From positions 8,804,001-8,868,000 of the forward strand of contig NC_068569.1 in NCBI RefSeq assembly GCF_025698545.1: a stretch of DNA of 64,000 bases. The letters run 5' to 3'. The stretch's first letter is position 1. Every line of letters starts with the position of its first letter. Positions 1 to 64,000 of this stretch are shown one piece after another. This stretch comes from Gossypium raimondii. Taxonomy: Eukaryota; Streptophyta; Magnoliopsida; Malvales; Malvaceae. The notes below the pieces were generated by a model. It made no database searches, was not told the DNA's origin, and saw only the letters and a program-made list of their open reading frames with translations. Made by a program: the position numbers and the translations under genes.

Positions 1-15
1 GTGTCCTTAATTTAG

Positions 16-3000
16 GTTGTTCGCTGGGGTCGTTCTGTCTATGCCAATATTCAGAAGTTTATACAATTCCAGCTTACAGTTAATGTTGCAGCTCTTGTAA
101 TCAATGTTGTGGCAGCGATATCCTCCGGTGATGTTCCTTTAAATTCAGTGCAGGTACAGCTCTTCTTCACCCATTCAATGTCCCTACATCTCTTCTGAAT
201 TAATTTGACTATACTCAAAAGGTTAGACCTTAATGATAGTTATCTTGTTTTTGCAAAAAATTAAAAATAAAAATGGCTAAAATACCCTAATTTACTCCAA
301 CCTCTTATGAGATTCAGTTTTCTGGTTAACAGCCCGATGATGGTTGAAATCCTTTACATATTAGTACCATAGTATCATCATAGATAGTACAAATACTCTA
401 TATGGGTTTGTCATTTGCATCCTTGATGGTGCATGTTTCTGGATGGGTTGGGTCCATAGTTACCAGGAACGCGATACATCTAGGTTTCTGTATTGGGAAA
501 GGGAAAAGAGTATTCTATTTAGCTAATTTTGTTGTACTAAAGTTAGTTGGTGGCTATTTTGTGTAGCGATATGCAGCAAAACATTTCTCAGGTTGCATAT
601 ACTTTTGATGATTATATGCAATTTTTTAAGAAATAAATTATTTTAATTTAATTAAGGTATTGAAGTGGGATAGAAGTGGTTTGTCCTTTTAAAAATTTAA
701 TGAGCTTTTCTTTTTCTCTTAGCTTGTAAATAGGCTTTTCAAGTATCAACTCATAATTGGTTTTATCATGTTCTAAAGATGGGCATTACAGTTTAAAAGC
801 CTGATTGGGCTGTTCACTGAACTTTTTCCTTCTGTATCTGTCTGTATGTGTCGATGAAACTTCAAAGTTAGTGGAATGTGTATGCTGAATAGAATCCAGA
901 CTTTCTATTGTTTCTCTTGTGATACAGAAAGTTGAAAAAACTACCGGTAGGATGCGTTACTATAATTTAGTCAACCTAAGGAGCTAAGTAGATTAAATCT
1001 TTGTGATGAGCAAAGTTTGAAAATTTGAATTCTCTTGGTACAGTTACTATGGGTTAACCTGATCATGGATACTCTTGGAGCACTTGCATTGGCTACTGAA
1101 CCACCAACAGACAACCTTATGCATAGGTCACCAGTTGGCCGAAGGTTTGAACTCCCTTGCTCATGTCAATTTCCATTGTGTACTTTGGTTTTTAGAACTC
1201 TAATTTTATAGCAACACTTTTTCTAAAATTGATACGGCAACCATCTATCAAATTAATTATTAAAATTCATATTTCTCTATTTAGAAGGGTAAAATACTAC
1301 AGTTTTCTGGTTCTTACAAATAACTTGATCTTCTTCTGAGAAAATATACCAACGTTTTTGGGGAATTTTCCAATTCGGTTTATCTTTGAAACATGACCAT
1401 GTTTGTCATTCTAAGGCTTCAATGAATGTACAATTATACTTCGTAGTTCTTCTCATTTCTTGGATTATCCGATGTGAAAGAAACCAAGTTTCTGCCTGTC
1501 ACAGAATGTGACTGATTTAAGAGAGACTACAGTATGAGAAAAGATAAGAGAAAGATGGATTTCTTGGGTTGGTAGTGCTATTTTTGGGTTTTACAGCAGA
1601 TTTCTTATACTATAACCCTTTAATTCTCGAGCACTGGTTTTCTCCAAGGGAAGAATGATGCAGAATGCTAAGAAACTAATTATGGGATTAGTTGAGATTT
1701 TATTTTCATACTCTTGTTATATTTATGAAGATTAATTACAATATTTTGTAGATCTAGGATACATTTAGTATTTTACATTTAATTAGGGTTTATTATCTGT
1801 GTTTTCTTTTCAAGTCAAGTTTATTTTTGGTTTTCTTGAGTTTGAACTCAAGTTTATTATCTTCTGTTTTCTTGAGTTCAAATTAAGATTATTGACCTGG
1901 AGTCCAAGTTGAGGGTCTATACAAACTAGTGTGCTTGAGGGCATAGACATGCTCGGAATTTCAGCTTACTATCATCCTTGGCTGTGGCTCCAAAGGAACC
2001 CTAGGTGTGATACAAAGCCTCTTCTTCGTTGTGTGATGTAATCAAGGAATCCTGAGTTATCTAATTTTTATTCTTTCTCAAGAAAAAAAGGTTATGATTT
2101 AACTTAATATCCTATCCCCTAAGATGTCCTGCATCAGGATATTTGTCTGAGCTTGTTGAAGAATAAATCAGGGTTGAAGAGAGTTCAGTGGGGAGAAAGG
2201 GAAGGCTTGTAGAGTCGCCTTGCTTTTAAACGTCTTTCACTGTTACTGGTCGCTCTTTTCAACATGTTTACTCTTTCTAACTCGTCTAACAACCATGATC
2301 TGGATTTACTCTTTCAAGCTTGTCTTTGGGTGTTTAATATATTTGTTTGATTTCTCAGGGAACCTCTAATTACAAACATCATGTGGAGGAACTTACTCCT
2401 ACAGGTACATGTTTCTTGGGCCCTCACAATATGACTAATTATGTTCTCCTGTTACCTCTTCACATGTCATAGTTGCAAGTTTATTAAATTGAGAGAGTTG
2501 TTGACTCAGACCTCAGTCTGGAAATGTAGCTTTGCAGTTTCATGTTCTTTTATCATCTTTTAACACGTTATTTCAGGCTTCGTATCAAGTTACTGTCCTC
2601 CTTGTGCTCAACTTCATGGGCTTGACCATTCTTCATTTGAAGGATGACCATGACAGGGAACATGCTTATGACGTGAAGAATACTTTGATATTCAATGCAT
2701 TTGTCATGTGTCAGGTAAGTACTTGTTGACTTGGGTCAGTTTTTCGATTTGCTGGTATTAGTTTTGAGGTTAATTACTCATTTGGTGCCCAAGCTATTGT
2801 TAAATTATTAATTTGTTACCTAAGGGTTTAGAAAATCGCAAATAGGTACTCAATCTTTGCTCCTATTTATCAATTTGCCCACGAGAATAATACCATTAGT
2901 CAAATGGATGACATGCCTAAAATCAAATAAAAAACATGCCATGTCTAAAACCACATCAACGTGCTGCTTTTTGCAATTCTATTGGATATTTTGGACACAT

Positions 3001-3929
3001 CGTCTATTTGAATAATTTGGTTAGCATTATTGGTGGAAAGATTCAAGCACTTGGTTTCAAATTTTTAAACTTTTTAAGTACTAAATTGAGAATTTGACTA
3101 TAGTTCAAGTACTAAATGTGCTGGTAACCCTTGATTATTTTATGTTCGAGACGTCTACAACTCTACATTAATGCTGAAGCATATCTATCTGAATCAGATT
3201 TGCAACTAGTGTAATAAACTTAAATACTGTTCCAAATCACAGATATTCAATGAGTTTAATGCTAGAAAGCCGGAAGAAATCAACTGCTTCAAAGGAGTGA
3301 CTAAAAACTACCTCTTTATGGGAATAATTGGATTTACATTTGTTCTTCAGGTGATCAATCATCTTATCCTTTTTTTCCCTGTTTGTAGTGATCTTTTATG
3401 CTCAGTATATACGTGTGAATGGTGATACTAATTCCAAGCCTGTCTTAGATAATCATAATTGAGTTCCTTGGAAAGTTTACCAAAACGGTTAGACTTAATT
3501 GGAAGCTATGGCTTGTATCCCTTGGCATTGGCATCATCAGGTAAGCTCTTTTTCTTCTTGTCAATTTGAGTTATCTGAATACACCTTGATATAATGTGGG
3601 AATATCCACATTACTCTATATTTTGCTCATGCTAATTAACGTGAGTTGAGATTAGACAAATCTAAGTTGTTTTGTCATTGATTAAACGGTTCATTCAAGA
3701 ATGGTTTTAAATTTGAAGTAGCTACTAGTTTTTGAGCATGGAACGTTCACTAAACTAAAACAAAAATAAATAAATAAAACCCTTTTCATTGATGACTGCT
3801 ATCGTTGTTATTATGTGTTGAAGCTGGCCTCTGGCAATTGTTGGAAAGCTGATTCCGGTTCCTAAGACTCCTGTCTCTGGGTACTTCACCAAGGCATTTC
3901 GACGATGCAGGACAGATCGAAATGCATGA
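16..3929 (+). CDS. ACA9: Autoinhibited Ca2+-ATPase, ACA9-like (3' part only)
   Basis: Plant type IIB P-type pump that exports Ca2+ from the cytosol using ATP. Only the last seven exons are present: 16-153, 1044-1144, 2359-2404, 2577-2714, 3243-3350, 3449-3540 and 3824-3929. They join in phase to 242 residues and a TGA stop. Visible family signatures include [20 protein letters not shown], then the transmembrane stretch with [19 protein letters not shown], which holds the Ca2+-ligating residues of TM6. FNEFNARK and the C-terminal [16 protein letters not shown] follow. The P-domain DKTG site, the ATP site and the N-terminal calmodulin-binding autoinhibitor lie upstream of the window. The VPKTP motif and short tail ending in RNA favour ACA9 over ACA8/ACA10, whose tails I recall as longer. 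The assignment to ACA9 is from memory of the family. No defects are seen in the visible exons. Confidence 0.93.
2768..3129. mobile_element. MITE-like inverted-repeat element in ACA9 intron
   Basis: The two ends of this 362-bp AT-rich stretch are imperfect inverted repeats of about 46 bp. The left end starts GGTTAATTACTCATTTGG. The reverse complement of the right end starts GGTTACCAGCACATTTAG, and similarity continues through CTATxGT and AAATTxTxAATT. There is no coding capacity. It lies wholly inside the intron between the exons ending at 2714 and starting at 3243. A target duplication is not clear; TTGA occurs near both edges. Confidence 0.6.
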
Positions 3930-5572
3930 ACATGTTTTTGTCTATTTGTTCCCCACAAAAGAATAATAGTATATTAATAATTAGACTTGTAAAGCTTTTG
4001 CAGTTTTTATGATGTATATAAGATTAGGGTTGTGAAAGCCCCAAGGCAGTGGCAGTGAATTATGAAACAGTCGCTCGCCTCTGTGAGCTTAAGCCAATCA
4101 TTTTTAAAATGTTCATTTAGTGATTTCGGTTTTTATCTTACAAGCTGACTGTATGATTTATTTAGACTTTAATCGCCTAACAATTATAGTATTTTTTTTA
4201 TCAGGGGAAATGACTATGTTTAATAAAATATGGAGGACAAAATCACTTATTTTTACTGTTTGTAATTAATGTTTTTTGATAATTCAAGCATTTTGGAAAA
4301 TAGATGGTCAGTTTTGTTATGATCCATCCACATCAAGCATCAAGGAATATTCAAATTTTGATTCCTATCATCCTGATAAAATAATTCTATTCTTTTTATA
4401 TTTCAGCAACAATACTAGGGCGCCCGTAAGGGTTTGCAATTCTTGTAACAGCAATGATTAGTTTTAAGTTTATAAAATTAAGCTCCTTTCACTTTCATTC
4501 TAGTCCTTCCACATTCATACATGACCTTAATTATATCTCTTCCTTTTTTATTCTTACACATTCAATTCCCTCACACCTAAGTGTCGTGATCGAATTTAAT
4601 TTGCTAGGCTATTCCATGAATGCATTATTCAGAATTGCTTTCTCTGGATATTCACGTCTTTCTAGTTTTGTCCTCACGTATTTTAACTCATATCCTCAAA
4701 TACAAAAGATAGTACTCTATAAAATAAACATTAATTGTTCTAATTAAGGTTATTTGAATTGGATCGGATTGATTTACCGAAAATCGATTGGGGTACCGAT
4801 TTGGAGAAGGGTGTTGAACTAATTGACCTGAGAATCGGTGCTTATCGGTACAATTACCAGTCTAGTGCTGAAAACTTTGATTCTAATACATTCATTTATG
4901 TATTATTACAACATGGTTCATAGATTAGGTTAGGTTATGATAGTAAAATAGCCTCATATATATTTTAAATAATTCATTATACAATCTCTTATTTTTCAAC
5001 CCTAATTTTAGGGTTTTATTGGTTCTATCACTTACTCCGTTTCAATCGATTCGAAAGGTTGTAGGTCGAAGATCCGACACTTGGTAAAACTCATGTTTGG
5101 CTGCTTCAACGTTCAAACAAGGTTGTTGGACCAACTATGACTCAAAAACAGTGTGATTTGTTAATAAACCATTTCTTAAAAATGACCAGAGCCCAATCTC
5201 TTACAACCTAAAATACCAAAAAAGGAAATCTAAAAAGGTGAATTTTTTTTTTTCATTAACTAAAGACTGGAAGGTTATAAAATATGCACCCTTATTACAC
5301 TGAATAAATTATAGTAGAAATGAAGTTTTGCATCACATCAAGCAACATATTGAGACCCGAACTCTGTAACATTTCTGACCCCCCATTGAGAAACGCATTA
5401 AAGAAAAACCAAAAATCATCTTAACATATAACTTTTATCAGGGCCAGTTAACACCCAAGTATGAACACCAAAGTTGGTCTTTCCCTCTGCTTACTCAAAA
5501 AGACTCCAACTGAGGTAAACGGGAAGACCCGACACCCTTTTACGAAGGCACACATGCATCGAACGGACACGA
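3930..5572. other. Intergenic region between two convergent genes
   Basis: Holds the 3' untranslated regions of the ACA9-like gene (left) and the MSR-like gene (right). No exon with splice signals or recognisable protein similarity was seen. The open frames at 4276-4747 have no homology I recognise and read as chance ORFs in AT-rich DNA. Confidence 0.6.
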
Positions 5573-7817
5573 CTAGCAGAAACAGGAATAAGCCAAGTGG
5601 TTCCTCTTGGCAACGTAAGGAGAGAGGTAGTTGGTGATGGGGGCAGACGTAGCAGGTATATCAGCTGGAACAAGGATTTGAGGCTTCCCTGAAGCTATTC
5701 TTTTTCCAGCTACATTGGCATAGAACAAGCCGGATATGGCTGGTACAAATACATCACTCTGAGAACATATATGGAAGTCTATAACCTTTTCAAATTCCGA
5801 ATCTTCTGATTCAAGGAACTTCCCCTTTTTCTCATCCGGCATTACTCTTTCCTACATTAATTGCAGTAGCACACACAGGTTCAAAATCAAGCATTGCACA
5901 TAATGGTTCAAGAAGCATATTGAAAATACAGTAATTATTATCAGACCAAAGATGAATTTACTCACCTTTGTGTATGTCTTAGGGAAGATATCTCTGAGGA
6001 CACCAAGGCTGTTATCCCACCTTGATTGAGTCAGGTATATGGTGGTATCCGTATCAAACCCGACCTTCCTCAAGAATAAAGCTATCTCCTGTGCATTATA
6101 ACAATTTTTTGCTCTGGCAGAACCACTTCCATGGCAATTCTTATTTTCAAGTATCTCAACCCTCAAGTCCACTGCTATAAACTTGCCATTCGATTTGCGA
6201 CTCAAAGTCCTAAGCCGATCGATCATTGAATCAACAACTTCGAGAACCTCTGATTGTAACTCGAAGGTTCCAAACATTCCCAAACATGCGACTGAATCAA
6301 CACTACTTTTTTGTGCGGTTTTTCTCATATTTACAGTAGGGAAGTAGGTCGCAAGCCTTATGTTGCCCTTTGATTTAAATACAGGTTCTACACTTTCCAC
6401 AATGTGATCTTCAGTGACCCGGTTCGGAACTTTCACAGCAGCAAGATCCCTGATTGATATTTCATTTGGCAACTCTTTTGCTACTTTGACAATCCCATCC
6501 AGGCTTTTCATGAACTTGTCAACATCATAAATATCCTCAAAGTTTCTGAAAATTTTCAATTATGTAGTATGAGAAAAAAGTTGAAGGAAAAGGAAAGGAG
6601 AGAACATGAGATCTCGAAAATGAACACGAGCACGAACCTTACATCACCGGGTTTGCTCCCTCTAATGTCTGGAAGTACAAGAGTTGCTGTTAGATACCTT
6701 GCTACCACTACAGCATCAGCTATCTGATGAGAACATTGCACACCACAGAATGAATAATAAATCAGATGGAAAACAAGATAATGCTTTCAAAAGATTACTG
6801 TATCGATTCATTCAAGATCCCATTCCTGATTAAGGCATGTTTACATTTACCAATTTAACAGGATAAGGTTACCATGAGCAACAGTTTACCTGAGAGACAT
6901 GATATTCTGGACCATTAGTCAATGAGAAAGTAACATACCCTCTTGACTGCTCTATCTCATCTGTCACCCAATTAACAACACCATCAGTTAAAAGAGAAGC
7001 ATTAGGATAAATTTCAGCCTACTGTGGGAGATCTACATACACATATGACAAATTTATACAACACTTGGGAGAAATTAAATGAATTTAACGAACCCAAATC
7101 CGTCCTGCTCCAACACGGCTTCAGCTCTTGGATGTCTTCCATCCAAGGCCCTTTGCTCCTCTTAGAAAGCTTAACAAGGCCATCGTTCTCAATAGCATTG
7201 ACACTCTCAAAATGAGCATCCTCACCATCTCCAGGAAGCTTGTCCTACATAATGAGGGCAGGGCAAAGACCATGTAAATAAAATATGAGGAACTGAAATG
7301 ATATCAAACAAACCTTGAAGAATTTAATCACTATAAACGAAAAAAACATAAACATCAATAGAATTTATAATAATACATCTACAATTTCCTTGTTCCAATG
7401 GGTCGTTTCTTCATTCCTTCACAATCTATTGTCCAAGATACTCAACCAGAAAGCAAATCAGCTTTAATAATATTATCCAAGACAACATTTTGAAGATCAT
7501 AGTTGTAATAAATTACAGATTTGATGCCAAGAGAAGCAAAGTGGAAACTGAAGGGAGGTGCAAATTCAAGCTCCTTACTCAGATTTACTTCCACAAAAGC
7601 AGAGATTAAAAAAAAAAAAAATGAGTTTAATACAAAAGAATTGAATCTTCTCAAAACAAAGATGAAAATGGTGATAAACTTTGAAATGAAATAACTGTAA
7701 AGAAAGAGGCATTACTTGAAGCGAATCAAAATGGTCTCTTTTAATCATTTGACCAAGCATCACAAACATGGTGAGAGTAAGTATACCAGCCACTACTTGC
7801 CTCAAATCAACTCCCAT
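5573..7817 (-). CDS. MSR1: MANNAN SYNTHESIS RELATED (MSR1/2)-like O-fucosyltransferase family protein
   Basis: Plant-specific, predicted Golgi type II membrane protein of the O-fucosyltransferase (DUF246/GT65-related) family. Arabidopsis MSR proteins promote glucomannan synthesis. Six exons on the minus strand, 7716-7817, 7094-7244, 6890-6960, 6638-6723, 5966-6545 and 5573-5851, total 1269 nt and 422 residues, with phases matching at every junction. The ATG gives MGVDLRQVVAGILTLTMFVM, a short N-tail followed by a signal anchor (about residues 7-25). LVLPDIRGSKPGDV, NFEDIYDVDK, CYNAQEIALFLRKVGFDTDT, IYLTQSRW, SDVFVPAISGLFYANVAGKR and the C-terminal NHLAYSCFC are family hallmarks. It looks intact. 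It is convergent with the ACA9-like gene, the same neighbour I recall in Arabidopsis (At3g21180/At3g21190). Donor activity as a true fucosyltransferase is not established by sequence. Confidence 0.93.
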
Positions 7818-10800
7818 TTTTTCTCTCTCGAAATTCTATGACAAGATCAAAAAAGAAAGGCCCAAAGAGTGGGTGTCTTCCCAAGAATTTTAGACCTACA
7901 GAAGAGAAGGTATGCTTAACAAAAAGCTGAAACAGCAAGCTTAACAAGAGAGTAAGATAGATAGGGAAATGATAACACAATAAAGCTTGTGTTTTTATTG
8001 GTCAATCAATAAATAAAGCTTAGTTAAGTGCAGCGGTCTTAGACTAATTAATGTTAGTGTTATTTTGGGGTCTCTTACATTACATTAACACCACCGACAC
8101 TTAACCATGAAAAAGATGTGCTGCCTGTTTTTCTTACAACAATATATTTTTGTCCCCCGCTGTTTTTGCCTTTGTATGTGGGTTTTAGATTAGCTTTCCC
8201 TTCTTTCTTTTTTTTCCTTAAATATGTGGCTTTCAACTTTGAAGTTTGAACTTCAATGAAGGACCTAATCTATCTTCCACACATTTTTCATGTCTATCAC
8301 TTTCTTTCTTTTTTCTTTTCTTATAGAAAATTTAATTATCTACTATAACATGTTTGAGCCACTTAATGAATAAAAGATACACTCATTCACATTAACCAAA
8401 TATAATTTTAACAGACAAATAAACTTTTAATGTATCAATTTAAATTATATAACTCGTTCACAATAGTATTGCTGGCAACAACTTTTTAACTAGTAAAAAC
8501 GATAGATAAATTTAGATTTTATTCTTAATATTTTCGTCGATTGAATATTAACTCGATTAGCATGTGCATTGTTATCAATATAAGAGGATGTAGATTTGAG
8601 TGGTTAAAGTGTATTATCCTCCTATTTTATGGGTTGGAAATAGGCTATGGGTAGTTTCAGACATTATCTCAAAAAGAACAGATATGATCAGAACTTATAA
8701 TGAAATTATTCAAAAAAAAACTCCATGATGTACAATGAAAATAATTATTTAACATGTTTATTAAGAATTGATACGAAAATTAAAAAATACTTTAATTGAA
8801 TGGTAAAATTAGGAGAATATATATTTAACAATTAAATTGAAACCGATAATAAACAATAGTAATTCAGTCAAAATATTTATATATAGTATAGATATAGCAA
8901 ATAAATAAAGTAAAGCAAAAATAATCTCTTGTTTCTATTTTATAAAGATTTTCACTTTAAATCACTTTTTTCCTTACTTTGTTCTTTTTCTAAATGTTCC
9001 ATTTTTGTTTCCTCTTTATCACTTTAAATTGGAGAGATTACAATGTCGACAAGATGATACTGACCTAACGACCTGTCCATACTCGACAAACTTCACAGTC
9101 GCTCCATCTTCACCTTTTTCTTTTCTTTTAAATTAAATTTAAAAATTTTAGTAGCGTTGTGTTGTATACAACTCTAACCAAAAGAGTATTATGAAATAAT
9201 ATATCTGACATGAAAAAACACATCTAGTATTAATAGTTATAAAGAAAATGTTTTTTTTATCATGTTTTCTCTCTATATATTTTTTTCTTAACCATTTTAG
9301 CCATTTAGGTACTAAACAGAAAAATAAAATTCTAAAGTTAATATTTTGTATGCTGGTTTTGTGTAGACGCAAAATGAGAATGAATTAATAATAAGAAACC
9401 ACTAACTCAATGAGAAAATAATTAAGTATGTATTAGTTGGAATATCTGACTTTAGGTCTTTTGTCTTTTGTCTTTTGTCTGATTTTCTTCTTCTTTTTTC
9501 TTATTTAAAGATAAGAAAGAATTTAGGATAAAAATCTTAGTGTAAAACAAATATACTTTTTTATAATCCAATGATTATCGCCTTAATTTTTGCCAAGGGC
9601 AGTAATCAACCCTGCTGCGTAATAGATATAGGTTTTTATCATATTTATTCTTTTGATATAATATTTAAAATTATTCATAATCCTCCTCAACATTTAAATA
9701 GGAGGATAACTCACGTCCTCCTACATAGACAATAATACCGATACCAATCGAACTAAGACTCAATCGGTATTTATATTATATTTAAAACTACTATAGTTAC
9801 ATCAATTTAGTTTGATAATGATTTTTTTTTACAAAAGTAAATCATATTATTATAAAAATAATTTTGTCTTTTATATAATATCAGTAAAATTTCAAATATA
9901 TATATTTTTATATTTAATAAATATTTTTGTATGTTAATCTTATATATTAAATCATTTTATATATTGTTAATGGGATTAAAAAAAACTCTACAAGAGAGTT
10001 TAGAATGCTGTCATATATAATTTTTGTTAATTTTTAACTATTATTATTTTAGATACTAACAATGAAAATTTTTAACTCCACGAGCGAAGTTAAATGTTCT
10101 TTTATAAATATTAAATGAAATACAGATTAATTAAAAGGGACAAATGTTATTCATTTAATTTTACTTGAGGAGTTCCCAATATATCATTTTTATTTTATTT
10201 TATAACAACATCTTAAACCTTTCATGTGAATTTTTTTATTCCACTAATAATCATGTAAATGTTAATATATTGATAATTTAGATAAAATTATATACATTAT
10301 AAAATATTCATGCGTTTGTATTTTTTCATATCGTCTACTGAAATAACTAAAAGATTAGGTTTGATAGTTTTTATAATTTTTTAAGTGTAAATAATAATTG
10401 AGTTATATGATATATTAGAATAAACCATGAAAGTGACTCACACCATAAATGGTGTAGAAAGCCATTAAAAGTAGTAAAGTAGTTTCACATTATAGGTAGT
10501 ATAAACAACTACTAAAAATGGCAATAATTCACAGTGTGGTATAAAAAGTCACTAAGGATGTTGTTTGTGTTACGAGAATTTTGAGCAATACACATCTCCT
10601 TTTTTGTCTTGGTGTTGACAAAAATTCTACTCTATAAATGTGAGTGGTAGAGTATTGTGAATTAAGAGCATTATTGGAATAAAGAGATTAGATGAGATGG
10701 GTGATCAAAATTTGTATAATTTGTAGGAGATGAATGAACCCACATCGTATGACAAAATCAACTTCTTTTTTTTAGTTTTACTTTGAAATGTAGGTGTCAA

Positions 10801-12966
10801 CAAGGAGTGATATAACAGGTTTCTTCAAACAACCTAACTAATCTGTTTAAAATAACATAATTTTGCAGGCCAATTCCTACCACAATATTGTGAGGTAACC
10901 CATAGTTTGACCTTACTAATAATTTAGATATGATGGAAAGGACCTCACCTGCAGCAATAATTATATTCTATTGTTATGAGACAAAAACAAGCAGTTAATA
11001 CAAAGATTTTCATTTAATTTGGTCATTGTTAACAAGGTTAGGTTTGGGAACACCAATTTGTTTTTTAATTCAAAGAGATTCCTGGGAGTACGAGAATTTA
11101 ATTGCGTAGAAACAAAGATTAATTGAGGGCAAGGCAAGTGGTAGTAATTGAAGCTCTTCCAAGAAAATGACTGCTAAACAGCTATTGTCAGTGAGTCATT
11201 AACCTTTGGCAAACCAAATGCAAGGGCTCTAAGCCAATTTATAAATCAAAACCATTGAAACATTTCTATTTTTCTTCCGCTCACCCCATTAATTGTTTCA
11301 AAAGACCATCAGAAATTACAAAATATAAGAACAAATTTGAAATGGGAGGATTTAAATAATCTCTTACAGTAAATGAACTTCGTATAAGGATTGAGTAATA
11401 GAAAATCAAATGTGAAGGGAAGTTTATTATAAGTATGGATTTTCTTTGCCACACTAACAGATATGGGCTTCGTTTGGACTTCGGCTTGGTCTAATATCAT
11501 GGAAGTGACCTACTGCTCCATTTACAAACTCAACTCAATATAGATCTATTCATAGGTCAAGTTATTCGTCTAAGTCCGAATGTCCGTGTGAAATTTGAGA
11601 AGGTTTGAGTATGCCCGAAAAATGGACTTAGGCAAAAAATTTAGGTCCATTTAAAATATGGGTCAAAGTCGGATTTGAACATTTAAGACTTAAGCCTAGC
11701 CTAACTCATTTTTAACTTTATGATACTTTATATTATATTATTTTTATATATTACGTAATTTATAACACATTAGAAAATAAACCTATATTAAATACTCTAA
11801 TGTAAACATTAAAATAATATAAAAAAATTTAAAATGATATGGGCGGACATAAAATGGGATTGGGTTAATCTTTTACAAATATGAGCGGGTTAAGGTAAAA
11901 TTTTAGACCCATATTTTAAGCCGGACCGGATTTGAACAAATATAAAATATATTGATATCATGTTTAGACCTAATTCAAACCCGACCCAACCCGACTCATG
12001 AGCACATTTAACTCAATAACCCATTCATATTTTTACATTCAACCTTTTTCCAATTTATTCTAGTTTTTCTTTTCTTTATTGAAGGGATAGGAGTTGTTAA
12101 ACTTGAGACGGATGTTAATTAAAAATTAAAAAATACATCCATTTTCACTTTTAGTCGATAATTTATTTAATTTTTTTTTATAAAACAGTTTATTGTAGTC
12201 ATATAATCCGTAAACATTCAAGCAATCGGTAACTTCAAACTTCTTCGATCCAAGTTGTGTTCAAATTCATATGCGTCAAGCCACCTCAAATCACTAATAT
12301 TTCCTTTTTTGGGTAAATATCAAACTTATACCTAATCTTTAGTTCAATAGATAATTTGATATTTGAACTTTGATTGGGTTTAATTATAGACACGTGATAT
12401 TTAAATCGTGGTTTATATGTATACATAAAATTTTGATTTTAATTCGGTTGTGCATATTTAAAGAAATTCATATTGAATTAATATAACGGTTTGTGTATGC
12501 AAGATATCAATATAAAATTATGCTAATTCAATAATGTTATTAATAATTTTTAAAATCGAATCAAATAACTTTTTAATGTAAAATCATACAAAATTAAAAT
12601 TAGTATATGATATTACACATTAAATTAGATATAATGTATAGTTTTAATATTTACTCTTTTATTACTCTTCTTTTAAGTTGATTCGTTTATTCAATTGTTT
12701 TTAACAACTAGTAGCATTTCCATTTCTTTATTTTTAATGTTTTAAACAAATTTTTAAATCTCAAAATGATTTATGATTTTAAACTTTGAATTATCAAAAT
12801 GGAACTTTTAAACCGCTTGTTCTTTGTGTTGAATTTTATAACAATTTTAATCTTTTATTTTTATTTTTAAGGATAAATTTTATTTTGTTTTTTAAAGAAG
12901 TGCATAAAAATAATAATTAGTTACTATCTTATTCCTTTTTTGCAAAAAAAAACAAAAACAAAAAAG
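7818..12966. other. Long AT-rich intergenic region
   Basis: No gene was recognised. The first part is the 5' leader and promoter zone of the MSR-like gene. A short tandem TCTTTTG run lies near 9459-9480. A small perfect hairpin (ACACCA/TGGTGT) lies near 10441-10457. The rest is AT-rich sequence without splice-supported frames. Confidence 0.55.
11520..12010. repeat. Probable dispersed non-coding repeat
   Basis: The edges are rich in GGGT/CCGACC-type words (for example AACCCGACCCAACCCGACTC near the right end) and the centre is very AT-rich. This composition contrasts with the flanks and resembles degenerate plant inverted-repeat elements. The ends are only loosely complementary, so class and limits are uncertain. 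Confidence 0.35.
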
Positions 12967-13304
12967 GGTTAAATTCTTTTATTAGTCAATTTACTTTGAG
13001 AAAATTGTGAATTTCGTCTCTCTATTTTAATTTGGTCATTTTAGTCCCTATACTTTTCAATTTTAAAATTTCAATACTCACCAAACAATAATTGTTAAAT
13101 TGATTAAGTTCAGTTCGTTATTTTCAAAATCGATCTGAAAAATATATTATCATATGTTATTCCCACATGTTAATGACTGTTATTTGTGTTAAGATTGAAA
13201 ATTTAAAATTCAAAAAGTATAGAAACTTAGAATGATTTAATTGAAGAATATGGATTAAATCTACAATTGTGCGTATAGTACAAGATTAATAATTGAATTT
13301 AACC
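12967..13304. mobile_element. MITE-like element with very long terminal inverted repeats
   Basis: A 338-bp non-coding stretch upstream of EXO70. The left arm begins GGTTAAATTCTTTTATTAGT. The reverse complement of the right arm begins GGTTAAATTCAATTATTAAT. Similarity extends for more than 100 bp per arm, including CTATACTTTT-CAATTTTAAA words, so the element is close to one long imperfect palindrome with a short loop. It could supply hairpin RNA if transcribed. Confidence 0.65.
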
Positions 13305-13793
13305 AAATATATTTAACTTTTACTATTTGGGTCATGACCGAAATTAACCAATTTTAAAAGTACAAAGAGAATTTAACTAAAGAGAAATGAACCGATTCAC
13401 CACTATTTAATATTAAAGTAGCCCCTGATTTTGTTTAGGCCTAGTTTTTCGAAACAGTCGGAACCGAGGACTGGGGACAGTTGTGAAAATATAGGTGGGT
13501 TGGGAGAGATGGTTGTGAAATTGAAATGAAAAGACAAAGAGTTCCTTACAGAAAACCCACATCCAATCTTTCAAACTTCCAAGCCAGGGTTCCTTTTTTA
13601 TTTTTTCAAGAAATTTTAAGGTATGGTAGTTGGAAGTTTGTGATTCACAGATACTTGTTTTGTAAGTGAGGTTTGGTTTGAGTTTCGGTAGTTGGTTGAG
13701 AAAAAAAGGGTAAATGAGTGATACATAAGAAACCTTTGAACTTCCAACATAAAACCAGTTCTTTAATTAAGAGTCCTCAGATATGATTGCACC

Positions 13794-15791
13794 ATGGCTG
13801 AGGTGCAGAGCTTTGACAATCTTTTGGCTTGTCGGAATTTATTGAAAGCTAGCGTTGACAATTCAACGGCTCTTGCCTTGGCTCTCGACAAAACTGGACC
13901 ACGAATAGCTGAGTTAGACCAAAAGTTGACATTTCTTGAGATGGCTATTAGGCCTGGCGGTTCCAAGAACTGCACGTTTGCCGCTGTTAGAGACCATATC
14001 AGTCTCGCTCTTGGCCCTTCTGCAGCTGTTTTAAAGATCTTGGATTCCATTCGTGAACTTGAAAAGTCGCTGTTATCAGATTCACTCCCACATTCTGATA
14101 TTTTTTCTTACATTTCAACCATTAAGCAGTTTGAAGATGCTATAAAATTTCTTACAGCCAACTGCAACTTGGCGATCCAATGGTTAGAAGGAGTTATCCA
14201 ATTCCTGGAAGGTAATTCTGTGGCCGATGATCGGTACATCTCGAGAGTTAAACGATCGGTAGCGATTTTAGAGGAATTACAAGCAACTGGGGAGCAAGCT
14301 GGTCGAAATGGCGAGCTTCTTTCTGGTGCATTTGCCAAGCTAGAAATTTCATTCAAGCAGATTTTGACAGAAAGTAATGCTCCACTTGGTTTTACGAATT
14401 CTTCATCACCATGGACAGCCGAGCAGGCCTACAATGCTGCATTGCCTCTTCCGGGGCCCATCCTTCGGAAGTTGCAGGCGATTGTGGAGAAACTAAATAC
14501 CGGTAACAGGACAAACAGCTGCATATCGGTTTTCATTGAAGTTCGTAGTCTGAATGCTAAAAATAGCTTACGAGCTCTTGATTTGGATTACCTTGAGAAT
14601 GCGGTCGAAGAATATGACGATGTCCAGGACATGGAGGGTTGCATACATGAGTGGAGCAAGCATATGGAGTTCATTGTGAAATGTGTACTTGAGAGTGAGC
14701 ATATGCTCTGCAAGGAAGTCTTTGGAAGCCTAGCATCAGGTGCATGGACTGGCTGCTTCGCGAAGATTGCAGTCGAATCGGGAATTCTTTTGTTCCTCAG
14801 GTTCGGGATGAGCATTGCTGAGAGTAAGAAGAGTCCTATCAAACTGTTGCATTTGTTGATCATCTTCTCAGTTCTTGAAACTTTAAGAATGGATTTCAAC
14901 AAGCTTTTTGGAGGGGAATCTTGCAATGAAATCAAAACCATGACAAGGGATCTCGTCACCAAAGTCGTTAATGGAGCCAGTGAGATTTTCTGGGAACTTC
15001 CTTTACAAGTGGAGCTCGAAAGACGAAGTTCTCCACCGAGTGACGGAGGTGTCCCGTGGCTCGTAAGCTTCGTGACCGATTACTGTAACCGGCTGCTTGA
15101 CGACAATTACAGACCGATTTTGACCCAAGTTTTGAGAATCCATCAAGGTTGGAAATATGAAAAATACGAGGAGGGACTTGTTACCAACCAGATATACAGC
15201 ATAGTGAGAGAAATCGCAGTCAATTTGGATGCATGGTCGAAAGCCTATGAGCGAAAGGCATTGTCCTACATATTCATGATGAACAATCATTGTCATTTCA
15301 CTAGCCTAAAAGGCACAAAGTTAGGGAATCTAATGGGAGATTCTTGGTTAAATGCTCATGGGAATTACAAGGACTACTATTCAGCTCTCTACTTGAGAGA
15401 GACCTGGGGGAAAATCCTGGCCTCTCTAACCCAAGATAATCCGGATTCTTCACCGAAAATGAGGCTAATGGCATTCAATGAAGCCTTTGATGACATGTAC
15501 AAGAAGCAGTTAAATTGGGTGGTTATAGATGAAAGCTTGACAAACAAGATGCACAAGCTTGTGGTTCAGGCCTTGGTGCCTGCTTATACAAGTTACTTGC
15601 AGAAATATAGGGTTGTGGTGGAACACAGAAGTGATGTATTTTACACGGTGCAAAGCTTAGAAACCATGCTTAACACCCTGTTTAAGGCAAAGCAAGTGAA
15701 ATACACAAGCAGCACGATTGGATCACACTTGACTGGTGAACAAAGAAATGCTGTAATCGACCAATTACGCTTGACACTTACTGCTATGTAA
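13794..15791 (+). CDS. EXO70G2: Exocyst subunit EXO70, G-type (single exon)
   Basis: EXO70 is a subunit of the octameric exocyst complex, which tethers secretory vesicles to the plasma membrane; its C-terminal rods bind phosphoinositides. One uninterrupted 665-codon exon agrees with plant non-A EXO70 paralogues, which usually lack introns. The N-terminal half is helical with coiled-coil character (LDQKLTFLEMAIRP, AAVLKILDSIRELEKSLL). The Pfam-type EXO70 C-terminal domain runs from about residue 280 to the end, with RALDLDYLENAVEEYDDVQ, GCFAKIAVESGILLFLRFG, EIFWELPLQVEL, MNNHCHFTSLKGTKLGNLMG and FNEAFDDMYKKQLNWV. The phrasing LDKTGPRIAELDQ and AIQWLEGVIQFLE fits the G clade. As I recall, Arabidopsis EXO70G2 (At1g51640) sits beside MSR2 (At1g51630), which supports the symbol, but only tentatively. 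The frame is intact. The start is the first ATG in frame. Confidence 0.93.
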   Translation: MAEVQSFDNLLACRNLLKASVDNSTALALALDKTGPRIAELDQKLTFLEMAIRPGGSKNCTFAAVRDHISLALGPSAAVLKILDSIRELEKSLLSDSLPHSDIFSYISTIKQFEDAIKFLTANCNLAIQWLEGVIQFLEGNSVADDRYISRVKRSVAILEELQATGEQAGRNGELLSGAFAKLEISFKQILTESNAPLGFTNSSSPWTAEQAYNAALPLPGPILRKLQAIVEKLNTGNRTNSCISVFIEVRSLNAKNSLRALDLDYLENAVEEYDDVQDMEGCIHEWSKHMEFIVKCVLESEHMLCKEVFGSLASGAWTGCFAKIAVESGILLFLRFGMSIAESKKSPIKLLHLLIIFSVLETLRMDFNKLFGGESCNEIKTMTRDLVTKVVNGASEIFWELPLQVELERRSSPPSDGGVPWLVSFVTDYCNRLLDDNYRPILTQVLRIHQGWKYEKYEEGLVTNQIYSIVREIAVNLDAWSKAYERKALSYIFMMNNHCHFTSLKGTKLGNLMGDSWLNAHGNYKDYYSALYLRETWGKILASLTQDNPDSSPKMRLMAFNEAFDDMYKKQLNWVVIDESLTNKMHKLVVQALVPAYTSYLQKYRVVVEHRSDVFYTVQSLETMLNTLFKAKQVKYTSSTIGSHLTGEQRNAVIDQLRLTLTAM

Positions 15792-17231
15792 CTTTATGTA
15801 CTTGTGAATGTATAGATCAAATGGACATTAAAGTTTTTACCTTTTATACCACAGTAAAAACAAAAAGAAAAAAAGGAGAAAAAACTTAAGCCCTTTTATG
15901 ATATCCCTTGCCTTTTTCCTGTATTAGGGTTTCTGGAATGAACATTTTAGAGTAGCAAATGCAGATTTGACTCAATGGTATAAAAGATTACGTATTTATC
16001 TTGAGCGGGAATGGTGTTTATTAATAGCTTAAATCTCATGTGATTTATTGATAGAATGTTGAACTCTTATTTTTAGTGATCAGAAATAAAATCCTGAGAA
16101 CTAGGAATTGTAGTTTGTCAGTCACTAGTATTTTTTTTTTGTTAAATGGTTAAAAGCAAGAAATGCAAGTTGCTGGGAGGATGGGTTTTTGAAGCTTTTG
16201 CTTTGGGCATAAAAGGAGAGGTTTGATTTATTGCTTGAAATGATTATGTATTGGTTGCTGTTAGATGAGCGGAGAGAAAGGAATGGGATCAACAAACCAA
16301 ATAACGACATGACAATAAACAATATATAGGTGATTTCCTCAAGTGGCACCCGCAATACCGAGAAACAGTGATAAAAAAAAGTAAAATTGGGAGGTGAGAA
16401 ATGAGATGTAGTGGCCAGCCTTAGTTTGGGTTCAATCATGTTCTTCCATTCCAACTTGTGAAACCCAACATCCACCACGCTAACTACTAATGCCATAATT
16501 TGACATTTAAAATGCCTCTCTCCCAAGATCTTTTCCTTGACAACATTGCCAAAACTGTACCTTATTTCTCTTCCTATCATATTTATATTATATTCTCTTT
16601 ATCATAGTGCCAATTTTTAGATAATTATATAACGATTTACACTTTAACAATCCCTTTTTTTTAACTATAAAATTTTATACTTCTATGTATTCATAATATT
16701 TTTTTAAGTTCAAATATGTTATAAATTTTGCCAAATTTTTAGAGTAATAAATATATTTTACGAGAAAGAGGACTGCATACTTTAATAATTTTGTGAAGAT
16801 CAAATTCCAAACGTATGAAGAAGAATACTGACTCGAAGCATATTTTAACCATTTTATTTTTTTAAAAGTTGGGATGTTTAGTTATGAAGAGTGGAGAACT
16901 GCAGCACCAACCATAACTACCCAATCAGTAACCCACCAATTGACCAAAGCCCTCCTCAAATCTTGAAGAAATACAAGACTCCATATTATATAAACTGCAA
17001 AACAAGTGCCACCTTCCGAATAAAAGTGAAGATAATAAAATTAGCATCACTTATGTAGCATAACATAATTTGTTATTCCATTTCTTGGAGTCATGAACAA
17101 TCACTTACCAATTCATGACACTTCTGTTGACCTCCTAATTCCACTAAAAGAAAGTGTATTTTTTTTTTCCAGTTCCCAAAATTGGAGGATCACCAACTAA
17201 ATCAGATTCACAAGCAATGACTAAAACAAAC
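15792..17231. other. Convergent intergenic region, EXO70 to GluTRBP
   Basis: Contains the 3' regions of both flanking genes. No exon was recognised. The 151-codon minus-strand frame at 16125-16580 has no recognisable similarity. A TATATAAA-like word near 16984-16992 has no gene attached to it that I can see. Confidence 0.55.
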
Positions 17232-20179
17232 TTATCGCCCTCCACTGTAAACAATTTTCTTTAATTGTTTCACCTTCTCAAAGTCAGGGGCATGGAAATT
17301 TTTCTCCACCTCCCATGCAAGTTGTGACATACCATTGAATGAGGATTTAGCACCCTTCTCATCGGTTACTTCCCGGGGAAAAGGAATTCGAACATCAAAT
17401 ACACCCTTCTGAGGAGAGTAGATTCGCAAGTCGAAGCCAAGACGATCAACCCAAATCATCTTTGCTTCTGATACCTGCCATGCAATATGCAACCCCATAA
17501 GAGTATTACACAAACTTAAGTCTGAGCATGCATTTTAGGTGAAAGGCAAGCATGCAACTTCAACTCTTGATTATAATCATGGACATTTGAAAATTTTATC
17601 ACTTGAAATGATTCAATGTCATTGGTGCTCGTTTTATGTTCCAGATACCAGTGAAATAGCATCTTTCCATCATGCAAAGCATGTTATCACAAGCAAAAGA
17701 ACTTTTAGTCATTCAGAATAACACAATGAATATGTGAAGGACACTAATAACATTCGCAGCATGCATATGAGACAGCAAGAAGAAACCGAAAACTGATGAA
17801 ATCTGTAGACAAGACACCTGTAGGTAAAGATGGATAACATAAAGTGAGTGAATTCACCTTCTCTCTCTCCCCCCCTAAGATCTTTAACTCAGCATATTTG
17901 TGATAAAACTACTCATAAATCCAAAAGTTGAAGCACATTGATAAATTAACTACTAATTGAGTAAGTCAATACCAAAATTTCCATCATTGTCCAAACAATT
18001 ATAAGTTCACAAGAAGTGTTCAAAAGTTCCACAATTGCAAGCATCATCTTAAAACAAGGCATATCTGCTTGATCCTCATTATCTGATAATAGATCAGAGC
18101 TCAGACGCTCAATTATAGTTTTCCATTACTGGTGGCAAGTGGTACTCCAACCCTTGAAAGCAGATAAAACTAAGACACAACATTTGAGCTCCACATCCAT
18201 TTTCCCATAACTCTCTTCAAGGAAGCAAGAGTTAGATCATGCTTTGTTTCCATTTGCTTTCACCTGGTTTAATTTGACATAATTTTATATTCTTTAAACC
18301 AACAGAAAGATCAGAAAGGTAAACACGGGTGCACCAAATGAACTTTGGATTTAGGTTTCTATTGGTAGTTCCTAAGGCAAGTTATAACAAATGAAACATT
18401 AAGCAAAATATGCCCTCTCAAATTTTAAATTTACAAAAAAAAAAAAGGGATGGAAATGGATTGGACTAATTTGAGGATTTCTCGCACAACACGCTAGATA
18501 AGCAGTAATCAATAGTAAAATATAGAGCAGATATTGTACATAAAAAAGGATAAAATCAGTGGATATGCACCTGGAAGTCCAAATCAACGTAGACATTGCA
18601 AAAGCGGTGGACATCTTCCCTGTTATTGGTATTAATTTCATTGACAATTTCTTCAGCAGAGTTGCGCAGTGGATCAGGATTTGCATTTTTATAATCTGAT
18701 GAAGTGACCCATACACCATCCTGCATGAGTTATAAGCAGCATACTGAAATTAATACAATTGACCATATCACTTCTAACTAAAATATAACATTCTAATAGA
18801 AATCTGTAGTCTAAAATTATTACACAAAGCATAGACAACAGCAAAATTCTCGGTATACCTCGTTTAAGTCTTCCATTTGAAGTACTCTTTGTACGTCAAC
18901 AGTATATAGATTGTCTACATCAGCGGATTCTCCAAACCTCTTCTTCCATACTGAATCAAACCACTGATGAAGAAATATTCAATTTAAAATTCATATAAAG
19001 TTGATTTATCAGACCCTAATCTAACAGCAGAGAGATGAAAAATGAGCAATCAGATAACTGCTTAGCACAGTGTATGAATAAACACAAGCCCTCTAACCTT
19101 AGATCCCTACTTCTGAGATACAAGCGAAGAAGGCAATATTCAATTTAAATCCCAAATCAGAAAGTTGGTTTAGGTTCAGAGAAAATTGAAGATAGACAAA
19201 AATGGAAATAAGAGAGAGGAAGGAGTGGACGCTTTAACCATTTACGGAATACGGATGTAAACATAAACTGCTGCCCGACAAACACCATCTTCAATGCTCA
19301 AAACCGTTAAACATTTACCTCTAAAATTTATCATTCTATCCGGGATTCATAGGCAAAACACCAACAATATTTGGAACTTGCGCAATACCAAAAATGAGAA
19401 AAAAGGAAAACTTGAGGATAATTTTCATAACAATTGGGTATGGGAAAATTCAAATATCATAAACTTTAAGAAATTCTAGCAGCCGAATAAAGAATAGAAA
19501 TTCCTCTCAAGTTATATCCTCAATATAAGTTTCTTTACTTTTCCTATTTATAAACTAGGATTAAAAGTGATTAACAAGTAGAGTTGTGAATCCTACATAA
19601 ACCAAACACCAACATACACACACATAATGATAAAGCTTCTACAATTGGAGTTGAGTCGAGAAAGTTGTTGTAGCCAACTATCCCGGTTTGGTCTGTGTCC
19701 AAGATTAGCTTCAAAATACTATCCTAAATTGCCACATAGTGTTGGTAAAACATCATGTATAAATTATAAAGTAATATCACTTGAAAAAAAAGAAGAAGCA
19801 GCCTTACCCTCAAAATGGTTGCATCAGCTGGTTTGGTAAGACTGCCCTGTATTGTACACTGAGGAGTCCGTAACCCACATTGATCTAACTGATCGAAAGC
19901 AAATCATATGAATAAAAATCTCCAAATATAAACATGTAAATTATGTCAATATCTATCAAAAAAACAATTTCAACAGTGTCTATGGAGAAGTTTACATAGA
20001 GACATATGTATATAAAAGAAATTTACCTGAACATGAAGGGTGGAGCGGTTATCAGGAGAAGGTTGAGGCAAGCACAAAACAGGGGTGCCCTCAGCATCGA
20101 CAGCAAACCTTACACCAACGCCCAAGGGCCACCCATCTTGAGCTAGAGTGGAAAGGGTCCCTATAGAAGACAATTCCAT
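17232..20179 (-). CDS. GLUTRBP: Glutamyl-tRNA reductase-binding protein (GluTRBP / PGR7), plastid
   Basis: FMN-binding split-barrel (heme-oxygenase-like) protein that binds glutamyl-tRNA reductase in plastids and shapes the pool of tetrapyrrole precursors. In Arabidopsis it is also known as PROTON GRADIENT REGULATION 7. Minus-strand exons are 20027-20179 (continuing upstream), 19808-19888, 18859-18963, 18571-18720 and 17232-17474, all in phase. From the internal ATG they give 243 residues: MELSSIGTLSTLAQDGWPLG, DQCGLRTPQC, YTVDVQRVLQMEDLNE, DGVWVTSSDYKNANPDPLR, RFCNVYVDLDFQ, MIWVDRLGFDLR and KGAKSSFNGMSQLAWEVEK. The same frame stays open upstream to about 20390 and encodes a Ser/Thr-rich transit-peptide-like stretch ending KPFPAEISRTI, but it has no ATG there. 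The only upstream ATGs (20373, 20367) are in another frame. See the separate entry. The core is intact, so the annotated start is provisional. Confidence 0.85.
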
Positions 20180-20373
20180 TATGGTCCTGGAAATCTCGGC
20201 GGGAAATGGCTTGTGGCTGGTTTTTGTTGGTGGGACTGAAACAGTGGAGAGCGAGGAGCATAATTTGAAGGAGGGTGTGGGTTTTGCTTGAAGGAATTTG
20301 GGTTTTGGAGGGAAGGGTGGAAGGGAAAGTGTGTCGACAAAGACTGAGTTTGGATTTGGAGATTCATTTTCAT
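20179..20373 (-). other. Out-of-frame 5' reading frame over the GluTRBP transit peptide
   Basis: This 64-codon frame opens with two near-adjacent ATGs (MKMNLQIQTQSLSTHFPF). It looks like the start of a chloroplast transit peptide: Ser/Thr/Pro-rich with few acidic residues. It ends in a TAA that overlaps the internal ATG of the main frame in the arrangement TAATG. The main frame carries the rest of the expected transit peptide without its own start. A single missing base between roughly 20220 and 20330 would explain both halves. Alternatively it is a translated upstream ORF. Confidence 0.6.
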
Positions 20374-20399
20374 TTCCCTTTGGATTTTCTTGCTAAGAT

Positions 20400-21006
20400 T
20401 GATATGATATGATATTAGGTGCCTTCGCTGTCCTGGGTATTTTTTGAGTGATAAAACAGGGGATAATATCAGAAATGAGTCTGGAGTTTATTAAATGTTC
20501 GCAAAAAGTCGGTCATTTTTCTATCAATTCTTTTTCAATTAAGATAATTAGATTTTTTTACTATAATTACAAGGTTTAGTGACTTGTTTGGAACAAATTA
20601 ACCTTCAGTCACCTATATGAAAATTTGATTAAAGCTCGATCGTGACTCTTGGGTGCTTGTATTTTTAACATCTGACCCATGATCAAATTATTATTACATT
20701 TTTGAACAAGGTCAAGCTATAGATTCATAATCACAGCAAGTCTTAACTTAAGAAAATGTTGAATATACAAATATATTCAAGATTGTAATTTTATATTTAA
20801 ATAAATCTCAAACATAAATATTTTTAAAAAATAAAATCAATTTAAATACAACAAATAATAAGTTTAGTATTTGATGTAGCACATAAATTATTAATTTTGG
20901 AATAATAATTCGATACACAAATGATTGATTGAAAATTTTTAAATTTATTACTATATAAAATCTTAATTTATTTGTAAAGTTAAAATTATTAGCGTGTGCC
21001 AAAAAA
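20400..21006. other. Intergenic region, GluTRBP promoter and MLO 3' side
   Basis: AT-rich with no recognised exon. It must hold the GluTRBP promoter and the end of the MLO transcript. The open frame at 20808-21077 merely overlaps the last MLO exon in a different frame. Confidence 0.5.
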
Positions 21007-23679
21007 TTATCCTGAATTTTGTAGTGTTTGTATGGAGGTACACATAGGTTGTTGCTCCACAATTTGTAAGGTTTCATAAGGTTCTTTGTGTAGCCTATCA
21101 GTTTTTGTTGCTGAATTTGGGGCGGAGGACCCCCTCCTGCTTCCTTGATCTCTGGGTCCTGACCTCCAAGTTGTCAAGGTTGAATGAATATGCTCTTTAA
21201 ATATCCCTTCCTTGAAGCAGCTGCCCATCTTTCATTTCACCAAAAACAAACAAACAAACAAACCACGATTCAAACAAACACCACAACGAACCAATTAAGA
21301 TTTTAGTCAAGTGTACAGATATCAACCTGTGTAACTAGAACATACAGAGGCAAGGTGATGTAGCTGCACAGAACTTGAACGATTACGCTGCAACAACCAA
21401 TGAAATAAAATTGATAAAAAAAAACACCCCCAAAATTGTAAAACAAGCAAATGATGGAATTTAGATCGCATGATAAATATAGTACTAGTTGTTTGATTTG
21501 ATTACCTACCCCATTATAAGTCTAGTGATAATATAGCCCAGTTTTTCCATGATGCATGAATGGAATCCATATGTGCACTTCACAAAACAAAACTTGGTTT
21601 CAGTGAATTTGTTTTTTGGTTATAAAAGAACTAGAAGAATGGGTTAATTATGTATTTGAGACTATGGCAAGCAAACTACATACCAAGATCCAGAAGAAGA
21701 AAGCAAGTTCAAATGCGTTTTGAAATAAGATGAAGTGAATCAAGAAAAAAACGATCCTGGGATTCTTAAACCAAAAATGTTCGTCGGAAGGTTTAACTTG
21801 TGCCGTTTCGCCTCGTTCCTTCATTTCACTCATTTCTTGAGCTAAGCGAATGATTATGTGCTCCAACTTAGTGCCCACGATAAGTAGAAGCTGTTATAGT
21901 TGGTTTAATTTAACATGTCAATTAAATGCCATCTGAATCTCAATACTAATTCTCAAAAGCTGAATATACTTACAACAACAGGGAGAAATGATAACCAAAA
22001 ATATGTATTCCATCCTGCTTGGAAACACACGAATATATATATATGTTATATTTTTATATGGAATACATAAAAAATGTTGGTACTTGTAGATTAAAGGAAC
22101 ATTACCTTTCACATTCAATAACAAAAATATCACCACAAATAGCCACAGGTACCAGCTATATCAGAGACGCGAAGGATATTAGTGGGTTATATGTGCTAAA
22201 TTTGGTGATGATTGTAAGAATGGATGAAGTAATTTACCTTATGCCAACAACCTTTTTGAAATCCACTTGGAGTGTTCGCATTATATAATCGTGAAAATTA
22301 TATCTAGGATTGCTAGGGCAATGTTCCTAGATGATAGGAAAAGAGGTACTTGGTTTAACATCCTTTTTAAAGAAAAAAAAAGTAATCCAAATCAATATGA
22401 TGGTTTGGGCATTAACTCTGATAAACCCCTCTCGAAGTGCTGTGTAGTCTGATTTAGTAACAGAGCCATGAAACTGCTTGAAGAATGACATCTGCCAAGA
22501 TCCCAAGACCCCCATAACTATGTCAATTATTCACTACATAATCTATACACAAAAGTCGTGCATTGCTGTGTTAAGACTTACAGTCCAGCTCAAAATTGCC
22601 GTCTTTCTCCAACCTTGTGCATGTTGCACGAAAGACGTATGGTGCTCATCCACATGCCTATCTGGACCGTACGAAAACAAGATCATCATCAACCTTTAAC
22701 TCTTGTTGCCTCATGGATTAATTTTGTATATGATTGATTTCGTGTTACCATTTAGGTGTCCTTGAATCTCGTTTTCCCATTGTTTCCATTGCCGTATCTG
22801 CATATGGTAAAATATTTAATGCTAACCAAAGCTATATTAAGGGACTGCACCAAAAAGTTTTTAAGTAGAAAACATCACCCTTGCTCCTCCAAGAACCATT
22901 GTTATGAGGCAATATATAACGTGAACAACTGCCAATACAAAGATGAAAATGTGCAGCTGATGTAATGCTTCCAATGACAATAAGGGGACCTTCCCCTGAG
23001 CTCCGAGAAAATATACAATCAGATTTACGTATGGTTTGAAGGCATACACATATTGTGACTCAATTTGCACTAGTGAAATCATATAATATACCTCACGAGA
23101 ACAATGATCAGACGCAGCCTCAGTGGAAAACAGGCGCCGCCTGTGGTTTATATCTCGAGGAAAATGCTTTTCGGGAGTTTTGCCTTCACTATGCTTCTTG
23201 CATGGAAGCAATACCGTGGATACGTAATAAGTAGGGATGCACATTTCACTCACTAGACCTTGAAAGACAGTTAATAGAAGGGAAATGAATCCTAATAGCA
23301 TGAGTTCTGCCAACAAACATGAGCAATGAATTGGTTAGTAATAATAGAAATTTTATGAATTCAAAAAAGAAAGGAAGGAAGCAAAACCTTCTTTCAATTT
23401 TTGCAATGCCTCAAATAGTGCATCTTGCTGCTTGTGCTTTAAGAACTAGATTGGCAAACATACAAATAGATGAACGATTTTGACTATATGACCAAATGAA
23501 CATAATGGAAACATTTTAGAATTATGAATCGAACACATGGTAAGGCATTTAGGTACCTTCCCAAGGTGATGAAGAGCTCGTTCAGCAACAAGGGATATGA
23601 GAACAAAGAAAAAACAAACAACAGCAACCACCCAGGTTGGTGTATACTGCAAAGAGTTGGACTCTTCTTCTGCAGCCAT
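21007..23679 (-). CDS. MLO13: MLO13-like seven-transmembrane protein
   Basis: MLO proteins are plasma-membrane calmodulin-binding proteins with seven transmembrane helices. Some clades affect powdery mildew susceptibility; others act in root touch responses or fertilisation. Fourteen exons: 23557-23679, 23388-23445, 23092-23306, 22879-22995, 22749-22797, 22582-22661, 22417-22491, 22238-22326, 22106-22155, 21974-22014, 21684-21890, 21510-21577, 21327-21387 and 21007-21228. They sum to 1455 nt and 484 residues with every phase correct. Family motifs are YTPTWVVAVVCFFFVLISL (TM1), ELMLLGFISLLLTVFQGL (TM2), KVPLLSLEALHQLHIFIF, SFFKQFHGSVTKSDYTALR, SWYLWLFVVIFLLLNV, KPSDEHFWF, LIHFILFQNAFELAFFFW and VLCSYITLPLYVLVTQMG. 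A calmodulin-binding-like stretch around EGIFKEHIHSTLTTWRSG follows TM7. Wording is nearest to Arabidopsis MLO13 (clade with MLO1/13/15) as I recall it. The cytoplasmic loop around residues 175-205 is short and the C-tail is only about 70 residues. Confidence 0.92.
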
Positions 23680-25472
23680 ATCTCAAATTTTCACACAATC
23701 AAATATCAATGTGTGCCAAGGAAAGGAAAAGGAAGAATAAAAAAAGAAAGAAATTGTGTTTGTGTGATGGTTGATTTCATGATCATGACATGTATTTGAA
23801 AGAGAAAATTAAGACGTGAAGGTGACAAAATAATAAGCATATACAGAAGTGAGGGAAAAGAATATAATTAATGACTAGTAGAAGAAAACTAATGTGCCAA
23901 AGGAATCGGCCAAGTGATAAAGTAAAGCATAAAAGTATGATAAGCTTTCATGGTTGGTAGGGTATGTTTGGTTCACCGTAATTTATGTTTCTCTGCAAAA
24001 CAGCTTACACTGGATTTTGCTTGCCTAGGGCACATGAAATTTGATCTTGAACTAGATCAATGCAGATCGCTTTACACTGAAATGAGATTTCTTTTTCTTT
24101 TTAATTTCGTCCTTTCTCCCTTTGAGTGCTTGCATTTGTCATGGACACTCAATTATCTATAAAGAAATCATGGCAGATGTATAGTTTAACTGAACATTTT
24201 AAGCACTATTAGTTTACGCGAAAAATAGAGGGCATAAAACAACTAATTACCATTGGTCTTAAATTTTGAAGAAATCAACAATTCAACGATGAAATCAAAC
24301 TTGCGAAATGTTATTTAATATTGATTTAGTAGTTGTTAATATAGCAACGGTAAAAGTACTACGGACACCCTTGTCTTAGTAGTTAAATTGTATTTTGCCC
24401 CCTCTACTAAAAAAATAAGTAAATTAGTCAACGTATGTTAGATCAAAGAGTAAATTGATCCTTTTATTGAAAATTTCACCCATTTTTATTGTTAAAAACC
24501 GGTCCCTGTATGTCAGCATAAGATACATGTACAGCCATGTCATTGTTTGATTATTTCGTCAAGACTCATTTGCCTATTTTTTAAATATAGAGAGCAAAAT
24601 ACAATTTGACTCCTCCTATAATAATTTTATCATATAACAATATATATAACATTTTTAAACGTTCAAAATCTGAATAATTTACTGTTTCTGAGTTGTTTTA
24701 AACTCATTTTTTATGGATTTTGGAAAGGGCCAATGTATGAATCCCCAGATATGTTATGAGACTGATGTTGTGCAAAATGAAAATGAAAAATGGAGAGGGC
24801 AGTGTAGAGGATGCAGCCTCTATATTCAATGATTACTTTTTTTCTGCTTTCTCCAAAGCTTTTTAGTTGTTGTTTTCTTAGCCCTAGCCACTCCAAATAT
24901 TTATAAACTTAATCCTCAAGAAGCAAGCCAATGGAGAATATAAAGATTTTACAAAAATTTCCATAAACAACTTCCATTTCTTCCGTTTTCTCTTTATATG
25001 AAAACTTTTAGTTGTAATTTTAAGATTTTAAAACTTTGTAAGCATTTACCTTTCACATTTTCTCTTTCAATTAGAGAGATTAGAGATTTTATCTTAATCT
25101 TTGTAAAATACTTTAATGAGATTGTAAAGATTATATTTTTTCAGGTATTAACTTTGCCCAGTAAAACTAAGATGCAAGCAAGCTAGTCTAAAACTTTATA
25201 ACTCTTCTAAAAATTTTAAAACACAGAATTCTGACAAGGGGTGTTTGGTAGGATAAAAACTAATAACTTTCATACAAATTTAGTTTTGGAGAGTTATTCC
25301 CAAGTTTACTTCTTTCTTTTTTTTCAGGCTTAATTAAGTTATACCCATTTTCCAAATAGATACTTAAATTTTTTTCATCAATTTGGGTACTCGAATTAAA
25401 GGGTCAATTTAGGTAATCAAATTAAAGTTTAGGTATTTGTAAAATTATAAACACATGTAGACTTTGTTGGGC
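23680..25472. other. Intergenic region upstream of MLO
   Basis: Includes the MLO promoter and leader (nearest part) and one MITE-like element (24350-24622). No gene was recognised in the remainder. The short open frames at 23950-24162, 24711-24896 and 24998-25186 have no similarity I can name. Confidence 0.5.
24350..24622. mobile_element. MITE-like inverted-repeat element
   Basis: Left end words TAGTTAAATTGTATTTTGCC then CCTCTACTA reappear, reverse-complemented, at the right end as AGTCAAATTGTATTTTGC then TCTCTATAT. The centre holds the words GATCCTTTTATTGAAAATTT and GGTCCCTGTATG. The element is about 270 bp and non-coding. Boundaries are approximate and no target duplication was identified. 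Confidence 0.5.
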
Positions 25473-25667
25473 ATGAGAACAATGAGGAAAACAAACAGCG
25501 GCAGGTTGTCGTATACTGTAAAGAGTTGGACTTTTATTCTTAATCTTACACGATCAAATATCAATATGAGCCTAAGATGTGAATCTGACCAAAACAAAAG
25601 AGCATATAAAAAGATGAGGAAAAGAATTTAATGAATGGCAAGTAAAAAAAACGTAATGTGCCCAACC
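25473..25667 (-). pseudogene. Decayed duplicate of the MLO first exon and leader
   Basis: This stretch repeats, in the same orientation and order, words from the 5' end of the MLO gene at 23597-23900. Examples are ATGAGAACAA, AAACAAACA, a near-identical TATACTG-AAAGAGTTGGACT, then GATCAAATATCAATRTG, GATGAGGAAAAGAAT-TAATGA and AATGTGCC. The copy has lost the initiating codon region and carries many substitutions and small deletions, so it cannot encode the MLO N-terminus. It lies about 1.8 kb upstream of the parent, just outside the solo LTR. Confidence 0.75.
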
Positions 25668-25852
25668 AGCTTTGAAAATACACTCTCTTTTTCATGTTAT
25701 CCTGTTTTCGGTATTTCTTTTATATAATATTTAGAATTATTCATAATTTTTTAACGTTTTAATATTTTTTATCAACAACAATATCAACTAAATTAACAAA
25801 AGTAAAAAATAATAGCACAGAACTTTGGAAAGCAAGAATTATAAATGATGAC

Positions 25853-28680
25853 TGTAGAGCCCAATTTTTGCCCGGGCCCAGTGCCAAAATAAAACAAAAT
25901 AAATAAAACAACAGTAGCCCAAATCTGACCAACCCAATTCTTGACCCACTACCTAAAAATTAACCCAGCAAGCCCAAATTAGCCCTAGCCCAAAACTAAG
26001 AAACTTTTCAGCCAAGGGAAACCCTAGGTGCGCCGCACCTAGGTCTGACCCCTAGCCGCCAGCCTCGTGCACGTTGCCTCTGCTACCAATCGCCACTCGC
26101 GCACGCCACCGGCCTCCATCGCGCATGCTACCACCACGCGTCTGACACCCCTATCACCTGCAACATATAGCAAACAACACACAAGCACTAGAAGACAACT
26201 GAAACAACAAAAAATAGAAGTTCAGCAGTTTTAAAGATTTGGCTATATAAGCCGAACACAGCCATTGTAATCTTCTTCCTTTTTTACGAACGCACATTAG
26301 AAAATAGAAAGTCAGAAATTGAAATTCTAAAGGTTGTTTTTTTTAGAACTGTTCTTTCGTTTTTTTATATAGTCTTTTTATTATTCTCTTTTTTCTTTAT
26401 TAATCTATCTTAAAACACTAAGTAAAGATAAGGAAAAAGAGGAAAGAAATACCTGAATCAGCCCCTGAAGCCGTCGTCGTCGTCGGCCCTTCGCCGTCGT
26501 CGGACGCGAGTTTAGAAAGGGGTAGAGGCGTTCCATTTTCCCCTCTTTTCCCGGTTTTGGAGCCTTGGCCTCTGAACGCGCTCCAAAGCGCTGGTGGGAG
26601 ACGCCCTCGCATGGCTCCGGCCACCAAGCGGTGAGGAGGGACGACGGCGGCTGGGCCTGGAACCCAAGCATAAAAGGGGAAACCTCCCTTTTGTTTTTTC
26701 AGTTTTCTTTGCAAGAGAGTGAAACGGCAGAGGGAGTAAAATTTTTGCTTTTATTGTGATGAAAACGGCGCCGTTTAAAGGGGAGACCTGCGCACTTTGC
26801 CCTAGTGGGTTATTTGTGCTTTTGGTCCCTTTAATTCTGCGACACGTTCCATGTAGCCTTTCAATTCTTTTAATTTTGGCCGCATAATTTTTCGTCCGCT
26901 CCAATTTAGTCCGCTCATAAATGCTGCGCTTCAGGACTTGGGCATATTTCCCGATCAGTCCTCCGTACTTTGCGCGTGCTTCATTTCAGTCCCCCAGCCT
27001 TTAAGTGTCTCGTTTTCAGCCCCAAATCATTTTTTTATTTGCGATTCGTCCCCAAATTTTAATTTAGTTTTCAATTTAATCCTTTATTTGTTATTTTAGT
27101 TATTTTATCATTAAATTAATTATTTTAATATTATTATTACTATTACTATTACTATTACATCATTATTATTATTGTCATGATTTGCTTATTTATGTCATTT
27201 TTAGTTTCAAATTTTGTTGTATATGTACATACTTACATTTTGTCATATATATACATACGTACATATTATTTTAATTTATTTGTATATATATTTTTATACT
27301 TATATATTATTTATATACCTTATATATATACATATATGTGTACACTTATATCCATACGTTTTTATAATATATATATACATGCATACATTTCTACAACATA
27401 TACATATGCACTTTTTTATTATTATAAAAATACATGAATACACATATTCTTATATCCTAGATATCTCATATTTTTATATACATTTATATATATATACATC
27501 ATCATACATATTTTTATATTTAATGATTTTAAAATATGTATACATACATAGATTTTTCATACTTTCATAATTTTGTGTACATTCATGTATGTACATTTTT
27601 CATCTATTCGTTATTTATTTATTTACATTTTCATTATTATTTAGAAAGAAGGATTCAATTTTATTTGCCTATGTACTTGCCACTTTGCATGTTATTGATT
27701 GGTCCCTTTTATTATCTTATTTTCGTTGCCATTACTCGCGTTATTTTTATGCCATCATATTCATTATTGTTTTGCTATACATATTTTACCATACATCAAA
27801 AGAAAAGATTTTCTAAATAAGACAATGTTTTGCGTTTGGAAATTCGAGAAAACGTGTCCTAACGTGCTAGGTTTCGATTTCTCGTTCGACCAAATAGCCA
27901 AATATCATTTTAAGATTTTTTAAATAGGGAAATATTTTGCGTTTGGAAATTCGAGAAAACGTGCCCTAACGTGTTGGGTTTCAATTGTTCGACCAAATAG
28001 CCAAATATCCTTTTAAGATTTTCTAAATAAGGCAATATTTTGTATTTGGAAATTCAAGAAAACGTGCCCTAACGTGCTGGGTTTCGATTTCTCGTTCGAC
28101 CAAATTGCCAAATATCATTTTAAGATTTTTTAAATAAGGCAATATTTTGCGTTTGGAAATTCGAGAAAACGTGCCTAACGCGCTGGGTTTCGATTTCTCG
28201 TTCGACTAAATAGCCAAATATCCTCTTAAAACTTCAAAGTATGGTTTCGTTAAACTATAAGGTGATCTTGGTTTCGATGGTTTAAAGTATCGTGTCCTAA
28301 CGTGCTGGATGCGATATTCCTTCGGAACAAGAGAATCTTATATTTCAATTCATGTTATCAGAGTTTTTTTTAAGGATCGTATTTTTAAAACTTTCAAAGT
28401 TTTTAATTTTCGACACTAAGACACTAAGTAATCAACTAGGTGTCAATTTTGGGCGTATCGAGGGTGCTAATCATTCCTCGTGCGTAACTGACTCCCGAAC
28501 CCGGTTTTCTGAATTTTGTAGACCAAAATCGTTGTTTTAATAAAAATTAAATCGTTTATTAAAATAACCACTTTTCGAGGTGACCCGATCACACCTCATA
28601 AAAAAAGATTGGTGGCGATTCCCATTTTCGTTTTTATCCAAGTCGATCCCGTTTTTCATCAAAAAAAAATGGTGTCAACA
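25853..28680. mobile_element. Solo LTR of a large LTR retrotransposon (2.83 kb)
   Basis: The element begins TGTAGAGCCCAATTTTTGCC and ends AATGGTGTCAACA, i.e. canonical TG...CA ends. It is flanked by a perfect 5-bp target duplication, ATGAC, at 25848-25852 and 28681-28685. There is no gag-pol inside, so it is a solo LTR left by LTR-LTR recombination. The interior is a patchwork: a GC-rich stretch (about 26000-26660), an AT-rich ATACATA-type low-complexity stretch (about 27220-27600), and a 107-bp tandem array (27805-28229). Length and ends suggest a Ty3/Gypsy-type LTR, but the lineage is inferred, not shown. Confidence 0.88.
27805..28229 (+). repeat. Four-copy tandem repeat, about 107 bp, inside the solo LTR
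   Basis: Units start near 27805, 27912, 28015 and 28122 (spacing 107, 103 and 107). Each begins AAGATTTTYTAAATARG and contains TTTGGAAATTCRAGAAAACG, then CTAACGYGYTRGGTTTC and TTCGAC-AAAT-GCCAAATATC. A partial echo of the CCTAACGTGCTGG word recurs near 28288-28308. The third unit is the shortest because of a small deletion near TTCAATTGTTCG. Confidence 0.85.
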
Positions 28681-29339
28681 ATGACCTTCATAATTTATTT
28701 TTACTTTTCATGATTTATTATTATTATTTAAAAAACTCTTTTTGTTTTATTAGGTTTTTAAAGCTTAACATCTATTGATTATTTCTTACCTTTATTTCTC
28801 CGATATTTCCTTCACAAATATGGAATGAAATCTACAAATTTTCCTATTTTAATTATTTTCTCCATATTTGTGAATAAGGAAATAAGAAGCTTGTAAATAT
28901 ATTTAGTTTTTATAAAAAATATCAAATAAATATATATTCACCGTTTCTTTTGGTTTTAAAATTTGAGTTTTGAACAATGCATTGTATTTTCTTTTCTTTA
29001 GGAGATGCATTCTATTTTCAAATTTTTAAAATTGATTTTGTTAATTTTGGAAAATAAAAAATGTGTGACAAAAGAATATAAAGAAAAATAAATTACGTAT
29101 AGGAGAAAAATAGCATAAATCCGGTGAAAATAAAATTCTCAAATCTCTGTCAAGAATCTCTCTTTTACTCAGATCAATATCCTTTCACTGTTATTTTTCA
29201 TTAATAAATAAATAAAATAAAAAGACAAAACCCCTGTCTGTACTAACTTAAAAACCCTTCTACTTCTTTATAAGAAAAACACTGAACAGGCCCTCTCTTG
29301 TCTCATTTTTTTCATCGTAGATCTCTTTGCTGTTCTCCA
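28681..29339. other. Promoter-side region of the split-barrel gene
   Basis: AT-rich, no exon recognised. A TATA-like word (TTTATAAG) lies near 29267-29274, about 70 bases before the start codon at 29340, with a pyrimidine-rich leader in between. Confidence 0.45.
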
Positions 29340-32300
29340 ATGGAATCTCTCTCAAGTTCAGTGTTCATCTCTAATGTATCTGAGTCACACCCTTTTCTCC
29401 ACACCCACTCACTTCCCTCTCCACCTTCATCATCATCGTCTTCTCCTTTTTTGATCAAAGGGCCAAACAAACGAATTGAGTCTCTCAAATTCAACGCCGA
29501 AACCTCTCACTCTCATGGTTTTCGTCTCCACGCTTTATCTCGCGAGGTTCCCGATGAAGGTGAGGGCCAGCCGCAGCCTCTAACCCTCAATGTTGGGTTT
29601 AGCTTTGTTTCTGAGGAGGATAGTCTTTCTGTATCTCAGGTAATCTGAATAACTCCGTTCTCGCTTTGCTTTTTTGGATTTCTCTGCTGTTTGCTTATTT
29701 GGGTTCTTTTTAAGTTTTATATTTATGTAATGTTTGCTTCGTTTACTCTATAATTTGTGTAAGCACATTGAGAAAGATACATGAGATGAGAACCTCTCTA
29801 ACTTTTCATTTGATTTGATAGAAAAGCAAACTTACTGTTTTTGAGTTATTTAGAAAATAGCAATACAATTTTTGGGTTTAGCAAAAATGTAGGTTTTACT
29901 TTTTCAATGTTATGTTTGAATGTTTCTTAGATTTGAACTCTTGAAGAAATTCGAAAATTTAGAGGGACTAATGCAAGGGATCGGTTGAGGGTTTTAAATT
30001 TTTCAAGGGTGTGGATGTTACTATAGTTTATGATCTTTGGACCCTTTTTTTTTTTTCGTTTTTGGTTGTCTTAGAGACTTGTTGGATGTATCAAGTGGCT
30101 ACTTCAGCTTGGTATTGATAGTCTCTCTTATATTCTGAAGGGTGATTCAGATCAAAATGGAAGCACCGAGAAGGATGACGATAAATTAACAAAGGTTGAA
30201 ACCTCTGTCGTAGCTCCTCATAGTAGTGGAGCCACTGGGGGTACAAGAGCTGGGCTTTTCAGAACCCCAATATCTGGTGGAGTGCAGAGTGCAACTTCAG
30301 CGCATGGATTACCCCGACCGTCCTTAGCAGTCCGTAATCTGATGGAACAAGTAAAGGCTATTTTTTGAGTTCTAAATATTGTCATGTCTTGATAAAAATA
30401 ATTTGATCTATTCTCTTTCTTTTTGTCTCTTTTCCAGTTTTGCTATAATTTAATAGTCCTGTATTTATTGGCCTCTGTAATTTAAGGCTAGATTTGCTCA
30501 TTTATGCACTGTAATGTCTCGGATGCACCACCGACGAGAAGGGTATCCCTTTGGCTCTCTGGTCGATTTTGTGCCTGATTCAATGGGCCGTAAGTAGTTT
30601 ACTTTTGAAGTTCTGTTAGTTGTTTATGCCTTCTTTCCACCATAAATGTTTTATCAGAACATTTGTTAAACTTTCTTGGTTTCTTATATTATTGTTATTT
30701 TGAAGTGAAAGAGCCTTAATAACTATGTGTTTATCCTTTATGAAAGTAGCAGACTTTCTTTGCCTATAAGTAGGACAGCTGTGTAAATGGAAGTTGGTTT
30801 TTGTGTATAATTTGTTAGATTATTTGATATATCTTTGTCTTTCAATCTGCAGATCCAATATTTTCATTTTCTCCATTGGCTATCCATACGCGGAATTTAT
30901 TAGCAGACCCTAGATGCACCCTTGTTGTGCAGGTTAATTGTTTTGATCCTTTTGCTCTGATGGAATATCTTGGTTGGTTATTGTCCACTTATCAAAGTTG
31001 GATTTATAGATACCTGGATGGAGTGGCTTATCAAATGCAAGGGTAACGATATTTGGCGATGTCTACCCTCTTCCTGAACATCAACAGGTGCTTGCCTAAA
31101 TCCCCTTTTCTTTCTGTTTTTTGGTTGTGGAAAAGAGACGGCCAGGGGGGGGGGTTCCTAGTTCATATGATGCTTGCTAAAAGAGATTAGGACTTCCGCT
31201 TTTTACTTCATGGGCTCAGGGCATTGCTTCAAAAACGGCTGTAGAGAGCAAGGTTCTCCTCCCTTGGAGTCTATCCTATAGCTTGTAGAGGATGTCTATT
31301 TGGAGGATTCGATTTCCTCACCATTGAAAGAATGCATACTTTTGGATGTTTTCCCCTTTCTTCTCTTTGATCACATGTTTAAAGGGTATTGTTTATCTCT
31401 AGGTTCACTAAATGTCTTCCATTATATGCATTGTGCATGTCTGTAGAATTTGTGCCTAAAATACGCCTCACCTTGGATTGGTTATTTTGCTAGGAATGGG
31501 CTCATAAACAGTACATAGCGAAACATCAACAAGGGCCATCACAACAGTGGGGGAATTTCTACTACTTCAGGATGCAGAACATAAGGTCTGCTTTGTTCTA
31601 TAGGATTTCTTATCTCTGGTCTAATGTTTCCTTCTTAGAAAGCCTATAGACTAATTCTTTGTGCATTGCATCTTATCTCTGACCTTTTTTTCTTGCTGGT
31701 GCTTTCATTTGGAAACTGCTAGTATCTATTATACAGTCATGCACTTATAATATTTAGTAGAGTTTAATTTGTTTGGGTGCTGAGGGATGGGTTCTTAGTT
31801 TGGTTGCCAGTGTCTTCAAGCTAGCAGTTGCTCTAACTTGCGGTGTCCTAGTCATTTGTTAATGAGATAAAATGATTTCCATATATGACTGCATTTTTTG
31901 CTCTTAATGGTCTTTTATTTATAGTTAATAGAAAATGATCTGTTTTCACTGAATTTAGAAATCAGTGTTCTTGTTGCCTAGCTTGTATGTTTAGTTTGTT
32001 GTTCTACTAAGTACTACCCCAAGGTTTGGTTGAACTGAAATTGGTTCAACATGGAGAAACAAAGAAATATTTCTGGTGTGTACTTTGATTTTAAGTTTCA
32101 TCGTCTTACTAGTTACCTTAAGACACTTGGTTTCTATGTAACATATGAGACCATGTAAAATAACCGTGCTTTTGGATTCAGAAGTCTGATTAGTTGTGGG
32201 ATAAAAGAAACCAGTTAATTAACATTCCCCTGTTTTCTTTGATTTTTTTTCCTTTTTACGTAGTAGTTACATTATTGTTGTTATTATTATTTTGAATCTT

Positions 32301-33021
32301 TTGTACTTGATGTAAATTTGTCGTATAATCCACACAGGGAAAATATTTATTTATCAAAATTTTTTTCAGTGACATATATTTCATTGGAGGATTTGGCACC
32401 GTTGCATGGGTTGATGTAAAGGAATATGAAGCAGTTAAACCAGATAAGATTGCTGTGGATGGTGGTGAACAAAACCTGAAGGTGAACATTTTTAATTCTT
32501 AGAATCTCAGTTTTCCTCTTCTAATTTGCATGGATTATATGTTATCCTATGTGCTTCATTCTTCTTTTCTTTTGAAGATCTAAGTCTACCAATTGATTTC
32601 TATACATATGCTCTTATGAAGTTTGCCAATAGGCCCTATTTTCCCTGGCTAATTTGGGTTTCATTTGCTTCTACCGTAGGAATTAAATGCAACCTTTTCA
32701 AAGCCTCTGAGGAAGCTGTTATCAAAAGAAGCTGAGGTTGATGATGCAGCTCTTATATCAATAGACAGCAAAGGAATTGACATCAGGGTCCGTCAAGGTG
32801 CACAGGTATTGATTATTTTGGAATGTAAAGTCTGGATTTGTTTGGAGGTGTAGGTATTTTATATGCCAGTTCCTATATAAATTCTATTTTATGCCATTTT
32901 TCAGTTCAACATACAGAGGTTATCATTTGAAGAAGGGCAAACTGTTGAAACGTTGGAGGAAGCCAAAGCTGCTTTGTGGAACGTAATAAAGAAAGGTCAA
33001 GTGCAGAATCTGAAGAAATAG
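29340..33021 (+). CDS. Pyridoxamine 5'-phosphate oxidase-like FMN-binding split-barrel protein, plastid-type
   Basis: Member of the plant PNPOx-like/HugZ-like split-barrel family (recalled as At3g21140/At1g51560). The family shares the FMN-binding fold, but true PLP-oxidase activity is not implied. Nine exons, 29340-29639, 30141-30350, 30487-30589, 30853-30932, 31010-31087, 31494-31585, 32370-32481, 32680-32805 and 32905-33021, total 1218 nt and 405 residues, all in phase. The first about 60 residues are Ser-rich (SPPSSSSSSPFL), a likely chloroplast transit peptide. A variable linker follows. The split barrel runs from about residue 170 to 325 (MSRMHHRREGYPFGSLVDFV, FSFSPLAIHTRNLLADPRCT, GWSGLSNARVTIFGDVYPLP, YFIGGFGTVAWVDVKEY). 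A C-terminal domain of DUF2470 type follows (DAALISIDSKGIDIRVRQGA, FNIQRLSFEEGQTVETLEEA). I start at the ATG at 29340; the frame opens further 5' but only from a non-ATG codon. Confidence 0.9.
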
Positions 33022-33522
33022 AATAAGTTGCATTTTACGAGAAGAATAAAGGGCAAATCACTCAAATGTAATATCATAGAGAAGGTTATTTATTAATACA
33101 TGAAAGTTTGTAATTTCTAACAAGGATTCTTCCCCCAAAATTCTCATGCTCTTTTTCCCTCCCCAGAATTTTTGGCAATTTTTATGGGTGGATGGAGCTA
33201 TGACGCAATTTTAATTTTTTGTCTGAGTTCAATTATGACTCGGCTAAGACCGAATTCATTTTTAACATATTCTTTTGAAAAAAATTAGGACTGGATGAAT
33301 GACCTTTTAATTATAAACAAGTCTGTTTAGCATATCCAAAATTGTGTTGGAAATGGACGTTAATATGACATTTATCCACCTATTCATCATGGAATTGACA
33401 AGGACTATAAGACTGTTCCTATAAACTAATTAATACAATGATTTTATGTGTTTTTGTAAATGAACGAAATATTTTGATTTCATCACATGATATATATTGG
33501 TCAAAATTTGAAAAAGAATGGA
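33022..33522. other. Convergent spacer between the split-barrel gene and the kelch remnant
   Basis: The 3' region of the split-barrel gene followed by the 3' flank of the kelch terminal exon. No exon was recognised. Confidence 0.5.
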
Positions 33523-33690
33523 TTATGAGTTCAATTTTAATTTGGTTCTCCACATTTCTCCAATGGCCTTTGGTGCCGGATCAGTTGGCCCTTTGTCTTG
33601 CTGCCCTGATGTAAAATACAGCCATCCTTGCCAAAACCCGACCAGTGTGGTTTTCACCCGGTATGGGAGTTTTCCAATCACCGACCACTT
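33523..33690 (-). pseudogene. Kelch-repeat gene remnant: terminal exon
   Basis: The minus strand encodes an intact 55-residue C-terminal exon plus TAA: KWSVIGKLPYRVKTTLVGFW, GWLYFTSGQQDKGP and IGEMWRTKLKLNS. This matches the end of galactose-oxidase/kelch-repeat proteins such as Arabidopsis At1g51540 as I recall them. A GAG acceptor precedes AAG at 33690, giving phase 0, which is exactly what the penultimate exon requires. That penultimate exon (34682-34884) lies on the opposite strand, so this exon cannot be joined to it in one transcript. Confidence 0.85.
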
Positions 33691-34084
33691 CTCTTAAAGC
33701 AGTATCACAAACATCAGACCTTATAAAATAATTTGAAAGAACACGGGAACAATACCCTGTTGTTTAGTGCAAAGAACAGACAGAATGTAGTGTCATATTA
33801 TGAGGTTTCACACGTATCAATTATATACAATGATTATCATGTCTTCTTGATGCAGTAAACTCGAAAGTGAACCATACAAAGTCGTCGTCCCAGTTAGATA
33901 GTTGAGTCCCAGATTTAAATGCAATATATTTAATCAAAGACCTTTTACTAATTAAGATGGAAGTGCGTATGGGAAATATCTGAATTCTAAAATGCAATCA
34001 ATATCGTAAGGAATTGACTCAAAAGCATGTACATTCCTCGTGTAGTCTCACCTAAACTTCGTCTTTCAAATGTCATTAATGTAG

Positions 34085-34190
34085 GGCCTGTGTTGTGTTT
34101 AAAGGTCGTCTTTATGTTATTGGGGGCCAGGAGGGTGATTTTATGGCTAAACCTGGATCACCTATTTTCAAATGCTCCCGAAAGAATGAG
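34085..34190 (+). pseudogene. Kelch-repeat gene remnant: inverted internal exon
   Basis: A plus-strand exon between a TAG acceptor and a GTAAGG donor. It encodes ACVVFKGRLYVIGGQEGDF and AKPGSPIFKCSRKNE, the kelch repeat that should follow the PIPRGGPHR exon. Its phase (one leading base completing an Arg codon) matches the two-base overhang of the minus-strand exon ending at 35823. The frame itself is intact, but the exon points the opposite way from the rest of the gene. Confidence 0.85.
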
Positions 34191-34681
34191 GTAAGGAGGA
34201 CATTTGTGTTTTTCTTGAGAGTTCTCTCGATTGGCCTTTTTAATAATAGTATATTATTTTGTTGGTCTGTTTCCTTTAAAGCATTCTATATCATTCTATG
34301 TTTGTAATTGGCACGTATTCATGTCCTGCATGTTGATCTCTTTTCTTAAACCACAAGCTCTACTGATATTATCAGCAATATTGGCAAAATAAAAGTATGC
34401 TTGCTATGCTGTTTCCTCTGTCCTGTGCACGTATTCATCTGTGAGTATTTTATGATACATGATAAATGCGATGTGATATAATACTGTGGATAAATGGGTT
34501 TAACTAACTGATTGATTATATATTTTACAAAATGTGTTTCAAACTAGACGATGTAGGTTCTGTCTAATGTCAGGTTATTGCATCTCTACCGTTCTTTGCT
34601 AAATTTTCTATGAATAATATCTTTTCCTGTAAATATATATATAGAGCCTTAAAATTAACTTATTTTCTAATTTTGCTTCAG

Positions 34682-34884
34682 GTTGTATTTGGTGATGTTT
34701 ACATGTTGGATGACGAAATGAAGTGGAAAACATTACCTCCTATGCCAAAGCCTGATTCACATATTGAATTTGCTTGGGCAATCGTTAGTAATTCCATTGT
34801 TATTGTTGGAGGCACAACACAGAACCTGCAACGAAGAAGATGGTTCTGGTTGGAGAAATATTTCAGTTCAATTTTGATACACTG
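34682..34884 (+). pseudogene. Kelch-repeat gene remnant: inverted penultimate exon, frameshifted
   Basis: Reads GDVYMLDDEMKWKTLPPMPK and FAWAIVSNSIVIVGGTTQN in one frame, then ATKKMVLVGEIFQFNFDTL in another. The exon is 203 nt where phase-0 borders demand a multiple of three, so one base is missing at about 34825-34832. It lies on the plus strand, inverted with respect to the terminal exon and the 35823 exon. A TA dinucleotide run (34929-34962) and a GTAT run (35275-35300) follow in the former intron. Confidence 0.85.
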
Positions 34885-34924
34885 GTATTATCTTCTTATC
34901 TTTGTACAGTTGCGTAAAGAAGAT

Positions 34925-34928
<4 letters not shown>

Positions 34929-34962
<34 letters not shown>
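34929..34962. repeat. TA dinucleotide microsatellite
   Basis: About 17 uninterrupted AT units inside the inverted kelch segment. Its proximity to a rearranged junction is suggestive, but not proof of a role. A GTAT tetranucleotide run lies at 35275-35300. Confidence 0.9.
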
Positions 34963-34965
<3 letters not shown>

Positions 34966-35980
34966 TGTTTATGCTTATACTCACATAGTTTGGATGATTT
35001 GCGTTCTATTCTATTATCCATACACACGTCTGCAAAAAGGCATGTGTACGTAGTTATGCACAGAGCACCCCCATGGCTGCCCACACATGTCTCAAGTGGA
35101 GTTGCTGCTGTTATTCAGCATTTTCTAGCTTATATTTGAGGAGACTACAATCTTCAGCCTAGTAGTTTTCACATTTGGCTGAAAGCATCACTTGGTTTTA
35201 TTTTTTGACTGCCAGACTTCATTGCTTTCCCTCTATTACTAGTGCGGGTCATTGTGCACCAAGTGTTAAACACGAGTATGTATGTATGTATGTATGTATG
35301 CATGCATACACAACTGAAATCAACATGCTATTTTATTGGCTCCCAAAAACAAATAGATGCTCGTATGATATGACGAAAGCAGCCTTTTAATAATCAATGT
35401 TTACATTGCTTGCTTTTTCTAAATTAGATAATGAAATTGTGTTCATGCAATATGTATTATGGCTTAAAGATATAAAGAAAAACACATTAGAACAACATAT
35501 CAGCAACTGAAGATTAAAATTAAAAATTTCTAACACCCCCACATGATATACAGCATAATTGCAGTGATGCCATCCTGAAATTAACTATTGTCTCAATTTG
35601 CTTTACATACCATTTCATTAATGGTAAAAACTAAATCTGCATGTATACATCTGTTCGGATTTCTATAATACAAAAATGTATAAATCATCAAGAGAAGATG
35701 CTATGAATTCATAATCCAAATGTATGACATTGTAATCAAGAACATGCATCCAATTCCAAAAAATTCACAAAAAGAATAATCAATCAACTTGCAACATATA
35801 AAAGCAATATTAGAGAACACACCTGTGAGGTCCCCCCGTGGAATGGGTATTTCACTCCTCCACTCCTTTTCTAATGCTTTCCCATCCTTTACAGCAAGAC
35901 TCCAATGCTCTAACCCAGGTCTATGCCTATTCTCCTTGCTGCCATCCATCACATGAAGTCGACCTCTCCAAAGTGGCTGG

Positions 35981-36599
35981 TGTTGGAACATTTTCAAATA
36001 TTTATAGTGTTCCAATAACTATAAATGAATGGGTGTAATTAATCAAAAGTTATATTATTTGATTTTTTGAAAAAGAATTATAACTATTTAAATAATATTA
36101 TTTGAATAGTTATAATATTAAATGAATAATCATGTGTTTATTTTAAAGATATTATTATTCAGAAAGATACCTATTGATGAAATATGTCTCTATGAAGAAA
36201 CATGAAAATTCCTATAAATAGGAATGAGATTTCATTTGGAAAACACACCAACAAATTCTAATATTCTTTCTTTTCTTCTTTCATTTTCTAATATTATTAG
36301 ATTATTTTATAAAATATTACTACAGAAATCCTTTATAGAAATTGAGTTTCTTGTCATACATTGCTCAGTGTGTAGTGGGCTATTCTTCTCAGTTCAAAAC
36401 GCAAATAGTCATTGGCTTCATTGTATCCTCGAGGTTAATTTGCTTGGAACTTATTTGCACACCGAAAATAGGTGGGGGCGAATATAACCTTAAAGATAGT
36501 GACTTGATACACGCCTTGGAACTTTGTCCTATTTCTTCTTTTTCTATTCGAGTTTCGTTCGTGTTTCGAGATTTTCTTCACCGGAGATTTGTACTAACA
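35981..36599 (+). repeat. 5' LTR of the Copia element
   Basis: 619 bp, TG...CA. It is paired with the 3' LTR, differing by scattered substitutions and a few small indels (for example extra bases in the GATTTTTTGAAAAAG segment). A TATA-type word (CTATAAATAGG) lies near 36215-36225 and is the likely transcription start zone; the 3' copy reads CTATAAATATG. Confidence 0.93.
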
Positions 36600-39500
36600 A
36601 TTAATTTAAAGTTATATAATTCATGATGACTACCACAACACTTGAAAGTGGAATACTAAGGGAGTTGGCTTCCAACTTTGTCAAACTTAATTGGTTTGAT
36701 GGTGGCAATTTTATCAACTTTGAAGATTGTTTATGTTTTGGATACTCCAAGACCTGAAAAGAATGATAACGAATCGTTGCTGCAACCCGAGAAAGACAAA
36801 AATGGGACAATGCTGATTACATGTGTATGGGCCACATATTGAATGGTTTATCTGATGGCTTGTTCGACACCTACCAAAACGAGGTCACCACTAAAGAATT
36901 ATGAGACAAATTGGAGACAAGATACATGACCGAAGATGTTACAAGTAAGAAATTTCTTGTCAATCGTTTCAATAATTATCAAATGGTTTATGGTCATTCT
37001 GTTATGGAACAATTCTGTGATATTGAAAAGATGCTGAATCAATTCAAGCAATATGATATGAAAATGGATGAAATGATTGTTGTATCCTCCATAATAGACA
37101 AACTTCCTCCATATTGAAAATACTTTAAAAGAAGTCTAAAACATAAGAAAGAGGAAATATCTCTTGAGGCTTTGGCAAATCATCTTCGTATTGAAGAAGA
37201 ATATCGAAAACAAGATCAGAACCTAAATTCTGAAAATGCCAAAGTGCATGTTACGAATGAATTATAGACTACAACCATTCAAGAGAAAGTTTAAACAGAC
37301 TGATAGAGCACCTAAGTTCAAAAAGAAACAAAATGGACCATGCTCTCATTGTGGAAAGCCGGGACATTTCAAGAATGAATGTTGATTTTTAAAGAAGAAA
37401 TATCTTCTAAGGCTGATAATAACAAAAATTTCGTTACAATGATATCTAAAATTAATATGGCACAAGATGATAATATATGGTGGATTGATACCGGAGCAAC
37501 CAAATATGTGCGCAAAGACAAGCATGTTCACAAAGTTCACACAATGTGAAAATGACAATGTCTTGTACATGAGAAATTCTTTCACCGCAGCAATTAAAGA
37601 CAAAGGGTCTATTGAACTACAATTCATTTCTAGAAAGGTTTTAACCTTAAATGATGTATATTATGTACCAGAAATTAGAAAGAATTTAGTGTCTAGAAGT
37701 TTGTTGAATAAGTTTGGTTTCAAACTTATTTTTGAGGCAAATAAGTTTATTTTGTCTAAGGGAGGAATTTTTGTGAGGAAATGGTATATGTATGAGAGTA
37801 TGTTCAAACTCAATATTATTAATAAGAATAAAAATACTGCTTCTACTTATATGGTTGAATCTTTTGTTTGTGCCATTATAGATTAGGTCATTTGAATTAT
37901 AGAAAATTGAATGACATGTATAAGTTAGATTTAATTCTGTTTTTAATAATAATATTGAAAAATACAATACATGTATGTTGACTAAAATTACAAGAAACCA
38001 TTTTCCTAAGGTTAAAAGAAAAACAAAATTGCTTGATTTGATACATAGTGATTTATGTGACATGTATAATACTCCTACATTAGGTGGAAAGAAATATATT
38101 GTTACTTTTATTAATGATTGTTCTAGATATTGTTATGTATATTTATTGCATTCAAAAGATGAAGTGCTTGATAAATTTAAAGTTTATAAATCTGAAGTTG
38201 AACTTCAGTGTGAATCATTTATCTAGTGCTTAAGATCGAATAGAGGTGGAGAATACTATAATCCAAGTTATTTTGAATCCACTGGAATTGTCCATCAAGT
38301 TTTAGCCCCTTACACACCACAACAAAATGATGTAGCTGAAAGGAAAAATAGTCTTGACTAAAATGGTAAATTCAATGTTATCATATTCAAGTCTTGGACA
38401 AGGTTTTTGGGGAGAAGTTGTTCTAACAGCTTGTCATATATTGAATAGAGTTCCTAATAAGGAAATTAAAATAACCCCCTATGAACAATAGAAGAAAAGA
38501 AAACCAAACCTTAATTATTTGAAGGTTTTGGGTTGTAGAGCTATTGTCAAAATTTCAACACCTAAACGTAAAAAGTTAGGTGAAAGAGGAATTGAATGCA
38601 TATTTATAGGTTATGTACATAATAGCAAGGCATATAGGTTCATGGTAATTGAACCAAATGATTCAATTTCAATTAATATTGTTATTGAATCAAGAGATGC
38701 TATTTTTGATGAAATAGATTTAATTCTATATCAAGACGATTACAGCCACAACAATTGATTCATTCTTCAAATGAGAATGAGATTCCATTGGAACAAATTG
38801 ATAATAATGATGAATCTTGTGAAGAATTAGAAAGAATTAAGAGGATTAAAAAGGTCAAAGATTTTGGACTAGATTTCATTATGTTTCTTGTAGAAGGAAA
38901 AGGTGAAAGTATATGCAATAAGATACCTTATTATTATATTATGGAATCTGATCCTATTACATTCGAAGAGGCAATGAAATCTGAAGACTCTGCTTTTTGA
39001 AAAGAAGCAATAAATGATGAGATGGATTCAATAACGGGAAATCAAACTTGGATCTTAGTTGATCTTCCACCAGGTTCCAAACCAATAGGTTGTAAATGGA
39101 TCTTCAAAAAGAAAATGAAGGTCGATGGAACCATTGATAAATTTAAAGCAAGGTTGGTAGCCAAAGGTTTTACACAAAAATAAGGTATTGATTACTTTGA
39201 TACCTATGCTCCAGTAGCAAGATTCGCTACAATTAGAATCTTCATATCACTTACCTCTATATATGATTTGGTTGTTCACCAAATGGGTGTTAAAACTGCA
39301 TTTTTAAATGGTGAATTGGAAGAGGAAGTGTACATGGAGCAACCGAAAGGATTTGTTGTTCCAGGACAAGAGCATAAGGTATGTAAGCTTCTTAAATCTT
39401 TATATGGACTTAAACAAGTAGCAAAATAATGGCACCAAAATTTTGACAAGGTTGTTTTAGCTAATGGCTATAAAATAAATGAATTCGATAAGTGCATATA

Positions 39501-41042
39501 TAGTAAATTTGAAAATAGAAAAGGTGTCATAATTTGCTTATATGTAGATGACATGCTCATTTTTGGCACGGATTTGGAACAAATAGAAAATACAAAGAAA
39601 TTCTTGTCAAACAACTTTGCTATGAAAGATATGGGTGTAGTAAATGTTATTCTTGGGATTAAAATAACTCGAGATGAAAGCACTATAGCTTTATCACAAT
39701 CACATTACATTGAAAATGTGCTTAAAAAGTTTGACCTTTTCAACTATATACCAGCATTTACACCCATAAATCCTCAAATAAAATTAGTATCTAATGCTAG
39801 TAAGAAAATTGATCAATTGAAATATGCAAGTCTAATTGGTTGCCTTATGTACATAATGACTTGTACAAGACTAGATATTGCATATGCTGTTGGAAAATTG
39901 AGTAGGTACACAAGTAATCCCAGTAGTTTGCATTGGAAAGCTTTGAATAGAGTACTTAGGTACTTAAAGAAAACTATTAACTATAGATTGTGTTATAATG
40001 GATATCCTCCAGTTTTAGAAGGGTATTCGGATGTTAGTTGGATTACAAGTTTGGAAGATCGTGCTTCTACTAGTGAATGGATCTTCATTCTTGATAGATG
40101 AGTCATTTCTTGGGGTTTCAAGAAACAAACATGTATTACTGATTCCACTATGGCAGCAGAATTTATTGCATTAGCCGCTGCATGTAAAGAAGCAGAATGG
40201 TTAAGAAATTTGCTTTATGATGTACATTTATGGCCTAAGCCAATTTCACCTATTTCTATCTGTTGTGATAGTGAGGCTACTTTAGCAAAGGCATATAGCC
40301 AAGTATATAATGAAAAGTCTAGACACATTAGATTAAGACATAGTTATGTTCGACAATTAATCTCTAATGGAGTGATCACTATTAATTATGTGAGGTCAAG
40401 TGAAATTTTGGCGGATCCTTTAACAAAAAGTCTTGCTAGAGATGCAGTAAAAAGGACCTCAAAAAGGATGAGACTCAAGCCCATTAATTAGAGTCACCCA
40501 TGATGGAAACTTGACTCAACGCTTGGTATAACATCAAGTCTTGAGTTCAATGAGACAAAGTACATCATTAGTATGTGACTGTTAGTACTATAAATAAATC
40601 CATCCTAAGATTAAAGTGCTAGGTACCCATAATGATAAGGGAAGGATGAGTAATGTACACTTAATGGACCCATAACATAAATATGTTAGAGTGTTATAAT
40701 TACGGGAACACTCTTGATGGGATCTACCTATGTGAGTGGAAGTGTGACCACTTCTAGGAGCTCAAGAGCTTGGCTCTGACAGCACTCATGAAAAGAAGAC
40801 ATAGACACATGGTCATAATAGTGTCCCTAGATACTATGCATTGACCAATGTTGAAATCATTGTGTGAGATGTGTTCGGCTAATCAAATGGAATAGTTAGT
40901 TCAAAGCTTAGTCTACCATGCAATTTCGATTAACTTTAACATGTTTTCACTAAGTGAAGGTTCAATCGTAAGATACCTTCATTTATGTAAATTGATTTTC
41001 AAGAATATCAAAATCTAAAATATTTTGAAAATGGAGGGAGAT

Positions 41043-41657
41043 TGTTGGAACATTTTCAAATATTTATAGTGTTCCAATAACTATAAATGAATAGGTGTAA
41101 TTAATCAAAAGTTATATTATTTGATTTTTGAAAATGATTATAACTATTAAATAATATTATTTGAATAGTTATAATATTAAATGAATAATTATGTGTTTAT
41201 TTTAAAGACATTATTATTCGAAAGACACCTAGTGATGAAAGATGTCTCTATGAAGAGACATGAAAATTTCTATAAATATGAATGAGATTTCATTTGGAAA
41301 ACACACCAACAAATTATAATATTCTTTCTTTCCTTCCTTCATTTTCTAATATTATTAGATTATTTTATAAAGTATTACTGCAGAAATCCTTTATGGAAAT
41401 TGAGTTTCTTGTCATACATTGCTCAGTGTATAGTGGGCTATTCTTGTCAGTGCAGAACGTAAATAGTCATTGGCTTCATTGTATCCTCGAGTTTAATTTG
41501 CTTAGAACTCATTTGCACACCGAAAATAGGTGGGGGCGAATATAACCTTAAAGATAGTGACTTTATACACGCCTTAGAGCCTTGTCCTATTTCTTCTTTT
41601 TCTATTCGAGTTTCGTTCGTGTTTCAAGATTTTTTTCACCGGAGATTTGTACTAACA
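41043..41657 (+). repeat. 3' LTR of the Copia element
   Basis: 615 bp, with the same ends as the 5' LTR, immediately after the purine-rich tract ending at about 41041. Followed directly by the GCTGG target duplication and then the resumed kelch exon. Confidence 0.93.
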
Positions 41658-41669
41658 GCTGGGGCATAC

Positions 41670-42425
41670 CTGAAAATACTCATGTGCATTGCCACTTAAA
41701 CCACAAAAACTTCAGTAGATGTATAATATCTACATAAAAAAAAAAATAAAAAAGCAAGAAAAACGGGTTAACAAGGCAACATATCCAAGAAGAGGAAAAA
41801 ATGAAAAGCGAGGGAGAGAGAGAGAGAGGATAAGACAACCAAAACTATAGTTAGAATTGCAAAATAGCACTGAAGTTGAACCACAAACTCAGAGGGTCAA
41901 TTTTATAAATTAATGATAAATATGCAATTTATTGTTCTATAGGATTGTTGAATAAGCAGAAAAGAATTGTAGCAGATCATCTCTTTCGTCATTAGATACT
42001 CGACAAATTATACAGACATATGAAGCAGAATTGAAAGCAAAGAACAAAGGAAACTCATCAAACCAATAAAAAAGCAAGATACAACTTACACAAAATGATA
42101 GTAAAACAAGTAGTAGAAACTACATTGCACAAAATCATTTTTCTTTTCCACAATTCAGGTTAGATACATTAAACAGAGCTCACACATGTACTAATCTAGG
42201 GAAAAATGGAGTCCGAGTAATAGAACTGACAAGCAACTATAAAGTGTTATACATGCAAAAACACCCAAACAGGCAGAATTCTGAATGAAAGTTCAACTGT
42301 TTTTCCTTCAAACATCTTTATCACTCATTTTATGCAGACAAGGTTTCTCTATGGAACAACCTACTGTTTACCCATCATAATGCACATGTAAAGTGTAGAC
42401 ATTAACACTTATAAACTTACACAGT
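41670..42425. other. Remnant kelch intron between two retroelements
   Basis: It starts right at a TTTTCAG splice acceptor for the split kelch exon (minus strand) and ends where the second Copia element begins. No coding similarity was seen. It carries a short GA run at about 41811-41829. Confidence 0.5.
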
Positions 42426-42860
42426 TGTTGGAGTTTTGCAGCAAAAGAAAACAGAAAACAATTGAAGCAAAACTGAATAAGGAACTTTGCAAAAATAATT
42501 GAAAAACTTCATCATCATTTTCATTCAAATTTTGAAAATATATGAGAGTTGCACAAGTAATTGGTCAGTTACCTAATAGTTAACTGCTCCCACTTAATAC
42601 ATAAACAAAAACTAGCTTAACTTGTACACAAAAGAAAGTTGACATATCAGCTATTACATCAATTCAAATCATAAAACATATTCTACTAACTTTGCTATCA
42701 CACTACAAAGGGACTAAACAAAGTTACATAGGAACAAAATAATCAAAATATGTTGCTACATTCGGACCAACTCCATTTCTGCACTTTAAAATAGAGTTGC
42801 TACTAGTGTTCTGCTAAATAGTTGCTGGTCTTTTATTGCAACGCAGGCCAAAGTTTAACA
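42426..42860 (-). repeat. 3' LTR of the truncated Copia element
   Basis: 435 bp. On the minus strand it starts TGTTAAACTTTGGCC after a purine tract (AAGGAGGAG) and ends CTCCAACA. The TAA stop of the RNase H frame is formed by the LTR's own first bases. The five bases beyond it (ACAGT, 42421-42425) cannot be matched because the other end of the element is gone. Confidence 0.8.
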
Positions 42861-43482
42861 CTCCTCCTTGGACTGTATGCAACAAACACCAATTTTTTTT
42901 CTCAAAGTTTTAAACCTGGTAGCTCCTAATGGCTTGGTCAAAATATCAACCAATTGAGTTTCTGAGCTACAATGAACAAGACTAACTTCCTTCGATTGCT
43001 CAACTTCTTGAACAAAATGGAACTTAATTTTAAAATGTTTAGTCTTACCATAAAAGACTGGATTCTTGGCTATGGCAATTGCTGATTGATTGTCAACCTT
43101 GATTTCAGTTGGTTGAGTTTGTTCTTCATTTAAATCGCACAAGAGTTTTCTAAGCCAAATGGCTTGATTAACAGATGCAGCAGTTGAGATGTATTCTGCT
43201 TCAGCTGTAGATTGAGCAACAGTTTGTTGTTTCTTTGAACTCCAACTGAAAACACTAGAGCCTAAGGTGAAAAAATAACCCAATGTGCTTCTCATGTCAT
43301 CAACTAAACCAGCCCAATCACTGTTAGAATAACCAACAAGCTTTATCTCCTCTGCCCTTCCAAACTTTACACCAGAATTAAAGGTTCCTTTGACATATCT
43401 TAATACCCTTTTTGCAGCTTTAAAATGAGCAACATTACAGCAGTGCATTAACTTTGAAAGAAGGGTAACAGTGTATACAATA

Positions 43483-44019
43483 TGTAATACCCCGAAAATC
43501 TTTACAGTAAAATATTATCTTTGATATAATAAAATAAGAAAATAAAGCGTCAAAAAGGGGAAATTTTGGAGTTATGTCAACATTGGGTCGTATATTATGA
43601 CATATTAGTTCAAGAAAGGATTAAATCGTAAAAGTGAGAAAAGTTTTATTGCCCAAGAGTAAATACTCAAAAGTTAAGGGGTTAAAGTGTAAATATGAAA
43701 AGTTGAAGGACCAATGGTGTAAATATTTTAAGGGTGGAATGATCTAGAAACTAAGAAAAATGGATGGATTAGGACCAAATTGAAAAAGGTGAATAAGTTT
43801 GAGGGACTAAATCACAATTTTACCAAATTAAGTGATGACTCAAGATGGAATTTTAAAATATCATAAAGGGCAAAATGGTCAATTAGAAGAGAGAGAAATC
43901 TAGAAGATAATGATGATGTTGGAGATATTTTAGATTAATTAAATAAATAAATATTAGTTTATTAATATTTTGGTTTGATTTTTAAATGATATGTTATTAT
44001 TTTATTATTTTAATATTTA

Positions 44020-44060
<41 letters not shown>

Positions 44061-45849
44061 GAAAGAAAGAGGAGAAGGATAAAACCCATCATCTTTTCCA
44101 TGCAATTCACGTTAGAAGAGAAGAGAAGAAAGAAAGTTTTACTTTCTTTACAATTTAGTCCTTCCACCAAAAATTCATCATTTTTATCTAGAAATCAAAA
44201 GAATTTACATATCCATCAAGAGAGAAAGATAACAAGGAGACTATGGGGAGCTAGAATATCAAGTTAGATTCAAGAAATAGAAGCTGGAGGAGAGAAAATC
44301 AAGTTAAAGATTGAAATCAAGATGACAAGGTAAGTACATCAAGATTTTAATATATTTTAAGTTTAATATTATTGAAAAAGCATGGAAATGATGTTAATGT
44401 AAAGTTTTTGTATATATGGTCCTATGTTCTTGATATGTTAGTGAAGAGAAAATAAGAGAAAGTGATGAGAAATAGTGTAGAGAAAGAAAATAAGGATGTT
44501 ATAACCATGGTAATAAACATCTTGCACTAAAATGGTTTTGGACAGTAGCAGTGGGCTCACTTTGAAAAATCACCATAAATTATGAAAATTGAATTAGAGT
44601 ATGAATAAATATGGAATTAAATATTATTGAGTCTAGTTTCTCATAAAATAAACTGTGTAAGTAATGAAATTGTAAATTATGAGATATAATAAATTTTGTG
44701 AGACAAGGTCAGAATGAATTCGGGTTCCCCTGTTCTGACTTGGAAAAATCATTAAAAATTATAAAAAAAATAGTTATGGGTTACAATTTATATGTTTAAA
44801 ATTATTAATGAGTCTATTTTCAATAGAAACAAATGGGGACATCATCCGAATTCTGAACAAAGAGATAATTAATTTTTAGTGAAGAAGGGTCGGAATTGTC
44901 AGACAGCAGAACAAAGGTGACTTTAAAGAATAAATTGTACTTATTGGCTGAACCAAAAATTCTGAAAATTTTATGGTAAGAAGGTATGTGAGTCTAGTTT
45001 CAGGTAAAATTATTGGATCCTAATTTGGAGTTCCATAGCTCAAGATAAAAATAATTTAGTGGCTATGACTCAAATGGACAGCTTTGAATAAATTTACAAG
45101 TAAATTGTGAAATCATAGATAATGTTACTTATAAGCATGTATTATAAATTAAGGATGTGGAATGGAGAGGAGGAGGAGGAAAAAAAAATATATATATGAA
45201 TATTCAGTTAGCATGGATAACTTGCACGTTTTAGACTCGGGGACTAAATTGAATAAAAGTAAAACTTTAAGGGTAAATTTGTAAAATGTCAAAAAGTGAC
45301 CAAATTGCATGAAATGAATTGTTTTATTATTTAAATTAGTAAATGGAATGAAATATTAATTTAGATCAAGATTGGGTGAAAAGTTGAGAAAAATAGAAAA
45401 CTTCCAAAATATCCTTGAATTTTGGTATTTACGCAATTTAGTCTGGTAAGCTCGAATGAGCTATATTCGTAATAATTTTAATTGAAATGAATTCTATTTG
45501 GTAATGAAAATTATATATATGTGTGTATTATTATTGGAATTAAATTATTATTGGTAATATGTATAATTACTTGATACATTTAGTGATTATCTAAGCTAAA
45601 TTGAGTTGGAAGCTTGTTGGAGATATATCATAGTATCCATTGGTTCTATCGGTAATTTTGGATGATTTGATTCTGGTTATAATGGCATGTATAAGTTAAA
45701 TTGGTTAACGTTAGCTCATTAATGTATTGATTTTGATTGGTTATAAATATGAATGCTAGATAAAAATGAAATGTCTGAAAATTAATTAGTAAACTCCGGT
45801 AATGCCTCGTACCCTATTTTGGTGTCGAATACGGGTAAGGGGTGTTACA
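43483..45849. mobile_element. Nested solo LTR (2.37 kb), probably Gypsy-type
   Basis: Begins TGTAATACCCCGAAAATC and ends GGGTAAGGGGTGTTACA, with a perfect 5-bp target duplication CAATA at 43478-43482 and 45850-45854. Removing it and one CAATA restores the Copia frame across the junction (minus strand LTATRLDIVYTVTLLSKLMH), which proves the order of events. There is no coding sequence inside; a TA run lies at 44021-44057. TGTAAYACCCC...GGGGTGTTACA ends are common in plant Gypsy (Tekay/Del-like) LTRs; that lineage is my inference. Confidence 0.9.
44021..44057. repeat. TA dinucleotide microsatellite
   Basis: About 18 TA units inside the nested solo LTR. Confidence 0.9.
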
Positions 45850-47270
45850 CAATATCTAGCCTTGTTGCTGTCAAATAGAGTAAGCAGCCAACCAAACTCC
45901 AATATCCCTTTTCATCCACCCGGTCATGCTCACTAGTGCTTGACAATTTTTCTCCCAATGCAACAGGTGTGGTAACAGACTTGCAATTTGACATACAGAA
46001 TTTTCTCAGCACTTTCAGTGCAAATGTTTGTTAGCCTATGAAAATACTTTGAGCTTTTTGATTTACCTCCATACCAAGAAAATATGTTATTAAGCCAAGA
46101 TCAGTCATTTCGAACACTAATTGCATCTGCTTCTTAAAATTCACAATCAGCTCATTTTTACAGCCAGTAAGTAACAAATCATCAACATATAAGGACACTA
46201 TCAGTAAAGTCTTTTTTCCAGCCTTCTTGACATAAAGAGTAGGCTCACTGATACTCTTTGTGAACCCGAGCCTTGTCAAATAGCCATCTATCCTATCATA
46301 CCAGGCCCTTGGAGCCTATTTTAGGCCATACAATGCCTTCTTGAGCTCGTAAACTTTATGTTCTTCACCAGGGATCTTAAAGCCTTCAGACTGTTCTATA
46401 AAGATTTCTTCTTTGAGCCATTTAAAAAAGCTGATTTGACATCCAAGTGATGTACCTTCCATTATTTTTGAGCTGCTAAGGCAAACAACAGCCTTATGGT
46501 ATCCAACCTTGCAACAGGTGCAAAGGTTTCAGAGAAATCGATCCCTTGCTGCTGACTGTACCCTTTTACAACCAATTTGGCTTTGTGCTTGTTCAAGGAC
46601 CCATCTGCATTATTCTTGGTCCTGAACACCCATTTGACACCAATGATCTTTCTATTTTCAAGCTTATTAACAAGCTCCCAAGTATCATTCTTGTGGATCA
46701 TTCTCAGTTCAGCTTCCATAGCTTCTTGCCAGCAACTCTCTTTTGCAGCTTCATCATAACAGGAAGGCTCCACCATGGTTACAGCACACCTTTCATATAT
46801 GTTTGCTAATGTTCTGGTGCCTCTAACAGGTACATCATCATAACCATCTTCAGCTACTTCTTCGATTTCACCCTGCTGCAAGTCCAGGTCATTTTGATTT
46901 TCATCAAGTAGACTTGCCTCGATTCCTTCCCATTTCCAACAGTTTGCTTCACTGAACTTAACATCCCTGCTCACCACAATCTTTTTAGTTAGTGGATCAA
47001 AGACTCTATATCCCTTCTTTACACTGTTATAGCCAACAAACACCCCTAGCATGGACCTCCTTTCCAACTTAATTCTTTTCTCTGCTAGTACTAGTACATA
47101 ACACAAACAGCCAAACACTTTCAGGTGTGAGACAGATGGTTTCTGTCCAAACCAGGCTTCAAAGAGCGTTTTGCCCTTGACTGCATTAGTTGGTAGCCTG
47201 TTTTGTAAGTAAACGGATGTGTTTACTACTTCAGCCCGAAAAATACTAGGCATTTTAGCCTCAAACAGAA

Positions 47271-48325
47271 AGCTTACCTCTTAAATTTTAGCCCCAAAAA
47301 ATTTTACTTTCATGATATCCAAATTAACTCTTAAATTTTAATTGGTACTAAAATAGAAATCTTAATTTTTGAGTTGTATCTAAGTCAGTATAAAAGTAGA
47401 CTATTTATTGTCCTTTAACATTTAATGTTATATATAAAACTGATGTTGATGCGTCTTTTTTATACCTTGTTCTTTCCATTTCACTGGTATAAATTTGGAA
47501 CTTCGATAGGTTTATCTTATCAATAAGATTGCTTGCGCGTGGTTTCCAGTGTCACATCGTTGTTTTGATTAGAAAATGATGGTTGAGATTCAACATCAAA
47601 AATTTAATTTTATCCACTACATTAGTTGACTTAATATAAATATATAATTAAACTGTTTTTCTTCAAGGGAAATATATAGTAGCCCTCCATGAAGGATTCA
47701 GCTCAGTTTTGGGAAGATTGATTAAATCGATTTTTTATTCTTTTAAACTTATTGAACCCACCAACTGCACAGCTCGAATGATGATTGATAAAGACATTCC
47801 TCCTCCTTCCAAAGAAGTAGTAATAATGATGATGATGAAACCAGACCGATGCAACGCAACCAAAAGAACATCCCAATTCTAAGTGGTAAAAAGGAAACAC
47901 TGATATTTTACACAAATTACCAATAAGAAATTCAATCCAAAGTCATCAATGGATCAAACTGAGCCTGTCATTTTTGCAAACAAAACTTAAGGTAAAACAG
48001 TCCATCTAGATAGAAACAACGAATATACTTGAATACCTTGTTAATGTTTTTTTTTTCTTTTCCCTAAAACCTTGACAAACACAAAATCCCCAAGTGCACG
48101 AAAGCCGATCAACCCCCACGACAACACCGTTTGAACCCTACACCATAAAACCAACAGCAAAGAAACCTGGAAAAAGCTATACACCGAATTAAAAGGTAAG
48201 AGAAGCTGCCAGCCTCTCTCGTGTTCATCGTTTGTCCTTGCCACATCCCCAAAATATTAATAGAATAACAAGGGAAAAAATATAGTTTTGTAGCTGAAAA
48301 AAAAAAGTTTACAATGCACATGCTA
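47271..48325. other. Spacer between truncated Copia and membrane-protein gene
   Basis: Includes the 3' region of the gene ending at 48326. Nothing else was recognised; in particular no kelch 5' exon and no second LTR. Short minus-strand frames near 47703-47915 and 48041-48363 have no similarity I can name. Confidence 0.5.
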
Positions 48326-51300
48326 CTAAACAGGTATGGCATCGTTATTTGACGTGTCTTCACATCTCAATACAATACCCTCGAGGCTAGCTGGGAAGAT
48401 ACATTTGGGCCATTGGCAACCAGTTGCAATGGGTTCAGGCGGAGGAACAATCATAAGGACATTGTCGTTTCTCTGAACAACTCCCATTACGCTAACCGTG
48501 CTTCCTTCCTTGATATACCTACATAAATTTGCAATTTCAGAATAGGTTACAACATGATGAGAGTTCTCCCAAATTCATTCAACTATGGTATCACATATGC
48601 TTACAAGTTAGAGCTACAATTGTTCTTCGACCTCCAAGCACCCCAACGAGGTTGTCACAATTTAATTGAAAATGAAATTTTCAAAAGGTACGAAGTGTCC
48701 ATTCAATATTGAGTCAATACATAAACATTGTAACCTCAGCCACAAAACAAACACAGGTCTACATTGTATTCAAAGCTCCAACCCTAACCGAAACAGCCTT
48801 CCTCTAGATTTCTATATTATTTAATTTTGTAATTACAGTATAGACTTAGAGGAATGGTAGATCAAATGAACCATAAATGAGTAGGATGCTGCTGCATAAA
48901 ACATAATACACACACTTGACATCAGTATAAGCTACATGTACATCTTTATGCTAGGGCTTAGAGGTGGCAATTGAGTGGGTTCAGGTTATTTCAAGTTTGG
49001 AAGACAATTTCAGGCTACAAGCCATTGGTCAAATAGAGAGACCCATTTACTGCTCCTGCAACATAAGCACTTAATATCAAGGCAGAACTATAAATAGGAG
49101 AGAAATTTACCCTTCTTTCAGTCGCATTAATCGGTCATCACTTGAAAGGTTCCTTTCTCCCAACCACCTCATGAACTCGGGAGATAATGTTTCGTTGGCT
49201 GGGTTGACATCTATAACAATTGAGTCGTCCACATAAGGAGTCACAACTGCTCCATTGCCTGTTTTTACTAATGCTCTCAACCCAGACTGGAAATCGGAGA
49301 TGTAGAAGTCAACAGCACGCCTCTGTCGAAATGACATACAAAAGGTTAATATTCAAAACAGAAAGAAGGCTGGAGAACATTACTAATCCATGTTACTTTG
49401 ACTCTTCATTCTTTTAAACCTATGTCTGACACTCGCATCAACATATTTCCAAACATGAGTATATGGGGATATGAACCACTAAATACATGGAAACTTAGAA
49501 AAAACATTGAATATGCACGTCAGTCACATACTCGTACCAAACAGTTACACCCGAGTCCGAGTAACATAGAAACTGAACTAAAGAGATGGGGAAAAACAAA
49601 CAGATCTTTTCACATACCGCATTTATATAATTAGACGACACCAATACAAATTTTGGCCCATCTGCCCAACTACAGCTATAACCAGAGGGCAATGTACCAT
49701 TTCACATCATAGTAAGCCAACAAAGCCATAAAAGATTTTCTTAAAAGTTCAGGAGAAGATAATAAAAATTAACAATTCAATTACTCACGTCCAACAATCG
49801 GAGTCCCCAGGTAAAACGACGATGTTTAGGATTGGCAGCTTTGGAATCCCATCCTCGATACTCATATAAACTAGTTGATGTATAAACACATCTTGGAACT
49901 TTCTGGAAGGATGACTCAAGAGGAACGTTCCCACATGTTACCACCTTCAAAAATTACAACCAAACGATTAATCAGTATCATCTACAGATTACAAGTAGAT
50001 CAAATTAAATGATTCCAACAAAAAGCACAAGTACACAAACATACGCAACCAGTAATTCAATTCCCACTAGTTGGAAGATGTTCAGCAGTTACACGGGATC
50101 GTATGTGCATAAAACAAATGATCTTGTATTTGGACATGGTTTTTGATACAATGAGGCGCTTAAACCCATGGTAACCAATAAGACCTTGAGTTGGCAAATT
50201 GACATCCACTTGAATTATATACTTTACTTTGATAAAATATCATACTTCAAACCATATAGAATTTCCTTCTCTTTGCTCAAAACAAGTCATGTGAGTGGCT
50301 AAAAATTACCAAGTGAAGTTAATTTATTGCTAACTCATGTACTAAGACGTGTCGAAAAAATAATACTCCTACAAAATGTAGGATAAATGACCAAACGAGG
50401 CATTAATATCTCATAATCAACTACATTAAAGCCAGTTAAAGTATTTCAATCCTTCTAATAAACCAAATAATATCTTATAAACTTCTCTATGATCCGTATA
50501 TAAAGATTCAACAAGATTTGATGATCATCATCAACAACCTAATGAAACACCTGTCCTTAATCTGGCTTAGGACTGACTATAACAAGGAACCCTCAACAAA
50601 GCCAGTTTTTTCATAGTGAGAGGGGGAAAAAAGAGACAGGATTCAAGGAAAACATTGGATAATTTAGGATGTTCATGTGATTATAGATTTCAATTTTCTG
50701 GTAGAAAATATGAAAATATCATATCTGAACAGAAATTAAATCACTTACCCCGGAGATTTTCACGAATTGCCCATTTTTTGCATTTCTAAGCTCTGCATCT
50801 GGATAACCAGCAATGAAACCCATAATAGCTGTTCTCCCATAGCAAGAGTTCCAAGCAAATAATGCAGCAACAGTACCAAAAAGAACCACAACAACGATGA
50901 GGAGAATGGCATTGTGAACCGCTCCAAGAATAAAACCACCAGCAATGAAACCCATTACAAAGAGCAGTATCAGTGCATATAATATTAGTTTGGGGAAGTT
51001 CCTCTTGAAAGAAAAGTCGTCATTTTGGCCAAGAATATTCACAGCCTGATTATGAACTACAGCAGAACCTTTGACTTTCATTGATCCCATAGATTCCAGA
51101 GGACCAGACACTTTCCGAGGAGCACCGGAGGAATTTAGTGGCCCAGAGGAGATGGGCCCAGATGTAATAAGGCCAGTTGCAGGGAGAACAGGAATTGGAC
51201 CAGAATTTTGACGTCCACTTGGTGTCACTCCACCAGATTGTGGACCGGATGATTTCTTCGCAGGATCCCCATGTCTATTTAGTGGTCCAGAGTTTGACTT

Positions 51301-51645
51301 CTTCAATGAGACTGAACCAGACATGCCTCCAGCGCCAACAGGACCTGATGTGGTGTAGCCAGCCCGAGGTGCTGCATTAGGCATGATTGGTCCAGAATGT
51401 GAAGCAGCACCCCCGAAAGATCCAGTCCTTGAAGGAGCACCACTTATAGGTCCAGATTTCCTGGATTTAGAACCATCTGTAGGGATATCAAACATTTTCC
51501 CTAGTTCTCCTGATTTCTTAATATCTCCACCAGTATAGGGCATGGCCACTGAGCTCATGGTCGGAGTCCTTTCTTTAGGCTGCTCTGGCCTGCCTGACAC
51601 GTAAAGCCCATTGCTGAGCTGATGAGATGGAAATCTGGAACCCAT
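48326..51645 (-). CDS. At1g16860/At1g78880-like membrane protein
   Basis: Conserved plant membrane protein of unknown biochemical function. Exons 50749-51645, 49789-49944, 49111-49322 and 48326-48518 total 1458 nt and 485 residues, all in phase. The N-terminal half (MGSRFPSHQLSNGLYVSGRP onward) is Ser/Gly/Pro-rich and contains at least ten short SGP repeats (KSGPISG, SSGPQSGG, NSGPIPVL, TSGPISSGPLNSSG), likely disordered and cytosolic. Two hydrophobic helices follow (about residues 220-275: LILYALILLFVMGFIAGGFI and AILLIVVVVLFGTVAALF). After them come conserved soluble segments VPRCVYTSTSLYEYRGWDSK, HRRFTWGLRLLD, AVDFYISDFQSGLRALVKTG and GIVLRCEDTSNNDAIPV. The match to At1g16860 is strong from memory. 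Some databases label this family C19 peptidase-related, but I see no protease motif to support that. Confidence 0.92.
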
Positions 51646-53640
51646 CTAGCTTCCTATGTATGATGCAGAAGATACTTAACAAGAAAGGTTTCTACTAGTA
51701 CGCCGATAAGTAACTCAAAGCCCCCCTGAAAAAATAGCACCTTAGCTATCAGAAGAATAGTTCAAATCTAAGGATCACAGAGATATATTCTGGCATTGAA
51801 AGAACCAAGCATCAACGGATACAGATTGAACTGATCAGGTACTCAGAGAAACACTCAGATAGCAGCACGAAAAGGCACATAATTACATTACTCTTCTATA
51901 TGATAAAAACAGTTGCAATAAAATTCGCATAAACAAAGAAGCAGCACAAGAAGGGTTCAATAGTCAATCATCCAATTCTGGTCATAACGGTAGAATGTAA
52001 TGAAGAATAACAACTGATGGAAGCAATGCAGAAATTGTGCATCCAAAAGAAACAAATTCAGTAACAGGAAAAACAATGACAAAGACAATGAAAATTGAAA
52101 AGACCAATTTGATCAAATTAATGCATCTGAAAACAGGTTCAAAAATCAGTTGCTTGGCAATAGTTGTTGAAAAGAAGAATCATATAACACAACCCCGTGT
52201 CCTCTGATAAAAAAAAGCTCCATAATAATCCCAGTTTGTAGCATATGAACCAAAAAGCACTTGCCTGCTAACTGTAATGGTCAAATCCTCTGTTTCACAA
52301 AAAGTTTCCAAAAGGAAGAAATAAAGTAGAAGAATCATATCTTCTGCAGCTTAATATTCTATAAAATTCCTATTAAGTCCTACAACTAAGTTCAAGAGCT
52401 TCATAGTGATTGAGCCGAGACTACTTTGTTCACATGTTTTGTGCTAGAGTCCACAAACTAGACATCCGGTACTACTGAAGTTATCCACACAAGCATTTAG
52501 AAAAGAAACGAAGAGAACCATGAAGATCTAAAACCATGAAAAGAGAATCAGAAGTTGCCAGTCCCGTTCATTAAGAATTTACTGACAGAAGACTAGATTT
52601 GTTCACCTCTTGAATGGTTTGAAAATATGAATGAACTACCAAATCAAGCTATAAGTCAAATAACTTGGATTGTACAAGAGCTTATTAACATCTTCATAAA
52701 AGGATAAACCCAAATAAAAAGACTAAGCATACCTAGATCACAATTTGAAACAAATCAATGAACAGATTGAGATCCAAGGCTCAAGTAACAGAAGTTCCCA
52801 ATAATCAAAGATGTTGATTCAATATTTTCAAGCTCCTTTTATGGCTGACAAAAAAGATTGTAGATTACCATAGCTTTCCAATTAAGAAAAACACCATACA
52901 AAAAGACAACTAAAGAACCAATTTGACATCCCAAATCAAGAAGGAAAAGAAAAAAAAAAAAAGAAAAAAAAGAAGTGCGTTCCCATCCTATTTTTCTTTT
53001 CCTAGAAATAGATAAAGAAAATCTAAATGTAAACAAGCAGATACTTTCAAGCTGAAGCTCAACGTAAATTAAAACACTTATTACATTTTTTTTTCCTTTT
53101 CCTTAGCCTACATTTTTCCTCAACAGGCTCATATAGAAAGGACTATAAGGAAAATGGGAAAAAGGATAGTTTTTTGTTTAACAACACCCCAAAGAAAAAG
53201 TAAAATCAATGTCTAGATAACAAAATAAAGCAAACCCAGATCACCAGTTTGAAGAAAAACCAATAAAATGGGATAGATCTGAGGAAAAATAAACAAGTTA
53301 TTAAAAAGAGTGAAAAGGACTATGAAGACAGAGAGACATACCTGGAAGTGAAGAAGTGGAGGAAACCAGGAGATTTTGAGACATTATACGAGGAAAAGAA
53401 TAATCATACATAACCAAACAAAAACAAAACAATAATCCCACTCTTTTTTTTTTCCCCTCTCTCTCTAGTCTCTACCTCTAAGTTTTTAGCTGTTTACTGG
53501 GTTTTTTTTTTCTTCTCTTTTTCGGTTTTTACTTTTAGTTTAAGAACAGTAGTGAGTTTTTTTCTTTTTTTTTTTCGTTTTTTTTTTTTGTTGGGGGGTT
53601 ATATTATTTTTGGTGTATCAGTCTTTTAGACTTTGAGACT
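51646..53640 (-). other. 5' leader, leader intron and promoter-proximal part of the membrane-protein gene
   Basis: A GTATGT donor at about 53341 (minus strand, CACTTCCAG|GTATGT) and a TTTTTTCAG acceptor at about 51726 fit a roughly 1.6-kb intron in the 5' untranslated region. This would leave a leader exon 53342 to about 53600, rich in T/C on the plus strand and purines on the minus strand. No coding exon was seen in the intron. Inferred from splice signals only. Confidence 0.55.
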
Positions 53641-53789
53641 TGAGAGAGCCGCAACGCAACAACTGGTGGGTTGTCTCATCCGACAACCTCTCCAATATTT
53701 TTTATTGTTATTATATTAATAAATTAATTTAGGAAAGTACCACGGGGTTAGCTTTTTCTTTTTGAATAAGTTTTAGACATATATAATTA

Positions 53790-54285
53790 AGGTTTAATTT
53801 GGTTACCAGTCCCTGTATTTTTATACATTTAAAATTTAGTTGTTTTACTTTTAATCTCATAAATTTAATCCTTTTATTATTTCGATTTAATAATTAAAGT
53901 TTAAGCGATAACATCCTCATCGAAATCCCATTTAATTGAATTATGTGATGTTTTAAAATAAAACCACGTGATTGATATTACATGTGTGAAAAGTTAAATA
54001 AACAAACAAAAGTATTAAATATGGAGTTGTAAGGTTTTCAATTGTGAAATTGGGTTTGTAAAATTCTTCGGTGCTATTTTAGAAAATAGAGTGAAAATCA
54101 ATTTTTCTTTTTTTTCTTACACAGGCATTTAAAAAACACATAATTAAACTTAATGAAAATCGTTTGAGGATGCTATTATATGGATTAAATCAAAAGAATA
54201 GAAAACCTAAATTCTTATAATTAAAGTAAAATAACTAAATCTCATAAATATATACAAGAGGGACTAGGAGCAAAAATAGGTCATA
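53790..54285. mobile_element. MITE-like element with long terminal inverted repeats
   Basis: The left arm has CCAGTCCCTGTATTTTTATA, then TTTAGTTGTTTTACTTTTAAT, TTTAATCC and AACATCCTCATCG. The right arm, reverse-complemented, has CTAGTCCCTCTTGTATATAT, TTTAGTTATTTTACTTTAAT, TTTAATCC and AGCATCCTCAAACG. Arms are over 110 bp each around a short centre, with no coding potential. It is of the same general design as the elements at 12967 and 24350. Confidence 0.65.
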
Positions 54286-57227
54286 CATTAATGCTATTTT
54301 ATTATTTCATGATTAACATCTAGAAATATATAATATATGCAATATAATCAGGATATTAAACTGAATTCTTTTATTATATTGATATATGTTCAAAATAATT
54401 GATAAGTAATTTAAGAGGTAGAATAAAATATTCAAAAGATAATATAATAAATATTTAGCATAACAATAAAATGTTAAAATAAAAGCAAAATATATAATTA
54501 TTTATAATTTGGAAAATATTTGGTAAGTAGAGTTTTAGAGTTTACAAATAAATTAGGGTTTGACAAGTGTCTTGTAGAAATACAGTAAAATATTATAAAA
54601 TTAAATATTTAAAAATAGATACATGACAATTTTTAAGATTATTTGTAAATAAAAAATTTATACTATTAATATAAGCCATGTTTATTTTCATACACTTATA
54701 AATTCAATATATAATTTAAATTTAAATTTATTTATTTGGAGAGATTGATTTTGAATATTTAAATAACGTAAATGGTCATTTGCAATGTTTTGTTTAAAGG
54801 TTTCCACGCGGTAAAGATTATCTTAGTTTTCAGCTTGTTTCCGAATTGTCAAGAGCTTGACATTTGATGCAGAATCAAATGAAAAAAAAAATATTAAATT
54901 ATAAGTAATTAAAAGTAATAATTTTTTATAAAAAAAATAGAAAATTGGTGGAAAGATCTTTAAAATATTAATGAAATGATACAAGTTGCAGAAAAGAAAT
55001 TATTAATGTTTGAATATTAAAATCGAAGTAGTGAGCTATGCGGTGACATATATTATCATCACAGCCTTATTGGTTGCTGGTATGACTAAAAAGGGCGTTG
55101 TCTGGTTACTCTCCCTGCTCTCTGACTAGTGATGATTGTTATTGGCAGACAGCCCAACAAACCCCGTTCGGTGGAGAAGAAAACGTCGGCGTTCTGTACC
55201 CGGCCTGGAAATTAATGGTTTTGCTGACACGGACATGGAAATTAGTCGCCATCTCATTGTTTGCTAGCTGTGGTGGCAACCACCTTTCATGCTAATCCTC
55301 ATTCGCTCCTGGTCCCTAAATCCTTTCCTGCACCCCCCCTGTTATTACCCTGACAATTGACATATTATATATATCCACAGGTTAGTTTCTTGTGTACGTG
55401 CATGAAACATGCAATCACCGTTGCCTTTCTGGTCTAAATTGGTTACTGGAACTATCATTCATTATCTAAAATGCTTTTCACTTTTTTATATTTTATTAAC
55501 TTGTCTTGTCTAAGTCCAGTTTCGTTATTGTTTTCTAGTGTTGACGTGCCTCCTTTTCTAACATGGTGTTTTTTTAATCTCTTTGGTTTAGATCCCAAAT
55601 GCATGGAAGCAACCATGTCATTACAGTCCCTTTTTTACCAAGGATGCAGGTCAGCCGCTAATGTTTTTGCCAAATTTCTGTTTTCCTTTTTCCACTCAGC
55701 CTTCACAGTTCCCATGTTTGTGCAAGTCATGTAACTTTATCAAAAGGATTTTGCATTGGGGGCCATATATAACTTTAGTTTCAAGGCTCACTGTGTGTAA
55801 AATATCAAAAGCCTAGAGATGTTGATTTCTGGGGATTTAGTTGGGGGTGGTGGTTAAACTTTCCATGATTACTTTAGTTGTTGGTTTTGGAGATTTAGAT
55901 GGGCTGCTAGTGGTTGTCACATCATGTTCAAACCATTATGTAACTTGGATTGCCCCAGCAATTTAGGTGTAGCAATTCTGCCAGGTCCCACACATTATAT
56001 CTAATCGGTATCGGTGTTTGTTCTAATGCATATATGTAATTTTTTTTTTCTTTTCCTTGTAAATTATAACATAGCTCATTCACTCTGCTCAAATTTTTTT
56101 AATGTAGTTTGGCATACGTGGTAGCAATCCTCTGCGGAGTCATGCATCTCAAATCTTAATTGATCATCAACGTATGCATAATGACGTCGGCATTCTTTCA
56201 GTTTTTGTCCTATATATATATGTATAGGAGAAACCAGAAAGAATATTGTGCAATATTGCTACTACTGTGTTCTGCTCAGAGTACTCCGTGAGTTGCATGG
56301 TTTACAAGTAATGAGGCCAAGAAAAGTAGCATTAAAATCAGCTGTTAAGCTTTTCTGGGTAAAGAGAAAATAAAATTGGATGAAAAATTAAAAAATAGAA
56401 AATATAACTTTTTTTTCTATGGACGTACTTGATAAGTATGATGAAAAATTAGAAGAAAAAGTAATTATTTATTTATTTATTACTGGATAGAGTTAAAAAT
56501 AAAAGAAAAAATTAATATTTTGAAATCTGTATAATTGTGAATTAACATATACATCTCTCTAGTCTCATTATTTCAAATTGAAAAAATAATTTTTATATAT
56601 TAGAATGAACAATGATCATCTCACTTCTTTTCCTTATCAAGCCTATCAACTTATTTTTTATTTCTATTTTTCCGTTCCTCCTTTCATCTTTTCATTTTCA
56701 CTCAATCAAACATATTTTTAACTTTTCAATTTTAAACCAAACGCTCTAATTGAATGAGAGAAAATATCACAAACACTCTAAGTACATTAATCTCGCATTG
56801 AATAAGAAAGAAAAGTCTTTGTACATATAAGTGACCGTTATACATTCCATTAAAACAAGTATTTTGGAAAGAAAGAAATGCTTTTTTCTTTTTTCTTTTT
56901 TCTTTTTTTACTATCAAGATTCAGTCTGATTTGAGCATGCATTCAACAAAAAATAATTAGTATCATGCATCTTGTCATACTATTGCACAACATACAGGAA
57001 TCTCAAAAGTAATGACATGTTTGAAGAATCGTGTCACAAATGTTTTTTTTTTCTTTTTTTGTTTCATGCAGTTGTGAAAATTCTATCAACGGAATGGGTC
57101 AGCAGTACTAGCAGCTACAGGAAAGGCAGAAAATAAAGACAAGAAACAAGAGTTGACCGAAGGTTGTTAGTTTGTATGCATCGGGAACTTTGCGCAGCTG
57201 ACATGGAAAATGTAATAAGATAGCACC
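54286..57227. other. Intergenic region without recognised gene
   Basis: AT-rich except for a noticeably more GC-balanced block at about 55080-55340. The frame at 55471-55734 (87 codons) has no recognisable similarity. No tRNA, rRNA or known microRNA sequence was noticed. Confidence 0.5.
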
Positions 57228-57955
57228 TCAGGTGCAGCAGCAATTGCAGCATTTTCGCACCAACCATTCCAACCTGTATTAATTCCATTAAATTACCTGC
57301 TGTAACAATCGGACTTCAAAATGGAAAAATTAAGCTACCAAAAGGTAACAACAAACTAGTTTATTTTTCTTCATACATCTTTGTTATTATGATGAAAATC
57401 CATAAATAGTCATACAGTAGAGTTTCACTTGATAGTAAACAAGAACAGTACCAAAGTCTACCCATTTTTACATACAACTTTAGCATTACCAGTCAGTCAC
57501 TGCTGATTTATTTATTTATTTTACCTTGAATATTATCTTAACCAGTGTGTTGACTGGTTGTTGGGTGCTGGATTTCTGAATCCTAATGCCTATCATTTTA
57601 GATTATCGGAGTTGGTATTACGGTATAAGCTGTGTCAGTCAGTGTAAAAATGCAGGCAGTGAAAAAGCTTAGAAAGGAGAAACATGACAACTTACAAGTC
57701 CTTAAGGCATGAACTTTGATCTTCCAATTCATCGGGGAGTTTCCGGTCAAGTGAAAAAGCTGATGTTACTTGCCCTGGTGTGGACGTCGGGTTATGACGC
57801 AAAAGAGGGAGGCTTTCAGTGGAAGCATGGCCGGGAGTAGGCGGTGAAGGAGTTGGTGAAGGTGAAAACAAGTAGTTACTGTTTCCAGGTCCGACACTGA
57901 TGGGTAGAGGTGGTGATGGGGGAGATGCATAACCATTCATCATCACCTCTTCCAT
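57228..57955 (-). CDS. Small Pro/Ser-rich protein with Cys-rich tail, unrecognised
   Basis: Putative two-exon minus-strand gene. Exon 57696-57955 starts MEEVMMNGYASPPSPPLPIS, passes a SPSPTPSPPTPG stretch, and ends SSCLKD at a consensus GTAAGT donor (57695). The best acceptor (ATACAG, 57274-57276) opens exon 57228-57273, which continues in phase to LLEWLVRKCCNCCCT and a TGA. The result is 101 residues with a basic, cysteine-rich tail that could be lipidated. I do not recognise the family. The same frame is open upstream of the ATG (QKQPKFLVINLCV) back to a TGA. Another frame there starts MRSPGKIGQSLLNKRPSLPH at 58085, so a longer protein with one base missing is possible. The model rests on splice signals and coding-like composition only. 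Confidence 0.5.
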
Positions 57956-58089
57956 CACACACAAATTGATTACTAAAAACTTTGGCTGTTTCTGCCCTTT
58001 CTTTGCTGATGGTTTGTGTCTGGTGATGGGGAAGGGATGGTCTTTTGTTCAAAAGAGATTGGCCGATTTTGCCGGGACTTCTCATTTGA

Positions 58090-59195
58090 ACTTTAGGTAC
58101 TAGTCTATGTGTAAACCTAACGGTCGTGCCTCACCTGTCAGCTGCACTCTGCACACTTCTCTTCACATCCTCCCTATTTATCATATCTACCCTTAAAACT
58201 TTCAATTTCCAACAGCGGAAAACACTCCCCGATTTGTATTTAGTTGTTTTTATTAAAATCATAATAATAGTGACCCAAATTTGATATTTTAACTTATTAA
58301 TTTCAGAAAAAGCTCGAGATTAATACTAATAGACAGCATGATGAGCTTTAACTATGAGCCATAGTTTGGCACAGTCAATTCACGTTTATATAAAGCATTT
58401 ATAAATTATAAGATAGCTTTTACCCCAAGATTTTCTTTTTTCGGTGAATATTACACCATGATTTTTTTCTCAATGTATTTGCTTTTCAATGTTAACTTTC
58501 TTCCTAAAACTATATATATAGCTGGGATACTATCACGGTTATAAAGGTACTTAAAAATAGGTTAAGTTTGGTCTATGATACTAACATATTTTATTTTTGT
58601 TCAAGTTCGCCCAATTCAAAATATAAACCTCAAATCATGTTCAAAATTGTCAATATAAATTATTAGCAAGTTCATTTTAAACCCAGATGTTATTAAATTT
58701 TATATTATTTTTAATTTATTAATTTATTAATTTTTATTAAGATTTAATTTTATTAATTTTATTTTATATAAATTACATTATATATAAAAATAACACATAT
58801 ATATTCAAAATAGAAAACAGATCAACTTTCAAAAATAAAATAAAAAATAGGTAGCTCATACTTTTGCTCAAACTTATTTTCGAACCTCATATTTTTATCC
58901 AAACTCTCCTGTAATTTAAGTGGATTTGAGTTTTGATTAAATAGCTCAATCCTTAAACAAGTCTATAAAAACACCTATCACATTATAAATTAAAATATAT
59001 ATTGTGACAAATATTCAATTAGTGAAAAGAAAAACCCAATTTAAAGATAAAAGCACAGATAATTCAACATTTAATTACCACTTTAACAAATTCAACGAAC
59101 ATGAGAAGTAAAAAGAAAAAAAAAAGCAATGAAAATGAGAAAAGAAATTATGGTTTGAGTGATACAGATAATAAGGACATAGAAAATTGAGAAAA
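58090..59195. other. Intergenic region, AT-rich
   Basis: Promoter side of the small gene and 3' flank of the CRK gene. The part at about 58520-58960 has the edge-complementary, AT-centred look of a degenerate dispersed repeat, but I could not fix ends. Confidence 0.4.
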
Positions 59196-61903
59196 TCAAC
59201 GACCAGAGACCTGGGAGATAGAATTGGTAGCATTAGACGAAGAAGTGGAAGTGGATCTGTTATCTTGGGGAATAATTTCAACCCTTCTGTCAGATTCAAT
59301 GAAGGCAGGTCGAGTGGGCTGTCTTGGCTCTAAGGAGCTCACTGTTCTAAGCATAGTAACCACCTCTGACATTGTAGGCCTCAAAGAAGCTGATGATTGA
59401 GTGCATAAGAATGCTATTTCGATCATTCTTTGCATTTCGTCTATATCATATTCTTCCGGATCTAAGCTTCTGTCTACTATTTCCATTGCCATATTATCTT
59501 GGTACAGTCCCCATGCCTACATGTATATATATCACCAAAAAGAAAAGAAAAAAACACACATAAGAATTAGCAGTAATATATGTATCAACTCAGATTAGGA
59601 AATTAAAGTACCCGTTTTAGAAGGAACTCAGCGGTAGGATCAAGAGAGGTTTCGTTGTTCTTTAGGCCACTGATGATTTCAAGGACAACCACCCCAAAGC
59701 TATATGTATCAACTTTCACTGACAATTGCCCATGGATTGCATATTCTGGTGCTGTATATCCACTGTCCCATCCAACTTATTTCATTATTAACCATATATA
59801 TGCATGCTAATTACCTAAATTTACTACCCAAACGCCAAAAGCCTAGAAATTTGGGATGGGAAACTTACAAAGTGCCAGCAAATTTGGTGCTAAGATGAGT
59901 CTGATCCTCAGGTAAGAGCCTGACCAATCCAAAATCTGCTATCTTAGGCTGCAAATCTCTGTCCAAAAGTATATTGCTAGGTTTGATGTCCCTATGGATG
60001 ATACATGCATGAAACTCCTCGTGTAAATAGGCTAGTCCCTTTGCTGTGCCTACTATTATGTCAAATCTCTGTTTCCAGTTCAGAGATCCATGCCCTTCAC
60101 CTGTTCGACAAAATAAAACAAACATAAAATTGCTTTCAAGATCATTAATTTTACGACAATCAAGATTCACATTCTGACAATTAATTACCAAATAAGTGCT
60201 TATCAAGGCTGCCATTAGGCATGAACTCATAGACAAGGAGAAGCTCAGGGCCTTTACTACAGCAGCCAACAAGGCGAACCAGATTCCGATGATGAACATT
60301 GCTTATAAGCTTCACTTCTGTATCGAATTCTGCTTTTACCTTTTCTGATTTGCTTATGGCTAGTTTCTTCACTGCTACCACCCTTCCATTCTTCAATATA
60401 CCCTATATTTATATATTAAATTCCAACCGCCCACAAATTTATCAATTTTCTTTTACAATAATATAAAAGTAATTTCATTATTGTTGAGTAAATTGCAACG
60501 TTAAAAATATTCACCTTGTATACTTCACCAAAACCACCTTCACCTAATTTATTTTGTTGACTAAAATTTGTCGTTGCAAAATTCAATTCTTTGTAAGTGT
60601 AAGTCAACGGACCTTGTAACTCAGGTGGCGCCTCTACATCCTCTGCAATGTTTTTTTTTTCTTTTTAAATGGGCACATAATTATGATTTTATTTATTTTA
60701 ACCCACAAATATAGAATTAATATAATATGTTACCTTGAGGAACTGCCATATTGTTTCTTGATTTTCTAACCCAAAACAATAATAAAGTTATAAGCAACAG
60801 AAGACCTCCACCTCCAACCAGTCCTCCAATCAGAGCATCCCTTTTAGTTGTATTTCCTGCATGATTCAATTTTTAATATAAATTCAACCTGTCCTCCAAT
60901 TTGTTAACATGGAAGGAGAAGGAGAGATATTATTGGATTAATTGATCTGTATATATTTATATTAAATTCAAACCCTTGGAAGGAATAGGCGAGCCATAGT
61001 AGAAAGGGAGGAGAGGTGCCTTAAAAGGACTTACTGGTTTTCAAGAAGGGTTTCAGGTCAATGGTGTAGTTAGCACCAAAGAAGGGGGAGTCTGAGTATC
61101 TTAGGAAACATCCAGTGTCAACTGCCCGACCATCTGAGTCAGGTGGGCATCTTTGAATATTGGCTAAAGCCACTTTCAAGCATTCCATGCACCCTTTCTC
61201 GTCGATGGTTTCCATGCATTGCGCCACGCCATACGCTGTTACATTGCCATTTACACCACCCACTTCCTCCCTGCTGGCAGCAAAGAACGAATCGATCTTT
61301 GGCGTCGCCTTTACGAGATCCCCTAATAGCCTTTCCACCGTCGTTCCGAAAACATTCTGTTGTGATGCTGTGCTGCCACCGCAAATTCCGAGGTTTCCAA
61401 CTTGCGTGCTTTCTTGGTAGAACATGTTGCTCTCGTACCTAGCTCACCAAAATCAACACATAACTTCATCATTATAATCATAAAGATGCTATATATATGT
61501 GTATATATTTAAGTAAAAGAAAGTAAAAATATATATACCTGAGGAAGCAACCGTCGAAGATGACACGAGCACCATTAGCGGCGGAGCAGTTGCGGATTTG
61601 TGAGGAAGCAGTACTGAAGCAAGAGATGCAGTCGTTTCGAGACATGTAATTCCTGCACTGCACCATGGCATAAACGGGGTCAGAACCCGTGGCTTCTTGA
61701 GCCACTGCGAAATGCATGCCCTTGTCTAACTGCCCTCGGAGCTCCGTTAACGTGGCGTTTAGATTTCTGGAGAAACCGGAGAAGCTGGTGACGTTGAACA
61801 TGCTGCACCCTTGGTTCAGCAGAACGGTTTGTGGATTTGAGGCACCCATTTCCAGCAGGCACCATATTACCGTCAAGGAAATGCAAATTCGAAGAAGCTC
61901 CAT
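59196..61903 (-). CDS. Cysteine-rich receptor-like protein kinase (CRK, DUF26)
   Basis: Plasma-membrane receptor-like kinase of the plant CRK family (stress, redox and defence signalling). Eight exons, 61539-61903, 61035-61438, 60734-60856, 60515-60642, 60189-60402, 59869-60100, 59612-59762 and 59196-59516, total 1938 nt and 645 residues, all in phase. There is a signal peptide at 1-22. Two Gnk2/DUF26 domains (about 27-130 and 135-245) each carry the C-X8-C-X2-C motif ([26 protein letters not shown]). The transmembrane helix is at about 262-285 ([20 protein letters not shown]). The kinase domain (about 325-600) has the glycine loop [15 protein letters not shown] lysine, HRDIKPSN catalytic loop (RD kinase), DFG, and YTAPEYA with [20 protein letters not shown]. 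The Ser/Thr-rich tail ends ISQVSGR. Wording of the APE region resembles the CRK2/CRK3/CRK42 group. All catalytic residues are present, so it should be active. Confidence 0.93.
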
Positions 61904-61992
61904 ATCTCTTTAATCTTTAATACGACCCTTGAGTTTTGTTTTTTCTTGTTTAATGTTGTTGCCAAAACAAGATGAAAGAACGTTTAATGTCT

Positions 61993-62004
61993 GGTATATA
62001 TATA
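61993..62004 (-). promoter_or_regulatory. TATA box of the CRK gene
   Basis: On the minus strand CACTATATATATACC lies about 90-100 bases before the CRK start codon, an ordinary distance for a plant TATA box plus leader. Confidence 0.55.
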
Positions 62005-64000
62005 GTGGAATTCTGTACAGAATAGTATTATCTGTATGAATAAATAAATCAATTCAAAGGATTTGGAAATATTGTACCAGTATACGACAAGGAATTAGGG
62101 GGATAGGTTAATTACATGAGATGATTGATAAGGGTGGACTTTAGTTAAGTTTGGTGACTTAATTAAAATTTTGAAAGGATTTAATGAATTTTAAAAAAAT
62201 CATAAATCTAATTTAAACTGAAAAATTTTAGAAACTTAATAAGAATTTTACGAAATTTTGGAAAATGCTTTTTTTTTTTAATTTTTATAATCATCATTTT
62301 GGTCGAAACCATAATTTTCACTGCGGGTAGCAATAATTATTTCCTTACGGTTTAATTAAAATTTTAAAACTCTAATAAAATTTTTAGAAAATTCTGGATA
62401 AGACTTTTGGCACCGATGAACATCCGCCCCTGGTTGACAAAGCCTGAAGTCTTTCATTTGGACTTGCACAACTTCGTAAAAACAAACTTTCGTCTAAAGT
62501 TCTAATTGAGTGACAGTTGTCACTTCTCAATAACTTTTTTGTTTTAATATGTCAAAGGTCCTTATACCTTTTGGAAATGTAAATTTTAGTCCTTTACTTT
62601 AATTTTGAGAAATTGAGTAGCTATACAATTTTTTACTTAAAAATCTGGTTAGATTTGATTTATAGGAAAAAGGTAAAATAATTCTTTGGTCCAAACACTT
62701 TAAATTTTAAAAATATATGAAAAATATAAAATTTCCTAAAATTCAAAAAGATGTGTTATTTACTTCAGAAATAGTAATAAGGTCTCTCCAAATTTTAAGC
62801 TATTCCTTTGGTTCATATTACTTAAATTTGATAAGGTTTTTTATTTTAAATTAGATTAATTGTAAATAAAAATATTTTTATGTAAATTTAATTATAAAGT
62901 GTATAAAATATTAATATAAAATAATTTTTAAATAACGATACAAATTCTGAATCCATTCAAATTAAGCTTAATATAAAATTTTTTTCAAAATACACCATAT
63001 TAAAGGAATTTTATATAAAATGGACACATTTTGGTAAAGTACAAAAGTTACAAATTAAGTCTTGAAATTCTATACGGTGTATTTTAAACAAAAAAATGTA
63101 AATATTTAAATTTAATTCACATCAAGTTGTATAATTATTTAATTCAAATCATTTATATAAAAAATATTTTGTTTAAATCAAGACCTAATTTATTTATTTG
63201 AAAAATAGTGTTTTAATTTTTATCATTTTATTGAAAATATGAAAAGACATTTAATTTTAAAACTTCCTTTTTTGGTAATTGTTTATGTGTTTTGAAATAG
63301 TTTGAATTAAATTGATAAAAAATGTAAATCATGAGGACTAAAAGAATTATTTTATTTTTACAATAACCTTATCATCAATTCTAATGATAAAATTGACGAA
63401 AAGACCAATATTTAATTTGTTATTAGTTGGATTATGCATCATAAAGGTTGATTATGATGTAATTTTTAAAAATGGAGTTTGCGCGTGTCCAACCCTATCA
63501 TTTCCATTCCCATCTCTAACATTTTATAAAGAAATTTAGAATCTTGTCACGTCATTTAATAATATTAAAAATTATTCCACATTAAAAATGTCATAAAGCA
63601 AAATTATGTGGGTGACGCGTACTCCTTTTAAAACCTTGAATGTAGTGAAGATATTTAAAGTTTTAAACTCTTTTAAAATTAGTTTCTTGATTTAAGATTG
63701 TGTGGTTGCGTTTTATTTTCGATATTTATCATGTTGGACACGTTAGAAAACTGATAAAGATGATTTTATTTCATGCGAACCTCACTAAGTGAAGTTGATC
63801 TATTTCATATTTTAATTTCTGATGTTATGCATTATGTTTCCAATAAAATGAAAAGCATAAGGGTGGATGTATAATAACTTAGATTAATTTGTTCGATTTA
63901 ATGTTATTTCGTTGAGTTTTATAAAAGTTTATTAAAAATTATTTTAAATTAAAAATTTCGCTTTGCCGTATATAAAAAATTATAAAATAAAAACCTGGCA
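62005..64000. other. AT-rich region to the window end
   Basis: Upstream of the CRK gene. No frames above background, no splice-supported exon and no recognisable repeat ends. Confidence 0.5.

Follow-up and report, generated by a model that had tools for sequence, protein, structure and literature searches.

A kelch-repeat pseudogene of Gossypium raimondii in which a 1277-bp internal segment was very probably inverted in place

The window analysed here is the whole stretch of 64,000 nucleotides, C5:8804001-8868000, and searches beyond it covered a genome of 750.8 Mb in 281 contigs. It contains the remains of a gene with four recognizable kelch exon pieces, all of which were found where the first-pass annotation had placed them, on the strands it had given (Table 1). 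The two outer pieces, exon A and the last exon, are encoded on the minus strand, while the two middle exons, mid1 and mid2, are on the plus strand. Joined together, mid1 and mid2 exceed two Pfam cut-offs (Kelch_6, 26.8 bits against a cut-off of 25.3; Kelch_1, 24.7 against 20.1). The last exon and the exon A piece, searched singly against the Pfam kelch profiles, reached no cut-off, and none of the 97 genomic matches of the Kelch_1 profile fell inside the window. We assign the gene to the plant kelch-repeat genes typified by At1g51540. It resembles that type in the Pfam-positive middle exons and in the collinear exons of three homologues in the same genome, and differs from it in an apparent internal inversion, in frameshifts, in being split by a copia element and in having no upstream exons within reach.

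Table 1 Features of the kelch locus in window coordinates. "Inside" and "outside" refer to the putative inversion; C10 is the homologue on contig C10; z values are relative to resampled controls.
Feature	Coordinates	Strand	Remarks
Last kelch exon, with stop codon	33523..33690	-	Outside; 87% identity to C10
Intron c, 3' part, before last exon	33691..34031	-	Outside; weak, z 3.3 to C10 intron c
Putative inverted segment	34032..35308	+	1277 bp, each end ~+/-8 bp; best flip tested against C10
Intron a, 3' part	34032..34084	+	Inside; z 22.0 to C10 intron a
Kelch exon mid1	34085..34190	+	Inside
Intron b	34191..34681	+	Inside; z 12.6 to C10 intron b
Kelch exon mid2	34682..34884	+	Inside; 4-nt deletion
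Intron c, 5' part	34885..35308	+	Inside; z 8.6 to C10 intron c; TA tract 34928-34968
Alternating purine-pyrimidine (GTAT/GCAT) tract	35276..35312	.	37 bp; contains right breakpoint 35308/35309
Intron a, 5' part	35309..35822	-	Outside; z 37.0 to C10 intron a
Kelch exon A, 3' piece	35823..35980	-	5-nt and 1-nt deletions; cut by copia element
Ty1/copia element in exon A	35981..41657	+	LTRs 35981-36599 and 41043-41657; RVT_2
Rest of exon A (first few codons) and upstream intron	41658..42105	-	C10 similarity ends at 42105

The last exon, used as a genome-wide query, returned four loci, namely the window and one locus each on contigs C10, C9 and C4. The two middle exons returned eight matches, two at each of the same four loci; only the best candidates were scored in both searches. 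At each of the three other loci (C10, C9, C4), all exons that were matched are on a single strand in a single collinear order, as judged with a query whose first ~125 residues were taken from background knowledge. The claim that the window exons become collinear only when the middle is flipped holds against these homologues. Ks was 0.61 between the window copy and C10 and 0.50 between C9 and C4, as expected of two old duplicate pairs, which presumably date from the cotton genome multiplication. The C10 homologue (~G000:C10:217756-223560) shares the exons and alignable introns of the window copy, and its junction phases (2, 0, 0) are the same, as the match of splice phases asserted in the first-pass annotation would have it. 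In contrast to the window copy, it is collinear and open in the four exons compared and retains two upstream exons. A processed pseudogene was ruled out, since the introns of the window copy are retained and can be aligned to C10.

The pseudogene is neighboured, in tail-to-tail arrangement, by a PNPOx/CREG-like gene (29340-33020), the last exons of which have their sole other genome-wide match at C3:25748638-25749578 and none on C10. Upstream of the pseudogene, a gene at 48323-53429, which we take to be SHOU4-like and which has no Pfam match, corresponds to C10:219616-229776, on the other side of the C10 kelch gene. The order of the kelch gene and this upstream neighbour is swapped between the window and C10, implying that rearrangement took place more than once, in one or the other of the copies. 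The swap could not be polarized with C9 and C4, where neither neighbour gene was matched in ~20 kb of flanking sequence on each side. A second copia-like remnant, on the minus strand at 42855-47253, has a first reading frame without a Pfam match and is apparently interrupted at ~43480-45865 by an element that, by eye, starts with TGTAATACCCC and ends with GGTGTTACA. A short MITE-like repeat (24349-24518) is matched nine times, in both orientations, within C10:227333-242978, and at ~27800-28300 a unit resembling TTTGCGTTTGGAAATTCGAGAAAACGTG is, by eye, repeated imperfectly several times.

The window copy is a pseudogene with several lesions besides the inversion, a point that the first-pass annotation had missed. 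Exon A ends at 35823 on the minus strand as claimed there, but 35980 is not its true other end, because a copia LTR element begins at 35981 inside the exon. This element is flanked by a 5-bp target duplication (GCTGG at 35976-35980 and 41658-41662), and its LTRs are identical at 583 of 615 sites (K2P 0.054), which at rates of 1.3e-8 and 7e-9 corresponds to ~2 to 4 million years. Relative to C10, the exons carry three frame-breaking deletions (5, 1 and 4 nt) and one of 3 nt that keeps the frame. The upstream exons of C10 were found neither in the window, where the search yielded one weak match (E 0.019) within the mid2 kelch repeat, nor in the following 10 kb. The window kelch copy has neither an open frame nor a complete gene, and its product is not expected to be functional.

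The extent of the rearrangement was mapped against C10 by flipping 396 breakpoint pairs on a coarse grid, followed by two refinements around the best pair. With 34032-35308 flipped, the alignment score rose to 1351.8, compared with 571.4 for the unflipped window, and 1808 of 2332 aligned bases were identical (1662 of 2267 unflipped). The 25 best flips all scored at least 1344.2, with ends at 34024-34035 and 35302-35313. The size of 1277 bp agrees with the ~1-2 kb suggested in the first-pass annotation; the intron intervals to which that annotation assigned the breakpoints (33691-34084 and 34885-35822) contain ~34032 and ~35308, and the microsatellites it noted in the flipped segment are present.

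A direct comparison of C10 with the window gave ten matches with E <=0.001, nine of them within the gene. Read in C10 order, these nine run from 42105 to 41757 (two, minus strand), from 35982 to 35306 (three, minus), from 34028 to 35170 (three, plus) and from 33722 to 33521 (one, minus), following the window with exactly two strand changes, at 34028 and 35306. The tenth pairs C10 sequence ~1.2 kb past the gene with 33523-33489 (minus strand, E 5e-4) and alters nothing. Weaker matches were left out except that at 41679-41658 (minus strand, E 0.002), which represents exon A past the copia element. Across the second joint, the spacing is 455 bp in C10 (7907 to 8362) and 138+309=447 bp in the flipped window.

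The introns provided a control free of exon sequence. Five intron pieces were tested in either orientation against each of the three C10 introns (a, b and c), each with 100 Markov-resampled controls. Every piece gave its highest score with the intron and orientation expected for it, one with a weak value (z 3.3); the other 25 of the 30 piece-intron-strand combinations gave z values between -1.3 and 2.1. The weak piece, 33691-34031, scored 36, under the top of its 100 controls (37); the last-exon match to C10 extends into intron c as far as 33722. Both breakpoints are intragenic, and at 34032 and 35308 the separated intron parts fit together, with the same reservation for the one weak piece.

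We compared the two breakpoint intervals for inverted repeats. The longest exact inverted match between them was 9 bp, within the 8-12 bp obtained for 60 resampled pairs, and no imperfect inverted pair joining the intervals was present among the 25 of 52 pairs listed. One alternative on which this bears is that the 1.3-kb piece was misoriented during assembly and that the true gene is collinear. Since the intervals share no inverted match above chance, the sequence beside the segment offers no evident cause for such an error, and 281 contigs for 750.8 Mb suggest a long-read assembly; we regard misorientation as improbable.

The same comparison bears on how a real inversion would have formed. 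A review (PMC7093584) names both end joining and ectopic recombination between repeats as mechanisms of inversion, the latter as one of the usual ones, and homologous recombination between inverted repeats in both introns, for example MITEs, would be a case of it. Repeats could since have been lost; the lack of an inverted match above chance nevertheless speaks for breakage and end joining over repeat recombination, to which we assign a slim chance. Least probable of all, and hardly credible, is that mid1 and mid2 derive from another kelch copy, inverted tail to tail, whose remainder was lost: plant genomes commonly hold tandem and fragmentary copies, but here the minus-strand copy would have had to lose the same two exons in complementary fashion, the interrupted introns are made whole across 34032 and 35308, a query of the window gives each exon once, and no second kelch copy with flanking exons of its own was found, the last-exon and middle-exon queries both returning the same four loci.

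Taken on its sequence, the kelch pseudogene very probably underwent an in-place inversion of 1277 bp of its interior, presumably through end joining of breaks in introns. In such an event, double-strand breaks would have occurred in two adjacent introns, one of the breaks falling within an alternating purine-pyrimidine tract, and end joining would have put the segment back in reverse orientation. The inverted piece would comprise mid1, mid2 and intron b together with parts of introns a and c. No normal mRNA could be produced from the inverted allele, because its middle exons would be antisense in the transcript. The window has six alternating purine-pyrimidine tracts of at least 20 bp, including the one at the right breakpoint (35276-35312). 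As 98 of the 938 positions in the right breakpoint interval lie within 5 bp of such tracts, the association of tract and breakpoint is at best suggestive and may be coincidental.

Ka/Ks between the window copy and C10 was 0.11, a value low enough to suggest that selection maintained the gene through most of its history as a duplicate and that its loss was a late event. Over 200 of the 217 codons, 17 synonymous and 15 non-synonymous changes were assigned to the window branch and 14 and 8 to the C10 branch, with 30 left unpolarized; one extra window change was scored as a stop, which we regard as an artefact of two changes falling in one codon. Non-synonymous changes were not significantly enriched on the window branch (Fisher p 0.58, or 0.42 counting the stop-scored change). 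A bolder, and in our view doubtful, scenario is that it was the inversion, triggered by breakage in the possibly Z-DNA-forming tract, that inactivated a duplicate on which selection still acted, and that the copia insertion and the deletions came later. If true, the locus would be a clear example of duplicate loss through an intron-to-intron microinversion.

An intragenic inversion is already in print for an HLH gene of Triticum urartu and polyploid wheat, in text of PMC5144955. Like the kelch case, it lies inside one plant gene and takes exon together with neighbouring intron sequence. As described there, the wheat inversion covers one exon and two introns, was validated by junction PCR and was placed in time between species; the kelch inversion, by contrast, would cover two exons of a gene that has otherwise decayed, and was mapped by sequence comparison. 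Standard annotation would probably split a locus of this kind into separate fragments. The kelch pseudogene adds one data point on the loss of duplicate genes and on breaks near alternating purine-pyrimidine tracts, leaving the general picture unchanged, and would represent a small plant intragenic inversion of which both breakpoints could be placed to ~8 bp by means of a duplicate in the same genome.
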